A stretch of DNA of 64,000 nucleotides from Alphaproteobacteria bacterium (GTDB lineage: Bacteria; Pseudomonadota; Alphaproteobacteria; Rhodobacterales; Rhodobacteraceae): assembly GCA_030427405.1 (NCBI GenBank), contig JAUHXK010000001.1, positions 310,001-374,000 of the forward strand. The letters are read 5' to 3'. Shown here piece after piece: positions 1 through 64,000 of the stretch. The translations under genes were made by a program, and so were the position numbers. How positions within the stretch are numbered: position 1 is the first letter of the stretch; each line of letters begins with the position of its first letter. The notes beneath the pieces were generated by a model. It was not told where the DNA came from and did not search any database. It saw only the letters and a list, made by a program, of their open reading frames with translations.

Positions 1-2
1 CT

Positions 3-59
3 GCCCGCCACAGCCTTGCCGAAGCGTTGGGAACCAAAGAAGGCAAACTGCCTGATTGA
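3..59 (+). CDS. possible 3' end of an upstream gene (partial)
   Basis: Frame 3 is open from the window edge to a TGA at 57-59 and reads ARHSLAEALGTKEGKLPD. Codon third positions are reasonably GC-rich. This is probably the tail of a plus-strand gene whose body lies outside the window; no family can be assigned from 18 residues. The stop lies in the loop of a hairpin followed by six T (45-72), which would make a terminator overlapping the end of the gene. Frame 2 is also open here, so the call is tentative. Confidence 0.35.
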   Translation, partial: ARHSLAEALGTKEGKLPD

Positions 60-72
60 CGGCAGGTTTTTT
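45..72 (+). terminator. probable intrinsic terminator before hemH
   Basis: Stem CTGCC (48-52) / GGCAG (61-65) with an 8-nt loop, followed by T6 at 67-72. It would end transcription of the upstream plus-strand gene and lies just ahead of hemH. The stem is short, so the hairpin is weak. Confidence 0.4.
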
Positions 73-115
73 CCCTTTATCTCAGTCCGGAATGCCAGAA
101 CTCAGGAAGCCGCCA

Positions 116-1165
116 ATGACCGAAGCAACCCGACCCGCAAACGCGCCCTCGGACCACCCCAAGGTCAAGTCAGGACGCGTTGGCGTATTGCTGGCCAATC
201 TTGGCACCCCCGACGATTATGGCTATTGGTCGATGCGCCGGTATCTGAACGAATTCCTGTCCGACAAACGGGTCATCGACTATCCGGCCTGGAAATGGCA
301 GCCGATCCTTCAATCCATCATTCTGACCAAGCGCCCGTTCAGTTCGGGCGAGGCCTATAAGTCGATCTGGAACCACGACAAGGGCGAAAGCCCGCTGATG
401 ACAATCACCAAGGACAAGACAGCCAAGCTGCGCGATGCGATGCAGGACCGCTATGGCGATCGGGTGTTGGTCGATTTCTGCATGCGCTATGGCAATCCTT
501 CGACCAAGTCCAAGGTGCGTCAGATGGTGTCGGAAGGCTGCGACCGTATCCTGTTTTTCCCGCTATATCCGCAATACGCCGGTGCAACCACCGCCACGGC
601 AAATGACCAGTTCTTTCGGGCGCTGATGGAAGAAACCTGGCAACCCGCCAGCCGCACCGTCCCTGCTTATTTCGACGATCCCACCTATATCGACGCCCTG
701 GCGCAATCCGTCGAGCAGGCCTATGAGGCGCTGCCGACTCAGCCGGACATCCTGGTCTGTTCTTATCATGGCATGCCGGAAAGATACCTGCAGCAGGGCG
801 ACCCCTATCATTGCCAATGCGCCAAGACCACGCGACTGCTGAAGGAACGGCTGGGGTGGGCCGATGATCAGCTTGTTTCGACGTTCCAGTCCCGTTTTGG
901 ACCCGAGGAATGGTTGAAACCCTACACGGTTGATCACGTGGCCACGCTGGCCCGGCAAGGCAAAAAGAACATTGCCGTGATCGCACCGGCATTCTCTGCC
1001 GACTGCATCGAAACGCTGGAAGAAATAAACGAAGAAATCCGCGAAAGCTTTGAAGAGGCCGGGGGCGAAAGCTTTACCTATATTCCCTGCCTCAACGATC
1101 AGGACAGCCATATCGCGGCGCTAGGCGCGGTCATCACGAAAAACCTGAAAGGCTGGCTGGACTGA
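116..1165 (+). CDS. hemH: ferrochelatase
   Basis: 349 aa. Inserts ferrous iron into protoporphyrin IX, the last step of haem b synthesis, at the cytoplasmic membrane. The N-terminal segment GVLLANLGTPD (about residues 23-33) is typical of the family. The catalytic histidine lies in SYHGMPERY (His218) and the conserved acidic residue in SADCIETLEE (Glu299). CHCQC-like cysteines at about 233-235 and later ones occur, but a Fe-S cluster cannot be claimed. The start at 116 is preferred to the upstream ATGs at 56 and 92 because AGGAAG at 104-109 sits six bases before it. The length fits bacterial ferrochelatases. The gene stands alone and ends in a bidirectional terminator shared with the small minus-strand gene next door. 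Confidence 0.97.
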   Translation: MTEATRPANAPSDHPKVKSGRVGVLLANLGTPDDYGYWSMRRYLNEFLSDKRVIDYPAWKWQPILQSIILTKRPFSSGEAYKSIWNHDKGESPLMTITKDKTAKLRDAMQDRYGDRVLVDFCMRYGNPSTKSKVRQMVSEGCDRILFFPLYPQYAGATTATANDQFFRALMEETWQPASRTVPAYFDDPTYIDALAQSVEQAYEALPTQPDILVCSYHGMPERYLQQGDPYHCQCAKTTRLLKERLGWADDQLVSTFQSRFGPEEWLKPYTVDHVATLARQGKKNIAVIAPAFSADCIETLEEINEEIRESFEEAGGESFTYIPCLNDQDSHIAALGAVITKNLKGWLD

Positions 1166-1215
1166 ACGTCCGGCCATCGCCACACACTGTCGGGCGACAG
1201 GGTTTCGGCACAAAA

Positions 1216-1245
1216 AAAAGGCGGTGGTTTGACCCACCGCCTTTT
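1216..1245. terminator. bidirectional intrinsic terminator between hemH and the small minus-strand gene
   Basis: GGCGGTGG (1220-1227) and CCACCGCC (1234-1241) form a perfect 8-bp stem around a 6-nt loop. It is flanked by an A-run on the left and a T-run on the right, so it can end transcription in both directions between convergent genes. Confidence 0.85.
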
Positions 1246-1266
1246 CTTTGTATGTCGCTTGTCGAA

Positions 1267-1449
1267 TTAGCTTGCAGCAACAGCTGCGGCAACGACGACC
1301 AGCAGGATCAGCGGCAGGATGATGCCCTGCGACGAACCCTGGGTTTCTTCAACAACAACAGGTGCTTCAACAACCGGCTCTTCCAGGTTGCCTGCGTAAG
1401 CGGTCGAAGCAGCAGCGGTCAGTGCAGCGGCGAGAACGAGTTTCTTCAT
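1267..1449 (-). CDS. 60-aa protein with signal peptide and C-terminal membrane helix
   Basis: Starts MKKLVLAAALTAAASTAYA, a classic Sec signal peptide with an AXA cleavage site. A short acidic Pro/Val-rich linker (NLEEPVVEAPVVVEE) follows, then a hydrophobic C-terminal helix (about residues 43-60). The mature protein would be only about 40 residues. The start at 1449 is supported by GGAGGTT a few bases upstream; the longer reading frame to 1536 has no such signal. Similar tiny proteins next to hemH are, as far as I recall, common in roseobacters, but I know of no function. It is convergent with hemH and shares its terminator. Confidence 0.75.
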   Translation of the reverse strand: MKKLVLAAALTAAASTAYAGNLEEPVVEAPVVVEETQGSSQGIILPLILLVVVAAAVAAS

Positions 1450-1588
1450 ATTAACCTCCAGAATTTGCGCGATTCCATCTCTAGGAACCGCACACCCAAG
1501 ACTTACCTCGTGGGTTTTTCTAATCAGCAATGGCACGGGAATGCAATTGCAACTTGAACCACAGGCGGGTTCGCGCGCGAAAATGTCG

Positions 1589-2188
1589 TCAAATTAGCAA
1601 CACTTGCGTGCCGACCTTCGCCATAGAGAACAGCTCGGCGATGTCCTCGTTGAACAAACCGATGCAACCGTTGGACGATCTGCGCCCGATTTTGCGCGTG
1701 TCATGCGTTCCGTGGATGCGGTAATACTTCCAGCCCAGATACAAAGCATGCGTTCCCAATGGGTTATCGGGCCCCGGCGGAATATAGTCCGGCCATTCCG
1801 GGTTTCGTTTCTTCATCGACGGCGTCGGCGACCAGCTTGGCCCTTCGACCTTGCGGATGACACTTGTCCTGCCGCGCCGCGTCAATTCTTCGGTCAGGGG
1901 CACCGACGAGGGATAAAGTTTGTAGACCGACTGGTCATCCGACCAATAATGCAACGCACGCGAGACCGTATCCACCAGGATGGCGCCGTTTCTCGTGTTC
2001 GAGAAATAGGGCTGCCATTCAAGCGCCCGAAAGCCCGAAACGTTGCGGCGCACTGCCGGCTCGGCTTCGGGGGCGGGGCGCAGCGGGTCGCCAGGGATAT
2101 ACTGCGCAACCGCAGGCGCGGCGAGCGCTGCTCCTGCGCTGGCCAGAAAACCGCGGCGGGTGGACAGACGAATGAGTTTCTTGACCAT
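1589..2188 (-). CDS. L,D-transpeptidase (YkuD domain), Tat-exported
   Basis: 199 aa. L,D-transpeptidases make 3-3 peptidoglycan cross-links or attach proteins to peptidoglycan in the periplasm. The N-terminus has a twin-arginine signal (STRRGFLASAGAALAAP, about residues 9-25) ending in AVAQ. The YkuD active-site block is clear: YRIHGTHD (His159) and SSNGCIGL (catalytic Cys175), spaced as in the family. No LysM or other binding domain is present, so it is a minimal enzyme. It is a single gene on the minus strand between two convergent or divergent neighbours. Which cross-link it makes cannot be read from the sequence. Confidence 0.93.
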   Translation of the reverse strand: MVKKLIRLSTRRGFLASAGAALAAPAVAQYIPGDPLRPAPEAEPAVRRNVSGFRALEWQPYFSNTRNGAILVDTVSRALHYWSDDQSVYKLYPSSVPLTEELTRRGRTSVIRKVEGPSWSPTPSMKKRNPEWPDYIPPGPDNPLGTHALYLGWKYYRIHGTHDTRKIGRRSSNGCIGLFNEDIAELFSMAKVGTQVLLI

Positions 2189-2357
2189 ATCAAACGGCCC
2201 TTTGCTATGATTGGGTGCAAATTTTGGACCATTTTATTGCCAGAATGCTTCAGTCGCAAATCAAACCGGCAGAATCACGCGAGGTTGTGTCATTGCGCGT
2301 TTACTCAAGGCGGCAAGGCAGGCTATTCCCCAATACGAAACCACAATCAGGCCGATC

Positions 2358-2876
2358 ATGACGCGCATTGTTTCTTTTCTATTGATTTCACTCCTCGCCC
2401 TTGCCGCGTGTACCGACACCAGCGGCACCACAGCCCTGGGCGCGGACGGACGCCCGCTGCCGACCGTTTACAAGATTCGCGGCAATCCCGAAAAGCTGCA
2501 ATACCGCATGCTTGATTCGGTCAATGCCCTGCGCCAGTCCTCGGGGCTTCAACCTGTGCAACTGAACGCCCAGCTCAACGCCGCGGCTGCAACCCATTCC
2601 AAGGACATGTCGCGCCAGAACCGCCCCTGGCACTTCGGCTCTGACGGGTCGTCGCCGCTGGATCGGGCCCAGCGGGTTGGGTATTACGGCACCTTCCTGG
2701 GCGAGGCGATTTCGGAAACATACGAAACCGAAACCGAAACCCTGGCCGCCTGGATGCAGGAACCAGGGCCGCGGTCGGTCATCATGGACCCAAAAGCGAC
2801 GCAGATGGGCTTTTCCTGGCACCAGGAAGGTGGCGGCAAGATCTGGTGGACGCTTGAAATGGGCACCGGCGGCTGA
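2358..2876 (+). CDS. CAP/SCP-family lipoprotein
   Basis: 172 aa. The lipobox LALAAC puts the lipidated cysteine at residue 18, so the protein is expected in the membrane facing the periplasm. The body matches the CAP (SCP/PR1-like) fold: LDSVNALRQSSGLQPV near the start, then the alpha-helical HSKDM segment, the WHFGSDGSSPLDRAQRVGY block, LGEAISE, and a C-terminal WWTLEMG. These mirror the signature segments of YkwD-type bacterial CAP proteins. The ATG at 2358 is chosen over the upstream in-frame starts because the signal peptide begins there. The function of bacterial CAP proteins is largely unknown. Confidence 0.88.
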   Translation: MTRIVSFLLISLLALAACTDTSGTTALGADGRPLPTVYKIRGNPEKLQYRMLDSVNALRQSSGLQPVQLNAQLNAAAATHSKDMSRQNRPWHFGSDGSSPLDRAQRVGYYGTFLGEAISETYETETETLAAWMQEPGPRSVIMDPKATQMGFSWHQEGGGKIWWTLEMGTGG

Positions 2877-2895
2877 CACCTGACCACTTCTCAAC

Positions 2896-2927
2896 AAAAA
2901 GGCCCCCGACATCGGGGGCCTTTTTTT
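2896..2927. terminator. bidirectional intrinsic terminator
   Basis: GGCCCCCG (2901-2908) pairs with CGGGGGCC (2913-2920) around ACAT, with A5 to the left and T7 to the right. It separates the convergent CAP lipoprotein gene and ptsN. Confidence 0.9.
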
Positions 2928-2966
2928 GTTTCAGCACGAAACGTGTTTGGTCAGTAAATCCGTAGG

Positions 2967-3431
2967 TCAGGCAGCCTGCATGGATTGCGGCGCGGTCAGG
3001 ATAGCGTACAGCTTGACCGGGTCCGGATTGGCCCGCAGCTTGGCGCATATCGACTGTTCGCGCAGGGTCCGGGACACCAGCGCCAGCGCTTTCAGGTGAT
3101 CAACCCCACCGTCTTCCGGCGCAAACAGCGCAAAGGCCAGATCGACTGGCTGTCGATCCACCGACCCGAAATCGATCGGCTTTTCCAACATCACGAACAC
3201 ACCAACCACGGAGTCCAGCCCGGACAGGCGCGCATGCGGCAGGGCAACCCCGTGCCCAACACCCGTCGGCCCCAGGCTTTCACGTTCCAGCAGGCCATCA
3301 ACGGTTGCTTGCGGGTCCAACCCGAGCGTTCCGGCCGCCACATCACCGATTTCCTGAAACAGCCGCTTTTTGCTGGAGGCGGCGGACAACACGCGCACCG
3401 CCTCGGGCTTGAGTATGCTCGAAAGCTCCAT
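2967..3431 (-). CDS. ptsN: nitrogen-PTS EIIA component
   Basis: 154 aa, a full-length PTS EIIA type-2 domain. It is the terminal phosphoacceptor of the nitrogen phosphotransferase system (PtsP-NPr-EIIA-Ntr), which regulates potassium transport and nitrogen/carbon balance rather than sugar uptake. The phosphorylated histidine is in GVALPHARL (His66). The ATG at 3431 is used because GGAG lies seven bases before it; the ATG at 3437 is too close to that site. It follows hpf by 60 bases on the same strand, the usual alphaproteobacterial order, although rpoN is not between lptB and hpf here. Confidence 0.95.
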   Translation of the reverse strand: MELSSILKPEAVRVLSAASSKKRLFQEIGDVAAGTLGLDPQATVDGLLERESLGPTGVGHGVALPHARLSGLDSVVGVFVMLEKPIDFGSVDRQPVDLAFALFAPEDGGVDHLKALALVSRTLREQSICAKLRANPDPVKLYAILTAPQSMQAA

Positions 3432-3491
3432 AATCATGCTCCGTGGCGTCTCCCCCCGCTTACGCAGGAGGGCGCCTGTTAACCTTGCCTA

Positions 3492-4055
3492 TTACGGATC
3501 AATCCAGCCGATATTTCCGTCTTCACGACGATACACGACATTCAATCCGTCCTTGTTCTCATTCCGGAACACCAGCACCGGGGCGCCTGCAAGTTCCATT
3601 TGCATCACGGCTTCACCCACGCTCAGCGACGGGATCTTGGTTTCCATCTCAGCCACAATCATCGGCTGCAGAGATTCGGGTTCGTCGGCCGTAGACGATT
3701 CGTCAGAGGCGAGGATATAAGACGACGCCCCGAAGAGTTCAACCGGTTCGGACCGATCCTTGTGATGGTCCTTGAGACGACGCTTATAGCGCCGAAGCTG
3801 GGTTTCCATCTTGTCGCAGCATCCCTCGAAGGCCGCATAGATCTCGGTCGCATGGGCCTTGGCCTGTGCTGTCAGGCCGGTGGACAGATGCACGGTCGTT
3901 TCGCAAACATATTCATGCGCTGAACGGGAAAAGACGACATTGGCATCCGTCGGTCGCTGGGCGTATTTGCCAACAACCTCGCCAAGTTCGGTCTGCACGT
4001 GGGTTTGCAGGGCGGTACCGATGTCGATCTGTTTTCCGCTGATTTGGTAACGCAT
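3492..4055 (-). CDS. hpf: long-form ribosome hibernation promoting factor
   Basis: 187 aa. Long HPF proteins bind the 30S subunit and dimerise 70S ribosomes into inactive 100S particles in stationary phase. The N-terminal S30AE domain begins MRYQISGKQIDIG and runs to about residue 100. A linker follows, then a C-terminal dimerisation domain of about 55 residues containing PMIVAEMETKIPSLSVGEAV and VVYRREDGNIGWIDP. The start at 4055 is backed by GGAG just upstream. It is probably co-transcribed with ptsN, and a 252-base gap separates it from lptB, so it may have its own promoter. Confidence 0.95.
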   Translation of the reverse strand: MRYQISGKQIDIGTALQTHVQTELGEVVGKYAQRPTDANVVFSRSAHEYVCETTVHLSTGLTAQAKAHATEIYAAFEGCCDKMETQLRRYKRRLKDHHKDRSEPVELFGASSYILASDESSTADEPESLQPMIVAEMETKIPSLSVGEAVMQMELAGAPVLVFRNENKDGLNVVYRREDGNIGWIDP

Positions 4056-4307
4056 GTGATCTCCTTCACAATTCACACCCATTCTGAAGCCGCGGGTCGC
4101 GGCATACGTGTTTTTATCGGGTGGGGGGTAGCGACATATTCAGCGGTTGCCTTTGATCCGGCCCTTCAGTGAAGGGACATCGAGATCCAGACTGGAACCG
4201 AAGAATTGCCATGGCCCAATTGAGGCAAGAGACGGCGGAAGAGTCAATCAAAACAGGTGTGTATATACGCGATTTCCGGCATGCACCCGGCGCAAATCCG
4301 CGCAAGG

Positions 4308-5066
4308 TCATGAAATACGGAAATTTTCACCCAGATAGACCCTGCGGACGTTTTCGTTTTCGACCACTTCATCGGGGGTGCCCGACATAAGCACCTGGCC
4401 GTCATGAAGGATATAGGCGCGATCAACGATCTCAAGGGTTTCGCGGACATTGTGGTCGGTAATCAGAACCCCGATCCCGCGCTTTTTCAGGTCGGCCACA
4501 AGATGGCGGATATCGCCAACACTGATCGGGTCGACACCGGCAAACGGCTCGTCCAACAGCAGGTATTTCGGATCGGCCGCCAGGCAGCGCGCAATCTCGA
4601 CCCGGCGGCGTTCGCCACCGGAAAGGGCCAGGGCGGGTGCGCGCCGCAGGTGTTCGATGGAAAAGTCGGACAGCAATTCTTCCAGCCGTTCCTTTCGCCG
4701 GTGGGCATGGTCCACCGTGATATCCAGAACCGCCGCGATATTGTCTTCGACGCTCATCCCGCGAAAGATCGACATCTCTTGCGGCAGATAACCGATGCCC
4801 ATGCGTGCGCGCCGGTACATGGGCAGGGTGGTGACGTTCTGGCCATCAATGGTGACGGTTCCGGCCTCGGGGAACACCAGGCCTGCGACGGAATAGAAGG
4901 TTGTGGTTTTTCCCGATCCGTTCGGGCCAAGCAGGGCAACAACTTCGGACCGGTCAAGGGTCATGGTGACGTCGCGGATAACCGTTTTCTTGCGATAGGA
5001 TTTCCGGAGTTTCTCAATCCTGAGACCCGATGCCCCCTGAGCCACTGACAGGTTGGGACGGGCCAT
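4308..5066 (-). CDS. lptB: LPS export ABC transporter ATPase
   Basis: 252 aa. LptB is the cytoplasmic ATPase of the LptB2FGC complex, which extracts lipopolysaccharide from the inner membrane. Walker A GPNGSGKTT is at about residues 47-55, the ABC signature LSGGERRRVEIAR and Walker B YLLLDEPFAGVD follow, and the switch histidine is in VLITDHNVRET. Length and motifs match LptB rather than an amino-acid transporter ATPase, and the gene order lptC-lptA-lptB confirms it. Its ATG overlaps the lptA stop by one base (TGATG), which suggests translational coupling. Confidence 0.96.
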   Translation of the reverse strand: MARPNLSVAQGASGLRIEKLRKSYRKKTVIRDVTMTLDRSEVVALLGPNGSGKTTTFYSVAGLVFPEAGTVTIDGQNVTTLPMYRRARMGIGYLPQEMSIFRGMSVEDNIAAVLDITVDHAHRRKERLEELLSDFSIEHLRRAPALALSGGERRRVEIARCLAADPKYLLLDEPFAGVDPISVGDIRHLVADLKKRGIGVLITDHNVRETLEIVDRAYILHDGQVLMSGTPDEVVENENVRRVYLGENFRIS

Positions 5067-5557
5067 CAGTTGCCACCCGGCTGAAGAATGGTTTTGACCC
5101 GGCCAGACATCGTCGCGGTGCCCGCCGACAGGTTAGCCACCATCTGATCGCCACTGATCGTGCTGGGGCCTTGCGTCAGCAGGACATTGCCCTTCATCAC
5201 GATCACGCCGCTTTCGATCGTGTATTCCGCCCAATCGCCCTCGGCTGCATCCGGCGGGCTGACAAGCACAACGTTTTCGGTGGCCTCCATACGCTCGATC
5301 GCTGACCGTTCCTGGTTATAAATGACCAGAACGCGTTCAGCCGTCAGGCGCATCTCGCCCTGAATGACAAGCACCTCGCCAACGAATTCGGCCGACCCGG
5401 TTTCCTGGTTTACATTCAGCGTTTGCGACGTCACCTCGACCGGCAGCGTCGGGTCGGCTTTAACCGATCCGAAAGCAACCTGTGCTTCTTGTGCGAATGC
5501 CGGGGCCATACCGGCGGCAAGGGCGATGCAAACTGGGACTAAACGAAAATCGAACAC
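5066..5557 (-). CDS. lptA: LPS transport periplasmic protein
   Basis: 163 aa. LptA forms the periplasmic bridge that carries LPS from LptC to the outer-membrane LptDE complex. A signal peptide ends near AQEAQ (about residue 25). The repeating beta-jellyroll of the OstA fold shows as alternating strands such as TSQTLNVNQETGSAEFVGEV and MRLTAERVLVIYN. Two to three bases separate it from lptC and it overlaps lptB by one base, so all three are probably one transcript. Confidence 0.92.
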   Translation of the reverse strand: MFDFRLVPVCIALAAGMAPAFAQEAQVAFGSVKADPTLPVEVTSQTLNVNQETGSAEFVGEVLVIQGEMRLTAERVLVIYNQERSAIERMEATENVVLVSPPDAAEGDWAEYTIESGVIVMKGNVLLTQGPSTISGDQMVANLSAGTATMSGRVKTILQPGGN

Positions 5558-5560
5558 AGG

Positions 5561-6160
5561 TTATCTTTCTGCCTTTTCCGGCTCATATACCAATTTAACG
5601 CCATCTGTAAAAAGAATATGGACCGGGCCGTCCTTTTTGTCAGCGCCAAAGGTCATGCGCCCGGCGGTGAAATTTCCAATCGGGCCGGTTCCGTCCACCT
5701 GGCCAGGTGTATCGCCCCGAATTTCGTCAAGCGATGTATTCAGCAAATCCGTAGTGACCCGAATTCCGTCGGTGGTGGTAATGACGACATCCCCAACGAA
5801 GGTTGCAGTGCCTTTGTCAGGTCGTATCGACCCGGTCTTGGAATCCAGCGTAATGATACCGCCGTTCAGCAGGTCAAAGCGCCCATGAAATTCATCTGCG
5901 GTCGCCGAGGTGCCATTACCCCCCTGGGTGGCCCTGCGCGCATCGACCCGGATGTTCTCGCCCTTTCGGGTCGTGCCCCGGTAATGCGGGCGGGTGACGA
6001 CCTGGCCTTCGATCCGTTCGCGGATGTCCTGCTGGGTAAAGGGCCCGGACACGTTTGTCTCGATACTGCGTGAAAACAGGAAAACCGTCGAAAGCAACAG
6101 GATTGCTGCCAGCGGAAGAAGGACCTTCAGCAACTGCACCATGCGTGAATAGCGGTCCAC
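5561..6160 (-). CDS. lptC: LPS export protein, inner-membrane anchored
   Basis: 199 aa. One N-terminal membrane helix (about residues 9-28, LLKVLLPLAAILLLSTVFLF) is followed by a periplasmic domain. That domain has the LptC-type repeats GRFDLLNGGIITLDSK and GTATFVGDVVITTTDGIRV. LptC docks on LptB2FG and passes LPS to LptA. Sequence conservation in this family is weak, so the assignment leans on topology, length and position directly before lptA. Confidence 0.9.
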   Translation of the reverse strand: MDRYSRMVQLLKVLLPLAAILLLSTVFLFSRSIETNVSGPFTQQDIRERIEGQVVTRPHYRGTTRKGENIRVDARRATQGGNGTSATADEFHGRFDLLNGGIITLDSKTGSIRPDKGTATFVGDVVITTTDGIRVTTDLLNTSLDEIRGDTPGQVDGTGPIGNFTAGRMTFGADKKDGPVHILFTDGVKLVYEPEKAER

Positions 6161-6172
6161 CTCAGCCTCCTG

Positions 6173-7141
6173 TCAGCCCAGACCGACCCGCAGGCAGTCA
6201 TGGATGTGCAGCAATCCCTGAACTTGACCCGGCCTGTCGGCATCCACCACAAACAACGAAGTGATCTTGTGGCGGTTCATGATTGCAACAGCCTCTTCGG
6301 CCAGCGCATCAGGGGAAATGGTCGTTGGGTCCGGGGTCATGACCTGCTTGGCCTCATTGTCCAGCAACCCGTCCATGTGCCGCCGCAAGTCGCCATCGGT
6401 AATAATACCTGCCAAACGGCCCTGCGCATCATTCACCCCCGCGACACCAAACCCTTTTTGGCTGATTTCGATCAGCGCGTCGCCCATCGGCGTCTCAAGG
6501 GAAACCAGCGGCAGCGCCGTGCCGGAATGCATCAGGTCGCGCACCGTGCTCAGGCGTGCACCAAGCTTGCCGCCCGGGTGAAAGGCTCTGAAATCCTCGG
6601 GTTTGAAATCCCGGTATTTCATCAGCGCGATGGCCAGCGCATCGCCCATCGCCAGGGTCAGGGTCGTGGAAATCGACGGCACCATGCCAAACCCGCAGGC
6701 CTCGCCCAGGGACGGGATCAGAAGATGCACGTCCGCCTGTTGCATCAGCGTGCTTTCGGGTTTGCTGGACAGCCCGATCAGCGGGATGTCGAACCGTCGT
6801 GTAAAGGCCAGAAGATTGGCCAGCTCCGGTGCTTCGCCCGAGTTGGATATCGCCAGGACCACGTCGCCCTTGGACACCATGCCCAGGTCACCGTGGCTGG
6901 CTTCGGCCGGGTGCACGAAATAGGCCGGTGTTCCGGTACTGGCGAGCGTCGCGGCGATCTTGTGGCCGATATGCCCGGATTTGCCTATGCCGCTAACGAT
7001 GATCCGGCCACTTGCGCGCAAGATCAGGTGCACGGCCTCGACAAATTGGTCGTCAAGCCCCTCGGCCAGCGTATCCAGAGCGCGGGCTTCGTCTGTGACG
7101 ACCTGTCGTGCGGTTCTCAGAAATGCGTCGTTGTCGGTCAT
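6173..7141 (-). CDS. kdsD: D-arabinose 5-phosphate isomerase (KpsF/GutQ family)
   Basis: 322 aa. Converts ribulose 5-phosphate to arabinose 5-phosphate, the first step to Kdo for the LPS core. It has an N-terminal SIS domain (about residues 30-165, with SGIGKSGHIGHKIAATLAST and SNSGEAPEL) and two CBS domains (about 200-320, including MHSGTALPLVS and QVMTPDPTTISPDALAEEAV). This is the standard full-length architecture. Its start overlaps the end of the upstream RNase D-like gene by four bases. Position next to lptCAB supports an LPS role. Confidence 0.95.
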   Translation of the reverse strand: MTDNDAFLRTARQVVTDEARALDTLAEGLDDQFVEAVHLILRASGRIIVSGIGKSGHIGHKIAATLASTGTPAYFVHPAEASHGDLGMVSKGDVVLAISNSGEAPELANLLAFTRRFDIPLIGLSSKPESTLMQQADVHLLIPSLGEACGFGMVPSISTTLTLAMGDALAIALMKYRDFKPEDFRAFHPGGKLGARLSTVRDLMHSGTALPLVSLETPMGDALIEISQKGFGVAGVNDAQGRLAGIITDGDLRRHMDGLLDNEAKQVMTPDPTTISPDALAEEAVAIMNRHKITSLFVVDADRPGQVQGLLHIHDCLRVGLG

Positions 7142-7752
7142 GAGTGCGCAAAAATATCCGTTTCAGGCCATCCGGCGAGGTCCAGTTTGGCACGCATGGG
7201 AAGAAAGTCGAAACAGGCTTGTGCCATCTCGACCCGCCCCTCGCGCGCCAGCCGTTTGTTCAGGGCATCGCGCAAACGGTGCAGGTACAGAACGTCCGAG
7301 GCCGCATAGTCCAGTTGCGCCTCGGTCAGGTTCTCTGCGCCCCAGTCGCTCATCTGCTGCTGCTTCGAGATATCGACGCCGATCAGTTCCTGGCACAGGT
7401 TTTTCAGCCCGTGCCGGTCCGTATAGGTACGCACAAGGCGGCTGGCGATCTTGGTGCAATAGACCGGCGCGGCCAGCGCACCAAATGTGTGATACATCGC
7501 GGCAATATCGAAGCGGCCAAAATGAAACAGCTTCAGCACGTCCGGGTTTTCCAACATGGCACACAGGTTCGGGGCGCTGGTCTGGCCTTTTTCGACCTGC
7601 ACGATATGGCTGTTGCCGTCGCCGCCCGACATCTGGATCACGCACAAACGGTCGCGATGCGGGTTCAACCCCATGGTTTCGCAATCTATGGCCACAACCG
7701 GGCCCAGGTCCAACCCGTCCGGGAGGTCATTCTTGTACAGCGTATTTGCCAC
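7138..7752 (-). CDS. RNase D-like 3'-5' exonuclease (exonuclease domain only)
   Basis: 204 aa, a DEDD exonuclease domain. Motif I VAIDCETMGLNP (about residues 21-32), motif II FHFGRFDIAAMY (about 96-107) and motif III with LDYAASDVLYLHRLRDAL (about 165-182) are complete. Length is about half that of E. coli RNase D because the HRDC domains are missing, as is common in Alphaproteobacteria. It probably trims tRNA or other structured RNA 3' ends. It is first in the minus-strand block that continues with kdsD and lptCAB. Confidence 0.92.
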   Translation of the reverse strand: MANTLYKNDLPDGLDLGPVVAIDCETMGLNPHRDRLCVIQMSGGDGNSHIVQVEKGQTSAPNLCAMLENPDVLKLFHFGRFDIAAMYHTFGALAAPVYCTKIASRLVRTYTDRHGLKNLCQELIGVDISKQQQMSDWGAENLTEAQLDYAASDVLYLHRLRDALNKRLAREGRVEMAQACFDFLPMRAKLDLAGWPETDIFAHS

Positions 7753-8008
7753 CGCGTTTTCCTTTGTACGATCGTGACCCCGAGATAGGAGGTTTGGCCG
7801 GCAAACTCAACGCCATCAGTTCAGCCTGCCCATTTCGGCGCAAGCCTGTCATCATCTCCGGCTTTCGCCCGATCGTCTTTACCCGGCAAGTCCCGGGCCG
7901 CGCACAAAATCTGTCCGCATCGGCGGTCTGCATGGCCAACACCCGCGCAAGCCTTGAGTATTGGCGCCCAACCAACATAAAACGGGCCATATCCCGAACG
8001 GAGCCGCC

Positions 8009-8437
8009 ATGGATCAGCTGGATCGCCGCATCATAAACGCGCTGCAACATAATGCGCGCGATTCGACCACGCGGATTGCCGCCAAGCTGGGCGTTGCCCG
8101 CACGACGGTGCACGAGCGTATCGCCCGGATGGAAGATCGCGGCGTCATCGCAGGCTATTCCGTGATCCTGCGCGAAACGGTGGATGCTCCGAAAGTGCAG
8201 GTCATCGTTCTGCTGGAGGTGCAGCAGAACGAAACGACGCGCATCATCAAAAGGATCGAGGCTTACCCCGAGGTAAAGCTGTGCCTGTCGATCAACGGTG
8301 AATTCGACTTGCTTTTGTCGGCCGAAGCGCCCCGGATCGAGGATCTTGATATTCTGGTGGATGACCTTGCGCGCATTCCGGGCGTATTGCGCACCAATAC
8401 CAGCGTCGTTTTTGGCCGCCGGATCGACCGCAATTGA
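8009..8437 (+). CDS. Lrp/AsnC-family transcriptional regulator
   Basis: 142 aa. An N-terminal winged HTH (about residues 1-55, with MDQLDRRIINALQHNARDST and LGVARTTVHERIARMEDRG) is followed by a RAM effector domain (about 65-140). The second domain contains VLLEVQQNE and the GEFDLLL segment expected for ligand-binding Lrp proteins. The ATG at 8009 is preferred over the longer frame because the HTH domain begins there. It is divergent from the rnd gene and just upstream of the flagellar block. Its target and ligand are not evident; an amino acid is likely by family. Confidence 0.92.
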   Translation: MDQLDRRIINALQHNARDSTTRIAAKLGVARTTVHERIARMEDRGVIAGYSVILRETVDAPKVQVIVLLEVQQNETTRIIKRIEAYPEVKLCLSINGEFDLLLSAEAPRIEDLDILVDDLARIPGVLRTNTSVVFGRRIDRN

Positions 8438-8510
8438 ATCGCCGATAACGGTCTGTAAACGGATCATTGGCTAGGTTGCCCGGACCTGAGCAGAATCCGG
8501 GACCGGCAGA

Positions 8511-9215
8511 ATGCCACGACGCCATATCACTATCGCCTTGCTGGCCGTGCTTTTCGGCATGGCGCAGCCCGCGCTTGCGCTGACCAAAGCCCGATCAGAC
8601 AGTGTTTGCGACCTTGCCGCCCGTCGCGCGGCCCAATCCGAAGGCGTGCCGCTGAACGTCCTCAGGGCCATTGCCCGCGTCGAAACCGGCCGGACCCGGA
8701 ACAACCGGCTTGAACCCTGGCCCTGGACGATCAACCTGGAAGGCAAAGGATACTGGTTCGCGTCAGAGGCCGAAGCGAAATCCTATGTGTTCGACATTTT
8801 CAAATCGGGGGCCCGCAGTTTCGACATCGGCTGTTTCCAGATCAATTACCGATGGCACGGCAAGGCGTTTCGATCCATCGACGCCATGTTTGACCCGGAC
8901 GAAAACGCCACCTATGCCGCCCGGTTCCTTAAACAGCTGCACGCCGAACTGGGGTCCTGGGACCGGGCCGCCGGTGCCTATCATTCCCGCACACCCGCGC
9001 TGGCAAACGCCTATACAACGCGGTTTCAGACCGTCCTTGCGGGGTTAGAGCCGCAGGCCCCGGTGCAACTGGCCGCCACGGCGCGCGATCCGTTTACCGG
9101 CGCGGCTGCACCGCTGATTTCGCATCAGGCGGGCAGCGCAGGCTTGCGGCCGGGCGCGCTGGGGTCGCTCTTGCCTGCGGCTGGCGACGTGCGCGCCTTT
9201 ATCGCCTTCAACTAG
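8511..9215 (+). CDS. lytic transglycosylase, flagellar cluster
   Basis: 234 aa. Signal peptide (about residues 1-23, ending ALAL) and an SLT domain with catalytic Glu58 in AIARVETGR, then FDIGCFQINYRWHG and WDRAAGAYHSRTPALANAY. Such enzymes cut glycan strands and, in Rhodobacter, a dedicated one (SltF) clears peptidoglycan for the flagellar rod. The position nine bases ahead of flhA suggests that role here, but this is inference. The C-terminal 60 residues are Ala/Pro-rich and lack a recognisable domain. Confidence 0.88.
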   Translation: MPRRHITIALLAVLFGMAQPALALTKARSDSVCDLAARRAAQSEGVPLNVLRAIARVETGRTRNNRLEPWPWTINLEGKGYWFASEAEAKSYVFDIFKSGARSFDIGCFQINYRWHGKAFRSIDAMFDPDENATYAARFLKQLHAELGSWDRAAGAYHSRTPALANAYTTRFQTVLAGLEPQAPVQLAATARDPFTGAAAPLISHQAGSAGLRPGALGSLLPAAGDVRAFIAFN

Positions 9216-9224
9216 GAGAACCGC

Positions 9225-11312
9225 GTGCCCCGCTTTGATGCCCGTTCGCTTTTTTCCCCGACAGTCCTGCTGGCTCTGGCGCTGATGACGGTCATCGTAA
9301 TGATGATCCTGCCCATGCCAGCTTGGGTGCTGGATGTGGGGCTGGCCGCGTCGTTTGCGCTGGCAATCCTGATCTTCACGCTGACCCTGTTTATCGAACG
9401 GCCCTTGGATTTTTCCTCGTTCCCGACAATTCTGCTGGCGTCGCTGATGCTGCGCCTGTCACTGAATGTGTCATCCACCAAGCTGATCATCGGTCAGGGT
9501 CACACCGGCCCTAATGCAGCCGGTGACGTCATTGAAGGGTTTGCACAATTCGTCATGGGCGGCAGCATCTTTCTGGGCCTGGTGGTTTTCGGGGTCCTGC
9601 TGATCGTGAATTTCATGGTCATAACCAAAGGTGCTGCGCGGATGGCCGAAGTTGGCGCGCGCTTTGCTCTTGATGGAATGCCCGGCAAGCAGCTTGCCAT
9701 CGACAGCGACATGTCGGCAGGCGCAATCGACCACCAGCAAGCCAAGGAACGGCGAGAGCGTGAGCAACAGGAAACCACCTTTTTCGGGTCGCTGGACGGC
9801 GCATCGAAATTTGTCAAAGGCGACGCCGTTGCCGGGTTGCTGATCACGCTGCTCAACCTTGTGATGGGGTTGATCATGGGGGTCGCGGTGCACGGCATGC
9901 CGATCGCGTCCGCGTTCGAAACCTATGCGATCCTGACGGTCGGCGACGGGTTGGTGTCGCAAATCCCGGCCGTGATCATCTCGATCGCGTCCGCGCTGCT
10001 GCTGGCCAGGGGTGGAACGCAGGGCGCAACCGACAGCGCCATATTCTCGCAACTCGGGCGGCACCCGGCGGCCCTGGGCACTGTTGCCGGGCTCATGGTC
10101 TTGTTTGCGCTGGTGCCCGGTCTGCCGTTTCTTCCCTTCATCCTGGGCGCAGCCGTGCTGGGATTTACCGCCTATGATGTTCACCGAAAGCAGAAATCAC
10201 GGACCGAGGCCGCGCAGGCACAGGACCAGGTGCCAGACCACGAGGCGCCGCAGGCCATAGGCGACATACTCGACCTGGATGACGTGCATCTGGAATTCGC
10301 CCCCGATCTGGTCAGCATGGTCCTGAACCCCGGCACCGGCCTGGATGCCCGAATTGCCAATATGCGCACCTATGTCGCCTCGGGCTTTGGGTTGATCCTG
10401 CCCGACATCCGCCTGACAGATCGGGCCGATCTTCCCAAGGGCACCTATGTGATCAAGGTTCAGGGTGTCGAACAGGCGCGCGGTGTGCTCAACCCGGACC
10501 TTGTCCTTGCGCTGGTGCAGGATGGCCCGGATCTTTTGCCCGAAGGAAACGACGTAACCGAACCCGTCTACGGGGCACCCGCCCGCTGGATTCTGCCCAA
10601 AGACCAGGAAACCGCCGCTATGAGCGGGGCCACCATCGTTGCACCGCCCGAAATCCTGGCCACGCACCTGCTTGAGATCATCAAACAGAATTTTGCGCGC
10701 CTGCTGACCCTGAAATCCCTGCGCCGCCTGCTGTCGGAAATGACCCGGCTCAGCGATCCGGTCCGCGCCGAAGCCAACCGCAAGCTGCTGGACGAACTGA
10801 TCCCGGACAAAGTGCCGATCGACACGCTTCATGCCGTTTTGCGCCTGCTGTTGGACGAAAGGGTATCGATCCGAAACATGGCCCTGATCCTGGAAAGCAT
10901 CGCCGAGGCGCGGCTGACAACGACGCAGCCCGAAGCCATTTGCGAGTTGGTGCGCCAGAAACTCGGGTTCCAGCTTGTTTCTGAAATGAAGCGCGAGGAC
11001 GGGTCGATCCCGCTGATACAATTGGCACCGGAATGGGAGGAAGCGTTTGCCACCTACCAGATCGAAGCGCCCCATGCCGGGCTGGACGTTGCCTTGCCGC
11101 CGGATCTGTTCAACAGGCTGGGCGACAAGGTGGTCGGCAGCGTTGCACAGTCCAGCGACAATGGGCTGTATCCGGCCCTTGTAACCTCGACCAGACGGCG
11201 CCGGTTGTTGCGAACCATCATGCACGCGCGCGGCATTTCGAACCCGGTCCTGTCCTTTGAGGAGATCGGGCTTGAGGCGCGGCCTGCCCTGGTCGGAACG
11301 GTGCCCGCATGA
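9225..11312 (+). CDS. flhA: flagellar export gate protein FlhA
   Basis: 695 aa. FlhA is the nonameric ring of the flagellar type III export gate. It has about eight N-terminal membrane helices (residues 10-330), including the FHIPEP-type loop region GARFALDGMPGKQLAIDSDM, and a large cytosolic domain (about 360-695) with SLRRLLSEM and the segment LDERVSIRNMALILE. Start ATG would be absent: the first codon is GTG (9225), preceded by AGGAGAA. The stop overlaps the fliR start by four bases. Confidence 0.97.
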   Translation: MPRFDARSLFSPTVLLALALMTVIVMMILPMPAWVLDVGLAASFALAILIFTLTLFIERPLDFSSFPTILLASLMLRLSLNVSSTKLIIGQGHTGPNAAGDVIEGFAQFVMGGSIFLGLVVFGVLLIVNFMVITKGAARMAEVGARFALDGMPGKQLAIDSDMSAGAIDHQQAKERREREQQETTFFGSLDGASKFVKGDAVAGLLITLLNLVMGLIMGVAVHGMPIASAFETYAILTVGDGLVSQIPAVIISIASALLLARGGTQGATDSAIFSQLGRHPAALGTVAGLMVLFALVPGLPFLPFILGAAVLGFTAYDVHRKQKSRTEAAQAQDQVPDHEAPQAIGDILDLDDVHLEFAPDLVSMVLNPGTGLDARIANMRTYVASGFGLILPDIRLTDRADLPKGTYVIKVQGVEQARGVLNPDLVLALVQDGPDLLPEGNDVTEPVYGAPARWILPKDQETAAMSGATIVAPPEILATHLLEIIKQNFARLLTLKSLRRLLSEMTRLSDPVRAEANRKLLDELIPDKVPIDTLHAVLRLLLDERVSIRNMALILESIAEARLTTTQPEAICELVRQKLGFQLVSEMKREDGSIPLIQLAPEWEEAFATYQIEAPHAGLDVALPPDLFNRLGDKVVGSVAQSSDNGLYPALVTSTRRRRLLRTIMHARGISNPVLSFEEIGLEARPALVGTVPA

Positions 11313-12082
11313 TCGCGCTTCCGCCCGAGCTGATGCACGTCATCGGGCAGAATATCTGGCACCTGTTTGTCGTGTTCCTTCGCGTGTCCGCTTTGGTGTC
11401 CCTGTTGCCGGCATTTGGGGAAACCAGCATACCGGCGCGGGTCAAACTGGGCTGCGCAGTTGCCTTTACGCTGATCGTGGCCTCGGCGGTTCCGCAGCCC
11501 ACCTATGAGCCGGGATTGTCCAGCCTGGCTTGGCTGACCGGTTCCGAGGTTATGGTCGGGTTTGCCATGGGGATGGGGTTGCGCCTGTTTGTGCTGGCGC
11601 TGCAAACTGCGGGGTCCATCGCCGCCCTGGCTACATCGCTGTCACAAATCCTGGGGGGGGCCGCGGTCGAACCTGTTCCGGCAATGGGGTATCTTCTGAC
11701 CATAGCCGGGCTGGCTCTTGCGGTTCTGTTGGGGCTCCATGTCCGCGCGGCCCAATACATGATCAACAGCTACACCCTGTTTCCCATGGGCACCGTTCCG
11801 ATCGCTGCGGATCTGTCGCATTGGGGCGTAAAGCAGATTGCAAACAGCTTCCGCCTGGCCTTTGGGCTGGCCATGCCCTTTGTCATCGCCTCGCTGATCT
11901 ACAACCTGGCGCTGGGTGTGATCAACCGCGCCATGCCCCAACTCATGGTCGCATTCGTCGGCGCTCCGGCCATTACATTTGCCGGCCTGTTCCTGCTTTT
12001 CTCGGGGGCGCCCCTGATATTGTCGGTCTGGTCCGGGGCCTTGTTCGAATTCACGCTCGACCCTTTCGGGTGGTTGCCATGA
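11309..12082 (+). CDS. fliR: flagellar export gate protein FliR
   Basis: 257 aa. FliR belongs to the FliPQR core that forms the export channel in the basal body. Five to six membrane helices are visible. Conserved segments include LFLRVSALVSLLPAFGET-like N-terminal sequence and QTAGSIAALATSLSQI (about residues 95-110), and the C-terminal LFEFTLDPF. It overlaps flhA by four bases and flhB by four bases, so the three are translationally coupled. Confidence 0.95.
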   Translation: MIALPPELMHVIGQNIWHLFVVFLRVSALVSLLPAFGETSIPARVKLGCAVAFTLIVASAVPQPTYEPGLSSLAWLTGSEVMVGFAMGMGLRLFVLALQTAGSIAALATSLSQILGGAAVEPVPAMGYLLTIAGLALAVLLGLHVRAAQYMINSYTLFPMGTVPIAADLSHWGVKQIANSFRLAFGLAMPFVIASLIYNLALGVINRAMPQLMVAFVGAPAITFAGLFLLFSGAPLILSVWSGALFEFTLDPFGWLP

Positions 12083-13167
12083 GCGGAAGTGACGACGACA
12101 GCGAAAAGTCCTTTGACCCGACGCCGCAAAAACTGCTCAAGGCCCGCAAGAAAGGCGAGGTGGCCAAGTCCAATGACCTGACAATGGTTGCCGGGTTTTC
12201 CGGCCTTGTGCTTGCCTTGCTGGTCGCGGGGCCTATTGCGGTCAGGCAGTTGGGAAACCTGCTTATGGTATTGCTCGACCAGCCCGACAGGATTTCCGCG
12301 CTTCTCGTGTCAGGCCCGTCATCCGCCCTTGTCGGAGGGGTCCTTGCCACAGGGTTCACACCGGTTGTCACGGTGTTCGCCATACCCGCCGCCGCGGTTC
12401 TGCTGTGTCTTTTTGCCCAGCGCGCCATGGTCTTTGCGCCGGACAAGCTCAAACCCCGCATGTCGCGGATATCGATCGTTTCGAACGCGAAGAACAAGTT
12501 TGGTCGCGCGGGGTTATTCGAATTTGCCAAGAGTTTTACCAAGCTTCTGATCTATTGCATTTGCCTGGCGCTTTTCCTGCATGGCAACCTGGCCACGATC
12601 CTCACGGCTTCGGCCATGCCGGTGCTGGCTTCGGTCCCGCTGATGATGTCACTGCTGTTTCGTTTCATGTTCATCGTTGTCGCTGTCGCACTGGCCATCG
12701 GGTCCATCGACTTTGCCTGGCAATATGCCGAGCATATTCGCAAGAACCGGATGTCGCGGAAAGAGATTCAGGACGAAACCAAGGATTCCGAAGGGGACCC
12801 GCATATCAAACAGCAACGGCGCCAAAAGGCCCAGGAGATCGCAACGAACCAAATGATGGCGGACGTCCCCAATGCCGATGTCGTGATCGTCAACCCAACG
12901 CATTACGCCGTGGCGCTGACATGGTCGCGCGCACCGGGCGCTGCGCCGGTATGCGTTGCCAAAGGCGTTGACGAGATTGCGGCGGCCATTCGCACGGCCG
13001 CCTCCCAGGCCGGGGTTCCGCTGCATTCTGACCCGCCAACAGCGCGGGCGCTGCATGCTACCGTGGATATCGGCCAGCAGATTTCAGAAGAGCATTACCG
13101 TCCGGTCGCAGCCGCTATTCGCTTTGCCGAGGCGATGCGCAAAAGGGCAAAGGGACAAGTTGGATGA
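12079..13167 (+). CDS. flhB: flagellar export switch protein FlhB
   Basis: 362 aa. Four membrane helices (about residues 32-215) are followed by a cytosolic domain with the self-cleaving NPTH motif at residues 272-275. Cleavage switches export from rod/hook to filament substrates. The family start SEKSFDPTPQKLLKARKKG fixes the ATG at 12079, which overlaps the fliR stop (ATGA); the longer open frame upstream is only fliR read in another frame. It overlaps the next small gene by four bases. Confidence 0.97.
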   Translation: MSGSDDDSEKSFDPTPQKLLKARKKGEVAKSNDLTMVAGFSGLVLALLVAGPIAVRQLGNLLMVLLDQPDRISALLVSGPSSALVGGVLATGFTPVVTVFAIPAAAVLLCLFAQRAMVFAPDKLKPRMSRISIVSNAKNKFGRAGLFEFAKSFTKLLIYCICLALFLHGNLATILTASAMPVLASVPLMMSLLFRFMFIVVAVALAIGSIDFAWQYAEHIRKNRMSRKEIQDETKDSEGDPHIKQQRRQKAQEIATNQMMADVPNADVVIVNPTHYAVALTWSRAPGAAPVCVAKGVDEIAAAIRTAASQAGVPLHSDPPTARALHATVDIGQQISEEHYRPVAAAIRFAEAMRKRAKGQVG

Positions 13168-13556
13168 CACGCAATACGCTTTCGGACCTGTCGTCAGTCA
13201 CCGGTGCCATTTTCGACCGCGAATACCAAAGCCTGCGCCCGATCCTGGACGCCGAGCGCCGCATTCAGAACCAACTTGCCAGACTGGACATGCAGCTGCA
13301 GCAGGTCCGGGCCGAAAGCACCCGGAACGCCAGCTATGCGATCACCGGGACTGACATGCTGTGGCACGGATGGGAATCCGCGACACGGCGAAAACTGAAC
13401 ATGGAACTGGCCCGCGTACGGGCCAGCAAGATCGCCGCGATGAACCAATTGCGTGCAGCGTTCGGGCGTAAACAGGCCGTGGCCGAGCTGAACAGGATCA
13501 ACTCGGAACACCGCCGCCTTGCAAAACTGAAATCACAGGCACAGCAGCCCTTCTGA
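13164..13556 (+). CDS. uncharacterised coiled-coil protein coupled to flhB (possible FliJ-like)
   Basis: 130 aa, hydrophilic, mostly helical, with long stretches rich in Ala, Arg, Gln and Leu. It starts four bases inside flhB, so it is almost certainly made with the export gate. It has no signal peptide or membrane helix. The size, predicted coiled coil and position beside export genes resemble FliJ, the small export chaperone/ATPase stalk, but no FliJ signature can be confirmed by eye. A role as an export accessory protein is inference. Confidence 0.7.
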   Translation: MTRNTLSDLSSVTGAIFDREYQSLRPILDAERRIQNQLARLDMQLQQVRAESTRNASYAITGTDMLWHGWESATRRKLNMELARVRASKIAAMNQLRAAFGRKQAVAELNRINSEHRRLAKLKSQAQQPF

Positions 13557-13567
13557 GCCCGGCGCAA

Positions 13568-13586
13568 AGCCACCTGGCCGGTGGTT
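13568..13586. terminator. hairpin between convergent flagellar operons
   Basis: GCCACC (13569-13574) pairs with GGTGGT (13580-13585) across a 5-nt loop, exactly between the converging slt-flhB operon and the flgB-fliL operon. There is no T-run, so it is a weak candidate only. Confidence 0.35.
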
Positions 13587-14104
13587 CAGGTGCTCTGCCG
13601 GCTGACGCTCATGATCAATACACGCGATACGTCATCGCCCATCGACTTTTTCGCCACTTCCAAAAGCGATCTTTTCAACACGTCCAGATTGTCGGACTCG
13701 GTGAAAACACCTGCAAACCCGCCCGTATTGGCATGATCGAACAGCACCTGCAGGAACCCATCGCGCAGCTTGGGCTCGATCGCATAAAATGCCTCGGAAA
13801 TCCCGGGTTTGGCTTCGAGGCTGACCGACAAGGTGACCAATGCCGCAATCTCGTCCCGCTCCAGGACCGGAACGACGAATTGCTTGGTCAGCTTCAGATA
13901 TTCGAACTCTGCATCTTTGCCGGACTTGTCCTTTTCGCCCTTGGCATCTTGGGCCTTATCCTTGGTCTTGTCCGGCTTTTGATCCTTGGCATCGTCTTCG
14001 GCATGGGTCTGCGCGGACTTGCCCGGCGCCAGAAAGACGCCCGCCCCGATGCCCGCACCCAGGCCCGCGACCAGGAATATGACAGGAAGTAGCTTTGCAA
14101 TCAC
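13586..14104 (-). CDS. fliL: flagellar basal body-associated protein FliL
   Basis: 172 aa. One N-terminal membrane helix (about residues 5-26) is followed by a charged Lys/Asp-rich linker (28-65) and a periplasmic FliL domain (about 66-172). The domain contains LKLTKQFVVPVLERDEIAAL and ends DDVSRVLIMSVSRQ. FliL sits around the stator and supports motor torque. It is last in the minus-strand flgB-to-fliL series, nine bases after flgH. Confidence 0.9.
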   Translation of the reverse strand: MIAKLLPVIFLVAGLGAGIGAGVFLAPGKSAQTHAEDDAKDQKPDKTKDKAQDAKGEKDKSGKDAEFEYLKLTKQFVVPVLERDEIAALVTLSVSLEAKPGISEAFYAIEPKLRDGFLQVLFDHANTGGFAGVFTESDNLDVLKRSLLEVAKKSMGDDVSRVLIMSVSRQST

Positions 14105-14113
14105 ACCGGCACC

Positions 14114-14848
14114 TCAGAATGGAAGCAGCATATCAAGGACTTGCTGCCCGTACCGTGGCTGTTGCATGTCCGTGATCTGCCCGCGACCGCCATAGGAAAC
14201 GCGCGCCGAGGCGATCTTGTCATAGGTAATTTCGTTCTGCCGCGAGATGTCCTGCGGCCGGACATATCCGGACACCAGCAGCTCGCGCAGTTCAAAATTG
14301 ACCCGCAACTCCTGGGTGCCCGATATCGACAGGACACCGTTCGGCAAGACGTCGATAACGGTTGCCGCCACGCGTAATGTCAGCTTTTCCTTGCGCTTGA
14401 CCGAGCCCTTTCCCTGGCTGCTGGAACCGGAATCAATGGATACCGCCTCGTCCAGGGATGCACCTTCCGGAAGCTTGTCCGCAGCGCGCTGCGGCAGCCC
14501 CAACAGGCTTGGCACCTCCAGGCTTTCGGACCCTGATCGCGAACGGTTTGTGTCGTTGGAGATTTCGGCTTTTTCGTCCAGTTCAATCACCACGGTCATG
14601 ATATCGCCCTTCTTGATTGCCCGCTGGTCACCCAGCAGGGACTGCTGGCCGCCGCTCCAGAGCGAGGACCGGTCGACCACACGTTGCGACTGAGAATGCA
14701 GAGGGAGGCCGGGCCAGAGCATGGCGACATGTTCCGGCGACTCGGTATTTGGTGTCAGGCTGGGTGGTTTTCCCAGATGATCCAACCGCCCGCAGGCCGG
14801 TATGGTCAACACGGCGAGAGTTAGCACAAGCAAGTTCTGTTTTGGCAT
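14114..14848 (-). CDS. flgH: flagellar L-ring lipoprotein FlgH
   Basis: 244 aa. FlgH makes the outer-membrane L-ring. A lipobox (LTIPAC, Cys about 19) gives lipidation. Family blocks include the SLWSGGQQSLLGDQRA segment (about residues 61-76), GDIMTVVIELDEKAEISN and VLPNGVLSISGTQELRVN, and the C-terminus ends RYGQQVLDMLLPF. It overlaps flgA by one base. Confidence 0.96.
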   Translation of the reverse strand: MPKQNLLVLTLAVLTIPACGRLDHLGKPPSLTPNTESPEHVAMLWPGLPLHSQSQRVVDRSSLWSGGQQSLLGDQRAIKKGDIMTVVIELDEKAEISNDTNRSRSGSESLEVPSLLGLPQRAADKLPEGASLDEAVSIDSGSSSQGKGSVKRKEKLTLRVAATVIDVLPNGVLSISGTQELRVNFELRELLVSGYVRPQDISRQNEITYDKIASARVSYGGRGQITDMQQPRYGQQVLDMLLPF

Positions 14849-15264
14849 TATCTGACCTCAATCTGTCCGTCGTTTCGAACAACACCTGTCACGCTGGATC
14901 GCGAAGACAGGTTCATCACGCGAACCCTTTCCCCGACGGCCGCGCGGCCAAGCGCTCGGCCCTCGGTTGTGATGGACAATCCGCTGGTGACGAAAACCAG
15001 TGTCACAACATCGTTGCGGTCCACCAGCGCAGGCGCCCCCACATCGGCCGCGTGAACCGGTCGGCCCGGGTAAAGCGCCACGCGCGCTTCCTGGCCGATC
15101 AACTGGTTTGGGTCCGCAACCGCGCCGGCCACATCCATCGGCTTGATCTCGAGGTCCGCGGCTGAAATGACCTGTTTGGGCCGAATCGTGCGGGTCGGGA
15201 CAACGATCTCGGCCAGGGCGGCGTTTGATATGGCCAGCAGGGCTGACAGGAACAGAAACCGCAT
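14848..15264 (-). CDS. flgA: flagellar P-ring assembly chaperone FlgA
   Basis: 138 aa. FlgA is a periplasmic chaperone for P-ring formation by FlgI. A signal peptide (about residues 1-19, ending ALAE) precedes an SAF-type domain (ISAADLEIKPMDVAGAVADP, then GQEARVALYPGRPV). The ATG at 15264 overlaps the flgG stop by one base; a GTG at 15267 is the alternative. It is short compared with FlgA of enterics, as is usual in this group. Confidence 0.92.
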   Translation of the reverse strand: MRFLFLSALLAISNAALAEIVVPTRTIRPKQVISAADLEIKPMDVAGAVADPNQLIGQEARVALYPGRPVHAADVGAPALVDRNDVVTLVFVTSGLSITTEGRALGRAAVGERVRVMNLSSRSSVTGVVRNDGQIEVR

Positions 15265-16049
15265 CACCGCACCTGTGTCGTGGCGCCCATCATCTGATCG
15301 ACGGCAGAGATGACTTTGGCATTCATTTCGTACCCGCGTTGGGCCTCGATCAGTTCGGTCACTTCGCGCACGGCGTCCACCGAACTGTCTTCCAGGTATC
15401 CCTGCCGCAATGTGCCCATGCCGTCTTCGCCCGGGACACCCACCGTCGGCGCACCCGACGCCTCGGTTTCCTTGAACAGGTTGCTGCCGATCGCCTCGAG
15501 CCCCTTGGCATTCGAAAAACTGGCCAGGGTGAATTCTCCCAAAAGCTGACCCTCGGCTGTATCATCGAAATACGCGTAGACCTCGCCTTCGGCGTTGACA
15601 GAGATCGAGCGCGCATCGTCGGGGATGGTGATTTCCGGCGCGACCGCAAAGCCGTCCGATGTCACGATCAGGCCTTCGGCCGACCGTTTCAGGCTGCCGT
15701 CCCGGGTGTATGCAGCGGTACCATTGGGCAAGGTAACCTCAAGGTAGCCGCGCCCGTCGATGGCCACGTCCAGATCGTTGCCGGTGGCCGACAGCCCCCC
15801 CTGCGCCAATTCGATCGTAACCGCCGCGGGCCGCACGCCCAGCCCCAGCTGGATACCGGTCGGCAGGACCGTTCCATCCGATGCGTTGACCGTCCCGGCA
15901 CGGGCCATCTGCTGGTAATGCAGATCTGCAAACTCGGCGCGGCGGGCGTTGTAACCCGTCGTGTTCATGTTTGCGAGGTTGTTCGAAATGGTCTCGACCC
16001 GCATTTGCTGGGCGGTCATTCCGGTGGCTGCTATCTTCAAGGCACGCAT
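15264..16049 (-). CDS. flgG: flagellar distal rod protein FlgG
   Basis: 261 aa. FlgG builds the distal rod. The N-terminus MRALKIAATGMTAQQMRVET and NNLANMNTTGYNARRAEF match the rod/hook family D0 signature, and the C-terminus has VTELIEAQRGYEMNAKVI. The internal GIQLGLGVRPAAV segment is typical of FlgG. It is in the expected flgF-flgG-flgA-flgH order. Confidence 0.97.
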   Translation of the reverse strand: MRALKIAATGMTAQQMRVETISNNLANMNTTGYNARRAEFADLHYQQMARAGTVNASDGTVLPTGIQLGLGVRPAAVTIELAQGGLSATGNDLDVAIDGRGYLEVTLPNGTAAYTRDGSLKRSAEGLIVTSDGFAVAPEITIPDDARSISVNAEGEVYAYFDDTAEGQLLGEFTLASFSNAKGLEAIGSNLFKETEASGAPTVGVPGEDGMGTLRQGYLEDSSVDAVREVTELIEAQRGYEMNAKVISAVDQMMGATTQVR

Positions 16050-16070
16050 GGCGAATTCTCCTGTTTCAAA

Positions 16071-16781
16071 TCAGCGCATCAGCGCCTTGAGGGCCCCGCG
16101 AACCCGTTCATCTTCAGCTTCGAGAAAGCTCTGCCCCAGTTCATAGGCCCGCTGAATCTCGACCAAACGGGTGACCTGCTCGATGGCGTTGACATTCGAC
16201 CCCTCGAGATAACGATGGAGGACCACCGGGTCCTGAACCGGTTCGACATCGCCCTTGGGCCGGAACTGCGTGTTTCCTTCGCGTACAAGATCCAGCGGTG
16301 TTTCGGTGCGGTACACGCCGATCTGACCCAGCGCCTGCCCGTTCACACTCAGCGTTCCATCGCCACCGACATCAATTGATGGGGCGTCCGGGGGAACAAA
16401 AACCGGCGCGCCGTTGGTGTCGAGAACACGGTGCCCGTCCAGGGTCACAAGATCGCCCTCGGCATTGGGGGCAAAACTGCCGGCCCGCGTCAGCCGGTTT
16501 CCCGCGGGCGTTTCGATCAGGAAGAACCCGTCGCCCTCGATGGCAAAATCGAACTGGCCGCCGGTTTCGGTCAGGACACCCTGCTGCAAAGACGTGTTGC
16601 GTACTTCGGCGCGGCTCATCGACATCGACGGGACATTGGGGACATCGCGGACAAATTCCGAAAAGACCAACCCCTGCTGCCTGTAGCCGGTGGTATTGGC
16701 GTTTGCGATATTGTTCGCAACAAGCCGCATTTCGTTAACAAGGCCGGACTGGCGTGAAAGCGTGACATATGCAGTGTCCAT
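16071..16781 (-). CDS. flgF: flagellar proximal rod protein FlgF
   Basis: 236 aa. The N-terminal MDTAYVTLSRQSGLVNEMRL and ANNIANANTTGYRQQG give the rod-protein signature, and the C-terminus has VTRLVEIQRAYELGQSF. The open frame runs much further upstream through fliQ, but the ATG at 16781 overlaps the fliQ stop by one base (TGATG) and starts the conserved domain. It assembles between FlgB/FlgC and FlgG in the rod. Confidence 0.95.
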   Translation of the reverse strand: MDTAYVTLSRQSGLVNEMRLVANNIANANTTGYRQQGLVFSEFVRDVPNVPSMSMSRAEVRNTSLQQGVLTETGGQFDFAIEGDGFFLIETPAGNRLTRAGSFAPNAEGDLVTLDGHRVLDTNGAPVFVPPDAPSIDVGGDGTLSVNGQALGQIGVYRTETPLDLVREGNTQFRPKGDVEPVQDPVVLHRYLEGSNVNAIEQVTRLVEIQRAYELGQSFLEAEDERVRGALKALMR

Positions 16782-17053
16782 CAGCGGCCACCTCCGATCA
16801 GCGGAATTATTGTTGTCGTGAAAAAGGTTACGAGCGTCTGCGTCATGAAGCCCATCGAGGCCCAGAAAACGACTACGATCGCGATCAGCTTGGGCACGAA
16901 GGTCAGCGTCATTTCCTGAATGGATGTCAGCGCCTGAAACAGGCCCACCGTAAGGCCGGCGACCAAAGCGACCGCCAGGATCGGCACCGAGGTGATGACG
17001 GCCACCCAAAGCGACTGGCGCACGATGTCATAGAAAAGACCCTCGCTCAGCAT
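16781..17053 (-). CDS. fliQ: flagellar export gate protein FliQ
   Basis: 90 aa with two membrane helices (about residues 14-38 and 52-80). The segments GLFQALTSIQEMTLTFVPKL and the leading LFYDIVRQSLWVAVITSVP are characteristic. FliQ joins FliP and FliR in the export channel. Here it is embedded among rod genes rather than beside fliP or fliR, which is typical of this group. Confidence 0.95.
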   Translation of the reverse strand: MLSEGLFYDIVRQSLWVAVITSVPILAVALVAGLTVGLFQALTSIQEMTLTFVPKLIAIVVVFWASMGFMTQTLVTFFTTTIIPLIGGGR

Positions 17054-17056
17054 GGT

Positions 17057-17347
17057 TCAGACCGGCATCCGCAAGATTTCCTGATAGGCTTCGACCACCT
17101 TGTTGCGCACGATGACGGCAGTTTCGACGGCCAGTTCGGTCTGGGCCAGGGCCTGAACCAATGCGTGTGGGTCCGCCTGCCCGACCATCGCGGATTCAGC
17201 CACCTGCTCGCTATGCTTCAGCGTTGCCGCGAAATCCTGAAACGTGGATCGCAGTCCCGCGCCTGCCCCGGCATGGTCCGGGTCAGGCTGGGTGGCGGGG
17301 CGGGCCGAGTTATAACTCTGAGCGGCGGTAAAAGGTCGAATTTCCAT
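17057..17347 (-). CDS. fliE: flagellar MS ring-rod junction protein FliE
   Basis: 96 aa. The C-terminal half (about residues 53-96: ESAMVGQADPHALVQALAQT, then VETAVIVRNKVVEAYQEILR) is the FliE signature. FliE links the MS ring to the proximal rod. It sits three bases before fliQ and 12 after flgC. Confidence 0.93.
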   Translation of the reverse strand: MEIRPFTAAQSYNSARPATQPDPDHAGAGAGLRSTFQDFAATLKHSEQVAESAMVGQADPHALVQALAQTELAVETAVIVRNKVVEAYQEILRMPV

Positions 17348-17359
17348 TCTGGCATTCCC

Positions 17360-17746
17360 TTATTTTCGTAGCAAATCCATCAGGCTCGCCGACATCTGGC
17401 GGGTCTGGTCAAACATCTTGAGGTTGGCCTCGTAACTGCGCTGGGCCTCGCGCGCGTCCGCGATCTCGATCATCAGGTCGACATTCGATCCGCGGTAATG
17501 ACCGGTATCATCGGCCATCGGGTGACTTGGGTCATAGATCCGGCTCAGCGCGCGCCGGTCCAGTTTGACCCGGCCTGCCGCCACCATGTCGACACCCTCT
17601 TGCTGGTGCATCTCAAACGGAACGGTCTTGCGCCGGTATCCCGGCGTATCGGCGTTGGAAATATTCTCGGACACATGCCGCAGGCGGGCGGCCTGCGCGC
17701 GCAAGGCGCTGGAGGAGGCCGACAGGGAGTGTGAAAAATCACTCAT
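17360..17746 (-). CDS. flgC: flagellar proximal rod protein FlgC
   Basis: 128 aa, typical length. The N-terminal half has SASSSALRAQAARLRHVSEN followed by ISNADTPGYRRK, and the C-terminal half has NVDLMIEIADAREAQRSYEA. The ATG at 17746 is chosen over an upstream TTG because GGGG lies at a suitable distance. It follows flgB with an 11-base gap. Confidence 0.95.
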   Translation of the reverse strand: MSDFSHSLSASSSALRAQAARLRHVSENISNADTPGYRRKTVPFEMHQQEGVDMVAAGRVKLDRRALSRIYDPSHPMADDTGHYRGSNVDLMIEIADAREAQRSYEANLKMFDQTRQMSASLMDLLRK

Positions 17747-17757
17747 CACGCGCCCCT

Positions 17758-18147
17758 TCAAGCTTTGCCAAGGCTGCTGCGCAGCACGTTGATCGATGAC
17801 CGGTAGATTGCCAGCGCACGGTCGTGCTGCCGCTTGACTTCGACGGCCTTGAGCATTTCTTCCTCAAGCGAGACCGCGTTGCCGTTCGGGTCACCAGCAT
17901 CACCGACCACATGTTCGGCCCAGACCTGCCCGCCGGATCCGTGGCCGTGCAGATGGCCCCCACGGGTGGCAACCATGTCCGCCGTCCGGGCGCTGTCGTC
18001 GAATGCTGTCTGAAAGGCCTGGATATCGCGCGCCTGGTAACCAGGGGTATCCGCATTGGCCATGTTGCGCGCAATGACGGCCTGCCGTTGCCCGGCATGG
18101 GTTGCCAATGCGTACGCTGTCTTAAAGACGTTCAGGTCATAGAACAT
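17758..18147 (-). CDS. flgB: flagellar proximal rod protein FlgB
   Basis: 129 aa. Contains ARNMANADTPGYQARDI (about residues 25-41) and the EEEMLKAVEVKRQHDRALAI C-terminal rod segment. It is the first gene of the nine-gene minus-strand flagellar operon ending with fliL. The region upstream, shared with fliI, contains a CtrA-like site. Confidence 0.93.
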   Translation of the reverse strand: MFYDLNVFKTAYALATHAGQRQAVIARNMANADTPGYQARDIQAFQTAFDDSARTADMVATRGGHLHGHGSGGQVWAEHVVGDAGDPNGNAVSLEEEMLKAVEVKRQHDRALAIYRSSINVLRSSLGKA

Positions 18148-18170
18148 CGGGGCTTCTCCCTCGATCAATT

Positions 18171-18185
18171 TCAATCAAGGCTTAA
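18171..18185. promoter_or_regulatory. degenerate CtrA-type site between flgB and fliI
   Basis: TCAA-N7-TTAA at 18171-18185, one mismatch from the CtrA consensus TTAA-N7-TTAA. It is in the 83-base divergent promoter region of the flgB operon and fliI. The match is weaker than the ones before motB and flgE. Confidence 0.4.
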
Positions 18186-18230
18186 CCCCGATTCCTTTAG
18201 AAACCGTTTTCAGACACCAGTTGGAGACTC

Positions 18231-19571
18231 ATGATGTCCGATCTCGATCCGATGCTCTTGAAACACGAATTCGACAGGCTGAACCCGGTCCGGCACGTGG
18301 GGCTGGTGACAGGGGTGGCCCGAGGGGTCATCGAAGTTTCCGGTCTGACGCATCAGGCGCGCATCGGCGACCGGCTTGCATTGCAACGCAAATCGGGCGC
18401 GGCGCTGGCGGGCGAAGTTCTGCATGTCGGGGCCGACCACATCCACATGATGCCCGGCGCGGCCCCGGACGGCGTTTGCCTGGGCGACCGCGTGGTTCTG
18501 GAAACATCCCGCGCCTTTGCCCCCGGTTTGCACTGGCTGGGACGGGTCGTGGACCCCTATGGCCAGCCACTGGATGGGCACCCCTTGCTGCCCGGTGGTG
18601 CCGAGCGCGACATCATGCAGGCACCTCCGCGCGCGGTCGACCGCAAACCGCTTGGCGATCGGATGAATACCGGGCTGGCGGTTCTCAATACGATGTTGCC
18701 AATCGTTCAGGGCCAGCGCATCGGCTTGTTCGCCGGGTCCGGCGTAGGCAAGTCCACTCTGCTTGCCACCTTGGCACGGTCGATGCAGGCGGATGCCGTC
18801 GTGATTGCGCTTGTGGGGGAACGCGGGCGAGAGGTGAATGAATTCGTGGAAACAGCGCTGGGCGCCGATGGGCTGGATCGGGCCGTCGTCGTGGCGGCCA
18901 CGTCGGACCAATCCGCCCTGACGCGCAGGCGATGCGCCTGGTCTGCCATGTCAGTTGCCGAGTATTTGCGCGACCAGGGTCTGAACGTGCTGTTTCTGGT
19001 CGATTCCGTCACACGATTTGCCGAAGCCCATCGCGAAATCGCGGTCGCGATGGGCGAAACGCCCTCGCTGCGCGGGTTTCCCCCATCTGTTACCCCCCTG
19101 ATCGCGGGGCTGGGCGAAAGGGCCGGGCCGGGAACGGCTGACCAGGGCGACATCACCGCGGTTTTCAGCGTCCTTGTCGCCGGATCGGACATGGATGAAC
19201 CCGTCGCCGACATCCTGCGGGGTGTGCTTGACGGCCATGTCGTCCTGAGCCGCGATATTGCCGAGCGGGGGCGGTTCCCGGCAATAGACCTTAGCCGCTC
19301 GGTCTCGCGCAGTTTGCCACGCGCCGCATCCGAGGACGAGAATCGGCTGATCGCCGAGGCGCGCAAGCTGGTTGGCGCCTATGAACAATCCCAGGTCATG
19401 ATCAAGGCCGGGCTCTATTCCGAAGGCGCTGACCCCGTGCTGGACCAGGCCGTGCGGGTCCATGATGACCTCGACAGTTTTTTCGGAAGGCCGGAACCGG
19501 ACGGCATCGACAACAGTTTCGCGCACCTGGCCCTGATTCTGCGCCGCGCGGCGGCAGCAGGTCCACGATAG
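18231..19571 (+). CDS. fliI: flagellum-specific ATPase FliI
   Basis: 446 aa. FliI is the hexameric ATPase that prepares substrates for flagellar export. Walker A GSGVGKST is at residues 169-176. Walker B is in LNVLFLVDSVTRFAEAHREI (about 247-262), followed by the F1-ATPase-beta-like segment GETPSLRGFPPSV. FliH and FliJ, its partners, are not adjacent, and the gene is alone on the plus strand between two other transcription units. ATG codons at 18231 and 18234 are both possible starts. Confidence 0.97.
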   Translation: MMSDLDPMLLKHEFDRLNPVRHVGLVTGVARGVIEVSGLTHQARIGDRLALQRKSGAALAGEVLHVGADHIHMMPGAAPDGVCLGDRVVLETSRAFAPGLHWLGRVVDPYGQPLDGHPLLPGGAERDIMQAPPRAVDRKPLGDRMNTGLAVLNTMLPIVQGQRIGLFAGSGVGKSTLLATLARSMQADAVVIALVGERGREVNEFVETALGADGLDRAVVVAATSDQSALTRRRCAWSAMSVAEYLRDQGLNVLFLVDSVTRFAEAHREIAVAMGETPSLRGFPPSVTPLIAGLGERAGPGTADQGDITAVFSVLVAGSDMDEPVADILRGVLDGHVVLSRDIAERGRFPAIDLSRSVSRSLPRAASEDENRLIAEARKLVGAYEQSQVMIKAGLYSEGADPVLDQAVRVHDDLDSFFGRPEPDGIDNSFAHLALILRRAAAAGPR

Positions 19572-19605
19572 AGGCCAGCGCCTGTTTTCCGGACAGTTTT
19601 AAGTG

Positions 19606-19620
19606 TTAAGGCGACCTTAA
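19606..19620. promoter_or_regulatory. CtrA-type binding site upstream of motB
   Basis: TTAA-GGCGACC-TTAA (19606-19620) is an exact match to the CtrA consensus TTAA-N7-TTAA. It is 49 bases before the motB start. In Rhodobacterales CtrA controls flagellar genes, so the context fits; binding has not been tested. Confidence 0.65.
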
Positions 19621-19668
19621 GGGTCCGAATGCTACATCTGGCCACGGGTGATTTTACAGGTGGTGGAG

Positions 19669-20508
19669 ATGGGTGCGCAAACCAACGCGGCGCCAATCAT
19701 CATCAAGAAGAAACGTGTGTCAGGTGGCGATGGCCACCATGGTGGCGCGTGGAAAGTCGCGTATGCCGACTTTGTCACGGCCATGATGGCGTTCTTCATG
19801 TTGATGTGGCTATTGAACGCGACGACGGAAAAGCAACGCAAAGGGCTGGCGGATTACTTTTCGCCCACCATACCGGTCAATCCGGTATCGGGCGGCGGCG
19901 ACGGGGCTTTTGGCGGGAACAATATGTTCTCGGAAAAGACCATGGTAATGGACGGGTCCGGGGCAACAAACCGCAACCCCACAGCGTCCAGGCGGGCCAG
20001 GGGGTCTGCCGGTGTTGACCCCAAGGGCGGCGGGCCAGGCACGCTTGAGGAATTCACGTCGCTTGAGGCCCGGCTGCTGGGGCGCACCGGCGAAAGCATG
20101 GTATCCGACAAGGTGTTCAAGCATATCGTAACGCGCGTGACCGACAGGGGGCTGGTCGTTGAACTGTTCGACACGGAAGACGATGCATTGTTCGAGCCCG
20201 GCACCGACAAACCGACGCCGCTAATGCGCACCCTGGCACATCTGATCGCGCGGTCCTCGGACCTTGTGACCAACATGATCGCCGTTGACGGGCATGTTCG
20301 GTCCGCGCCTGTTGTGGTGGCAAGGAAACAGGTCTGGGACCTGTCGGCCCAGCGGGCGCTGACCGTCCGGCAATTGCTGCAGGACAAGGGCGTCTCGGTA
20401 CAGCGGCTGGACCGTATCACTGGCCACGCAGATCGCGCGCTGAGCGACGAGAACCCCATGGCCGTCCGCAACAACCGGATCGAGGTCGTGTTTCTGCGCA
20501 CGCCCTAG
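19669..20508 (+). CDS. motB: flagellar motor stator protein MotB
   Basis: 279 aa. MotB is the stator subunit that conducts protons and holds peptidoglycan. The N-terminus has one membrane helix with the proton-binding Asp34 in AYADFVTAMMAFFMLMWLL. The C-terminus is an OmpA-like peptidoglycan-binding domain (about 165-279) with ITGHADRALSDENPM and RNNRIEVVFL. The linker is Gly-rich. The ATG at 19669 has GGTGG just upstream. motA, usually adjacent, is not in this window. Confidence 0.95.
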   Translation: MGAQTNAAPIIIKKKRVSGGDGHHGGAWKVAYADFVTAMMAFFMLMWLLNATTEKQRKGLADYFSPTIPVNPVSGGGDGAFGGNNMFSEKTMVMDGSGATNRNPTASRRARGSAGVDPKGGGPGTLEEFTSLEARLLGRTGESMVSDKVFKHIVTRVTDRGLVVELFDTEDDALFEPGTDKPTPLMRTLAHLIARSSDLVTNMIAVDGHVRSAPVVVARKQVWDLSAQRALTVRQLLQDKGVSVQRLDRITGHADRALSDENPMAVRNNRIEVVFLRTP

Positions 20509-20535
20509 CGCAAACGATAGACCGCATTTTAGCTG

Positions 20536-20550
20536 TTAGCGCGCTGTTAA
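20536..20550. promoter_or_regulatory. CtrA-type binding site upstream of flgE
   Basis: TTAG-CGCGCTG-TTAA (20536-20550) differs from TTAA-N7-TTAA at one base. It lies 53 bases before the flgE start, at a distance like the motB site. Confidence 0.5.
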
Positions 20551-20603
20551 GGGGGCGTGCGTTACCTGTTGTTGCAACGACAGACGCAACAAAGGGGCGC
20601 GCG

Positions 20604-21899
20604 ATGACCATTTCCTCTTCGCTCAATGCCGGTGTGGCCGCGTTGAAGGCCAACGCAAACAGGCTGGCAACGATTTCCGACAATATCGCCAACTCTTCGA
20701 CCTATGGGTACAAAAGGGTTGAAACCGACTTTCATTCAATGGTCACCGCTGGCGAAGGCGGCGCCTATTCCGCCGGTGGCGTTCGGACCACGACACAACG
20801 CCTGATCGACCAGCGCGGGTCGTTGGTCACAACCGACAACTCCACGGATCTGGCCGTGCGCGACCGCGGCATGATCCCTGTCATGCAAAGCTCTCAGATC
20901 GGGTCCGGCACAACCGAGATGCTGCTGGCAACGACCGGGTCTTTCCGGGCAGACCCAAATGGGTACCTGGTGACCGAATCAGGGCTGGTATTGTTGGGTT
21001 GGCCAGCTGCTGCCGACGGCTCGATCCCCTCGGTTCCGCGGGATACGCCTGCCGCGTTGCAGCCCGTACAGCTGAGCGTCAATCAGCTTTCTGGTTCGCC
21101 GACAACCGAAATGAACCTGCGTATGAACCTGCCCGCAACGGCAACCGATGCAGGCGCGGCCGGCGACACCCAGCCCCTGTCAGTCGAATATTTCGACAAC
21201 CTGGGCAAGTCGGAAAGCGTCGATATCGAACTGGTTCCCACCGTTCCCGCGACGGGGTCCAGCAACGAATGGACCATGATCCTGCGCGATTCGGCCTCGG
21301 GCGGGGCGACGATCGGCGAATACACGTTGACCTTCACCGACAGCCGAACAGCCGGTGGTACCCTGGCCAGCGTCACCGCGGTCACTGGTGGGGCCTATGA
21401 CCCAGCCACCGGCAGTTTCCTCGTCAACGTGGCGGGCGGCCCGATGGAGATCAACATTGGCGAGATCGGCGATGCCAACGGAATTACTCAGCTGTCAGAT
21501 ACCTTTGCGCCTGTTTCGATCACCCGCGACGGGGCCGCGGTCGGCACGATGACCAGCGTGGAAATCGACGAAAACGGATATGTCTATGCCTTCTATGATA
21601 CCGGCGTCAGCCGCCGCATGTACCAGATACCGCTTGCCGATGTTCCCAATCCCAACGGGCTGACAGCATTGGACAGTCAGACCTACGCCCCGTCACGGGA
21701 TAGCGGCACATTTTTTCTCTGGAACGCGGGCGACGGCCCGACCGGCGACCTGATCTCGTTCGCCCGCGAGGAATCCACGACCGATGTCGCGACCGAACTG
21801 ACTTCCATGATCCAGACCCAGCGCGCCTATTCATCAAGCGCCAAGGTGATCCAGACCGTCGACGAAATGCTGCAGGAGACCACGAACATCAAACGCTGA
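20604..21899 (+). CDS. flgE: flagellar hook protein FlgE
   Basis: 431 aa, the universal-joint protein of the hook. N-terminal SSLNAGVAALKANANRLAT and DNIANSSTYGYKRVETDF form the D0 signature, and the C-terminus has ELTSMIQTQRAYSSSAKVIQ. The middle is a variable domain, as usual. It begins a plus-strand run flgE-flgK-flgL-flgI, with 33 bases between it and flgK. Confidence 0.96.
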   Translation: MTISSSLNAGVAALKANANRLATISDNIANSSTYGYKRVETDFHSMVTAGEGGAYSAGGVRTTTQRLIDQRGSLVTTDNSTDLAVRDRGMIPVMQSSQIGSGTTEMLLATTGSFRADPNGYLVTESGLVLLGWPAAADGSIPSVPRDTPAALQPVQLSVNQLSGSPTTEMNLRMNLPATATDAGAAGDTQPLSVEYFDNLGKSESVDIELVPTVPATGSSNEWTMILRDSASGGATIGEYTLTFTDSRTAGGTLASVTAVTGGAYDPATGSFLVNVAGGPMEINIGEIGDANGITQLSDTFAPVSITRDGAAVGTMTSVEIDENGYVYAFYDTGVSRRMYQIPLADVPNPNGLTALDSQTYAPSRDSGTFFLWNAGDGPTGDLISFAREESTTDVATELTSMIQTQRAYSSSAKVIQTVDEMLQETTNIKR

Positions 21900-21932
21900 T
21901 TGTGGCCTGACCCGAAGAAAGGAACCTGATCC

Positions 21933-23384
21933 ATGAACATGTCGACAGCTCTGAGCAATGCGCTGAGCGGGCTGAATGCCGCCAGCCGGGGCGCCTCGGT
22001 CGTATCGGGCAACATCGCAAACGCCCTGACACCGGGATATGCGCAGCGATCGCTCGAGCTGGCCTCCAGCACCATATCCGGAAACGGGGTCAGCGTTGTC
22101 GGCATAACCCGGAACGATGATCCGGTGCTCATTGCCAACCTGCGCGCGGCCGATGCCGAATTGGGACACAGCGCGGCTGTTTCCCAATTCCATACAGGGT
22201 TCGAAAACCTTGTTGGATCGGGTGATGATACCGCATCGATAGCCGCCCGGCTTGCGGGTTTTGAAAGCAGCCTGATCACCGCCGCCAGCCTTCCGGATTC
22301 GGACGAGCGGCTTGACCTGGTTGTCCAGGCCGCCCGAGACTTGGCCGTGGCGCTCAATACCGCCTCGGAAGGGGTGCGGCAGATGCGATCAGACGCGGAC
22401 CGCACGATCAGTTCGCAAGTCGACACGCTGAATACGACATTGAAGGACCTCGAAGAGCTCAACGCCAAAATACCCGCCTTGCGAAACTCTGGCGGCGATA
22501 TCTCAAGCCTTCTGGACCAGAGGCAGGCGCTGGTCGACGACGTAAACGCGTTGATTCCCGTGAACGTGATTGCGCGCGACAATGATCGCATCTCATTGTA
22601 TTCGGATGGTGGCCTTATCCTGCTGGACAGTTCGGCCGCCGAGTTTTCCTTTTCCCAAACCGGCGATACGATGCCGCATATGACGGTCTCGAACGGGTTG
22701 CTGTCCGGGCTCGAACTCGACGGAAACCCGGTACGTGTCAGCGGCAATTCGGCCCAAATCCGCGGTGGGGCCCTGATGGCCCAGTTCGAAATCCGGGATG
22801 AGCTGTCGATTGAGGCGCAAGAGCAGCTCGACACGGTTGCGCGCGATCTTATCGAACGTTTCGAAACATCGGGGCTGGATCCTACGCTGACCGCAACAGA
22901 CCCAGGGCTGTTCACGGATGACGGCAGTCGTTTCGACGCGGCAGCCCCTGCCGGTCTTGCCCTGCGCATCGAACTGAACGCCGTGGTTGACCCCGAAGCC
23001 GGAGGCGACAGTTGGAAACTGCGCAGCGGGATTGGCGCGGCGGCATCCGGCGATCAGGGCGACGCGACCCAACTTCAGGCTTTCAGCGCAATTCTGACAA
23101 CCGCGCGCGCCGTTGCCGGCGGAACTTTCGGCACCGGCCTCATGCGGGCGGCGGATGTCAGCGAAGCCTTGATAACCAAGGCAGGTTCCGACGCGCATAC
23201 GGCCGAACAGCGCCTGTCTTTCGCGACCAGCTCACAATTGGAGATGGAGGCCATGGTGGCCGAACAAGGCGTCGACACAGATGCCGAGCTGCAACGGATG
23301 ATGCAGATCGAACAGGCCTATGCCGCAAATGCGCGGATCATTTCCGTCATTGATGAACTGATGGACACTTTGCTGGGACTTTGA
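21933..23384 (+). CDS. flgK: flagellar hook-filament junction protein FlgK (HAP1)
   Basis: 483 aa. FlgK is the first junction protein between hook and filament. The N-terminal ALSNALSGLNAASRGASVVS and SGNIANALTPGYAQRSLEL and the C-terminal EAMVAEQGVDTDAELQRMMQ plus IEQAYAANARIISVIDELMD are the family ends. It overlaps flgL by four bases. Confidence 0.96.
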   Translation: MNMSTALSNALSGLNAASRGASVVSGNIANALTPGYAQRSLELASSTISGNGVSVVGITRNDDPVLIANLRAADAELGHSAAVSQFHTGFENLVGSGDDTASIAARLAGFESSLITAASLPDSDERLDLVVQAARDLAVALNTASEGVRQMRSDADRTISSQVDTLNTTLKDLEELNAKIPALRNSGGDISSLLDQRQALVDDVNALIPVNVIARDNDRISLYSDGGLILLDSSAAEFSFSQTGDTMPHMTVSNGLLSGLELDGNPVRVSGNSAQIRGGALMAQFEIRDELSIEAQEQLDTVARDLIERFETSGLDPTLTATDPGLFTDDGSRFDAAAPAGLALRIELNAVVDPEAGGDSWKLRSGIGAAASGDQGDATQLQAFSAILTTARAVAGGTFGTGLMRAADVSEALITKAGSDAHTAEQRLSFATSSQLEMEAMVAEQGVDTDAELQRMMQIEQAYAANARIISVIDELMDTLLGL

Positions 23385-24391
23385 CCATGACACTGACTTC
23401 AATTGGCGATCTGGCGCGCGGTCTGACCCTGCGCACCCGCAGCACGGAAATCAGGACGCAGATCGAAACGCTGTCTTATGAAATGTCCACCGGCCAGGTG
23501 CAGGACCTGTCCGTTCATCTGGGCGGCGATTATGCGCATTTGCTTGACCTTGATCACAGTCTTGCGCGCCTGGATGCGTTCTCTGTAGCAACGGCCGAGA
23601 CACAGCTGTTCACCGACGCCATGCAACTGAGCCTGACGACCTTTGCCGAGTCCGCGGGCGAGGTCACGTCCGCCCTGCTGTCCTTTGGCACGTCCAACCA
23701 ATCGGTCACCCATGAACAGGCCTCGGTCTTGGCCCGAAATGAACTGGATACGATGGTCTCTTCGCTGAATGCGCGGGCGGGCGGGCGCAGCCTGTTTTCC
23801 GGCACCGCGACGGATGTTTCTCCGCTGGCTTCGTCTGATGCGTTGCTGGCCGCGCTTGAGGCTGAATTGACCGGTTTGACCACCGCAACCGATATCAGGC
23901 AGGCCGCCGAAGACTGGTTCAACGATCCCGCCGGGTTCGAGGCCACATTTTACCAGGGGTCCACTACACCCCTCTCGCCGATGCAGATTTCGGAAAATGA
24001 ACGTATCGATCTTCCGATCACCGCAAATGACCAGACGCTTAAGGATGCGATGCGCGACGTCGCCATCGCCGCGCTGGTCTCTGACGACGCGCTGGCCATG
24101 CCCACCGCTCAGCGCACCGCCCTGTTCGTTCAGCTTGGAACCAGCCTGGCCAACACGAACTCTGGGATCGTCAACCTACGCGCGCAAGTCGGCGCCGCCG
24201 AGGCCCGAGTCGAACAAGCCGCCACCCGAAATTCTGCCGCGCAAACCAGTGCCGAATATGCACGCGGCGCCCTGATCGAGGCAGACCCGTACGAGACGGC
24301 AACCAAGCTTCAAACCGTTCAGTTTCAGCTGGAAAGCCTCTATTCCGTAACCGTTCGCAACGCGAGCCTGTCCCTGGTGAACTTCCTGTGA
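23381..24391 (+). CDS. flgL: flagellar hook-associated protein FlgL (HAP3)
   Basis: 336 aa. Second junction protein, with flagellin-like ends. The N-terminus RTRSTEIRTQIETLSYEMST and the C-terminal QTSAEYARGALIEADPYETA then LQTVQFQLESLYSVTVRNAS match the flagellin/FlgL C-terminal D0 helix. The middle is divergent. Start codon overlaps flgK (ATGA) and it overlaps flgI by four bases. Confidence 0.92.
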   Translation: MTMTLTSIGDLARGLTLRTRSTEIRTQIETLSYEMSTGQVQDLSVHLGGDYAHLLDLDHSLARLDAFSVATAETQLFTDAMQLSLTTFAESAGEVTSALLSFGTSNQSVTHEQASVLARNELDTMVSSLNARAGGRSLFSGTATDVSPLASSDALLAALEAELTGLTTATDIRQAAEDWFNDPAGFEATFYQGSTTPLSPMQISENERIDLPITANDQTLKDAMRDVAIAALVSDDALAMPTAQRTALFVQLGTSLANTNSGIVNLRAQVGAAEARVEQAATRNSAAQTSAEYARGALIEADPYETATKLQTVQFQLESLYSVTVRNASLSLVNFL

Positions 24392-25485
24392 TCCGCGTTT
24401 TTGTCTTTCTGCTGCTCATTTGTCCAAGTCTTGCCTGTGCTGGCGCCATTCGCCTCAAGGACCTGGTGGATTTCGATGGGGTCCGTGGGAACGATCTGGT
24501 CGGGTATGGCCTTGTCGTCGGGTTGAATGGCACGGGCGATGGGCTCAGGAACTCTCCGTTCACCGAAGAAATCATGTCCAGCATACTTGAACGCCTGGGC
24601 GTTAACGTGAATGGCGAGGATTTTCGCCCCAAGAACGTGGCAGCAGTTTTGGTGACAGCGACATTGCCGCCTTTTGCCCGGGTTGGTGGCCAGATTGACG
24701 TAACCGTTTCTGCAATCGGCGATTCCAAGGGCCTGTTGGGCGGGACATTGGTCATGACGCCGCTGAACGCGGCCGACGGCCAGATATACGCCGTTGCGCA
24801 GGGAACGGTCCTGGCTGGCGGCGCCGCAGCCGAAGGTGATGCGGCGGCTGTGGTCCGGGGCGTTCCGACCTCTGGCGTCATCCCGTCGGGCGCGCGTATC
24901 GAGCGGGAGATTGATTTCGAGCTTTCGGCCCTGACCCAGATGCGGCTTGCCTTGCGGGAACCAGATTTCACAACCGCCGGGCGGATCGAAAACGCAATCA
25001 ACTCGGAATTCAACCGGGCCGTTGCGGTCATGCGCGATTCTGGCACGGTCGAACTGAACATTGCGGCCACGCGGGCCCCCTCGACCGCGCATGCCATAGG
25101 ACGGATCGAAAACATCCTGGTCGAACCGGAACGCAAGGCGCGGGTCGTCGTTGACCAAAGGTCGGGAACAATCGTCATGGGGCGCGACGTGCGAATTTCG
25201 CGCGTGGCAGTATCGCAGGGCAACCTGACACTCAGGGTCGAAGAAGCCCCGATCGCCATTCAACCCAACCCTTTTGCGCGCGGCGAAACAGTCGTCGTTC
25301 CCAGAACGGTTGCAGACATAGAAGAAGACGAGGGAACCGGCCTAGCGGAAATCCCGGATGCCACCACCCTGTCCGAGGTTGTGGCGGGGCTGAACGCCCT
25401 GGGCGTATCGCCGCGGGACATGATCGACATTCTGAAAACCATCAAGGCGGCCGGGGCGCTTCATGCCGAATTCGTTGTACGTTGA
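24388..25485 (+). CDS. flgI: flagellar P-ring protein FlgI
   Basis: 365 aa. FlgI forms the periplasmic P-ring. A signal peptide ends near CAGA (about residue 18). Strong family blocks are RLKDLVDFDGVRGNDLVGYG, VVGLNGTGDGLRN, LKNVA-type FRPKNVAAVLVTATLPPFA, and the C-terminal NALGVSPRDMIDILKTIKAA. It is the last gene of the plus-strand hook operon and converges with the minus-strand AAA+ operon. Confidence 0.97.
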   Translation: MIRVFVFLLLICPSLACAGAIRLKDLVDFDGVRGNDLVGYGLVVGLNGTGDGLRNSPFTEEIMSSILERLGVNVNGEDFRPKNVAAVLVTATLPPFARVGGQIDVTVSAIGDSKGLLGGTLVMTPLNAADGQIYAVAQGTVLAGGAAAEGDAAAVVRGVPTSGVIPSGARIEREIDFELSALTQMRLALREPDFTTAGRIENAINSEFNRAVAVMRDSGTVELNIAATRAPSTAHAIGRIENILVEPERKARVVVDQRSGTIVMGRDVRISRVAVSQGNLTLRVEEAPIAIQPNPFARGETVVVPRTVADIEEDEGTGLAEIPDATTLSEVVAGLNALGVSPRDMIDILKTIKAAGALHAEFVVR

Positions 25486-25512
25486 CGCCCCGCCAATGGG
25501 CGCAACGTCAAC
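25481..25512. terminator. hairpin between flgI and the AAA+ operon
   Basis: GTTGACG (25481-25487) pairs with CGTCAAC (25506-25512) and an inner CGCCC/GGGCG can extend it. It lies between convergent units, overlapping the flgI stop. No T-run is present, so it may be only a structural barrier. Confidence 0.35.
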
Positions 25513-25533
25513 GAAAAGAAAAGCTCGTCTGGG

Positions 25534-26178
25534 CTATTTCGATTTCCAACTGTCCAGCCACCGGCGAAACCTGTTGCGGCGATCCTCGAATGCATCTCCG
25601 GCGGCATAGAACCCGTCTTCGACATTTTCTATCATCGGATCAATCCGCGCCTGTCGAAACCGGCGCCACCGCACCCAGATCGCCCAAAGCACCGCAAAAA
25701 ACAGCGTCAGGAAAACAATGTTGAACCATGGAATGATCCGAACATCTGGCCCTTCGACATGTTTGATGAAGATCGCATTGGGAAAGATCGACATGAATTC
25801 GTTTCGCCAGCCGTAATGCGTGACGACAACCCATTCCGGGTTGTCCTTGGTCGACTTTGCGTCATTCGCCTCGGTATACAGATTGGCCGTATCGAACTTG
25901 AAATAGAAGGGCCAACCCCAACCGGTATCCTCGTTGCGATAGACAATCGGCTTGCCATTGGCGCGAACCGCCTGGATGAACTGAACATCGCGATTGGACA
26001 GGCTGGTCGATTGGTCCTCGGGTTCGGACCAGAAAATGCGGGTCCAGTCGGTCAGGTCCTGACGCTCTTCGTATGTGTTGACGATCCGCACCACATCGTG
26101 TTGCGGCAACGAATATTGCAGGATCGCAGCGACCGTGCCCCAAAAGATCAGAATGACTGCCCATTTCAGATAGGCCAT
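25534..26178 (-). CDS. DUF1523-like membrane protein (AAA+ operon, gene 8)
   Basis: 214 aa. One N-terminal membrane helix (about residues 5-22) is followed by a soluble, mixed alpha/beta region of about 125 residues with many aromatic residues (WTRIFWSEP, DTGWGWPFYFKFDTANLYT). A second helix (IPWFNIVFLTLFFAVLWAIW, about 149-168) precedes a basic Arg-rich tail. The region between the two helices should face the periplasm. This resembles the DUF1523 family, for which no function is known to me. It is the last gene of the operon, ten bases after the 88-aa membrane gene. Confidence 0.75.
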   Translation of the reverse strand: MAYLKWAVILIFWGTVAAILQYSLPQHDVVRIVNTYEERQDLTDWTRIFWSEPEDQSTSLSNRDVQFIQAVRANGKPIVYRNEDTGWGWPFYFKFDTANLYTEANDAKSTKDNPEWVVVTHYGWRNEFMSIFPNAIFIKHVEGPDVRIIPWFNIVFLTLFFAVLWAIWVRWRRFRQARIDPMIENVEDGFYAAGDAFEDRRNRFRRWLDSWKSK

Positions 26179-26188
26179 GCCGTAAACC

Positions 26189-26455
26189 TCACATGTAATT
26201 CACGATATATATCAACGCACCGATTGCCACCCAGGGAACGACAAAGACGCCCAGGATCAGTTTGCGCCGGAACGAATTGTCATAGACATGCAGACCCCGT
26301 TCCACAAAGGCTTGCTTATTGCCCTTCTTGCCCTTTTCGTCCCACCAGGTCTCAAGCTTTCGACGGCGCACCCCGCGCGAGTAGAACGACAGCGCGACAT
26401 AGCCAATCGCCTGGATGACCAGCAGGACCAGAAACAGGCGCATCGCTCCGATCAT
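26189..26455 (-). CDS. 88-aa two-helix membrane protein (AAA+ operon, gene 7)
   Basis: Two membrane helices at about residues 6-24 and 64-86 flank a charged cytosolic segment of about 35 residues (RRRKLETWWDEKGKKG). The basic residues next to the first helix suggest that this loop is cytosolic and both ends are outside. No family is recognised. One base separates it from the upstream soluble gene, and ten from the DUF1523-like gene, so it is likely part of the same transcript. Base composition is like the neighbours, unlike genes 2 and 5. Confidence 0.75.
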   Translation of the reverse strand: MIGAMRLFLVLLVIQAIGYVALSFYSRGVRRRKLETWWDEKGKKGNKQAFVERGLHVYDNSFRRKLILGVFVVPWVAIGALIYIVNYM

Positions 26456-26456
26456 A

Positions 26457-27794
26457 TCAACCCCTTCCTACCGCGCCCCAGGGCCCAACGCGGGCAATCA
26501 CCGCCTCGCTGACGCGGTCATCACCGCTCATGTCCGGCTCATGTCCGAACAGCGCGGCACGGGCACCGGCCTTGTCCACCTGATACTCGCGCGCGAGAAA
26601 GTCGGCAACATAGGCTTTCTTGGATTCGGGCCAATCCGCGTAGGTATCATAGAACAGTTCCTTGTGGCAGATGAACATCTGGCGCGGATCCAGCGGCGCC
26701 AATTCGGCCAACAGCATGTTCACCAGATCGCGGTTCGGCGTATCCGCGGCGCGCAGCGTGTAGAAATAGGCCGGATGATCCGAGGTGATACGCGGCCAGC
26801 GCCCGCCATCGGTCGCCCAGCGCAGCAGTTCCGCCAACCCGTGATAAGCCTCGGGCAATTGGTCCGCGTGATTGCGCGCCAACCGTCGCATATCGCTGCG
26901 GTCCAGCCCCCCGAGATCGACACTCGCGTCCGCGGCGGCGGCAACGGTCAAAAAGTCCATCTTTTGCTGCAGGATCGCGGCGGCATCCACCCCGCGCGCC
27001 TTGACGATGGGTTCCACCAGATCGTTATAGTCCAGGAACTTGGCGACCTGGTTTCGCTGCGACGGATCGAACGTGTACTTGATCGGCAAATCGTCCGGTT
27101 TGTCACCCATACAGATGGCCGCCGGATGATCCAAATCCGGGAACAGGTACAGCCCGCCGAAATACGCCGTCCAGAAGTTGCGCTGCTCAAACTCGGTATG
27201 GCGCAAGTGGACAGGGTTGCGGGTGACGTCGCCAGTTTCCTTGGCCGTTTCGATCATCCTGGCGATCAGCACATCGTCGAACCACGCATCCTCTTTGGTC
27301 TTGAACTTTTCAACCATGGCCGCCAGTTGCTCGGCCTTGCGCAGGGTGCCGCCGACCGTATCGGCCTCGATCTCGATCTTGCGCAGGTTTAACAGATCAT
27401 TGGGCGTGGTGAGTTTGAAGACCGAGTTCACCAGCTCTCCGGCCACCGCATCGGTGGCGGTCAGGGCGAACAGCTGCGCCTCATTCATCTCGATAAACTC
27501 GCGCAGGATGTCGCGCGAGGTCGAGAATTTGACGTTCAGCAGAGGCGCGCGTTTCTGCTCGGTCGTCAGCAGGATAAATTGCCGGTTCACGCCGTTGGGG
27601 TTGAGGTAGAGCTCATCCTCCAACTCAATCCCCACCTCGGGCGAATAGCCCGAGATATCGACATGGAAATCCGTCAGCGCCGTGGTCTTACCCGCCAGAT
27701 GCTGCAACGCGCGGTTGTACCGCTCGACCAGAGCCGGGCTTGAGATGTGGACGAGATTGCCGAACATCAGGCCTTTTTCGATGAGGCGGATCAT
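26457..27794 (-). CDS. uncharacterised 445-aa soluble protein (AAA+ operon, gene 6)
   Basis: No signal peptide or membrane helix. The sequence is globular, with an N-terminal mixed alpha/beta part (about 1-150, HVDISGYSPEVGIELEDELY) and a largely helical part (about 150-445) containing FWTAYFGGLYLFPDLDHPA and QMFICHKELFYDTYADWPES. I see no catalytic motif. The sequence reminds me of a family carrying a Pfam DUF6638-type name, but I cannot verify that. It overlaps gene 5 by four bases and is one base from gene 7, so it is coupled to both. A structural or adaptor role for the AAA+ ATPase is inference only. Confidence 0.75.
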   Translation of the reverse strand: MIRLIEKGLMFGNLVHISSPALVERYNRALQHLAGKTTALTDFHVDISGYSPEVGIELEDELYLNPNGVNRQFILLTTEQKRAPLLNVKFSTSRDILREFIEMNEAQLFALTATDAVAGELVNSVFKLTTPNDLLNLRKIEIEADTVGGTLRKAEQLAAMVEKFKTKEDAWFDDVLIARMIETAKETGDVTRNPVHLRHTEFEQRNFWTAYFGGLYLFPDLDHPAAICMGDKPDDLPIKYTFDPSQRNQVAKFLDYNDLVEPIVKARGVDAAAILQQKMDFLTVAAAADASVDLGGLDRSDMRRLARNHADQLPEAYHGLAELLRWATDGGRWPRITSDHPAYFYTLRAADTPNRDLVNMLLAELAPLDPRQMFICHKELFYDTYADWPESKKAYVADFLAREYQVDKAGARAALFGHEPDMSGDDRVSEAVIARVGPWGAVGRG

Positions 27795-28249
27795 TGGCGC
27801 TCTTCTTGTTGGATAGTCGTTTCCTCGACGTTCCAGAGAAATTCTTCCTGTTGAGCCATTCGGACCAAATTATGTTCCGAAAACATGTCACTATTGCCGG
27901 AACGTCGGCGGCTGATCGAAAGCGTTGCCAGACAAAACAAGAGACTCAAGACCAATATTGCCCAAACTCCAACAATTCCGGACAATATAGAAACAAGAAC
28001 AATGAATATGGAAACTGCCCACATGCTTAGAAAATAGTCTAAGCTTTCTACACCTCGCGTCAAAACGACTGATACCGCTACTGGAACGAGGGGAACGATA
28101 GTGAAAAACAAACCCACAGTAATCAATACCGCGCGAAGTCTAAGTCGGTTTAGTTTTGGTGAACCTGTTTTTCCTATACGCCAACCAACAAGGCAGGACA
28201 CCGCCATGCTGGATACGACGAAGATAAGAACTTCCAGACCGCCGCTCAC
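27791..28249 (-). CDS. 152-aa membrane protein, AT-rich (AAA+ operon, gene 5)
   Basis: About four membrane helices (about residues 6-22, 40-62, 72-92, 96-112), then a charged C-terminal tail of about 40 residues with NSDMFSEHNLVRMAQQEEF. Both ends overlap the neighbouring genes by four bases (27791-27794 and 28246-28249), so it is firmly in the operon. Its base composition is unusual: 27961-28020 is about 40% GC and 27841-27900 about 43%, against clearly GC-rich flanking genes. That suggests a separate origin or relaxed selection. No family is recognised. Confidence 0.75.
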   Translation of the reverse strand: MSGGLEVLIFVVSSMAVSCLVGWRIGKTGSPKLNRLRLRAVLITVGLFFTIVPLVPVAVSVVLTRGVESLDYFLSMWAVSIFIVLVSILSGIVGVWAILVLSLLFCLATLSISRRRSGNSDMFSEHNLVRMAQQEEFLWNVEETTIQQEERQ

Positions 28250-30177
28250 CCCTTCTCCTCCAGATACCGCCGCTTGGCCTCTTCCATCCGGCCCATCTCG
28301 CGGACGGCGTTCTCGATGGCGACCTCGTCGCTCTTGTCGGCATAGCGGAACTCGCTGTCGGCGTATCGGTTGATCTCTTGCATCACCATGTCCACCGTGA
28401 TCGGCTGGCGCAGGTCCTCGATCATGGCCTTCTTGTTATCGTAGTCGCGGAACAGGAACAGGTCGGGGTTCTCCATCCATTCGTCGGGCAGTTCGAAATC
28501 CATCGCGCGGACCTTGACCGCGTCGGTGATGTTCTTGATCGCGCGACCGGTGAAGCGCTCATCGGCCTGTTGGATCGCCTTGAGGTAGGTGCCCAGTTTG
28601 GCGATCGTGTCCATCTGGCCGATCTCTCCAGAGACCCGGTCATAGACCTGTAGCAGCGCGTCCTCATGCGGGCGGGAATGGCTTTCGAAACTGGCGGCGA
28701 CGGCCTTTTTGATTTCCTGCGCGGCATAGGCCTCGTGCTCGCCCAGCGGAATGTCGTGGTTACGGCCCATCAGCAGGTGCAGGATGTCGATGTAATCCTC
28801 ACGCGTTTGCGGCCCATCCACCAGAAACCGTGCTCCGGCACGCTGACGCAGGGCATCGTCCACATTCTCGGGGTAGTTCGAGAACATGCCAAAGGTGCAA
28901 TTGCCGCGCACAACAGTGTTGGCGCCCGCAAAGCTCTCCATCAGCACGGCGGTGATTTCCAACTGCCCGGCTGACGACTGCCGGTCGCCACGCTTGCCCG
29001 CCAGTTGGTCGATATCGTCGATGGTGCCGAAGCCGATGACCGAGGGGTCGATGATCGTGTTGATAAACGCCTTGGCGTTCTGGCCGGATTTACCCTGATA
29101 GCTGTCGATATTGTCGGTGCTCAGGTTCTGATAGCGAAACGGGTAGCCCGCGTTCTGGCAATAGTCGTTGATCAGCCCGGCCATCATCTGGATCAGGGTG
29201 GTCTTGCCGGTGCCCGGTTTGCCATCGCCCATGAAGGTAAAGATGAACCCGCCGAGTTCCGCAAACGGGTTCAGGCGGCGGTCGAAATCATAGGCCATCA
29301 CCATCTTGGCCAGCTTCATCGCCTGATACTTGGCAATATGGTTGCCGACCACCTCGTTCGGCTTCTTGAACGTCATGGTCAGGGTGGTGGATTTGGCTTT
29401 GGATGCCGGTTCGAACCCCCGGATCGTCAGATCGTCGGCCTCGATATGCCAGGCGGCGTTCTGGAACGGGGCCAGATGGCCTGCGGACCCTGCGCGCAAG
29501 GCGGCCTTTTCCATCAGTTGCTCGGCATATGCACTGACCGCCGCGATCAGATGCGCGTCGTCGGGGGCGTGTTTGGCCAGCACCTGATCCAGCTCCCACA
29601 ACGCACCGTGCAGGGCAAGCTGGCCGTTATCGGTCAGGACCTCTTCGATCTCTCCAATGTCCACGGTGGTCTCGCCCAAATGCGACGACATCAGGTAAGC
29701 CAGCGCATTGCCGAAAGTATGAGAGGTGATCAAAGCCTCAGCCGTCAGCAGTTCCGAAAACTCGGTCTTGCGCGCAACAGGCAGATCCCCCGCCAGATTG
29801 GCCCTTTTCAAATCGGCCAGCGGCGTCTGCTCGGCATAGGCATCGGCCACGGCCAGAGCGATGGCAATCGCGCGCCGAATGGCCTGCTGCGCGGTGGCCT
29901 GTGGCGGCGAGACCAGCGTATCCCCATCATCCGAGGCCTCGATACGCTCAACCAGATGCACCCCATCCGCCCGCACAGTGCGGCGCGTGACCAACCCCGG
30001 CGTAGTCGATCGAAACCTCCGCCCCGTCGACACGCCCGAGGACCGCTCGACCGCCAGGTCAACCGGTTTCGCAATGCGTGGCGCGTGTTCGAACCCGTTC
30101 AACAAGACCGTCGCCGCGGGATAATGCTTGCGAATATCGTCTTCGCGCAATTCCATCTGATCTGACGTCAAACTCAT
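28246..30177 (-). CDS. AAA+ ATPase, core of an uncharacterised operon (gene 4)
   Basis: 643 aa. An N-terminal region of about 300 residues without known motifs is followed by an AAA+ module. Walker A is GKPGTGKT (319-326). The Walker B-like segment GFGTIDDID is at 382-390. Sensor 1 is in CTFGMFSNYP (N434), an arginine-rich segment DALRQRAGARF (441-451) could hold the arginine finger, and a sensor-2-like GRAIKN is at 544-549. So ATP binding and hydrolysis should be intact. It is not one of the common housekeeping AAA+ classes (no ClpX, FtsH, Lon or MoxR-type signatures). It overlaps gene 5 by four bases. Substrate unknown; it could remodel a membrane complex formed by the neighbouring proteins. 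Confidence 0.88.
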   Translation of the reverse strand: MSLTSDQMELREDDIRKHYPAATVLLNGFEHAPRIAKPVDLAVERSSGVSTGRRFRSTTPGLVTRRTVRADGVHLVERIEASDDGDTLVSPPQATAQQAIRRAIAIALAVADAYAEQTPLADLKRANLAGDLPVARKTEFSELLTAEALITSHTFGNALAYLMSSHLGETTVDIGEIEEVLTDNGQLALHGALWELDQVLAKHAPDDAHLIAAVSAYAEQLMEKAALRAGSAGHLAPFQNAAWHIEADDLTIRGFEPASKAKSTTLTMTFKKPNEVVGNHIAKYQAMKLAKMVMAYDFDRRLNPFAELGGFIFTFMGDGKPGTGKTTLIQMMAGLINDYCQNAGYPFRYQNLSTDNIDSYQGKSGQNAKAFINTIIDPSVIGFGTIDDIDQLAGKRGDRQSSAGQLEITAVLMESFAGANTVVRGNCTFGMFSNYPENVDDALRQRAGARFLVDGPQTREDYIDILHLLMGRNHDIPLGEHEAYAAQEIKKAVAASFESHSRPHEDALLQVYDRVSGEIGQMDTIAKLGTYLKAIQQADERFTGRAIKNITDAVKVRAMDFELPDEWMENPDLFLFRDYDNKKAMIEDLRQPITVDMVMQEINRYADSEFRYADKSDEVAIENAVREMGRMEEAKRRYLEEKG

Positions 30178-30231
30178 CTCAAAAACCGCCCATGCTTCAT
30201 CTTTTCAAAAATACTCTCGCCGAAGGCGAAA

Positions 30232-31350
30232 CTAATAACGCAACACCTGCCCCGATTTGCTGACGACAAACTTGGCCACATCGGCAAAGCCCGGCGGGTT
30301 GCGCTCGGCCAGCACCTGAAACGGGCGCTGGGGCAGGATGATCGACCGCTGCGTGCGTGTCGCCCCTGTCTCGGCCCCCTGCCCACCGAACGGGTCCAGT
30401 GCAAACACCTCGCGCTCAACAGTGGAAAACCACCCAGCACGTTCTTCGGTCACCTTTTCGCTTTCCAATTCCTCGGTGGTCCAGGCCAGCGCCCAATCCT
30501 GCCCTTGCGGCGACTGCGCATCTTCCAGAACCTGCCGCAAGGGGCCGGACTGCTCGGTAAAGGCCGAGGAATACATCGGCCCCACATGAATACGGCGCAG
30601 GTGTTTGGGATGCAGGTCATCAAAATCCTGATCAAAGCCCTTGGCGATGGTCACCAGTTTCAGCCCGCCTAAGGATTGCGCCATCAGATGGGCCTGCACC
30701 TCGGGCCATCGACGTTGATCCTTGGGCAGGGCCGTCTTACCGCTGTCCTCCAACTGCATCAAATAGATGACCGGCAGGTTGATCTGGCTGTCATAAACCG
30801 CCCAATGGATCATGAACTTGCGCCGTTCACCCTTATTCTCAATCCAATGACACTCGGGATCGTTGCGCGCCCAGAACAGCTGACCCTTCAGCAATTCCTC
30901 GTAATAGAGCCTTTGGGACAGCGCGAATTGCAGCTTGGTGGGGATGTCCTGGTCGCCGATTATCGTCCGCACCATGTCGGATTTCAGCTCATCCTCAGAT
31001 GGCATATTCGCCAGATGCACCTGCGCCTGCTGCGCGTCATTGGCCATTGTCAACAGCTCGGCCGCCACCGGAAACCCGCTGTCGCGCTTGTCCATGGCAA
31101 GGCTGCCAAAGAACCGCCCCGTATCGCGCCCGACCAGCAGGTATTTCATGGAAAGCGCGCGGAAGGTGTAGAGCAGCCCCGACAGGTAGCGCGACACGAT
31201 CCGCACCTCTTGCTTGCTGATCGCGCCCTCAGCCTCCATCGTCGCGGCCACGCGCAAGAGGTGAACGGTGATCACCTCGAATTTGCGGAAATAGCGGCGC
31301 GAGGCGAAGGTGTCGGTCAGGCCGACATGATCTTGGGTGGGGTTAGTCAT
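30232..31350 (-). CDS. uncharacterised 372-aa soluble protein (AAA+ operon, gene 3)
   Basis: Soluble, mostly helical in the first 200 residues (FEVITVHLLRVAATMEAEGA, then LYYEELLKGQLFWARNDPEC) and more beta-rich in the last 170. No catalytic or metal-binding motif is evident. The ATG at 31350 is used: it overlaps the end of gene 2 by eight bases, and the longer frame starts with GTG at 31377 with a poorer context. A 54-base gap separates it from the AAA+ gene. I recall a DUF-named family with similar layout but cannot confirm it. Function unknown. Confidence 0.75.
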   Translation of the reverse strand: MTNPTQDHVGLTDTFASRRYFRKFEVITVHLLRVAATMEAEGAISKQEVRIVSRYLSGLLYTFRALSMKYLLVGRDTGRFFGSLAMDKRDSGFPVAAELLTMANDAQQAQVHLANMPSEDELKSDMVRTIIGDQDIPTKLQFALSQRLYYEELLKGQLFWARNDPECHWIENKGERRKFMIHWAVYDSQINLPVIYLMQLEDSGKTALPKDQRRWPEVQAHLMAQSLGGLKLVTIAKGFDQDFDDLHPKHLRRIHVGPMYSSAFTEQSGPLRQVLEDAQSPQGQDWALAWTTEELESEKVTEERAGWFSTVEREVFALDPFGGQGAETGATRTQRSIILPQRPFQVLAERNPPGFADVAKFVVSKSGQVLRY

Positions 31351-31624
31351 TCTGGGTTTTTCTATTACCGGCTCCACGGAATTGTGTGAGCCGCCACGGC
31401 AGGAGAAGAACTTCTGACATCAGGTACAACGCGAAGATGATAAGCCCGAAGACTATGCTACCCGGACCGACATAAAGAGTTAGGAAGCCGAGCAGTTTGT
31501 AAGCTACGCCTTCAACAGCCAATTCGTGTAAAAGGGCAGTTAGGCCATAAATCGGGATCGGCCAAACTACGAGAATGAGGCCAAACCTTAGCAACCTTTC
31601 GTCTTTTCGGCTAAACCACTTCAT
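31343..31624 (-). CDS. 93-aa membrane protein (AAA+ operon, gene 2)
   Basis: Two or three membrane helices (about residues 12-32, 40-58, 58-78) with a basic C-terminal tail (LPWRLTQFRGAGNRKTQND). It overlaps the upstream coiled-coil gene by four bases and the downstream gene. Local GC is about 48-50%, lower than genes 1, 3 and 4, the same oddity as gene 5. No family recognised. Confidence 0.75.
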   Translation of the reverse strand: MKWFSRKDERLLRFGLILVVWPIPIYGLTALLHELAVEGVAYKLLGFLTLYVGPGSIVFGLIIFALYLMSEVLLLPWRLTQFRGAGNRKTQND

Positions 31625-32700
31625 CCCCCATACAGGTTCTTATCATGCTTCTCGACTATCGAGGCAAACCGGCGGGCAAAGCGTTCATCCGCCTTGGCCT
31701 TTTTCTCCAGCACGTCACGGGCAAAGACCATGTGGTCCTCATGCGCCTCAAGCATATCAGCCATCTTCTGATTGGTCGCGGTGCCAATGGCGGCCATGGC
31801 GGTTTGGGCCTCTTGGTCGGTCTGCACGCCGATCTCGTTGATGCGGTGGGCCACGTCCTGTTGCTGCGCGGTTTTCAGCGATTTGGTCAGGGCGTCGTAC
31901 AGCACCACGCGCTGTTGTGTGTCTGTCTGCAGCTTGTTGATCAGCACCATCTGCGTCGCCGCCTGGTTCTGCAGTGAATCGACCCAGGTCTTGCCCTTTT
32001 CGATGTACCGTTCCAACGTCTGAGACTTGGCCAGCTTGACCTGCTCTTCCTGAACCTTGGCGTTGTATTGCTTGTTCAGCTCGGCCAGCTCGGTTTCCAA
32101 CTGGGTCCGCGCGGCGGCGTCCTGTTCGACGCTGATCTTGTTCTCCAAGGTGATGATCGCCGGGTCCATACCCTGAATTTCGGTCCGCAGCGCCTCAAGC
32201 TCTGCGACGGTCGCCTCACGGTCATCCAGCGTAACGGTCAGGTTGTCCTCGACCTTGACGCGCTGTTCTTCCAGCACGGACAGTTGTCCCTCCAACAGCT
32301 TCACGATCACGTCGGATTTGGCGATCAGGTCCTGCAGCTTGTCGTCGATATTGGCCGTGCGCATCCGCTCCTGCCGCAGGGATTCGGATTTGCCTTTTGA
32401 AAAGATGCCGACAAAGGACTCCCACCCGGTTTTCGAGCGCATCTCGTCAAAATCTTTGGAAAAGGCGCTGGTGACGTCGTCCAGCCCCATGATCAGTTCG
32501 GCAATGTTCGCGTTCATCACCTCGGTATGGGCATGCACGTCTTCCAGCGTGGCGTTTTCGATGTCGATATCCGCCTCGGCAGTGCCAATCTTGGCGCGCG
32601 CGGCCTCAATGCGTGAGGTTAATCCTTCGATTTGCGACTGCGACTCTTGCACCTTGGTCTGAGTCTCTTTGATCAACGCCTCGAATTGCTGGTTCGACAT
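31621..32700 (-). CDS. TelA-like coiled-coil protein (AAA+ operon, gene 1)
   Basis: 359 aa, soluble, almost entirely alpha-helical. A first coiled coil covers about residues 5-75 and a second about 140-235. The long C-terminal helical part (about 240-359, QNQAATQMVLINKLQTDTQQ then RVVLYDALTKSLKTAQQQDV) is laid out like TelA/KlaA-type toxic-anion-resistance proteins. That resemblance is by eye and distant. The ATG at 32700 is used because AGGGATAG lies ahead of it. It opens the eight-gene operon and is divergent from the succinate-semialdehyde dehydrogenase gene. Confidence 0.8.
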   Translation of the reverse strand: MSNQQFEALIKETQTKVQESQSQIEGLTSRIEAARAKIGTAEADIDIENATLEDVHAHTEVMNANIAELIMGLDDVTSAFSKDFDEMRSKTGWESFVGIFSKGKSESLRQERMRTANIDDKLQDLIAKSDVIVKLLEGQLSVLEEQRVKVEDNLTVTLDDREATVAELEALRTEIQGMDPAIITLENKISVEQDAAARTQLETELAELNKQYNAKVQEEQVKLAKSQTLERYIEKGKTWVDSLQNQAATQMVLINKLQTDTQQRVVLYDALTKSLKTAQQQDVAHRINEIGVQTDQEAQTAMAAIGTATNQKMADMLEAHEDHMVFARDVLEKKAKADERFARRFASIVEKHDKNLYGG

Positions 32701-32983
32701 CTGCCTATCCCTGTTTTCCTTATGCACCCAACAAGATAGGGAATGTTACGACTATTTACATCCCCTCGGGCCTCCAAATACCGGGACTTTGGCAAAATCG
32801 CATCGAAAAAGATAGGCGCGAACGTCTTCGGGCCGACAGTTTACCGCAGCGCCGCGAAAACATGGGCCTGGCGGCATCGGATTTTGATCAAATCTGGACT
32901 GATCCGCCGCCATGGGTGGTCATGGACAATCGCCCCGCCACCTGTTTGTGTACGCCCGACCCATCCCTGCCGGAGACCGCGCC

Positions 32984-34459
32984 ATGCTGGACACGATTAC
33001 CGATCTGAAATCTCTTCTGAAAAACCCCGACCTGCTGGAAACCAGAGCCTATATAGGCGGAAAATGGGTGGACGGCGACAATGGAACCTTTGCCGTAACC
33101 AACCCGGCACGCGGCGATATCGTGGCCCAGGTGGCCGACCTGAGCCGCGCGCAGGTGGCAGGCGCAATCGCGCAGGCCGAGGCCGCCCAAAAGGAATGGG
33201 CCAAGCTGACCGGCAAGGAACGCGCCGCCATCCTGCGCCGCTGGTACGAGTTGATGATGGAAAACGCCGAAGACCTGGGCAGAATCCTGACTGCGGAACA
33301 AGGCAAGCCACTGGCCGAAGCGGTTGGCGAGATCGGCTATGGCGCATCCTTCATCGAGTTCTTCGGAGAAGAGGCCAAGCGCGTCTATGGCGAGACCATT
33401 CCCGGCCACCAGCGCGACAAGCGGATCATGGTTCTGAAACAGCCCATCGGCGTTGCCGCCTCGATCACGCCGTGGAACTTTCCCAATGCGATGATCACGC
33501 GCAAGGCCGGTCCTGCGCTGGCCGCCGGCTGTGCATTCGTCGCGCGCCCCGCTGCGGAAACGCCGCTGTCGGCGCTGGTTCTGGCGGTATTGGCGGAACA
33601 GGCAGGCATCCCCGCCGGCGTGTTCAACGTCGTTCCGTCCTCGCGCGCCAGCGACATCGGCAAGGAATTCTGCGAAAACCCCGGCGTGCGGAAACTGACT
33701 TTTACCGGCTCGACCGAGGTGGGGCGCATCCTGTTGCGGCAGGCCGCCGATCAGGTGATGAAATGTTCGATGGAGCTGGGCGGAAACGCTCCGTTCATCG
33801 TGTTTGACGACGCCGATCTGGACGCCGCCGTCGAAGGCGCAATGCTGTGCAAGTTCCGCAATAACGGCCAGACCTGCGTCTGCGCCAACCGCATCTACGT
33901 GCAAGCTGGCGTCTATGATGAATTCGCCGCCAAGCTGAAAGCCGCGGTCGAAGCGTTGAAGGTCGGTGACGGGCTGGTCGACGGCACAACGACGGGCCCG
34001 CTGATCAACGCCGACGCGGTGACCAAAGTGCAGGAACATATCGCGGATGTCACCTCAAAGGGCGGCGTGGTCCTGACGGGCGGCCTGCCCCATGACCTGG
34101 GCGGCACCTTCTTTCAGCCCACGATCGTCACCGGCGTGACCCAGGATATGCTGGTTGCGCAGGACGAAACCTTTGGCCCGCTGGCGCCGCTGTTCAAGTT
34201 CGAGGACGAAGACGACGTGATCGCGATGGCCAATGACACCATCTTTGGTCTGGCCTCGTATTTCTATGCCAAGGACCTGAGCCGCGTCTACAAGGTGGCC
34301 GAGGCGCTGGAATACGGCATCGTCGGCGTGAACACCGGTATCATCTCGACCGAACTGGGTCCGTTCGGCGGTGTAAAACAGTCAGGCCTGGGACGAGAAG
34401 GCAGCCACCACGGGATGGAAGATTATCTTGAGATGAAATACGTCTGCATGTCGGTCTGA
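32984..34459 (+). CDS. gabD: NAD(P)-dependent succinate-semialdehyde dehydrogenase
   Basis: 491 aa aldehyde dehydrogenase. It oxidises succinate semialdehyde to succinate, the last step of GABA or polyamine-derived C4 catabolism. The general base is Glu264 in ELGG and the catalytic Cys298 is in NGQTCVCANR, the CVC form typical of SSADH. Cofactor-binding segments include TPWNFPNAM (about 162-170) and FTGSTEVG. The C-terminus GVKQSGLGREGSHHGMEDYL also fits GabD. The start at 32984 has GGAG nine bases upstream. gabT is not adjacent, so the substrate in vivo is inferred from similarity. Confidence 0.9.
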   Translation: MLDTITDLKSLLKNPDLLETRAYIGGKWVDGDNGTFAVTNPARGDIVAQVADLSRAQVAGAIAQAEAAQKEWAKLTGKERAAILRRWYELMMENAEDLGRILTAEQGKPLAEAVGEIGYGASFIEFFGEEAKRVYGETIPGHQRDKRIMVLKQPIGVAASITPWNFPNAMITRKAGPALAAGCAFVARPAAETPLSALVLAVLAEQAGIPAGVFNVVPSSRASDIGKEFCENPGVRKLTFTGSTEVGRILLRQAADQVMKCSMELGGNAPFIVFDDADLDAAVEGAMLCKFRNNGQTCVCANRIYVQAGVYDEFAAKLKAAVEALKVGDGLVDGTTTGPLINADAVTKVQEHIADVTSKGGVVLTGGLPHDLGGTFFQPTIVTGVTQDMLVAQDETFGPLAPLFKFEDEDDVIAMANDTIFGLASYFYAKDLSRVYKVAEALEYGIVGVNTGIISTELGPFGGVKQSGLGREGSHHGMEDYLEMKYVCMSV

Positions 34460-34467
34460 CCCCAAAT

Positions 34468-34492
34468 TGCCCCGGCTCACCAGGCCGGGGCA
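34468..34492 (+). terminator. hairpin after gabD
   Basis: TGCCCCGGC (34468-34476) and GCCGGGGCA (34484-34492) form a perfect 9-bp stem with a 7-nt loop, eight bases after the gabD stop. Only a weak T-run follows. Confidence 0.55.
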
Positions 34493-34499
34493 TGTCAGT

Positions 34500-34543
34500 T
34501 TGTCACAAAACTGCAAACAAACCGTCACATCCCTGCAATGGCC
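34500..34543 (+). promoter_or_regulatory. possible Pho box (PhoB site) upstream of the phytase-like gene
   Basis: Four 11-base units in exact register: TTGTCACAAAA, CTGCAAACAAA, CCGTCACATCC, CTGCAATGGCC. PhoB binds tandem CTGTCAT-like half sites spaced 11 bases. The first two units match the 18-base consensus at 13 of 18 positions by my count. A further CTGTCAT lies at 34558-34564 out of register. The downstream gene is phytase-like, which makes phosphate control plausible. Binding is untested. Confidence 0.45.
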
Positions 34544-34587
34544 CGCGTTCATCCCCCTGTCATCCAACTGAGAGGGGAGTCCCACCG

Positions 34588-36771
34588 ATGTCATTGCGCC
34601 ATATCTGCCTGACATCTGCCCTGGCCCTGACCGCCGGTCAGGCCACGGCAGAAATGAATTTCAACCGAATTGCGTCTTTCCCGGTCGTCAAGAACATGGC
34701 CGAGGGGGCCGATACCAGCCGTGAAACCTCGCCCGAAATCATCGCGGCGACGTCGGACGGCATGACGCTGGTTTATACCGACAGCCCGTTGGGCGTGATC
34801 GGGATGGTCGACATCACCGACCCTGCGCGCCCCGCCCCGCTGGGGTCGATGGATGTTGGGGGCGAGCCGACATCGGTCGGGATCGTCGGCGCGACGGCCT
34901 TTGTCGGTGTGAACACCTCGGAAAGCTTTACCGCGCCGTCGGGCAAGCTGATCTCGGTCGATATCGCGGGCAAGGCGGAAACCGCCTCCTGTGACCTTGG
35001 CGGTCAGCCCGACAGTGTCGCCATCGCCCCCGATGGCAGCTTTGTTGCCGTGGCCATCGAGAACGAGCGGGACGAAGACCTGAATGATGGCATCATCCCA
35101 CAGCTGCCCGCCGGGTCGCTGGCGCTGGTGCCGTTGAAAGACGGTGCGCTGGACTGTTCCGGCCTGAAAATGGCCGTGCTGACCGGTCTGGCCGAAGTTG
35201 CGCCGACCGACCCTGAACCCGAATTCGTTGACATCAACGGGCTGGGCGAAACGGTCATCACCTTGCAGGAAAACAACCACATCGCGGTTGTCGACAGGGA
35301 CGGCACCGTGATCAGCCATTTCTCGGCCGGCAGCGTGGATCTGGACGGCATCGACGCAACCGACGAGCGCGGCGCGCTGATTTTCACCGAAAGCCAGCCG
35401 GGCCGCCTGCGCGAGCCGGATGCGGTGAAATGGATCGACGACAACCACTTTGCCACCGCCAACGAAGGTGATTACCAGGGCGGATCGCGCGGCTGGACGA
35501 TCTTTCACAAGGACGGCACCGTTGTTTACGAAAACGGCACCGATTTTGAAAAAGCCATCATCCAGATCGGCCACTACCCGGACAAGCGTTCCGACGCCAA
35601 AGGGGTCGAGCCGGAAAGTGTGACCGCGGCCACCTTCGGCGGCACGCCGATGATCTTTGTCGGGGCCGAACGCGCCTCGGTCGTGGGGGTCTATGACGCC
35701 ACCGACCCGGCAAATCCGGTTCTGAAACAGCTGCTTCCCTCGGGCGTTGGCCCGGAAGGGTATGTTGCGATCCCCGAACGCAACCTGCTGGTCTCGGCCA
35801 ATGAAAAAGACCTGATCGAAGATGGTGGACCGCGTGCCCATGTCAGCATCTTCGAATACCAGGACGCCCCCGCAGCCTATCCGCACCTTACCTCGGCTGG
35901 CACAGATGAGCTGATCGGATGGGGTGCCCTGTCCGGTCTGGTCGCGGATGAGGACGGTATCCTTTATGCCGTCAATGACAGCTTTTATGGTTTCCAGCCG
36001 TCGATCTTCAAGATCGATCCCAGCCAGAAACCCGCCCGCATCGTTGACGTCATCCGCATTCACCGTCAGGACGGCAACCCGGCGCAGAAGCTTGACCTTG
36101 AGGGCATCACGCTGGACGGCGAGGGCGGCTTTTACGTCGCCTCAGAGGGCCGCACGGACCGCGTCATTCCACACGCGATCTATCATGTCTCGGCGGATGG
36201 TCTGATCAAGGGCGGCAAAGGTGAAATCGGCCTGCCGCCGGAACTGATGGCTGTCGAAAAACGCTTTGGGTTCGAAGGCATCACCAAGGTCGGCGATACC
36301 CTGTGGATGGTTGTTCAGCGCGAATGGAAGGACGATCCGAAAAACCATATCAAGCTTGTTGCCTATAACCTTGAGACCCAGGAATGGGGCGCGGTTAATT
36401 ATCCCAAGGCCGAACCGGATACCGGCTGGGTCGGCATGTCGGAAATCGCCGCCTTCGGTGACCATGTTTATGTCGTGGAACGCGACAACCAGCACGACCA
36501 CCGCGCGGTGACCAAGAAAATCTATCGCGTGCCGCTGGCCGACATGACCCCGGCCCCGCTTGGTGGCGATCTGCCAGTTGTCGGCAAGGAACTGGTCCGT
36601 GACTTGCTGCCCGACCTGAAATCGACCGGCGGATACGTCCTGGACAAGGTCGAAGGCCTGGCCATCCTGCCTTCGGGCGAGGCGTTTGTCGTCACCGACA
36701 ATGACGGCGTAGACGACGCCTCGGGCGAGACGATGTTCTGGTCCATCGGTCCGGTGACCGGCGGCAACTGA
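34588..36771 (+). CDS. secreted phytase-like esterase (esterase-like activity of phytase family)
   Basis: 727 aa. A signal peptide (about residues 1-20, ALALTAGQATA then EMNF) exports the protein. The N-terminal half (about 40-430) looks like a beta-propeller of repeats with DGSFVAVAIENERDEDLNDG and SVTAATFGGTPMIFVGAERA. The C-terminal half (about 450-725) holds blocks of the phytase-like esterase domain: SGLVADEDGILYAVNDSFYG, KLDLEGITLDGEGGFYVASE, GFEGITKVGDTLWMVVQREW and VEGLAILPSGEAFVVTDNDG. Phosphate ester hydrolysis is implied by family only. Start at 34588 is set by the signal peptide and GAGGGGAG upstream. A Pho-box-like repeat precedes it and a terminator follows. Confidence 0.85.
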   Translation: MSLRHICLTSALALTAGQATAEMNFNRIASFPVVKNMAEGADTSRETSPEIIAATSDGMTLVYTDSPLGVIGMVDITDPARPAPLGSMDVGGEPTSVGIVGATAFVGVNTSESFTAPSGKLISVDIAGKAETASCDLGGQPDSVAIAPDGSFVAVAIENERDEDLNDGIIPQLPAGSLALVPLKDGALDCSGLKMAVLTGLAEVAPTDPEPEFVDINGLGETVITLQENNHIAVVDRDGTVISHFSAGSVDLDGIDATDERGALIFTESQPGRLREPDAVKWIDDNHFATANEGDYQGGSRGWTIFHKDGTVVYENGTDFEKAIIQIGHYPDKRSDAKGVEPESVTAATFGGTPMIFVGAERASVVGVYDATDPANPVLKQLLPSGVGPEGYVAIPERNLLVSANEKDLIEDGGPRAHVSIFEYQDAPAAYPHLTSAGTDELIGWGALSGLVADEDGILYAVNDSFYGFQPSIFKIDPSQKPARIVDVIRIHRQDGNPAQKLDLEGITLDGEGGFYVASEGRTDRVIPHAIYHVSADGLIKGGKGEIGLPPELMAVEKRFGFEGITKVGDTLWMVVQREWKDDPKNHIKLVAYNLETQEWGAVNYPKAEPDTGWVGMSEIAAFGDHVYVVERDNQHDHRAVTKKIYRVPLADMTPAPLGGDLPVVGKELVRDLLPDLKSTGGYVLDKVEGLAILPSGEAFVVTDNDGVDDASGETMFWSIGPVTGGN

Positions 36772-36788
36772 GCCTTCAGAACGTACAG

Positions 36789-36823
36789 AAAGGCCCCGCG
36801 AATCCATTTCGCGGGGCCTTTTT
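36789..36823 (+). terminator. intrinsic terminator after the phytase-like gene
   Basis: AAGGCCCCGCGAA and TTCGCGGGGCCTT form a stem of about 13 bp around TCCAT, followed by T5 (36819-36823). It lies 18 bases after the stop codon. Confidence 0.9.
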
Positions 36824-36983
36824 CGTGCCGCTGGCCTAATTGATGTCGCGCCGCCTTGCAAAGGGGACACCCCGAAACAGGCCGCGCGACCTTGGTACAA
36901 ACAGGCTGTTTGCTGCCGGTCCGATTTGGTCCGTGGCGGTGTTCGCGTTATGGTTCAATGGGGACAGTTCAAGGAGTTCAGTC

Positions 36984-37469
36984 ATGAATATTGAAGTTCT
37001 TCAACCCAAACCCTTCGACCTTGTCGGCCAGACCATCATGATCGCCGGAAATGCCGTGGGCTTTGAAAGTCATTTGACCATCAGCGTCAGCGAAGGTCAT
37101 GTCGAATTCACGGGGGCGGCTGTCGCTGGTTCTATCGCCCTGCGACAGTTTCAGGCCACTATCGACATCCCCGAGAATCCCAACTTTCAGCTCGACCGGC
37201 TGTTCGTCACAGTCAAGGACGACAGCGCCGGCGGTGAGGGCGGTATTCCCACCGTTCATGTTCCGGTGTTTTTCGGGCCGCGCATCCTTGCAGGGTATAT
37301 CGGGTACCGGAACCATACCGTTGCGCCCGGCGATACGCTGACTGCGATATCACAGGCGCATTACGGCAACCCCGGCCAGGTCTCGGTCATTCAGCGTGCC
37401 AATGCGCACCTGATCAGCGATCCCGACATCATTTTCCCCGGTCAGGAACTGCGCATCCCCATCGCCTGA
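36984..37469 (+). CDS. Gmad2-LysM domain protein without obvious signal peptide
   Basis: 161 aa. An N-terminal Ig-like Gmad2 domain (about residues 1-95) has IEVLQPKPFDLVGQTIMIAG and FESHLTISV. A LysM domain (about 108-160) has HTVAPGDTLTAISQAHYGNP and IFPGQELRIPIA, the usual peptidoglycan-binding module. The start at 36984 has AAGGAG seven bases upstream. No signal peptide or membrane helix is seen, which is odd for a LysM protein; extending upstream gives an in-frame ORF but it crosses a low-quality region with no signal either. It is alone, convergent with the hsp20 gene. Confidence 0.8.
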   Translation: MNIEVLQPKPFDLVGQTIMIAGNAVGFESHLTISVSEGHVEFTGAAVAGSIALRQFQATIDIPENPNFQLDRLFVTVKDDSAGGEGGIPTVHVPVFFGPRILAGYIGYRNHTVAPGDTLTAISQAHYGNPGQVSVIQRANAHLISDPDIIFPGQELRIPIA

Positions 37470-37495
37470 CGATCAGGCAATGGGGTCCAAAAGCA

Positions 37496-37525
37496 ACGCC
37501 CCGCGACTGGTGGATCGCGGGGCGT
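37496..37525. terminator. hairpin between LysM gene and hsp20
   Basis: ACGCCCCGCGA (37496-37506) and TCGCGGGGCGT (37515-37525) form a perfect 11-bp stem with an 8-nt loop. It lies between two convergent genes and has only a weak T-run (GTGTT), so efficiency is uncertain. Confidence 0.55.
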
Positions 37526-37575
37526 GTGTTGCGGCGGTCAGGGAGGAGACAACCGCCGCTAAAACATCAGGCCGT

Positions 37576-38043
37576 TCAGTTGACGGCCTTGGCGTCAACC
37601 ACGTCTTTTTCTATGGCTTTCGCCGAAGAAATTTCGATCCGGCGCGGCTTTAGTGCCTCGGGCACTTCGCGCTTCAGGTCGATATGCAGCATGCCATTTT
37701 CGTGGCTGGCGCCCGTGACACGCACATGGTCGGCCAGGGCAAACCGGCGCTCGAACGCGCGGGTGGCGATACCGCGATGCAAATAGCTGCGGTCCTTGTC
37801 CTCGGTCGCTTTCTTGCCGGCCACGATCAAAGCATTCTCTTTCACTTCGACCGAAAGGTCCGATTCCGAAAATCCGGCGACAGCTACGGAAATCCGATAG
37901 GTGTCGGCGTCGGTCTTTTCGATGTTATAAGGCGGATAGCTGGGCTGAGCCACGTCATTGGTCAGAACGCGATCCATCATATCGGCGATCTGGTCAAAAC
38001 CGATGGTGGCGCGGTGCAGCGGTGCAAAATCAAAACTACGCAT
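37576..38043 (-). CDS. small heat-shock protein Hsp20 (IbpA-like)
   Basis: 155 aa. Holds unfolding proteins for refolding by DnaK/ClpB. The alpha-crystallin domain runs about residues 35-130 (YNIEKTDADTYRISVAVAGF at the start, then IVAGKKATEDKDRSYLHRGI and FERRFALADHVRV). The N-terminus MRSFDFAPLHRATIGFDQIA is typical of IbpA/HspH-type proteins. The start at 38043 has GAGGAT upstream, and this same sequence is paired in a predicted ROSE thermometer. The gene has its own RpoH-like promoter within the end of the upstream protease gene. Confidence 0.95.
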   Translation of the reverse strand: MRSFDFAPLHRATIGFDQIADMMDRVLTNDVAQPSYPPYNIEKTDADTYRISVAVAGFSESDLSVEVKENALIVAGKKATEDKDRSYLHRGIATRAFERRFALADHVRVTGASHENGMLHIDLKREVPEALKPRRIEISSAKAIEKDVVDAKAVN

Positions 38044-38138
38044 GTTTCGTATCCTCAAGTCAGAGCGATTTACGATTCAGTGCCCTCCGATTGGACGGGC
38101 GGTGAGATTTCCCGGACCCCGTATCTGGCGGCCCGGTA
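38044..38138 (-). ncRNA. ROSE-type RNA thermometer in the hsp20 leader
   Basis: The leader, read on the minus strand, ends in AUCGCUC (38069-38063), a 6-nt loop and GAGGAU (38056-38051), ending eight bases before the ATG. AUC-CUC pairs with GAG-GAU and leaves the G of UCGCU bulged, exactly the conserved feature of ROSE elements (UYGCU opposite the Shine-Dalgarno). An upstream G/C-rich region could form the other stems. ROSE elements melt at heat-shock temperature and free the ribosome site. The 5' end at about 38138 is inferred from the promoter; the fold beyond the SD hairpin is not modelled. Confidence 0.75.
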
Positions 38139-38144
38139 TAATTC

Positions 38145-38173
38145 ACATGGGTAGCGATCTGACCGAGTTCAAG
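38145..38173 (-). promoter_or_regulatory. RpoH-type heat-shock promoter of hsp20
   Basis: On the minus strand: CTTGAA (38173-38168), 15 bases, then ACCCATGT (38152-38145). This is close to the sigma-32 consensus CTTGAA-N11-16-CCCCATNT. The -35 box overlaps the very end of the upstream trypsin-like gene. A transcript start near 38138 would give a leader of about 95 bases, fitting a ROSE element. Confidence 0.65.
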
Positions 38174-38987
38174 ACCCTCCGGGGCTGACGAATTTTGCCC
38201 CCGAACTGGATTTTCCCGAGCCGACGCCCAGCCTGCGGATCGTTGCCTGCGGCCGCGGCGCGTCGCGGCGCAGTATCGCCTTGAGGTCCGACACGATGCG
38301 GCCCAGTTCCATGCCGTACCCGACCTTACTGCGGCCATCCGATCCGACGGCCGAAACAACCGAAAGAATCTGCCAGCGGGGGCCGTTCCGGGCCAGGATG
38401 GCCGACCCCGAAGACCCAAAGGTGATGTCGCAGTTAAAGGTGATCAGACCTTGCCGCCGTTCCAGAATGCGGCAGGACCGTTCGCGTGTTATCGCATTGG
38501 CGCGCCCGCGCCCGTACGAGGCGACACTGATCTCGTTTCCGGCAACGCGCCCGCTATGCAGGGCAAATGGGTTCGCGACCGAATACGGGATCGGCCCGTC
38601 AAGCCGCATCAACGCGACATCAGCGCGAACGCTGTCCGCCGATAGGGGGGCATTTGCCACGTAGCTTGGCAATGTGGCGATCTGAACAACCTTCCGTTCC
38701 GCCAGCGCGTTCCCATCGCTCAACCCGGCGCGAAAGGTCACCTCGCCGGGCGCGTAGGCTTGCCCGGTCGCCTTGTCCAGGGCGCAATGGGCGGCTGTCA
38801 GAACGACATCCTGCGCAATCAGCGTCCCGGTACAGAATGACCGCGTTCCGATATCCAGGCGGCCGATGGCTTCCCAGCCATATAGATCGTCACGATCCGT
38901 CAGCCGGCGCTTGTCAGCCGTTTGCGCCACAGCAGCGGTGGCAATCAGCGCAACACACGCGATCAGGCAGGCAAGCACGCGTGTCAT
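38169..38987 (-). CDS. secreted trypsin-fold serine protease, copy 2 of a tandem pair
   Basis: 272 aa. Signal peptide (about 1-21, ALIATAAVAQ). The catalytic triad of family S1 is His67 (LTAAHCALD), Asp123 (RADVALMRL) and Ser193 in GSSGSAI. The serine motif GSSGSA differs from the GDSGGP of trypsins and is nearer to the S1B type. Cysteines near His67 and the serine could form the usual disulfides. The gene overlaps the upstream protease by four bases (ATGA), so the two are one transcript. It contains the -35 box of the downstream hsp20 gene. Confidence 0.88.
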   Translation of the reverse strand: MTRVLACLIACVALIATAAVAQTADKRRLTDRDDLYGWEAIGRLDIGTRSFCTGTLIAQDVVLTAAHCALDKATGQAYAPGEVTFRAGLSDGNALAERKVVQIATLPSYVANAPLSADSVRADVALMRLDGPIPYSVANPFALHSGRVAGNEISVASYGRGRANAITRERSCRILERRQGLITFNCDITFGSSGSAILARNGPRWQILSVVSAVGSDGRSKVGYGMELGRIVSDLKAILRRDAPRPQATIRRLGVGSGKSSSGAKFVSPGGS

Positions 38988-39811
38988 GGCCGCACGAACC
39001 TTGCGCCAGGGTTCTTGCCCGAATTACCGGGCGAGGCGGAAAGCCCGAACCCCCGCCCCTCGGCCAGTTCGGTTTGAAGAAGGTGCAGCGATTCCTCCAA
39101 CGCGGTTCCCAGGGCCACCCGCTGACCGTCCAGCTCGGCCTTGGCCGAGACCACGGAAACGATACGCGGACGCTCGCCGGAAAACGAAAAGATCGGCGCG
39201 CCGGATGCGCCGAAATCCACGTCACAGGACATGACCAGGATACCGGACTGGCGCGCCATGACGGAACAGACCTCTTGCAGGGCGGGGGCTTCGGCTCGGT
39301 CATGGGCATAGCTGACAACGCCCACGTCTTCGCCCCGCGACGGACGATCGCCGGTTTCAAAAGGAATGACGGTTGTATTGCGGATCGGCTGCCAAAGCTC
39401 GATCAGGGCCACGTCATTGCGGACCCGCCCCGCGGATGCGCCTGCGTCGTACTGATAGTCAGGGTGAACAACCGCCTGCCGCGCCGCGCGATAGGCCGAG
39501 GCCCGGCCCCGCCGCCAGCCAGCCAGAAACTCAATCTGTGATGGGTCGATACGCTGCTGCGTGACCTTGTCAAACAGGCAATGTGCCGCCGTCAGGACCA
39601 GCGTTGGTGAAATCAGGGCACCGGTACAAAAACCGGTGCCATCAATGTCCAGCCGCCCGACAGCCATCCAGTCCCGGCCCGAATCCGAGGTTTCCAGGCT
39701 TGTCAGCCCTGTATCCTGCGCCATCGCCGACATCGGCAGCCAGGCAAATGCAATCACCCTGATCCAGTTCCGCACGCGGTTCTCCGGCCACTTGTTCCGA
39801 CCAAAAGTCAT
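38984..39811 (-). CDS. secreted trypsin-fold serine protease, copy 1 of a tandem pair
   Basis: 275 aa from the ATG at 39811 (a GTG at 39847 could extend it). The N-terminal signal peptide is VIAFAWLPMSAMAQ (about 19-32). The triad is His77 (LTAAHCLFD), Asp133 (RNDVALIEL) and Ser203 in GASGAPI. It resembles the next gene in layout (GRLDI, FCTG, TAAHC), but the sequences differ a lot. It leads the two-gene operon and is separated from glcF by about 85 bases. Confidence 0.85.
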   Translation of the reverse strand: MTFGRNKWPENRVRNWIRVIAFAWLPMSAMAQDTGLTSLETSDSGRDWMAVGRLDIDGTGFCTGALISPTLVLTAAHCLFDKVTQQRIDPSQIEFLAGWRRGRASAYRAARQAVVHPDYQYDAGASAGRVRNDVALIELWQPIRNTTVIPFETGDRPSRGEDVGVVSYAHDRAEAPALQEVCSVMARQSGILVMSCDVDFGASGAPIFSFSGERPRIVSVVSAKAELDGQRVALGTALEESLHLLQTELAEGRGFGLSASPGNSGKNPGARFVRP

Positions 39812-39895
39812 ACGAACGACCTGCGGCGAAAATAGGGCGTGGATCACGGGTTTCTTTTTGGCCCCTTACTGATGCGTTGCTGCATCAGTGACGGC

Positions 39896-41218
39896 CTAGC
39901 GCAAGATCGGCACCGCGCTGTGCGACGGGCCATCCGCGCGCATCGTGCGGGGCACCGGGCCACCGGTTACCCAATCCAGCAACTCGACCGTATGTACGAT
40001 CGGGATATCCGTTGCCGACCCGATCTGCATCATGCAGCCGATATTTCCGGCGGCAATCACATCCGGTTGCCGCGCTTCCAGCGTGCGTATCTTGCGCTGT
40101 TTGAGTTGGGCAGAGATTTCCGGCTGCATCAGGTTGTAGGTTCCGGCGCTGCCGCAACACAGGTGGCTGTCGGCCGGTTCCACGACCCGGAATCCGGCCC
40201 GTTTCAGCAGGTCTTTCGGATAGGTCTTGATCTGCTGTCCATGCTGCAACGAACAGGCCGCATGATAGGCAATTGTCATGTCGCGCTCTGCCATTTCCGG
40301 CAGGTTCAACTGCATCAAAAGCTCGCTGATATCCATTGCAATCCCGGAAACCCGTGCCGCGTCCTCGGCCAGTTCGCCCTGCGGGAACATGTGCCCATAA
40401 TCCTTTACGGTTGTTCCGCAGCCCGACGTGTTGATGACGATAGCGTCCAGCCCTTCGCCGTCCATTTCCTGCGCCCAGGCGCGAATATTTGCGGCGGCGG
40501 CAGCGTGGCTTTCATCGGTTTTGCCCATGTGATGCGTCAGCGCACCGCAGCACCCGGCGCCCCGCGCCACGACAACCTCGCAACCCAGTCGCGTCAGCAA
40601 ACGGATGGTGGCGTCGTTGATATCGGTGTTCAGCGCCTTTTGCGCACAGCCCGTCATCAGCGCGACCCGCCGTTTTCGCGCGCCCGTGGGGGCAAAGCTC
40701 TGCGGGTCGTCATTGCGGCTGACCGGTGGGATGTGGCGCGGCGCCATGTCCAGCATCGCCCGCAGCCGTGCGTCGGGCATCAAAAACCGGAACGGCCGCC
40801 CCAGGCGGGCCCCGATCAGCGCCCACCGGAACCGCATCGGGTAAGGCAATATCCGGGCCAGAACCCAACGCAGCGCCCGGTCCGAGAAGGGACGTTTGTA
40901 ATGCTCTTCGATATTGGCGCGGGCGTGGTCCACCAGGTGCATGTAATGGACACCTGACGGGCAGGTCGTCATGCAAGCCAGGCAGGACAGGCACCGGTCG
41001 ATATGCTTGACCGTTTTGTCGTCGGGCACCCGGTTGTTTTCCAGCATGTCCTTGATCAGGTAGATGCGCCCGCGCGGGCTGTCCAACTCGTCACCCAGAA
41101 CCTGATAGGTGGGGCAGGTCGCCGTGCAAAATCCGCAATGCACACAATTGCGCAGAATCTCGTTCGAGCGCTGGATGGCAGGGTCCTGCAATTGCTGTTC
41201 GGTAAAGCTTGTCTGCAT
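39896..41218 (-). CDS. glcF: glycolate oxidase iron-sulfur subunit
   Basis: 440 aa. GlcF transfers electrons from GlcDE to the quinone pool. Two ferredoxin-type Fe-S motifs are clear: CVHCGFCTATCPTY (about 21-34) and CLSCLACMTTCPSG (about 73-86). Two C-terminal CCG domains follow, with GCCGALTHHMG and the AACSLQHGQQIKT/LCCGSAGTYN regions. It is four bases after glcE and forms the end of the glcDEF operon. The complete set fits a membrane glycolate oxidase for photorespiration-derived or environmental glycolate. Confidence 0.96.
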   Translation of the reverse strand: MQTSFTEQQLQDPAIQRSNEILRNCVHCGFCTATCPTYQVLGDELDSPRGRIYLIKDMLENNRVPDDKTVKHIDRCLSCLACMTTCPSGVHYMHLVDHARANIEEHYKRPFSDRALRWVLARILPYPMRFRWALIGARLGRPFRFLMPDARLRAMLDMAPRHIPPVSRNDDPQSFAPTGARKRRVALMTGCAQKALNTDINDATIRLLTRLGCEVVVARGAGCCGALTHHMGKTDESHAAAAANIRAWAQEMDGEGLDAIVINTSGCGTTVKDYGHMFPQGELAEDAARVSGIAMDISELLMQLNLPEMAERDMTIAYHAACSLQHGQQIKTYPKDLLKRAGFRVVEPADSHLCCGSAGTYNLMQPEISAQLKQRKIRTLEARQPDVIAAGNIGCMMQIGSATDIPIVHTVELLDWVTGGPVPRTMRADGPSHSAVPILR

Positions 41219-41222
41219 ATTC

Positions 41223-42323
41223 CTATCCCATCAATCCCGGGTTGAACACGCCGCGCGGGTCAAACTTGTGGCGCAGGCTGCGCGTCAGGGCGGCAAGGGC
41301 TGGCGGTTCAGGCTGGAACCGGCCCAGCGCCCGTTCTGTCTCGGGGTCGGCGCGCATGATCGTCGCGTGGCCTTCAAAAATGCCAAGGCGGTCGCGCAGG
41401 TCGGTTCCGGGCGCAACCAGCGCCCAGATCAGCCCACCGCCCCAGTCGAAAATCAACTTTCCGGCCTGAATGCGCCCGGCTATCCGCGGCGCATCGCCGG
41501 GCTTTACTGATATCTTCCAGACATCGCCCTGCGCCTGGTCAAAACCGCGCAGGTCGCGCAGCGCCTGCCAAAGTTCCGCCGGGCTTTCGGCGTCGGATAC
41601 AGGGCCGAACCTGTCGAGGGCCTGCCGCAACTGCGCGCGGCGGTAGGACACGGATTGCGCAAACCCTTCGATCCGCAGATACGCCTGACCGGCCTGGGGG
41701 TCATAGGCCGCACCGGACACTTCGAACGGCGATTTCAACGCGGCCGACAACGCCTGCACGGCGGTCTCGGCATTGGGAACCTGAACCGCCAGCGTCGCCG
41801 TTGCCTCGGGTTTGGGCAAAACCTTCAGCGACACTTCGGACAGGACACCCAATGTGCCCCAGGACCCGGCCATCAGCTTGACCAGGTCATAGCCGGTGAC
41901 GTTTTTCATCACCCGGCCACCGTTCCTGATGACCTGGCCTTGCCCGTCGACATAGCGCACGCCCAACAGGAAATCGCGGCACGCACCCGCCTGCACGCGG
42001 CGTGGCCCCGAAATGTTTGCCGCAACAACGCCGCCAATCGTCGGCGTGCCGTCAGTGCCCAATACGTGACGGTGATCCATCGGCTCAAAGGCCAACTGCT
42101 GGCCTTCGGCCTCAAGCGCCGCTTCGATGTCGGCCACCGGTGTTCCGGACTTGGCAACCAGCGTAAGCGCGCCCGGCTCATAAAGCGTGATCCCCTGCAT
42201 ATGCGACAGGGTCAGCGTCGTGCCGGGGCCGGGCACGCCGCGCGTGCCGCCTCCGGCGACGCGCACCGGGCCTTCCAGTCCGCGAACGATTTCGGCCAGT
42301 TCAGCCTCGGATTCAGGTTTCAT
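41223..42323 (-). CDS. glcE: glycolate oxidase FAD-binding subunit
   Basis: 366 aa. PCMH-type FAD-binding domain at the N-terminus (about 15-175): GPVRVAGGGTRG, GVVAANISGPRRVQAG and NGGRVMKNVTGYDLVKLMAG. The C-terminal cap region is shorter than in GlcD, as expected for GlcE. Located between glcD (55-base gap) and glcF. Confidence 0.95.
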   Translation of the reverse strand: MKPESEAELAEIVRGLEGPVRVAGGGTRGVPGPGTTLTLSHMQGITLYEPGALTLVAKSGTPVADIEAALEAEGQQLAFEPMDHRHVLGTDGTPTIGGVVAANISGPRRVQAGACRDFLLGVRYVDGQGQVIRNGGRVMKNVTGYDLVKLMAGSWGTLGVLSEVSLKVLPKPEATATLAVQVPNAETAVQALSAALKSPFEVSGAAYDPQAGQAYLRIEGFAQSVSYRRAQLRQALDRFGPVSDAESPAELWQALRDLRGFDQAQGDVWKISVKPGDAPRIAGRIQAGKLIFDWGGGLIWALVAPGTDLRDRLGIFEGHATIMRADPETERALGRFQPEPPALAALTRSLRHKFDPRGVFNPGLMG

Positions 42324-42378
42324 TCTGCGTCACTTCCAACAAAGGGGGTCTCAGGTATACGGGCAACTGGCCAGGGGG

Positions 42379-43827
42379 CTATTGCGCGGCAACAGGCAGC
42401 GCGCGCCGGGTTTCGGTCAGTTCAAGCGGAAAGACTTTGGCCGGGTTCAATAACCATTTCGGGTCGAACACATCCTTGACGGCCATTTGCGCCTGCAGGT
42501 CGTCCTGCCCGTATTGGTGCAACATCAAGTCCCGCTTTTCTATGCCCACGCCGTGTTCGCCCGTCAGGCACCCGCCGGCATCGACGCATAGTTTCAGGAT
42601 CTCGGCGCCAAAAGCCTCGCATTTTTCCAAATCGCCCGGTTTGTTGGCATCGAACAGGATCAACGGATGCATGTTTCCGTCGCCCGCGTGAAAGACATTT
42701 CCCACGGACAAACCGCATTCGCGGCTCAATTCACCAATACGGCGCAAAACCTGCGGCAGCGCCGAGACTGGGATCGTTCCGTCAAGGCACATATAGTCGT
42801 TGATCTGCCCCATCGCCCCAAAGGCGGACTTGCGCCCCAGCCAGATCCGCGCGCTTTCATCGGCCGACTGGCTTTCGCGCAGTTCAACCGGGTTGTGGCG
42901 CCTGGCAATCTCGACAATTTTTGCCAACTGGCTGTCGATCTCGGCGTCCGAGCCTTCCACCTCGACGATCAGCAGCGCCTCGCAATCGGGATAACCGGCC
43001 TTTGCAAAGTTTTCACAGGCCTCAATACACAACCTGTCCATGAATTCGATTGCCACGGGCAGGATGCCCGACTTGATGATGTCCGATACACATTGGCCTG
43101 CGACCTCGTTGTCGTCGAACCCCATCAGAACCGGGCGCGCGCCTTCGGGTTTGCGCAGAATGCGCAAGGTGGCTTCGGTTACGACGCCCAATTGCCCTTC
43201 CGAGCCGCAAATCACGCCCAAAAGGTCCAATCCACCCGCATCCATATATGCGCCGCCGATTTCGACGACGGTGCCATCCATCATCACCATGGTGACGCCC
43301 AGCAGGTTGTTGGTGGTCACCCCATATTTCAGGCAATGTGCCCCGCCGGAATTCATCGCGATATTGCCCGCAATTGCGCAGGCCAGCTGCGACGAGGGGT
43401 CGGGGGCGTAAAAGAAATCTTCCTCTTCGACCGCGCCGGTCACGCTGAGGTTGGTGCGCCCTGTCTGCACCTTGATAAAGCGGTTGTCGTAATCGACCTC
43501 GAGCACATCGTTCATCCGGGCAACGCCCAGGATGACGCAATCCGCTGTTGGCAAGGCCCCACCGGCCAGGGATGTTCCGGCGCCGCGCGGCACCACCGGC
43601 ACGCCTTCCTCGTGGCAGATGCGTAGAACATCCGCGACCTGTTGGGTCGTCGACGGAAGCACGGCAAGCATCGGCGGGCACTTATAGGCCGTCAGCGCAT
43701 CGCATTCATAGGCACGCGTTTCCGACGGCTCGTGTATCACCGCATCTTGCGGCAGGACATGCTGCAGGCGCGCAAGCACCGCGCGCTTGCGCTGCAGGAT
43801 ATCGGGATTTGGCTGAGGCATTTGCAT
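42379..43827 (-). CDS. glcD: glycolate oxidase subunit, FAD-linked
   Basis: 482 aa. Oxidises glycolate to glyoxylate. The FAD-binding domain (about 60-235) has VVPRGAGTSLAGGALPTADC, and AGNIAMNSGGAHCLKYGVTT. The C-terminal cap domain has GNVFHAGDGNMHPL and the end CLTGEHGVGIEKRDLM, which is a strong GlcD/FAD-oxidase signature. The start at 43827 has GGAGGG upstream; the longer reading frame has none. It heads glcDEF, behind a palindromic operator candidate. Confidence 0.96.
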   Translation of the reverse strand: MQMPQPNPDILQRKRAVLARLQHVLPQDAVIHEPSETRAYECDALTAYKCPPMLAVLPSTTQQVADVLRICHEEGVPVVPRGAGTSLAGGALPTADCVILGVARMNDVLEVDYDNRFIKVQTGRTNLSVTGAVEEEDFFYAPDPSSQLACAIAGNIAMNSGGAHCLKYGVTTNNLLGVTMVMMDGTVVEIGGAYMDAGGLDLLGVICGSEGQLGVVTEATLRILRKPEGARPVLMGFDDNEVAGQCVSDIIKSGILPVAIEFMDRLCIEACENFAKAGYPDCEALLIVEVEGSDAEIDSQLAKIVEIARRHNPVELRESQSADESARIWLGRKSAFGAMGQINDYMCLDGTIPVSALPQVLRRIGELSRECGLSVGNVFHAGDGNMHPLILFDANKPGDLEKCEAFGAEILKLCVDAGGCLTGEHGVGIEKRDLMLHQYGQDDLQAQMAVKDVFDPKWLLNPAKVFPLELTETRRALPVAAQ

Positions 43828-43841
43828 GGCTGACCCTCCGT

Positions 43842-43862
43842 TTGGTAAAATAATATTACCAA
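43842..43862. promoter_or_regulatory. palindromic operator candidate upstream of glcD
   Basis: TTGGTAA-AATAATA-TTACCAA is a perfect 7-7-7 inverted repeat in the divergent gap between glcD and the DUF599-like gene, 15 bases before the glcD start. TTGGT-...-ACCAA half sites resemble those of FadR-subfamily GntR regulators such as PdhR and GlcC. No regulator gene is adjacent. Confidence 0.5.
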
Positions 43863-43907
43863 TTTTTGGTTCTGGCAAGTTGCACGTGCCGGACGTACTG
43901 TCGCGCC

Positions 43908-44618
43908 ATGTCTCTGATCGACCGAATATTGCAATTTTCCCCGCTCGACCTTGCCGCCATCCTGTTCCTGATCGGAGCATGGCTGTGGATTGGTTGGCGG
44001 ATCGAAAACCCGCCCGCTTCGAAACCGTCCGTCGCCATGATCATGGATGATTACCGCCGAGGATGGATGCAGGAGATGGTAACCCGCCAGCCACGGATGT
44101 TTGACGCCCAGGTCGTGGGAACGATGCGGCAGGGCAGCACGTTCTTTGCTTCGACCACGATGATCGCAATCGGGGGCGGGCTGGCCTTGCTTGGCAATAC
44201 CGAGCGTCTGGCCGGGGTGGCCAAGGACCTGGCCATCGGCAGCGCCCCCGCCCTGGTCTGGGAAATCAAGATCCTGATCATACTGCTGTTTTTGTCCAAC
44301 GCATTCCTGAAATACGTCTGGGCACACCGCCTGTTCGGGTATTGCGCTGTCATGATGGCGGCGGTGCCGAATGAACCGGAAGACCCGCAAGCCTATCCCA
44401 GGGCCGCGCAGGCGGCCGAGATTTGCGTCACCGCAGCCCGCAGTTTCAACAGGGGCCTGAGGGCGACCTATATCGCGCTGGCCTCGGTCACCTGGATTCT
44501 GGGACCCGTCGCGCTGCTGATTGGCACCGCGGTTACGGTCGGCGTCCTGTATCGACGCGAGTTTACTTCGCATTCCCGAACGATCCTGCTGGACAAACCA
44601 CAGGACACGCAGACGTGA
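43908..44618 (+). CDS. DUF599-like membrane protein
   Basis: 236 aa. Four membrane helices (about 12-29, 77-96, 114-137, 192-215). The segment between helix 1 and 2 (DYRRGWMQEMVTRQPRMFDA) and FASTTMIAIGGGLALLG are recognised from DUF599 proteins. The start at 43908 is set where the first helix begins; the longer frame runs into the operator palindrome. It is divergent from glcD; a link to glycolate use is not implied. Function unknown. Confidence 0.8.
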   Translation: MSLIDRILQFSPLDLAAILFLIGAWLWIGWRIENPPASKPSVAMIMDDYRRGWMQEMVTRQPRMFDAQVVGTMRQGSTFFASTTMIAIGGGLALLGNTERLAGVAKDLAIGSAPALVWEIKILIILLFLSNAFLKYVWAHRLFGYCAVMMAAVPNEPEDPQAYPRAAQAAEICVTAARSFNRGLRATYIALASVTWILGPVALLIGTAVTVGVLYRREFTSHSRTILLDKPQDTQT

Positions 44619-44653
44619 TCGCATGGGTTTTGGCCAGACCGTATTTTCGGACC

Positions 44654-45001
44654 ATGCGACACCTGATTCTCACCGCCCTATTGGCCACGCCCGCCCTTGC
44701 CGACCCGCCCGTGATCGAGAATGTCTCGGCCTCGCGCAATGGTGACACGTGGCGATTCGACGTCACCATACGTCACCCCGACACCGGCTGGGACCACTAT
44801 GCCGACGGATGGCGGGTTCTGGATATGGACGGCAATGAGCTGGGGATGCGCGTGTTGCACCACCCGCATGAAACCGAACAGCCCTTTACCAGGTCACTTG
44901 GCGGCGTAAGCCTTCCGGACGGAGCGACCCAGGTTCAGGTGCAGGCAAGATGCAGCGTCGACGGGTGGAACACCGAAACCACCCTGGTTCCGCTCGATTA
45001 G
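44654..45001 (+). CDS. small secreted protein of unknown function
   Basis: 115 aa. Signal peptide (about residues 1-16, LILTALLATPALA), then a beta-rich domain with RFDVTIRHPDTGWDHYADGW, LHHPHETEQPFTRSLGGVSL, and a single Cys near the C-terminus. Possibly translated from the same transcript as the DUF599-like gene, 35 bases upstream. No family is recognised; the many beta strands suggest an Ig-like periplasmic domain. The upstream open frame is not real, as it reads the preceding gene out of frame. Confidence 0.75.
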   Translation: MRHLILTALLATPALADPPVIENVSASRNGDTWRFDVTIRHPDTGWDHYADGWRVLDMDGNELGMRVLHHPHETEQPFTRSLGGVSLPDGATQVQVQARCSVDGWNTETTLVPLD

Positions 45002-45003
45002 GG

Positions 45004-45489
45004 TCAGAACACCCCCAGGTTCATACCCGCAGCCATCGCCGCCCCAATGTCGCGACAAAGCTGCAACTGGTCTTGCGGGATGGTTTTCTCTGCCAAAATT
45101 GCCTTGGGGGTTTGTGCATGCGTGCAGATGATCAGCGGCGGCTGCACCTCTTTCAAACGCCAGCCGGTTGCAATCCGCGCCACCTGTCGCGCGGCGTTTT
45201 GCCCGTCAGATCCGGCACATACCATCTGGGCATAGGGCCGCCCTTCGATCCGACCCAGAACCGGGTAGTAGCTGCGGTCGAAAAAATCCTTCATCACGCC
45301 TGAAATGGCGGCCAGGTTTTCAGGCGCACAAAAGATATACCCATCCGCCGCCAGCAAATCCTGCGGCCCGGCCTGATCTGCGGGCTTCAAAACGATGCGC
45401 GCCTCGCCCTGTCCGGCCTCGGCCGCGGCTTCTGCCATTTGGCGCGAGCCACCGGTGCGCGAATGGTACACGATCAAAAGCTGCGCCAT
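45004..45489 (-). CDS. flavodoxin-fold protein, NADPH-dependent FMN reductase-like
   Basis: 161 aa. The flavodoxin fold's first strand and FMN phosphate loop (LLIVYHSRTGGSRQMAEAAA, residues 4-23) are clear, with a second FMN contact at YIFCAPENLAAISGVMKDFF (about 51-70) and a third at YAQMVCAGSDG. It should bind FMN and act as a redox partner or quinone/FMN reductase. It ends the short rsfS-rlmH run, one base after rlmH; a link to ribosome function is not obvious. Confidence 0.88.
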   Translation of the reverse strand: MAQLLIVYHSRTGGSRQMAEAAAEAGQGEARIVLKPADQAGPQDLLAADGYIFCAPENLAAISGVMKDFFDRSYYPVLGRIEGRPYAQMVCAGSDGQNAARQVARIATGWRLKEVQPPLIICTHAQTPKAILAEKTIPQDQLQLCRDIGAAMAAGMNLGVF

Positions 45490-45490
45490 G

Positions 45491-45961
45491 TCAGACCCGG
45501 TGATAGGGACCGCCCGACAGGATGGTTGCGGCCCGGTAAAGTTGCTCGGCCAGCATCACACGGACCAGCATATGAGGCCAGACCATAGCGCCGAACGAGA
45601 TGGAAAAATCGGCATCGGCCCGCAGATCAGGGGCAATGCCGTCCGCCCCCCCGATGATCAGCGCCAGGTCCTGACGCCCGGCATCACGCCAGCCGGCCAG
45701 CTTGTTGGCAAAATCGGGCGAGGACATGACCCGTCCCCGTTCATCCAGCGTGCAGATCACCGCCCCTTTGGGCAACGCCTTGCGCAGCAGCGCGGCCTCG
45801 GCGCCCATGCCCGCATTTTTCTTGTCTTCGACCTCGATCACCTTCGCCGGACCCAGGCCCAGCGCGCGGCCGGTCCGGTCGAAACGGGTCAGGTAATCGT
45901 CAAGCAGGGTCTTCTCCGGTCCGGCGCGCAATCGCCCGACCGCAACGATGCTGATACGCAT
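45491..45961 (-). CDS. rlmH: 23S rRNA (pseudouridine1915-N3) methyltransferase
   Basis: 156 aa. RlmH methylates pseudouridine 1915 in helix 69 of 23S rRNA. SPOUT-fold segments: [11 protein letters not shown] at the N-terminus, [13 protein letters not shown] (about 101-113) and the C-terminal [20 protein letters not shown] with the trefoil knot. Length and neighbour rsfS fit. Confidence 0.96.
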
Positions 45962-46005
45962 GTCTCTCTCGCCTCCGGCCCTTTAATGCGGGCCGGGATG
46001 GCGCC

Positions 46006-46365
46006 TCAGTTCGCCGAGGCGCTGCCGCCCTGGGGCAGCCACATCTTTTCCAGCTGGTAGAATTCGCGCACTTCAGGGCGGAAGATATGGACGATCACGT
46101 CGCCCGTATCGATCAGCACCCAGTCGCCGGCATCCTTGCCTTCGACCTTCGAGGTGAAACCGAATTCCTGCTTGATGCGATCCGTCAGCTTTTCCGCCAT
46201 GGCCGCCACCTGACGGGTCGACCGACCCGAGGCAATCACCATGTGATCCGCAACAGACGACTTGCCCTGCAGGTTGATCTGCACGACGTCTTCGGCCTTG
46301 TCATCGGAAAGTGAGGAAAGGATACGCTCAAGCAGCTTGTCGCTGATTGACTGAGAGTGGGCCAT
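46006..46365 (-). CDS. rsfS: ribosomal silencing factor RsfS
   Basis: 119 aa. RsfS binds L14 on the 50S subunit and stops 70S formation under starvation. The whole DUF143 domain is visible: DDKAEDVVQINLQGKSSVAD, MVIASGRSTRQVAAMAEKL and GDWVLIDTGDVIVHIFRPEV then REFYQLEKMW. The ATG at 46365 is preferred over an in-frame TTG at 46392. It heads rsfS-rlmH-flavodoxin and has a sigma-70-like promoter about 95 bases upstream. Confidence 0.95.
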   Translation of the reverse strand: MAHSQSISDKLLERILSSLSDDKAEDVVQINLQGKSSVADHMVIASGRSTRQVAAMAEKLTDRIKQEFGFTSKVEGKDAGDWVLIDTGDVIVHIFRPEVREFYQLEKMWLPQGGSASAN

Positions 46366-46461
46366 TACACTGGCCCCATCTTCGGCAGGCAAACCCGCCT
46401 GGGTATGTAGAGACAGGACATAGTCCTCCTTTGCTGCGCGCCGCCAAACCCCGGCGCGGGG

Positions 46462-46490
46462 GTATTATTAAGGTAGCAAGAGGAATGCAA
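46462..46490 (-). promoter_or_regulatory. sigma-70-type promoter of rsfS
   Basis: On the minus strand: TTGCAT (46490-46485), a 17-base spacer and TAATAC (46467-46462). Both hexamers and spacing are close to the housekeeping consensus. It lies about 95 bases before rsfS, in the gap between mscS and rsfS. Confidence 0.5.
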
Positions 46491-46529
46491 CATTTCAATG
46501 AATGGCGGCTTTGCGACCGGTAGGGCGGT

Positions 46530-47882
46530 TCACTCTTTGGCGATCTGTTGCGTGCCTGCGTCGCCGGACAGCACCCGAACCTCGCGCTGCGGGAAGGGAA
46601 TGGAAATGCCCGCGTCCTTGAAGGCATCCCACAGCGCAAGATAGACATTGCCCCGGATATTGGTCAGCCCCTTGGTCGGATCGCTGATCCAGAAGCGCAG
46701 AACATAATCCACGCTGCTGTCGCCAAAGCCGGTTATGTGGCAGACCGGCTCGTGCGAGCCGCCGCTCAGTACCCGCGTCACGGCCTTTACCGCCCCGATT
46801 GCCGTCGCGCGCACCTTGTGCGGGTCGTCGTCATAGCTGGTGCCGAAATCCAGATCCAGCCGCACAAACCGGTCCGAATGCGACCAGTTGACGACCTGAT
46901 TTGTAATCAGATCCTCGTTCGGGATCAGGTATTCACGCCCGTCCCGTGTCACCACCGAGACATAGCGCGCGCCCAGCGCGTTGATCCACCCGAACGTGTC
47001 CCCCAACGAGATCACGTCGCCCGGTTTGATCGACCGGTCCATCAGGATGATGATCCCCGAGATCAGGTTCGACACCACTTTTTGCAGCCCGAACCCGATC
47101 CCCACACCGATGGCACCCGACAACAGTGCAATACCGGTCAGGTCGAAGCCAAGCGTGCGGATTGCGGCAAGGAAGACCGCACCATACAGCAGCACCTGTA
47201 TGCCCTTGGCCAGCAGGACCTGCATCGACGGCGAAATGTCGTTATTGCTTGTCAAACCGCGCTCGGCGGCGCGTGTGCCGATACGGGCCAGCGTCAGCAG
47301 GATGCCGATCAGCAGCACCGCCTTGAGGATACCCAGCGCCGAGATGTGCAGATCACCAAACGAAAGCGCAACGCCATCCAGAAACCCGGCGACATCATCG
47401 GTCAGATTCAGCGCAACCAGAGTTGCATAGACCCACATCGCCCATTTGAAGATCCGCCGCAGCGTTCGGTTCCGCACCAGCCGCGCCACCAGCGCAATGG
47501 CCAGCCACGCGGCGGACAGCGTGGCAATCACACCGATGACATAGCTGCGCGATGGCCAGGTGATATGCTGCATCAGCAGGTAGACAACCCAGGACATCAG
47601 CACGAAATAGACCAGCGTCAGGCGCTGCATCAGTTGCACAAGCGTGCGCAGCCGCCATTTCGGCCACCCCGTGCGCGCCCGCGCCCAGGCATCCCACCTG
47701 CTCTGCGTCAACAGCTTCAGCATATAGGCCAGCGCCCAAAGGGTCAGGATGATGATTATCTGATATTGCCGCCAGCCCGGCGTGGCGATCAGGTCGACAA
47801 GGTTCTCAAGCTGGGCGGAAAACGCCGCGACCATGTTTTCGTAAAGATCGGACACAGAGCTGGGGATCAGGTCTTGGTTCAT
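46530..47882 (-). CDS. mechanosensitive ion channel, MscS family
   Basis: 450 aa, larger than E. coli MscS. About four to six membrane helices (residues 25-320). The pore helix TM3 with the Gly/Ala pattern is LLSGAIGVGIGFGLQKVVSN (about 280-299), and the beta domain starts DRSIKPGDVISLGDTFGWIN (about 312-331). The C-terminal alpha/beta domain has NEDLITNQVVNWSHSDRFVR. It releases solutes on hypo-osmotic shock. ATG at 47882 has AGGAG upstream; the longer frame is not supported. It is divergent from leuC. Confidence 0.93.
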   Translation of the reverse strand: MNQDLIPSSVSDLYENMVAAFSAQLENLVDLIATPGWRQYQIIIILTLWALAYMLKLLTQSRWDAWARARTGWPKWRLRTLVQLMQRLTLVYFVLMSWVVYLLMQHITWPSRSYVIGVIATLSAAWLAIALVARLVRNRTLRRIFKWAMWVYATLVALNLTDDVAGFLDGVALSFGDLHISALGILKAVLLIGILLTLARIGTRAAERGLTSNNDISPSMQVLLAKGIQVLLYGAVFLAAIRTLGFDLTGIALLSGAIGVGIGFGLQKVVSNLISGIIILMDRSIKPGDVISLGDTFGWINALGARYVSVVTRDGREYLIPNEDLITNQVVNWSHSDRFVRLDLDFGTSYDDDPHKVRATAIGAVKAVTRVLSGGSHEPVCHITGFGDSSVDYVLRFWISDPTKGLTNIRGNVYLALWDAFKDAGISIPFPQREVRVLSGDAGTQQIAKE

Positions 47883-47984
47883 ACATGTCTCCTGCTGGCC
47901 AGCTTGGACAGCGTTGTCCAAGGATGCAAGCCCGTCACAGGATTGAACCTTGATTGACATGCGGGGCCGATATATCTGAGGCGC

Positions 47985-48092
47985 ATGAGACTCAATGTGG
48001 CCCAAGAACAGAATCTGGAAGATCGCGCGCGTCTGCGCGAGCGGTTCTATGGGGCTGCCCGCACGGTTCTGGCCTGCCTATCGGCGGCCTAA
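47985..48092 (+). CDS. possible small ORF upstream of leuC (low confidence)
   Basis: 35 codons from ATG at 47985 to TAA at 48092, in the leuC leader. The peptide has five Leu residues but no run of Leu codons, so a leucine attenuator peptide is not well supported. There is no clear ribosome site. It may be noise. Confidence 0.25.
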   Translation: MRLNVAQEQNLEDRARLRERFYGAARTVLACLSAA

Positions 48093-48137
48093 GCCATTTC
48101 GCCAGCCATTTCTCATCTAAATACCGGGAGAGGACCG

Positions 48138-49541
48138 ATGTCCCCCAAGACACTCTATGACAAGATCTGGGATGCCCATGTCGCGCACGAAGCCGATGAT
48201 GGCACCTGTTTGCTGTATATTGACCGCCACCTGGTTCACGAAGTGACCAGCCCGCAAGCCTTCGAAGGCCTGCGCATGGCGGGTCGCCAGGTACGCGCGC
48301 CGGAAAAGACCATCGCCGTGCCGGACCACAACGTACCCACCACGCCGGACCGCGTGAACGGGATCGAAAACCCCGAATCGCGTATTCAGGTCGAAGCGCT
48401 GGACAAAAACGCCAAGGATTTCGGCATTCACTACTACCCGGTGCATGACGTCCGTCAGGGCATCGTCCACATCGTCGGCCCCGAGCAAGGCTGGACCCTG
48501 CCCGGCATGACCGTTGTTTGCGGCGACAGCCACACCGCCACCCACGGCGCGTTTGGCGCCCTGGCCCACGGCATCGGTACGTCCGAGGTTGAGCACGTTC
48601 TGGCCACCCAGACGCTGATCCAGAAGAAGTCCAAGAACATGAAGGTCGAGATCACCGGCAAATTGCAGCCGGGCGTGACCGCCAAAGACATCACTCTGGC
48701 CGTTATCGGTGAGACCGGCACCGCTGGCGGCACCGGCTATGTCATCGAATATTGCGGCGAAGCGATCCGCGATCTGTCGATGGAAGGCCGTATGACTGTC
48801 TGCAACATGGCGATCGAAGGCGGCGCGCGCGCAGGCCTGATCGCGCCGGACGAGACCACCTTTGAATATGTCAAAGGTCGCCCGCATGCGCCCAAAGGGG
48901 CCCAGTGGGAAGCGGCAATGAACTGGTGGAAAACCTTGTACACCGATGAAGGTGCACATTTTGACAAAGTCATCACCTTGCGCGGCGAAGACATCGCGCC
49001 AGTCGTGACCTGGGGCACCAGCCCCGAGGACGTGCTGCCGATCACCGCAACCGTTCCGAATCCGGAAGATTTCGAAGGCGGCAAGGTCGACGCAGCCCGT
49101 CGTTCGATCGAATACATGGGTCTGGAAGCCGGTCAGAAACTCAGCGATGTGGAAATCGACACCGTTTTCATCGGCTCATGCACCAATGGCCGCATCGAAG
49201 ACCTGCGCGCCGCAGCCGAGATCCTGAAAGGCAAAAAGATCAAGGACGGTCTGCGCGCCATGGTCGTGCCCGGATCGGGCCTTGTCCGAGCGCAAGCCGA
49301 AGAAGAAGGTCTGGCCGACATTTTCAAAGAAGCCGGTTTCGAATGGCGTCTGGCGGGATGTTCAATGTGTCTGGCTATGAACCCGGACCAATTGCAACCC
49401 GGCGAACGCTGTGCAGCGACCTCGAACCGCAACTTCGAAGGCCGTCAGGGTCGGGGCGGACGCACCCACCTGCTGAGCCCCGCAATGGCTGCCGCAGCGG
49501 CAATCACGGGACGGCTGACAGATGTACGCGAATTGATGTAA
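48138..49541 (+). CDS. leuC: 3-isopropylmalate dehydratase large subunit
   Basis: 467 aa. With LeuD it isomerises 2-isopropylmalate to 3-isopropylmalate in leucine synthesis, using a 4Fe-4S cluster. Cluster ligands fit [12 protein letters not shown] (first Cys about residue 347) and [12 protein letters not shown] (two Cys about 408 and 411). The N-terminal [15 protein letters not shown] and [20 protein letters not shown] blocks are also conserved. GAGAGGA is just before the start. leuD is separated by a membrane-protein gene. Confidence 0.97.
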
Positions 49542-49578
49542 GCTGCCCTCACAAATCAACTTTTGAGGGAATGAACAG

Positions 49579-50133
49579 ATGAGTGATTGGGTCAAATGGC
49601 TCCTGCTGGGGCTTTTGTCTATCGTGTTCGGCATATTTGTGCTGGGCGCACCTGTTGTGGCTTCGATTGCCGTAACGGTGGTGACCGGCGTGTTGTTGCT
49701 GATCTCGGGCGCGCTGCAGGTGGTTGGCGGGTTCACCGTCGAAGGCACCGGCAACAAAATTCTGTCACTCATCATGGGTGCGGTCATGCTGTTTCTGGGC
49801 TGGTCCTTCCTGGATCACCCACTGCAGGGCACGCTGACGCTGGCCACCGTGATGCTGATCCTGTTCATGGCGGGCGGCATTGCACGGGTGATCCTGTCGT
49901 TCCAGATGAAAGGTACGCAGTTCTTCTGGCCAACGCTGATCTCGGGCATCTTGTCCATCGTTCTGGCCGGCGTCATCTGGACCTATGCTGCCGAAGAACC
50001 CGCAGTTCTGCTGCAGCTTCTGGGCATCCTTCTGGGCATCGAGATGCTGTTCAACGGGTTCGGCCTGGTCTTCATGGCCCTCTTTCTCAAGAACGTACCC
50101 AAAGACGACACAACGGAAACGAACGAAGCTTAA
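49579..50133 (+). CDS. HdeD/DUF308-family membrane protein
   Basis: 184 aa, six predicted membrane helices evenly spaced across the whole length. The repeated pattern GLLSIVFGIFVLGAPVVAS, GAVMLFLGWSFLDHPLQ and ILSIVLAGVIWTY is the HdeD-type three-fold helix-pair repeat. HdeD of E. coli acts in acid stress; the role here is unknown. It lies in the leucine operon between leuC and leuD with gaps of 37 and 42 bases, so it is probably co-transcribed. Confidence 0.85.
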   Translation: MSDWVKWLLLGLLSIVFGIFVLGAPVVASIAVTVVTGVLLLISGALQVVGGFTVEGTGNKILSLIMGAVMLFLGWSFLDHPLQGTLTLATVMLILFMAGGIARVILSFQMKGTQFFWPTLISGILSIVLAGVIWTYAAEEPAVLLQLLGILLGIEMLFNGFGLVFMALFLKNVPKDDTTETNEA

Positions 50134-50175
50134 ACGCGGGGCACGGGCGCGGCCCGCTCCCGCAGGAGTGTAGAC

Positions 50176-50781
50176 ATGGAAAAGTTTGAAAAAGTCCACG
50201 GGGTGGCCGCCCCGATGCCGCTGATCAATATCGACACCGATATGATCATTCCCAAAGTGCATCTGAAAACCATCAAACGGTCCGGCCTTGGCGTCGTGCT
50301 GTTTGACGAGATGCGTTATCATGACCACGGCGGCGAGAACGAAGAGTTCGTGCTGAACAAACCCGCCTATCGCAACACCGAGATTCTGGTCGCAGGTGAC
50401 AATTTTGGCTGCGGCTCGTCGCGGGAACACGCGCCCTGGGCGATCAAGGATTTCGGCATCAAGGTTGTGATCTCGACCAGCTTTGCCGACATCTTCTTCA
50501 ACAACTGCTTCAAGAACGGCATCCTGCCGATCGTGGTCGAGGAAGAGCATCACGCGGTTCTGATGGATGACGCGCATAAGGGCGAAAACGCCCGCATGAC
50601 CGTGCATCTGGAGGATCAGACAATCACCACGTCCGACGGTGTCGAGATCACCTTCGACATCGATCCCCACCGCAAGCATTGCCTGCTGAACGGATTGGAC
50701 GATATCGGCCTGACGATGGAAAAAGACCACCACATCGACAAGTTCGAGGAACATGCCGGTCAGGCCCGCCCCTGGGTTTGA
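50176..50781 (+). CDS. leuD: 3-isopropylmalate dehydratase small subunit
   Basis: 201 aa, the swivel-domain partner of LeuC. Motifs: [20 protein letters not shown] (about 19-38) and [20 protein letters not shown] (about 75-94), which carries the substrate-binding GSSREH loop. It shares the LeuC/LeuD operon with the HdeD-like gene. Confidence 0.97.
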
Positions 50782-51112
50782 TTCTGGGGATGATTCTGGG
50801 GATACTCAACCTGACGGGGTCGCTTTGGCGGCCCCGTTCGCATTCTTGGGGTTAAGCTCCAAGCAACCACAACATGTAGAAGGTACTTGTTCACACACGT
50901 CGAATTTGCGACAGCAATGATGCAAAGCCGCACCAGTTTCGCCATCATTTCGCCTGAAATCCCGTGTTTTCTGCGCCGTGGCTTGAGCTGTTTGCCGATG
51001 ATCGCCAGTCTGGCGCTAATGAGGCAACCGTCGAATTGAAACAACAGGCGGGCACAAGTTGGAAATAGGTCGGCAAAGAATCGGCTAGTCCAGTTTGGAA
51101 AGGGTTCGGAAA
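50782..51112. other. 331-base gap after leuD: terminator hairpin, no supported gene
   Basis: Beginning in the last two bases of leuD is a 12-base tandem duplication, GATTCTGGGGAT twice (50780-50803). A hairpin with ACGGGGTCGC / GCGGCCCCGT follows at 50814-50837. The rest is of mixed composition and has no reading frame of recognisable family; a minus-strand frame (50760-51161) is basic and repetitive but unlike any known protein. It may hold decayed sequence. Confidence 0.5.
50814..50837 (+). terminator. terminator hairpin after leuD
   Basis: ACGGGGTCGC (50814-50823) pairs with GCGGCCCCGT (50828-50837) with one T-G wobble, around TTTG. Only a modest T-rich tail follows. Confidence 0.6.
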
Positions 51113-51943
51113 GTGATTGCACGCACTTCAGGGGCGGCGATACGCGGTTTATTGGTGGCACTTCTGGTGCTTACACCTGCGCTATATCTGCCGGCTTCAA
51201 CATCGAATGGCACCGAGATTGTCGTGTTTCTCGCGATTCTCGCGTTTATCCTGACCTTTGCCGAATACAACTCGGCCTTTCCCAGTTTTATCGAATTCCG
51301 TGACGCCCCGCCGGTCAACCGGCTGCGGTTCGTCGGGCTGATGTCCATGGTCAGCTTCCTGACGCTGATCTGCAAGAATGCTTATACCCCCTCAGAATTG
51401 ACCAGCTCGGTCTATTCGATTGGCCTGGCAGTCGCCAACGTGGCCGATTTCCCCTATTCGCCGGTGCGGCTTGTCGTCCTGATGCTGCCAGCCGATGCAA
51501 GCCAGCCCCTTGTGGAACTGGTGCGGATCACCGCCAGCATCGCCTATGTCGCTGCGCTGGTCACGATTGCCAGCTTTGCCTATGCGGTAAAGATGCGCGG
51601 CTGGCCAACCGGCAACGGCGCGTTCAATGTCTGGACCAACCTGCCGCTGTTTGACCCCACCAAAGGCGGCGACGTGGTTGCGCGCCTGCAACGTGACGGG
51701 CGCCTGAACATCTCGGTGGGCATTTTGCTGCCTTTCCTGATCCCGGCGCTGATCAAAGTGCTGAGCGATTTCATCAGCCCCATTTCGCTGAACAATCCGC
51801 AAACCCTGATCTGGACCCTCAGCGCGTGGGCGTTTCTGCCTGCCAGCATGATCATGCGCGGCATGGCCACACTGCGGATTGCCGGGCTGATCGTTGAAAA
51901 ACGCCGGGCGTACTCAACTTCCGAGGCCACTCAAACCGCATGA
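51113..51943 (+). CDS. membrane protein of unknown function next to the EEP-like gene
   Basis: 276 aa from GTG at 51113 (a TTG start at 51095 is possible). Four or five helices at about residues 9-28, 35-52, 72-90, 140-165 and the end. No enzyme motif seen. It overlaps the downstream secreted EEP-fold gene by four bases (ATGA), so they are coupled. No family recognised. Two-gene unit in an otherwise leucine-synthesis region. Confidence 0.75.
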   Translation: MIARTSGAAIRGLLVALLVLTPALYLPASTSNGTEIVVFLAILAFILTFAEYNSAFPSFIEFRDAPPVNRLRFVGLMSMVSFLTLICKNAYTPSELTSSVYSIGLAVANVADFPYSPVRLVVLMLPADASQPLVELVRITASIAYVAALVTIASFAYAVKMRGWPTGNGAFNVWTNLPLFDPTKGGDVVARLQRDGRLNISVGILLPFLIPALIKVLSDFISPISLNNPQTLIWTLSAWAFLPASMIMRGMATLRIAGLIVEKRRAYSTSEATQTA

Positions 51944-52968
51944 TCCGACTGCTTGTTCTGCTGCTGTTGCCCTGCGTGGCACAGGCAGAGCCGCTGCGCA
52001 TCGCCAGCTTCAACACCGAACTCAGCCGCAAGGGCCCCGGCCAGTTGCTACGCGACATCAGGCGCGGTGACGACCAGGTGGACGCCGTTGTCGACATATT
52101 GCTGGCCACCCGTCCCGATGTCGTTTCTTTGCAAGGGCTGGATTGGGACCATGACGGCCTGGCCCTGATGGCCCTTCGGCAGCGATTGCGCGAAAAAGGC
52201 GCGGACTTTCCCCACAGCTTTGCCGCGCAGCCAAATTCCGGGCTGGAAACCGACCTGGACCTGGACGGTGATGGTGAGACCCACGGCCCCGGAGACGCGC
52301 AGGGCTGGGGCCGTTTCACCGGTCAGGGCGGCCTGGCCGTATTGTCCCGCTACCCGATCGACACCGAAGGCGTCGCCGATTTCTCAGCCCTGCTGTGGCG
52401 CGACTTGCCCGGGGCCACGCTGCCGACCGTCGATGGCGCGGCTTTTCCGTCAGAACAGGCTCAATCGGTCCAAAGACTGTCCAACACGGTCCATTGGGTG
52501 ATACCGATCGACGCGCCGGGCGGGCGGATCACTGTCATGACCTTCCACGCCAGCCCGCCCGTTTTCGACGGGCCCGAAGACCGGAACGGGTTGCGGAACC
52601 GCGACGAAATCCGGTTTTGGCCGCTGTTTCTTGACGGCGCGTTTGGGCCCGCACCGACGGCGCGTTTTGTGATAGCCGGGGATGCCAACCTCGACCCGGT
52701 CAACGGAGAGGGGCGCAAGCAGGCCATCCACAGACTGTTGACGGACCCACGCCTGCAAGATCCCGAACCCCGCGATTCAACGGGGTCAACGGCAACGGTT
52801 CGCTGGAAAGGCGTCGGAGATATGCGGGTCGACTACCTGTTGCCCTCGGCGGATTGGCTGATCGAAGATGCCGGCGTTTATTGGACCGATGCCGCAGGCG
52901 CCCCCTATGACGCCGCTATGCACGCCAGCCGGCACCGGTTGATCTGGGTTGATCTGTCTGCCCGCTAA
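51940..52968 (+). CDS. secreted endonuclease/exonuclease/phosphatase-fold protein
   Basis: 342 aa. Signal peptide (about residues 1-16, RLLVLLLLPCVAQA), then an EEP-fold domain. Family marks are IASFNTELSR (about 21-30, with the first metal-binding Asn), the segment GQGGLAVLSRYPID (about 127-140), AGDANLDP (DxN loop, about 244-251) and ASRHRLIWVDL (C-terminal His, about 328-338). A Ca-binding-like DLDLDGDGE stretch sits at about 103-111. It could be a secreted nuclease or phosphodiesterase; the substrate is unknown. Confidence 0.85.
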   Translation: MIRLLVLLLLPCVAQAEPLRIASFNTELSRKGPGQLLRDIRRGDDQVDAVVDILLATRPDVVSLQGLDWDHDGLALMALRQRLREKGADFPHSFAAQPNSGLETDLDLDGDGETHGPGDAQGWGRFTGQGGLAVLSRYPIDTEGVADFSALLWRDLPGATLPTVDGAAFPSEQAQSVQRLSNTVHWVIPIDAPGGRITVMTFHASPPVFDGPEDRNGLRNRDEIRFWPLFLDGAFGPAPTARFVIAGDANLDPVNGEGRKQAIHRLLTDPRLQDPEPRDSTGSTATVRWKGVGDMRVDYLLPSADWLIEDAGVYWTDAAGAPYDAAMHASRHRLIWVDLSAR

Positions 52969-52981
52969 GGGGCAGCAAAGA

Positions 52982-53893
52982 TCACGCCGCCTGAGCCGAC
53001 GACCGAACGCCCCGATTGGCCCGCGACCCGCCCGGCAGTTCAGCCGTGGCTGCGGTTAGCGCCTGGCGCAGCGGGGTCAGGTCGAACCCCGGCAGGCACG
53101 CGTTGAAAAACGCGCCATCAAGGCTGTGCGGAGTGTTCCACAGGTATCGCATTTCCAGCAAGTGCGGAGCCAGACGCCAGAACGGTCGGCTCAGCGTTAC
53201 CGGCCACCATTGCATTTGCCTGACCCGCAGCGACCTGCCGATAACATTGCCGGTCAAATGCGCCAGTTCAGTTCCGGTCACGGTATAGCCCGGAAACGGG
53301 ATATCGGCATACCGGGGAAGGTCGAACCTCATCTCGGCCAGCGCAACCGCGGCCCGTGCCACGTCGGGCAGAAAGGCCCAGGAATGCGCAATACAAGGAT
53401 CACCCGGATAGACGAACCGGTCGCGGCCGATCTGTTTGGCCAGCACCATGTCGAACCAGTTGCCCGAGGCACAGGTGTCGATGAAATCCCCCGACCGCAG
53501 GATGATCGTGCGAACGGCTGACCTGCGATAGGCCTCTTCCATGTCTATCCGTATCCGGCCAAGCGGATTTTGGGCCAGGTGCGGTGTCGCCCCCGACCAC
53601 GGGCCGGGCGTGTCATGGCCGAAGACATAAAGATTGCCCGGCACGATCACGGTGGCCCCGCAATCGGCGGCGGCGGCGATGACCTGCTGATGCAAACCCG
53701 GAACGGTCGTGGCCCAGTCGTAATATTGCGGGTTCCAACCGTTCACGATCACATCCACGCCCTGACAGGCCGTTTCAAGGTCGTCGTGCCGTCGGTCGAA
53801 CCTGCGCACGGCCCAGCCCGCAGATTGAAAGGCTTCGGCGGCATGTCGGCCAAACCGCCCGGATGCGCCAAGTACAAGAACCGTCTGTTGCAT
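52982..53893 (-). CDS. NAD-dependent epimerase/dehydratase (atypical SDR)
   Basis: 303 aa. The Rossmann motif VLVLGASGRFGRHAAEAF is at residues 5-22. The YxxxK active site of classical SDRs is not obvious, so it is likely an atypical SDR such as an NmrA-like or epimerase-like protein. The C-terminal part is not recognised. It is divergent from a LysR gene with an 84-base gap, a layout that suggests regulation by that LysR protein. Confidence 0.85.
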   Translation of the reverse strand: MQQTVLVLGASGRFGRHAAEAFQSAGWAVRRFDRRHDDLETACQGVDVIVNGWNPQYYDWATTVPGLHQQVIAAAADCGATVIVPGNLYVFGHDTPGPWSGATPHLAQNPLGRIRIDMEEAYRRSAVRTIILRSGDFIDTCASGNWFDMVLAKQIGRDRFVYPGDPCIAHSWAFLPDVARAAVALAEMRFDLPRYADIPFPGYTVTGTELAHLTGNVIGRSLRVRQMQWWPVTLSRPFWRLAPHLLEMRYLWNTPHSLDGAFFNACLPGFDLTPLRQALTAATAELPGGSRANRGVRSSAQAA

Positions 53894-53920
53894 GATGCTC
53901 TCCTGTTTGGCCCCAAGTTA

Positions 53921-53941
53921 TCCATTCAAAAACAAAATGGA
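53921..53941. promoter_or_regulatory. palindrome between the SDR and LysR genes
   Basis: TCCATT (53921-53926), 9 bases, AATGGA (53936-53941): a perfect 6-9-6 inverted repeat in the divergent promoter region, a typical LysR-type binding geometry. Confidence 0.5.
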
Positions 53942-53977
53942 ATTGCCCGAAAACGCAGATCATGTATTCATCTACGC

Positions 53978-54880
53978 ATGGATAAATCGCTTACCCTTTC
54001 CGACTGGTCACTGATTCAAAGCTTTCTGGCCGTAGCCGAAACAGGCTCGCTATCTGCCGCTGCCCGCGAATTGGGGCGCAGCCAGCCAACGCTTGGCCGT
54101 CAGATCCAGTCTCTTGAACAGGTTCTGGATGTTTCGTTGTTCGAACGACATGCGCGCGGGCTCAGGCTGAGCCCGATCGGCGAACGGCTGATACCGATGG
54201 CCCGGCAGATGCACGCCGCCATGAACGACCTGAACCTGACAGCCGCCGGGCAGGCGCAACAGCTTGAAGGATCGGTGCGGATCACCGCGTCCGTTTTCAT
54301 GGCGCATCACATCCTGCCCCCCATCATTGCCCAAATTCGTCAGGCCGAGCCAGCGATTCAATTGGATATTGTGGCGACCGACGCCGCCGAGAACCTGTTG
54401 TTCCGCGAGGCCGATATTGCCATCCGCATGTTCCGGTCGCAGCAGGCCGATATCGTGACCCGGTTCATCGGCGACGTGCCGCTGTGTTTCTGCGCGGCCC
54501 GGTCCTATCTGGACAGGGCCGGGCGTCCGAAGTCGCCAGAGGATTTGTTCTCGCACGATCTGGTCGGGTTCGACGCCAACCCCCAGATCATCGCCGCCAT
54601 GCGAGAAAAGGGGTGGCCTGCAAGCCGCAAGGATTTCGCCACCCGCTGTGATCTGCAAAGCGTCTATTGGGAACTTATCCGCGCCGGATGCGGGATCGGT
54701 TTCAGCCAGGTTCAGGTGGCCGAGGCCGATCCGTTGGTCGAGCTGTTATCGTTTGATATCGACATCCCGGTTCTGCCCGTCTGGCTGGCCGCGCCCCAGG
54801 CGATGCGGCAAACGCCCCGCATCCGCCGGGTCTGGGACCTGCTGGCCGAGGGGCTTAAACCGAGCCTAAAGCCCGCCTGA
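53978..54880 (+). CDS. LysR-family transcriptional regulator
   Basis: 300 aa. N-terminal HTH (about residues 8-66): SLIQSFLAVAETGSLSAAAR and LGRSQPTLGRQIQSLEQVLD. The effector domain (about 93-295) has VRITASVFMAHHILPPIIAQ and IAIRMFRSQQADIV. The ATG at 53978 is the natural start. It is divergent from the SDR gene and probably controls it. Confidence 0.93.
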   Translation: MDKSLTLSDWSLIQSFLAVAETGSLSAAARELGRSQPTLGRQIQSLEQVLDVSLFERHARGLRLSPIGERLIPMARQMHAAMNDLNLTAAGQAQQLEGSVRITASVFMAHHILPPIIAQIRQAEPAIQLDIVATDAAENLLFREADIAIRMFRSQQADIVTRFIGDVPLCFCAARSYLDRAGRPKSPEDLFSHDLVGFDANPQIIAAMREKGWPASRKDFATRCDLQSVYWELIRAGCGIGFSQVQVAEADPLVELLSFDIDIPVLPVWLAAPQAMRQTPRIRRVWDLLAEGLKPSLKPA

Positions 54881-55027
54881 CCGACACCACAGGTCCAGAT
54901 TGCCGGTTCACATCGATGGATTTACCGGTCGGATTGGGTATTCCGATTGATTTGGCGGGAACGTCTCATTGACGCTTTGCGGTACAGGCGCTAGGGCCTG
55001 TGCTGTCAAATCGCAAGGAGATCCTTC

Positions 55028-56131
55028 ATGTCCAACCCCTCGCTCCTCATCCTGCCCGGAGACGGAATTGGCCCGGAAGTCATGGCCGAAGTGCGCCGCG
55101 TAATCGACTGGTTCGGTGCAAACCGTGGCCTGGAATTCGACGTGAGCGAGGATCTGGTCGGCGGTGCCGCTTATGACGCCCATGGCAAGCCCCTGTCGGA
55201 CGAAACCATGGCCAAGGCGCAAGAGGTCGACGCGGTTCTGCTGGGCGCCGTTGGTGGCCCGAAATACGACGATCTGGATTTCAGCGTAAAGCCCGAGCGC
55301 GGCCTGCTGCGCCTGCGCAAGGAAATGGACCTGTACTCGAACCTGCGCCCGGCCCAGTGCTTTGACGCGCTGGCCGATTTCTCGTCGCTGAAAAAGGACA
55401 TCGTCGCCGGTCTGGACATCATGATCGTGCGCGAGCTGACCTCGGGCGTCTATTTCGGCGAGCCGCGCGGCATTTTTGAGGAAGGCAATGAACGCGTGGG
55501 CATCAACACCCAGCGTTATACCGAATCCGAGATTGAACGCGCCGCGCGCTCGGCCTTTGAGCTGGCGATGCGCCGGAACAAAAAGCTGTGTTCGATGGAA
55601 AAAGCCAACGTCATGGAATCGGGCATCCTGTGGCGTGATGTCGTGAACGAGGTCGCCAAGGATTACCCCGAGGTCGAAGTGACCCACATGTATGCCGATA
55701 ATGGCGCGATGCAGTTGGTGCGTGCGCCCAAGCAGTTTGATGTGATCGTCACCGACAACCTGTTTGGCGATATCCTGTCGGATTGTGCGGCGATGCTGAC
55801 CGGCAGCCTTGGCATGCTGCCCTCGGCGTCCTTGGGCGCACCGATGCCCAACGGCCGTCCCAAAGCGATGTATGAACCGGTCCACGGCTCGGCCCCCGAC
55901 ATTGCTGGACAGGGCAAGGCCAACCCCATTGCCTGTGTCCTCAGCTTTGCGATGGCGCTGCGCTACAGCTTTGACCAGGGTGACGAGGCAACCCGCCTGG
56001 AAACCGCCATCGAAAAAGTGCTGGCCGATGGTGTGCGCACCGCGGACCTGCTGGCCGAAGAGGGCGTCGCACCCGTTTCGACCACAGAAATGGGCGATGC
56101 AATCATCGCCGCGCTGGACGCCAGTCTCTGA
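55028..56131 (+). CDS. leuB: 3-isopropylmalate dehydrogenase
   Basis: 367 aa. Oxidatively decarboxylates 3-isopropylmalate to 2-ketoisocaproate in leucine synthesis. Motifs: [20 protein letters not shown] (N-terminal), [10 protein letters not shown], the [20 protein letters not shown] / [11 protein letters not shown] block with metal-binding Asp residues, and [17 protein letters not shown] is just before it. It is about 4 kb from leuD, separated by four unrelated genes. Confidence 0.97.
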
Positions 56132-56140
56132 CCCCGATGC

Positions 56141-56163
56141 GGGCGGCGCCGCACGCGCCGCCC
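56141..56163. terminator. hairpin between leuB and the PBP1A gene
   Basis: GGGCGGCG (56141-56148) pairs with CGCCGCCC (56156-56163) around a 7-nt loop between convergent genes. No T-run, so only a possible terminator. Confidence 0.45.
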
Positions 56164-56178
56164 AACCGCACCAGGGCG

Positions 56179-58386
56179 TCAGTTTCCGCCAAAGATATCC
56201 TTTAGCAAATTATCCACCGCCTGCGCGAAACCGCCGCCGCCTTGCCGACGACGACGCGTGTTGTTGGGCTGTGCCGTGCGCACTGGCGGTTCGGGGGCCA
56301 GCATAGGCAGCGGCGAAGGCGTCATGCCATCGGTTACCCGCAGCATGGTCTCTTTCCAGATTTCCGCCGGAAGACCGCCGCCGGTCACGCCCGACAGGGG
56401 CGTGTTGTCGTCATACCCCATCCAGACACCCGCCACATAGTCGGCGGTGAACCCGATGAACCAGGCATCCCGCGCCGCCTGGGTCGTTCCGGTTTTACCC
56501 GCGACCTGCCAACCGGGCAGCTTGGCCCGTTGGCCGGTCCCTTCGGAAACCACGCGCTCCATCATCCAGGTCAATTGCCGGGCGGCGTCTTCGCGGATCA
56601 CGCGTTCGCCGATCCCGGTTGTCGTCACCATGACCGGAGTGTCGTCGCCCAGCAGCTTTAGCTCGGTCAGACCGTAAGGTTCAACAGACGACCCCCCGTT
56701 CAGAATGCCCGCATAGGCGCCGGTCATTTCAATCAGCGTGCTTTCGGACGCGCCCAGCGCCAGGGCCGGACCCTGCGCCAGGTCACTTTCGATACCGAAT
56801 TCGCTGGCGACCGTGCGGACATTGTCCAGGCCCGAAATCTCGGCGACTTTGACAGCGGGAATGTTCAACGAGTTTTTCAGGGCATCCGCCAACGTGACGC
56901 GCCCATAGAACTTGTTGGTATAGTTCTTGGGGCACCACTGCCCCGATCCGGGAATATCAACGCAATAGGGTTCGTCCATGACGGTATCCAACGGCGAATA
57001 CCCCAGCTCAAGCGCGGTGGCATAGACAAAGGGCTTGAACGACGATCCGGTCTGCCGCAACGCCTGCGTCGCGCGGTTGAACGCACCCGAGACCCGTGTC
57101 TTGCGCCCGCCGACCATCGCCCGCACCGCCCCGTCCGCCGACATCACGACAATCGCCGCCTGCGCCTTTGATCCTTCGCGAACCTTCTCCTGAAAAATGT
57201 ATTTCAGCGCCTCTTCCGCGGATCTCTGCAGCCGCTGATCCAGCGTCGTGCGGATGACAACGTCCTCGGTCGTGTTGCGCGTAAAGAACTCGGGCCCGCT
57301 GGCCATGACCCAGTCAGCAAAATAACCGCCCGCCCGCGCCGCCGCAGCTTCGGACAATTGCGCCGGATTGTTGCGTGCCGTGGCGGCCTGTGCAGAGGTC
57401 AGATAGCCTTGATCCTCCATCAACCCGACCACAAGCCTGGCCCTGTCCTGCGAACGCTGCAGGTTGTTGGTCGGAGCATACCGGGTCGGCGCCACAAGAA
57501 GTCCGGCCAGCATCGCTGCTTCGGCCGGGTTCACCTCGGCGGCGGATTTACCGAAATAGCGCTGGCTAGCGGCTTCGAACCCGCGCGCACCGGCCCCAAG
57601 GAACGCACGGTTCAGATAGACGGTCAGAACTTCGTCCTTTGAATACTTGACCTCCATCGCGATGGCATAGATCGCTTCCTTGGCCTTGCGCCACAGCGAG
57701 CCCTGCCGGCAGTCAGCCTCATAGGCCGCCTCGGATTCCCATTCACCGGGGACATAAGGCACGCCAAGGCACAGTAGCTTTGCCGTCTGTTGCGTGATCG
57801 TGGACCCGCCATGGCCCGAAAGCGGCCCGCGGCCTTCGCTCAGGTTGATCCGAACCGCACTTGCAACACCGCGCGGGCTGACCCCGAAATGCCGATAGAA
57901 ACGCTTGTCCTCGGTTGCGACCACGGCGTTCCTCAGGTGCGGCGACACGGTGTCGGCGGTAATCACCCCGCCAAACTGATCGCCGCGCCAGGCAAAGACC
58001 TTGCCATCGCGGTCTAGCAGGGTAACCGATCCGCGCGCACGACCGTCCAGCAGCGCGTCGACATCGGGCAGGGACGTGTAAACGACACCCACGGCCAACG
58101 CGATCAAAAGCCCGGCAATGGCGCCGACGCGCCAGGTCAGCCCCCAGACAAGGCGGGTGATCCAACGCAACAGACGGCGAAAGATCCCGCCCTTGCCCCG
58201 GCCACCGCCGCCGCCCGATCTTTTGCGAACCGTCTTGCGCCCGGTCTTGCGCGTGCTGGTCTTGCGCGCCACGGATTTCTTGCCCGCAGGCTTTGCCGAA
58301 CGCTTGGGCGACGCCTTTTTACGGGCGCCCGAAGGATACCGTTTATCCGCGACAAGTGGCGGCTTGCGACGCTTGGACTCAGTCAT
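56179..58386 (-). CDS. penicillin-binding protein 1A family (bifunctional peptidoglycan synthase)
   Basis: 735 aa. A Lys/Arg- and Gly-rich cytosolic N-terminus (1-75), one membrane helix (about 85-110) and then two catalytic domains. The GT51 glycosyltransferase has EDKRFYRHFGVSPRGVASAV and HGGSTITQQTAKLLCLG (catalytic Glu in EDKR). The transpeptidase has SxxK TGSSFKPFVYAT, SxN KNSLNIPAVK, and KTG GKTGTTQAARDAWF. Both activities should be intact. A Cys-containing insert (LLCLG...EADCRQG) is typical of this group. Start at 58386 is set by the basic N-terminus. Confidence 0.93.
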   Translation of the reverse strand: MTESKRRKPPLVADKRYPSGARKKASPKRSAKPAGKKSVARKTSTRKTGRKTVRKRSGGGGGRGKGGIFRRLLRWITRLVWGLTWRVGAIAGLLIALAVGVVYTSLPDVDALLDGRARGSVTLLDRDGKVFAWRGDQFGGVITADTVSPHLRNAVVATEDKRFYRHFGVSPRGVASAVRINLSEGRGPLSGHGGSTITQQTAKLLCLGVPYVPGEWESEAAYEADCRQGSLWRKAKEAIYAIAMEVKYSKDEVLTVYLNRAFLGAGARGFEAASQRYFGKSAAEVNPAEAAMLAGLLVAPTRYAPTNNLQRSQDRARLVVGLMEDQGYLTSAQAATARNNPAQLSEAAAARAGGYFADWVMASGPEFFTRNTTEDVVIRTTLDQRLQRSAEEALKYIFQEKVREGSKAQAAIVVMSADGAVRAMVGGRKTRVSGAFNRATQALRQTGSSFKPFVYATALELGYSPLDTVMDEPYCVDIPGSGQWCPKNYTNKFYGRVTLADALKNSLNIPAVKVAEISGLDNVRTVASEFGIESDLAQGPALALGASESTLIEMTGAYAGILNGGSSVEPYGLTELKLLGDDTPVMVTTTGIGERVIREDAARQLTWMMERVVSEGTGQRAKLPGWQVAGKTGTTQAARDAWFIGFTADYVAGVWMGYDDNTPLSGVTGGGLPAEIWKETMLRVTDGMTPSPLPMLAPEPPVRTAQPNNTRRRRQGGGGFAQAVDNLLKDIFGGN

Positions 58387-58509
58387 GCTCAAATTCTGCC
58401 CGCTTGTTCTTTTGCCGCACAATACCTCGGTCGTGCGAGTATGTAGAGGTGTGAAATTCGCCGATTTCCCCTTCCCATTTTGCCCATTTATTAATCACCA
58501 CACATCATT

Positions 58510-58527
58510 TGTGCAAAAAATGTGCAA
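58510..58527. promoter_or_regulatory. direct repeat upstream of glnK
   Basis: TGTGCAA (58510-58516) and TGTGCAA (58521-58527) repeat at an 11-base step, one helical turn, in the glnK leader. They contain TGCA cores like NtrC sites, but the spacing between TGCA cores (7 bases) is not the usual NtrC layout. Function unproven. Confidence 0.3.
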
Positions 58528-58645
58528 CTTTGCGATGTTTTCCGCGCCACTTTGCCGCCGAATCCGTTCCTTAAAGGGCTTGGTCACGTTCTTTTTCTGC
58601 AGATGCAAATGGACCGGTATGGCCGGAGTAGTAGAGGGGACAAAC

Positions 58646-58984
58646 GTGAAACTGATCATTGCGACAATCAAGCCGTTCAAGCTGGAGGAGGTGCGCGAAG
58701 CACTGACCGAAGCTGGCGTGCGCGGCATGATGGTGACCGAAATCAAGGGCTTCGGCTCGCAATCGGGTCACACAGAAATTTATCGTGGGGCCGAATACGC
58801 CGTGAATTTCGTACCCAAGATCAAACTGGAAATCGTGGTACCTGCCGTGATGGCCGACCAGATCGTCGAAACCATCACCAAGACCGCCAAGACCGGCAAG
58901 ATCGGTGACGGCAAGATTTTCGTCCTCGATGTCGAGCAGGCCATGCGCGTGCGGACCGGGGAGACCAACGAGGAAGCGCTGTAA
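58646..58984 (+). CDS. glnK: nitrogen regulatory protein PII (GlnK-type)
   Basis: 112 aa. PII senses 2-oxoglutarate and ATP/ADP and controls AmtB. T-loop Tyr51 (EIYRGAEY), the uridylylation site, is present, and the B/C-loop segments KTGKIGDGKIFVLDVEQAMR are conserved. It starts with GTG at 58646, AGAGGGGA five bases upstream; the long upstream frame is not real. It is followed by amtB 34 bases later, the standard glnK-amtB pair, hence GlnK rather than GlnB. Confidence 0.95.
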   Translation: MKLIIATIKPFKLEEVREALTEAGVRGMMVTEIKGFGSQSGHTEIYRGAEYAVNFVPKIKLEIVVPAVMADQIVETITKTAKTGKIGDGKIFVLDVEQAMRVRTGETNEEAL

Positions 58985-59018
58985 GCGCCCTCAACCCACA
59001 ATCACTCGAGGACTGACA

Positions 59019-60347
59019 ATGAACCTGATGAAAACTCTCATCCCTGCCGCCGCGATTGTCGCGCTGCCGCAGATGGGTCTTGCGCAAGAGGCCGCCGCAA
59101 CCGGCGAGACCGCGCAACACACGCAATATATCCTGACATCGCTGCTGTTCCTGGTTGGCGGCTTCCTGGTGTTCTGGATGGCCGCGGGCTTTGCCATGCT
59201 CGAGGCCGGCCTGGTACGTTCCAAGAACGTGGCCATGCAGCTGGTCAAGAACATGGGCCTGTTTTCCTTTGCCGCCATCATGTACTGGCTGGTCGGCTTC
59301 AACCTGATGTATCCCGGCGATGCCTGGATCATCCCCGGCATCTTCGGCACCATCGCGCCCACCTCGCTTGAGCCGGTAGGCCTGGCCGACACCGAAACCG
59401 CGTTGGACTATGCGTCGGTCGGTTCGGACTTCTTCTTCCAGCTGATGTTCTGTGCCACCACCGCCTCGATCGTTTCGGGCACCGTGGCCGAGCGCATCAA
59501 GCTGTGGCCGTTCTTCATCTTCGTGATCGTCCTGACCGGCATCATCTACCCGATCGAGGCGTCCTGGCAGTGGGGTGGCGGCTGGCTGTCCGAGATGGGC
59601 TTCAGCGACTTCGCAGGCTCGACCCTGGTGCACGCCGCAGGTGGTTTCGCAGCGCTGGCCGGTGCCATCGTGCTGGGCCCGCGTATCGGCAAATACAACA
59701 AGGACGGCAAGGTTGTTCCGATCCCCGGTTCGAACCTGGCGCTGGCAACCCTGGGTACGTTCATCCTGTGGCTGGGTTGGTTCGGCTTCAACGGCGGTTC
59801 GCAACTGGCAATGGGCACCATCGGTGACATGGCCGACATCAGCCGTATCTTCGCCAACACCAACATGGCCGCTGCTGCCGGTGCTGTTGCCGCGCTGATC
59901 CTGACACAGGTTCTGTACGGCAAGGTTGACCTGACCATGGTTCTGAACGGCGCTCTGGCCGGCCTGGTTTCGATCACTGCCGAACCGCTGGCCCCGTCGC
60001 TGTTCCAGGCGCTGATCATCGGTGCAATCGGTGGCGTGATCGTGGTCTTCACCGTTCCGATGCTGGACAAGATGAAGATCGACGACGTTGTCGGTGCCAT
60101 CCCGGTTCACCTGATCGCGGGTTTCTGGGGGACGTTCATCGTCGCATGGACCAACGGTGACGCAAGCTTTGTTACCCAGATCATCGGCTTTGCTGCCATC
60201 GGCATCTTTGTCTTCGTGGTCAGCTTCATCCTCTTCTCGATCCTCAAGGCAACTGTTGGCCTGCGGGTTGGCGAAGAAGAAGAGATCAACGGCCTGGACA
60301 TGGGCGAGCTGGGTATGGAAGCCTACCCTGAATTCTCGAAGGGCTAA
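59019..60347 (+). CDS. amtB: ammonium transporter AmtB
   Basis: 442 aa. Signal peptide (about 1-22, LPQMGLAQ), then 11 membrane helices. Family marks include TASIVSGTVAERIKLW, STLVHAAGGFAALAGAIVLG (pore His in LVHAAGG), WFGFNGGSQLAM and IPVHLIAGFWGTFIVAW (second pore His region). It conducts ammonium under nitrogen limitation and is blocked by GlnK. Confidence 0.96.
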   Translation: MNLMKTLIPAAAIVALPQMGLAQEAAATGETAQHTQYILTSLLFLVGGFLVFWMAAGFAMLEAGLVRSKNVAMQLVKNMGLFSFAAIMYWLVGFNLMYPGDAWIIPGIFGTIAPTSLEPVGLADTETALDYASVGSDFFFQLMFCATTASIVSGTVAERIKLWPFFIFVIVLTGIIYPIEASWQWGGGWLSEMGFSDFAGSTLVHAAGGFAALAGAIVLGPRIGKYNKDGKVVPIPGSNLALATLGTFILWLGWFGFNGGSQLAMGTIGDMADISRIFANTNMAAAAGAVAALILTQVLYGKVDLTMVLNGALAGLVSITAEPLAPSLFQALIIGAIGGVIVVFTVPMLDKMKIDDVVGAIPVHLIAGFWGTFIVAWTNGDASFVTQIIGFAAIGIFVFVVSFILFSILKATVGLRVGEEEEINGLDMGELGMEAYPEFSKG

Positions 60348-60366
60348 GACCTGAGAAAATCACTCG

Positions 60367-60397
60367 AAGGCCGGGCGTTCGCGCCCGGCCTTTTCTT
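60367..60397 (+). terminator. intrinsic terminator after amtB
   Basis: GGCCGGGCG (60369-60377) and CGCCCGGCC (60382-60390) with a TTCG tetraloop, then TTTTCTTT. It ends glnK-amtB. Confidence 0.9.
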
Positions 60398-60410
60398 TGT
60401 CGTGATGCAA

Positions 60411-60439
60411 AGAAAAAGGCCGCGCAAATCTGCGCGGCC
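60411..60439 (-). terminator. intrinsic terminator after the aminotransferase gene
   Basis: GGCCGCGCA (60418-60426) and TGCGCGGCC (60431-60439) around AATC, with A5 at 60413-60417 that reads as a U-run on the minus strand. It ends the minus-strand sseA-aminotransferase unit, back to back with the amtB terminator. Confidence 0.85.
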
Positions 60440-60462
60440 CTTCTTTTGTCCGGTGGTCGCGG

Positions 60463-61647
60463 TCAGACGCCGACGTCGATGATCGCCTTTGCCAGGATCG
60501 GCACCGAGCTGGCATTCAACCCGGCAATGTTCAGGCGGCTGTCGCCAACCATGTAGATCCCGTGATCGGCGCGCAGCTTTTCGACCAGCTCGGGTGCCGC
60601 GCCCAGCCGCGAGAACATGCCACGGTGCTGCGCGATAAAGCCGAACCGGTCAGAGCCGCTGAGGCGTTGCAATTCGTTTGCCAACTGTTGGCGCAGGCCT
60701 AGCATCGACAGGCGGACCTCTTCCAATTCGGCCTGCCAATCGGCGCGCAGGGCGTCATCAGTCAGGATCGTGGTCACAACGCGCGCACCATGGTCCGGCG
60801 GGAACGAATAGTTCTGCCGGTTCAGGAAAGCCAGCGTATCCTGGTTCAGCCGAGTCTGCCCGGCATCGGCGCTGATGGCCATCAACAGGCCGGTGCGTTC
60901 GCGGTAGACGCCGAAATTCTTGGAACACGACGCCGCGATCAGGCAATGCTTGACCGAGGACGCAACAAGCCGGGTGGCCTGCGCGTCTTCTTCCAGGCCA
61001 TCGCCAAACCCCTGGTAGGCAATGTCGATCATCGCAACCAGGCCGCGCGCGTTGATCACGTTCACAACCTCTTGCCACTGCACCAGGTTCAGGTTGGCCC
61101 CTGTCGGGTTGTGGCAACAGCCATGCAGCAACACGACATCGCCCGCATTGGCCGAATTCAGATCCTCGATCATACCGTCGAAATCGACACCGCGTGTCTC
61201 GCCATCGAAGTAACGATAGGGGACGGTCTCGATCCCTAGATAATTCAGGATCGACAGGTGGTTGGGCCATGTCGGGTTTGAAACAAAGACCCGGGCCGTC
61301 GGGTTGGCCATGCGGATCAACTCGAACGCCTGGCGGCAGGCCCCGGTGCCACCCGGTGTGGCCACGGCCGCGATATTACCACGCGGGACCGCTGTTCCCA
61401 GGATCAAACCGATCATCGCATCCGCATAGGCGGGGTCCCCGGCCAACCCGGTATAGGCCTTGGTGTCCTGTTCTTCCCAGATCCGCTGTTCGGCGGCTTT
61501 GACCGCGCGCATCACGGGCGTCACGCCCTCGGCATTCTTGTACACGCCGACACCCAGGTCGATCTTTTGATCGCGCGGGTCTTCACGGTACATCTGCATC
61601 AGCGCCAGGATCTTGTCGGCGGGCTGCGGTTTGAGGTTGTGGAACAT
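60463..61647 (-). CDS. aromatic/aspartate aminotransferase (TyrB/AspC-type)
   Basis: 394 aa, PLP-dependent class I aminotransferase of the aspartate/aromatic subgroup. The N-terminal DLGVGVYKNAEGVTPVMRAV and the PLP-lysine segment AASCSKNFGVYRERTGLL (Lys about 244) are clear, and GANLNLVQW, DNAxx-like HGCCHNPTGANLN surround the active site. Whether it prefers tyrosine/phenylalanine or aspartate cannot be settled by eye. It overlaps the sseA stop by one base (TGATG). Confidence 0.92.
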   Translation of the reverse strand: MFHNLKPQPADKILALMQMYREDPRDQKIDLGVGVYKNAEGVTPVMRAVKAAEQRIWEEQDTKAYTGLAGDPAYADAMIGLILGTAVPRGNIAAVATPGGTGACRQAFELIRMANPTARVFVSNPTWPNHLSILNYLGIETVPYRYFDGETRGVDFDGMIEDLNSANAGDVVLLHGCCHNPTGANLNLVQWQEVVNVINARGLVAMIDIAYQGFGDGLEEDAQATRLVASSVKHCLIAASCSKNFGVYRERTGLLMAISADAGQTRLNQDTLAFLNRQNYSFPPDHGARVVTTILTDDALRADWQAELEEVRLSMLGLRQQLANELQRLSGSDRFGFIAQHRGMFSRLGAAPELVEKLRADHGIYMVGDSRLNIAGLNASSVPILAKAIIDVGV

Positions 61648-62501
61648 CAGTTCTCTCCGGTTGCGACGGGCAGGGTCGGGAAGGCACCCCATTCCGCCCA
61701 GGAGCCGTCATAAAGCGAATGGTCTTTCTTGCCGATGCGTTCAAGCGCAAGGCTCAGGATCGCGGCCGTTACACCTGACCCGCAGGTCGTGATCGCGGGT
61801 TTGGACAGGTCCACGCCGGCGGCCTCGAAAACGGCGCGGCATTCCTTGGGCGACTTCATCGTGCCGTCCTTGTTCAACAGGGCGCCAAAGGGCACGTTGC
61901 GCGCCCCCGGAATGTGACCCGACCGCAATCCTTCGCGCGGTTCCGGCTCGGCCCCGGCAAAGCGGCTGGCCGAACGGGCGTCGATAATTTCGTGATCTGC
62001 CAGTTTGGCCGCCGCAGACACTTGCGTGACGTCGCGCACCAGGTGGTTCTGCACCCGGACCATCATGTGCCGGTCCCTGATGACCGGCGGCAGGTCCTCG
62101 ACCTCGCGCCCTTCGGCCTGCCACTTGGGCATACCGCCATCCAGAACCGCGATATTGTCCTGACCCATCAGCCGGAACAGCCACCAGACACGCGCCGCAG
62201 ACATCAGCCCGGCGCCGTCATAAACGACGATTTGATGCCCGTCCCCAACGCCCAGCGCGCGCATGCGTGACATGAACTTTTCGACCGGAGGGGCCATGTG
62301 CGGAAGATCCGAGCGTTGGTCGGAAATATCGTCGATATCGAAGAAACGCGCCCCCGGTATATGGCCCGCGTCATATTCAGCCCGCGCATCGCGCCCTTGC
62401 TGCGGCAGATACCACGAACCGTCCAGAATCCGCAGATCCGGATTCTTGAGATGTGCGGCCAGCCATTCGGTGGAAACGAGTGTTTTCGGATCGTCCTGCA
62501 T
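61647..62501 (-). CDS. sseA: 3-mercaptopyruvate sulfurtransferase
   Basis: 284 aa, two rhodanese domains (about 10-135 and 160-280). The active-site loop is CGSGVTAAI in the second domain (about 235-243), typical of 3-mercaptopyruvate sulfurtransferase rather than thiosulfate sulfurtransferase (CRKGVT). The segment PHMAPPVEKFMSRMRALG fits too. It is co-transcribed with the downstream aminotransferase, which could form mercaptopyruvate from cysteine by transamination; that link is inference. Confidence 0.93.
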   Translation of the reverse strand: MQDDPKTLVSTEWLAAHLKNPDLRILDGSWYLPQQGRDARAEYDAGHIPGARFFDIDDISDQRSDLPHMAPPVEKFMSRMRALGVGDGHQIVVYDGAGLMSAARVWWLFRLMGQDNIAVLDGGMPKWQAEGREVEDLPPVIRDRHMMVRVQNHLVRDVTQVSAAAKLADHEIIDARSASRFAGAEPEPREGLRSGHIPGARNVPFGALLNKDGTMKSPKECRAVFEAAGVDLSKPAITTCGSGVTAAILSLALERIGKKDHSLYDGSWAEWGAFPTLPVATGEN

Positions 62502-62594
62502 CAAAGCCTCTCCTGAGCACGCTTGCCGTTTCCCTATACGCGGCAGGTAATGGGTTCAAGACTGGATAAGGGCGGCAGACCTTCAAAACAGGGC

Positions 62595-62867
62595 CTATTC
62601 CGCGTTTCGGGACCTCAGGAATTGCGCAATTCCGATCATGCTGATGACGATCCAGAAACACTCGATCAACATCGACGCCAGGTTGAAATTCTGCAAAAGC
62701 GAGAAAACGATCAGCACCGACCCCACAAGGTTAAGCACCGGAAAGGCCAGGTCCGCCGAGTTCATCATTCGCATCTGGGTCGCAAAATACGCGGCGACAA
62801 CGATCAGTGCCCCGAATGATCCAACCGCGTCCGCGATTGTCAGGCTATCCATGACTGCGTCCATCAT
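62595..62867 (-). CDS. small membrane protein, CBU_0592-like family
   Basis: 90 aa with three membrane helices (about 12-30, 40-58, 63-82). It resembles the CBU_0592-type family of small membrane proteins, with AFPVLNLVGSVLIVFSLLQN as a marker. Its start overlaps the end of the XRE-cupin gene by four bases, so it is in that operon. Confidence 0.75.
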   Translation of the reverse strand: MMDAVMDSLTIADAVGSFGALIVVAAYFATQMRMMNSADLAFPVLNLVGSVLIVFSLLQNFNLASMLIECFWIVISMIGIAQFLRSRNAE

Positions 62868-63454
62868 TGACGTGGTTCCATGGCTGGCTGACCTGCGGCC
62901 AGATCGCGGCCATTGGTCGGAACATAATGGTGCATGTTCAAAAAGGTGGCCCCGACATCACCCGCGCGGTAGCCATGCGGCAGGTCGGCGGCAAACCGCA
63001 ACCCCTGCCCGGATTGCAAGGGCACCCAATCGCCGCCGCGCAGCACCTCAAGCGTGCCGTCCAGAACGAACACTTCTTCGGTCACCCCCGCTGCGTGGGC
63101 GGCGGAATCGTAACGCTGGTTTGGCGACAGGTCGACGTGAAAAGTTTCCGCGCCCAGCGCCGGATCATAGGGAAAGACGATCTTGACCGCGATACTGCCG
63201 GGAAAGGTCACGGTCCGGAACAGGTCGCCGTCGTTGGTATCGCGCAGCGCATCCGTGCCGATCAGGGCGCTCAGAGGCAGCTGGAACCCCTTGGCGATTT
63301 TCCACAGCGTCGAAATGGTGGGGCTCGACTCGCCACGCTCGATCTGGCCCAGCATGGCCTTGCTTACGCCGGTCAGTTCGGCCGCTTTTGACAGGCTCAA
63401 CCCCGATGCGGCGCGGACGTCCCTCAGTTTCAGCGTTATGTCATCGGTGTCCAT
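62864..63454 (-). CDS. XRE-family transcriptional regulator with cupin domain
   Basis: 196 aa. N-terminal HTH (about 7-60): LRDVRAASGLSLSKAAELTG and VSKAMLGQIERGESSPTIST. C-terminal cupin (about 105-185): GVTEEVFVLDGTLEVLRGGD and LRFAADLPHGYRAGD. Such proteins sense small metabolites. The ATG at 63454 is chosen; an earlier ATG at 63499 lies inside the operator. Two palindromic operators are just upstream, implying autoregulation and possibly control of ilvD. Confidence 0.93.
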   Translation of the reverse strand: MDTDDITLKLRDVRAASGLSLSKAAELTGVSKAMLGQIERGESSPTISTLWKIAKGFQLPLSALIGTDALRDTNDGDLFRTVTFPGSIAVKIVFPYDPALGAETFHVDLSPNQRYDSAAHAAGVTEEVFVLDGTLEVLRGGDWVPLQSGQGLRFAADLPHGYRAGDVGATFLNMHHYVPTNGRDLAAGQPAMEPRQ

Positions 63455-63480
63455 GCAAGCCTCGGCAACGTGTTTTCCCT

Positions 63481-63498
63481 TGTGCGTTATAACGCACA
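63481..63498. promoter_or_regulatory. palindromic operator 1 (XRE-cupin / ilvD)
   Basis: TGTGCGTTATAACGCACA, a perfect 18-base palindrome in the divergent gap. Confidence 0.75.
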
Positions 63499-63504
63499 TG
63501 TGCT

Positions 63505-63524
63505 ACGTGCGCTATAACGCACGT
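63505..63524. promoter_or_regulatory. palindromic operator 2 (XRE-cupin / ilvD)
   Basis: ACGTGCGCTATAACGCACGT, a 20-base near-palindrome with one mismatched pair. Its centre is 25 bases from operator 1. Confidence 0.7.
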
Positions 63525-63565
63525 ACCCCGGTCATTGCAACCCGGGGCAAAAGGGAAACAGCATC

Positions 63566-64000
63566 ATGCCAATGTACCGATCCAGAACTTCCACCCATGG
63601 CCGCAACATGGCCGGAGCCCGCGGCCTGTGGCGCGCCACCGGTATGGGCGACGACGATTTCGGCAAGCCGATCATCGCCATCGTCAACTCGTTCACGCAA
63701 TTCGTGCCGGGCCATGTGCACCTGAAGGATCTGGGCCAGATGGTCGCACGCGAGGTCGAGAAGGCGGGCGGTGTCGCCAAGGAATTCAACACCATCGCCG
63801 TGGATGACGGCATCGCCATGGGCCATGACGGAATGCTGTATTCGCTGCCCTCGCGCGAGGTGATCGCGGATTCGGTCGAATACATGGTCAACGCCCATTG
63901 CGCCGATGCGATGGTCTGCATCTCGAACTGTGACAAGATCACGCCGGGCATGCTGATGGCCGCGATGCGCCTGAACATTCCTGTGATCTTTGTCTCGGGT
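63566..64000 (+). CDS. ilvD: dihydroxy-acid dehydratase (partial, runs off the window)
   Basis: 145 codons are visible with no stop; the full protein is about 600 aa. Catalyses the dehydration step of branched-chain amino-acid synthesis with an Fe-S cluster. Motifs: [20 protein letters not shown] (about 40-60), [20 protein letters not shown] (about 75-95), and [20 protein letters not shown] with the cluster Cys (about 116-136). Start at 63566 (AAAAGGGA upstream). Divergent from the XRE-cupin regulator. Confidence 0.95.

Follow-up and report, generated by a model that had tools for sequence, protein, structure and literature searches.

Whether eight tightly packed genes encode a single membrane-bound machine is the question raised by positions 25534..32700 of the window, the 64-kb stretch of DNA analyzed here. 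The ORF listing of the window places all eight ORFs of this span on the minus strand (Table 1), which bears out the single direction of transcription given in the initial annotation. With ATG starts adopted for g1 (32700) and g3 (31350) in place of the longer GTG starts of the ORF listing (32727 and 31377, respectively), the junctions were reproduced as previously described: overlaps of 4 bases for g1/g2, 8 for g2/g3, 4 for g4/g5 and 4 for g5/g6, and gaps of 54, 1 and 10 bases for g3/g4, g6/g7 and g7/g8, respectively. Two to four hydrophobic segments were observed in each of g2, g5, g7 and g8, and none in g1, g3, g4 and g6.

Table 1. Features of the operon, with positions in the window.
Feature	Position	Strand	Length (aa)	Description
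g1	31621..32700	-	359	Soluble, coiled-coil-like; core component
g2	31343..31624	-	93	Membrane protein; sits in polymorphic slot A
g3	30232..31350	-	372	Soluble core protein; without Pfam family
g4	28246..30177	-	643	AAA+ ATPase; N-terminal part of ~300 residues of unassigned type
g5	27791..28249	-	152	Membrane protein, 4 hydrophobic segments; sits in polymorphic slot B; orphan
g6	26457..27794	-	445	DUF6638 protein, soluble; core component
g7	26189..26455	-	88	Membrane protein; fixed partner
g8	25534..26178	-		DUF1523 membrane protein; fixed partner
Operator-like palindrome	32742..32762	-		GATGTAA-N7-TWACATY, 5' of g1

The gene kinds proposed earlier stood for the AAA+ protein g4, the DUF1523-like protein g8 and the alternation of soluble and membrane proteins, whereas g1 lost its TelA-like label and g6 can now be assigned to DUF6638. 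The g4 protein matches PF00004 (AAA) with an E value of 1.5e-11 and 45.3 bits, against a Pfam cut-off of 21.2. It contains sequences that we take to be Walker A (GDGKPGTGKT) and an acidic Walker B (TIDDID), the key residues of which are invariant in 24 aligned rows, together with conserved FSN and RQRAGAR. The g6 match to DUF6638 (PF20343; E 1e-229, 763.3 bits, cut-off 27) spans positions 1-439 of the 439 in the profile, and g8 matches DUF1523 (PF07509) with an E value of 3.7e-71 and 238.6 bits (cut-off 23). When structure models were compared with the PDB by Foldseek, g6 (pLDDT 81.1) gave no match at E <= 0.001 and g3 gave no significant match. Identity of g1 to its aligned relatives was 70-91% for 20 of 24 and 43-44% for the remaining four (f10). 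No Pfam TelA (PF05816) match to g1 was found up to an E value of 0.1, profile-profile comparison with eight TelA proteins (hhalign) returned a probability of 4.4%, and a clear TelA (E 6.3e-107) is located elsewhere in the same genome (G000 C3:89154), next to an ORF that by eye looks membrane-bound. The literature search turned up neither a function described for any of the components, with DUF6638 in no papers and DUF1523 in some, nor a mention of the operon as such, in agreement with the earlier view that no domain leads to a known pathway.

Conservation was assessed in 120 related loci (118 unique), picked by a match to g4 or g6, such that co-occurrence is conditional on these genes; the named loci are the best 80 of 459. 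The order g1-g3-AAA-DUF6638-g7-DUF1523 is kept wherever the genes are present in 120/120 relatives, a figure in which one locus consisting of g4 alone (L106) counts trivially, and the arrangement is therefore not due to chance. All six conserved genes occur together in 103/120 relatives, the individual counts being 117 for g1, 116 for g6, 105 for g7 and 109 for g8. By contrast, tblastn detected g2 in 3/120 loci and g5 in 0/120; among 198 genomes of the family, g5 was found in one, its own. Thus, the expectation that the genes stay together across Rhodobacteraceae holds for the core and fails for g2 and g5, which lie in polymorphic slots outside the conserved set. The original arrangement is real, yet it is not one eight-gene unit, and a single machine made of all eight proteins is not upheld.

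The four-gene core (g1, g3, g4 and g6) is found in the same order in Sinorhizobium (S. meliloti) and Vibrio. Within Rhodobacterales, the AAA gene was detected in 162/292 genomes, only four of which gave more than one match. No Rhodobacteraceae plasmid record contained it, the 10 plasmid records with a match all being from Sinorhizobium, Vibrio, Shinella or Rhizobium, and it was absent from all 50,697 phage records searched. Given that the gene is common, mostly gives one match per genome and is absent from the phage and Rhodobacteraceae plasmid records, its distribution is more housekeeping-like than that of most defense systems.

The variable places are slot A, between g1 and g3 (occupied by g2 in the window), and slot B, between g4 and g6 (occupied by g5). 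Junctions of at least 200 bp were observed for g1-g3 in 65/115 loci, for g3-g4 in 13/117 and for g4-g6 in 99/114, and for neither g6-g7 nor g7-g8 (0/103 each). The g4-g6 distance ranges from 6 to 2386 bp, and slot B is empty in 15/114. In 17 Ruegeria-like loci, 11 cargo groups were distinguished in slot A and 10 in slot B, with a GC content of 48.4 and 48.6%, respectively, compared with 59.4% for the core. An ORF with a hydrophobic segment was present in 56/67 A slots and 74/101 B slots, against 2/151 spurious control ORFs. Families were assigned among 123 slot ORFs, drawn from 189 ORFs of at least 80 aa after removal by hand of mostly redundant ones; the ORFs came from a simple gene caller, such that some are spurious or too long, and one stretch (L165, 3344-6778) was scanned afterwards and apart from this set. 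For most of the cargo no family is known, and those of conflict type account for a minority among the 123 ORFs: DUF559 (4), AbiJ_NTD4 (2), Mrr (1), PIN_10 (1) and ParE (1). An RNxxxxH motif, which is HEPN-like, is invariant across the five rows of one cargo family. Even among close relatives, whose g4 sequences share at least 94% identity, slot B holds a HEPN-like protein (L097), Mrr (L104), AbiJ_NTD4 (L105) or a membrane coiled coil (L099).

Cargo genes tend to begin close to the preceding core gene. In 39/65 A slots and 39/99 B slots, an ATG located from -12 to +20 nt relative to the stop of the core gene opens an ORF of at least 60 aa, compared with 4/107 at the operon end. This ATG-only recount with controls replaces a count of -4 start overlaps in 54/99 B slots, which was inflated because any NTGA stop provides a permissive start codon. 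By the longest-ORF test, cargo is co-directional with the operon in 91/99 B slots but in only 41/51 A slots. A slot in S. meliloti contains an IS4 element adjoining an endonuclease-domain gene, and one Roseovarius carries a DnaE2-like polymerase gene between g3 and g4.

Several cargo families reside mainly at the operon. Profiles for A8, A9 and A10 were made from slot proteins, which biases them toward slot matches, and were run against 80 of the 162 genomes with g4. Here, 22/22 genome-wide matches of A9 lay at the operon, as did 13/18 of A8 (12/12 at E < 1e-20, with 5/18 off the operon) and 4/6 of A10 (2/6 off the operon). In 40 of those 80 genomes, g2 gave matches in five, all 5/5 adjoining the AAA gene, one of them weak (E 0.001). 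Turnover was followed on a tree of g4 from 113 loci, built with FastTree, on which the slot-B class requires at least 42 changes. Shuffled classes required a mean of 61.4 changes (minimum 56), so cargo class partly follows the tree. A control trait, the presence of an aldehyde dehydrogenase relative within the locus, required 27 changes on the same tree, implying that the operon flanks turn over as well.

Several known systems were compared with this anatomy. MoxR-vWA ternary conflict systems combine a conserved AAA+-centered core with variable effectors encoded alongside it (Kaur et al. 2020, PMC7159879). The likeness lies in the conserved AAA+ core with its co-encoded variable set, and the difference in that the variable parts here are separate slot genes, mostly for small membrane proteins. 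Pfam searches with the eight proteins, taken to an E value of 0.1, gave no MoxR-type or vWA family. CBASS, too, joins an invariant core to nuclease or membrane effectors of several kinds. Its HORMA/TRIP13 form has a parallel in a weak, generic AAA match of g4 to the PADLOC TRIP13 model (E 9.1e-6), the best hit in a comparison in which none of the eight window proteins gave a good defense-model match, and neither a nucleotide cyclase (CD-NTase) nor HORMA was detected by PADLOC up to an E value of 0.1. In the phage shock protein (PspA) response, as in this operon, an AAA+ protein is combined with membrane proteins and a protein of the coiled-coil type. Pfam returned PspA_IM30 for none of the eight proteins, g1 included, no sigma-54 activator domain for g4, and no PspB/C. 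PspA-like and YiaAB-like genes lie close to the operon in 3/118 loci, with a PspA_IM30 match of E 5.9e-25 for one and weak tblastn matches for the other two. In the TelA/XpaC pair, a soluble coiled-coil protein is encoded near membrane genes, as is g1; the pair differs in that g1 has no TelA match and the genome's own TelA lies elsewhere. Judged by anatomy, these core components occur in no known system that was tested.

A fixed motor core with two repeatedly refilled places in many marine Rhodobacteraceae points to a cellular machine that is itself conserved and takes interchangeable outputs. The reading that we favor, as plausible although short of probable, is an envelope AAA+ machine that controls exchangeable, mostly membrane, outputs and is possibly anti-phage, a function that we infer. 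Here, g1, g3, g4 and g6 would constitute the machine together with the fixed membrane pair of g7 and the DUF1523 protein g8, and two slots, occasionally a third, would be filled from a pool of outputs consisting mostly of small membrane proteins and sometimes of nucleases or HEPN-like RNases. The AAA+ ring, putatively in a physical complex with g1, g3 and g6, may restrain or remodel the slot protein via the fixed membrane pair, with control presumably running from ring to slot protein. An envelope disturbance, for example phage entry or a rival's toxin, would be the trigger that releases or activates the slot protein, which could then act on membrane or nucleic acid to an anti-phage or anti-rival end. 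The cargo kinds lean toward conflict-type effectors; the fixed membrane pair, DUF2852 co-regulation and wide conservation lean toward an envelope role. Rather unlikely is the most far-reaching version, an undescribed Rhodobacterales conflict system with Rhizobiales and Vibrio relatives. In it, a private palindromic operator, which DUF2852 has in common, would govern a four-protein AAA+ core and its DUF1523 membrane pair; these would sense envelope disturbance and fire strain-swapped membrane, HEPN or nuclease effectors from two slots.

The same components might instead be a housekeeping envelope-stress machine, a serious if doubtful possibility, in which the core and g7-g8 maintain or repair the inner membrane, with slot proteins that tune this work as lineage-specific adaptors or clients rather than acting as weapons. 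The operator held in common with DUF2852, as paired sites in this genome and in another genus, is consistent with such a role, as are the nearby PspA-like and YiaAB-like genes and a core that is common, mostly single in each genome and absent from phages. However, Mrr, AbiJ, DUF559 and HEPN-like cargo, low cargo GC and fast replacement would be odd for adaptors, and the envelope motif published for CenR (PMC9275681) does not fit the operator. Low GC and variability of the cargo would also be expected of a permissive landing site, at which insertions between g1 and g3 and between g4 and g6 would be tolerated and cargo would use the operon promoter while remaining functionally unlinked to the core. 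The IS4 element, the DnaE2-like insertion, the empty slots and the turnover of the flanks also point this way. Such a site is nevertheless improbable given that several cargo families occur mainly at the operon, that cargo is strongly enriched in membrane proteins and starts near core stops far more often than operon-end sequence does, and that g6-g7 and g7-g8 are free of cargo of at least 200 bp in 103 loci. That g2 and g5 are orthologous everywhere and have diverged too fast for recognition would suit cargo that is mostly membrane protein, a class that diverges quickly, but is very hard to credit: the g4-g6 distance varies from almost nothing to over 2 kb, some slots are empty, and unrelated families fill slot B of close relatives, the Mrr and AbiJ occupants already contradicting it.

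If the favored reading of an envelope machine with exchangeable outputs is true, a common marine bacterial lineage possesses a machine that is still without a name, built from a fixed motor and interchangeable outputs, and the slots of each genome list candidate effectors acting on membranes, RNA or DNA. Even a housekeeping role would leave two dedicated exchange sites within one operon, an unusual case of operon evolution.

The private operator and its link to DUF2852 offer a direct way in to the inducing signal. The palindrome is exact in the window at 32743-32762; with up to two mismatches, two matches were observed in the window against 0.32 expected, a number reached by 5/100 shuffles. 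Its fullest form in relatives is GGGGATGTAAA-N5-TTTACATCCCC, followed on the 3' side by a -10-like CCTATCTT. At least 12/13 operator positions were present in 58/113 relatives, compared with 3/590 stretches of 160 bp drawn at random from these loci, among which the true site may be included. In 26 hand-chosen genomes, many selected since the locus already had the motif, 16/26 had an exact site, and 15/18 distinct exact sites precede the AAA+ operon, the reversed-pattern control giving 0. In the genome of the window, the sole other near copies form a one-mismatch pair 59 bp apart, 5' of a DUF2852 gene, giving three real sites against one for the reversed-pattern control. In another genus, the DUF2852 pair is 60 bp apart, with one site exact and one carrying two mismatches. 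The palindrome does not fit TGA-N8-TGA, the envelope motif published for CenR (PMC9275681). A motif 5' of g7-g8 in genome G218 was considered as independent co-regulation and is better read as a relic, because the adjoining aldehyde dehydrogenase is 82% identical to that of the window and the core of G218 is located elsewhere, accompanied by a different DUF1523 gene and, even with two mismatches allowed, by no motif. Of the off-site motifs, the third (G233 C22) is placed where an unassigned ORF begins and may be due to chance.

In the ORF listing of the window, eight minus-strand ORFs (g1 to g8) follow one another in tandem, and with the ATG starts that we picked for g1 and g3 their junctions agree with the overlaps and gaps reported in the initial annotation. 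Family searches assigned g4 to AAA (PF00004), g6 to DUF6638 and g8 to DUF1523, and gave no match above the cut-off for g1, g2, g3, g5 or g7. Hydrophobic segments were found in g2 (two), g5 (four), g7 (two) and g8 (two), with none in g1, g3, g4 or g6. Given that 14 of the 16 relatives with a g4 95–97% identical to that of the window, among the best 80 of 459 matches, are Ruegeria records, the window is referred to as Ruegeria-like. No tRNA genes and no Rfam match at gathering score were found in the window. The hairpin in its g3-g4 gap is followed by GTATTTTT, and varied hairpins are present in this gap in many relatives.

Coordinates of the operon and of features in related loci
Feature	Record	Coordinates	Strand
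ORFs g1 to g8	window	32700 down to 25534	minus
GC-rich hairpin, g3-g4 gap	window	30215-30231	
One-mismatch operator pair	locus L215 (window's own genome, contig C9)	7150-7170 and 7209-7229 (C9:117149-117228)	
Insert of 5.6 kb in the g3-g4 gap	locus L165 (Roseovarius nubinhibens ISM)	~1379-6778	
Slot B with endonuclease-domain gene and IS4 element	locus L197 (S. meliloti pSymB)	11106-12851	

The AAA protein was present in 162 of 292 Rhodobacterales genomes, a search in which all rows listed, matching or not, belong to the window's family group (f1) and 110 match-less rows lie outside the list. Across phylum-sampled genomes it was found in 26 of 398 at E ≤ 1e-30, and DUF6638 was found in 20 of 299 genomes. 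For comparison of gene order, 120 loci were assembled (40 plus the best 80 of 459; 118 distinct by g4 DNA), in which g4 was present in 120, g3 in 119, g1 in 117, g6 in 116, g8 in 109 and g7 in 105. All six genes occurred together in 103 loci, and the order and direction of whichever genes were present were kept in 120/120, a count that is trivial for locus L106, where g4 stands alone. Contig ends explain some absences (for example, in L126, L141 and L166); those in L106 and in L107 and L116, which are without g6-g8 within the 7 kb covered, look real. The g7-g8 pair was missing from all four loci of another family group, f10, whose genomes keep the order g1-g3-g4-g6 at 29–56% identity. The same order is kept on Sinorhizobium meliloti pSymB, where a DUF2333 membrane protein occupies the g7-g8 position, and on an 882 kb replicon of Vibrio parahaemolyticus, with profile E-values for the four core proteins of 2.8e-77 to 8.3e-289 in a set of 12 proteins. 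Whole six-gene sets with an empty g4-g6 junction were found in L159 (record titled Halomonas sp. ALS9; g4 73% identical) and L071 (genome G341, of another class; g4 72% identical), both placed outside Alphaproteobacteria by record title or kinship, which suggests either between-class transfer or a mislabelled record.

Two junctions depart from this constancy. The g1-g3 junction (slot A, occupied by g2 in the window) measured at least 200 bp in 65/115 loci and the g4-g6 junction (slot B, occupied by g5) in 99/114, as against 13/117 for g3-g4 and 0/103 each for g6-g7 and g7-g8. By tblastn over the 120 loci, g2 was recovered in 3 and g5 in 0. Among the 17 Ruegeria-like loci (g4 ≥94% identical; the window is one of them), slot sequences fell into 11 groups for A and 10 for B; slot A group did not predict slot B group, and the window's five-member slot A group was spread across five slot B groups. 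GC content in these loci was 48.4% in slot A and 48.6% in slot B versus 59.4% in the core. On a FastTree g4 tree of 113 loci, nine slot-B classes required 42 changes, compared with a mean of 61.4 and a minimum of 56 after shuffling; thus, slot-B exchange is frequent, yet partly bound to descent. A control trait, whether the locus contains an aldehyde dehydrogenase relative, required 27 changes on the same tree, and therefore operon neighbours turn over too. The insert in R. nubinhibens carries a DNA polymerase III alpha-like (DnaE2-like) gene behind smaller ORFs, which we take to resemble an imuA-imuB-dnaE2 mutagenesis cassette inside the operon.

Where ORFs were called, one with a hydrophobic segment was present in 74/101 slot Bs and 56/67 slot As, compared with 2/151 spurious ORFs within g4. 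Three recurrent slot B products are membrane proteins: one of ~110–130 aa (24 loci), one that combines a coiled-coil-like stretch with a variable tail (15 loci) and one of ~98 aa (8 loci). A fourth, from 6 loci, is soluble and carries a HEPN-like motif, RNxxxxH, which is invariant among the 5 sequences aligned. Most cargo had no family assignment: Pfam searches of 123 of the 189 slot ORFs of at least 80 aa, mostly redundant ones having been omitted by hand, returned DUF559 (4), DUF4279 (2), AbiJ_NTD4 (2) and single matches to Mrr_cat, PIN_10, ParE and others, and PADLOC gave few matches, the strongest being that of the Mrr protein. Three cargo families were then located relative to g4 in 80 of the 162 genomes with g4. 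All 22 matches to the 110–130 aa family (21 genomes) adjoin g4, as do 13/18 for the coiled-coil family (12/12 below E 1e-20) and 4/6 for the HEPN-like family. All five matches to g2 in 40 genomes, one of them weak, adjoin g4, and a search of 198 family genomes for g5 recovered only the window's own copy. The cargo is thus largely dedicated to the operon slots. An ATG opening an ORF of at least 60 aa lay −12 to +20 nt from the core stop in 39/65 slot As and 39/99 slot Bs, against 4/107 at the operon end and 104/111 after g6, where g7 is the true neighbour.

Upstream of g1 is a putative operator, GATGTAA-N7-TWACATY, followed by a −10-like CCTAT; in some relatives it is a near-perfect palindrome, GGGGATGTAAA-N5-TTTACATCCCC. 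At least 12 of 13 positions matched in 58/113 loci, whereas the best score in shuffled upstream regions was 10, and 3/590 random stretches reached 12 or more. Of these 58 matches, 56 fit the alignment frame, 54–71 nt before g1, and 39 of those 56 are not Ruegeria-like. With at most one mismatch, the window's own genome has three sites (reversed control, one): that of this operon and two, 59 bp apart, upstream of the gene for a DUF2852 membrane protein, after which comes an RDD-family gene. An exact site was present in 16 of 26 genomes chosen among g4 carriers, many because the locus already showed the motif, and 15 of the 18 distinct exact sites precede this operon (reversed pattern, 0). One off-operon exact site precedes a DUF2852 relative (73.7% identical) of another genus, with a second near-site 60 bp off. 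Another, in genome G218 (L234 and L235), stands in front of a g7-g8 relic that has an aldehyde dehydrogenase gene as its neighbour; the core and a diverged DUF1523 gene lie at another place in this genome without the operator, an arrangement in which the core may have been relocated or replaced. The third off-operon exact site, at the start of an unassigned ORF, may be a chance match. The CenR motif, as printed in the accessible part of its source (TGA-N8-TGA, PMC9275681), does not fit the operator.

The best-supported reading of these comparisons is that the operon would encode a conserved AAA+ machine located at the membrane, whose output proteins are exchangeable and for the most part embedded in the membrane. 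Three features point to the envelope: the constant DUF1523 pair, the connection to DUF2852 and the small number of PspA neighbours (genes resembling PspA and YiaAB near the operon in 3/118 loci, L072, L122 and L133, with ~30% identity between L072 and the other two). We propose, with somewhat less than even confidence, that the products may form an effector system that is associated with the envelope and AAA+-gated. In its turnover, low GC and kinds, the cargo is similar to the pools of effectors in variable-effector conflict systems of the MoxR-vWA type, as far as the accessible part of the source describes them (PMC7159879); however, the tested defining components of such systems are missing from the operon.

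Housekeeping envelope repair with swappable adaptors is a possible, if doubtful, alternative. It is improbable that the slots are merely a permissive landing site, since random tolerated insertions would not be expected to give dedicated cargo with starts close to the core stops. The core proteins had no good match among PADLOC models, none of the 50,697 phage records searched matched the AAA protein, and in the literature searched the component names were missing or mentioned only in passing.

No universal flank was seen across the compared loci. An aldehyde dehydrogenase relative was present in 69/120, some only 32–35% identical, and the flagellar gene flgI was near the operon only in the 17 Ruegeria-like loci. 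A lipoprotein gene lay near the operon, mostly upstream, in 19 loci; judged by its motif, the product presumably resembles L,D-transpeptidases.
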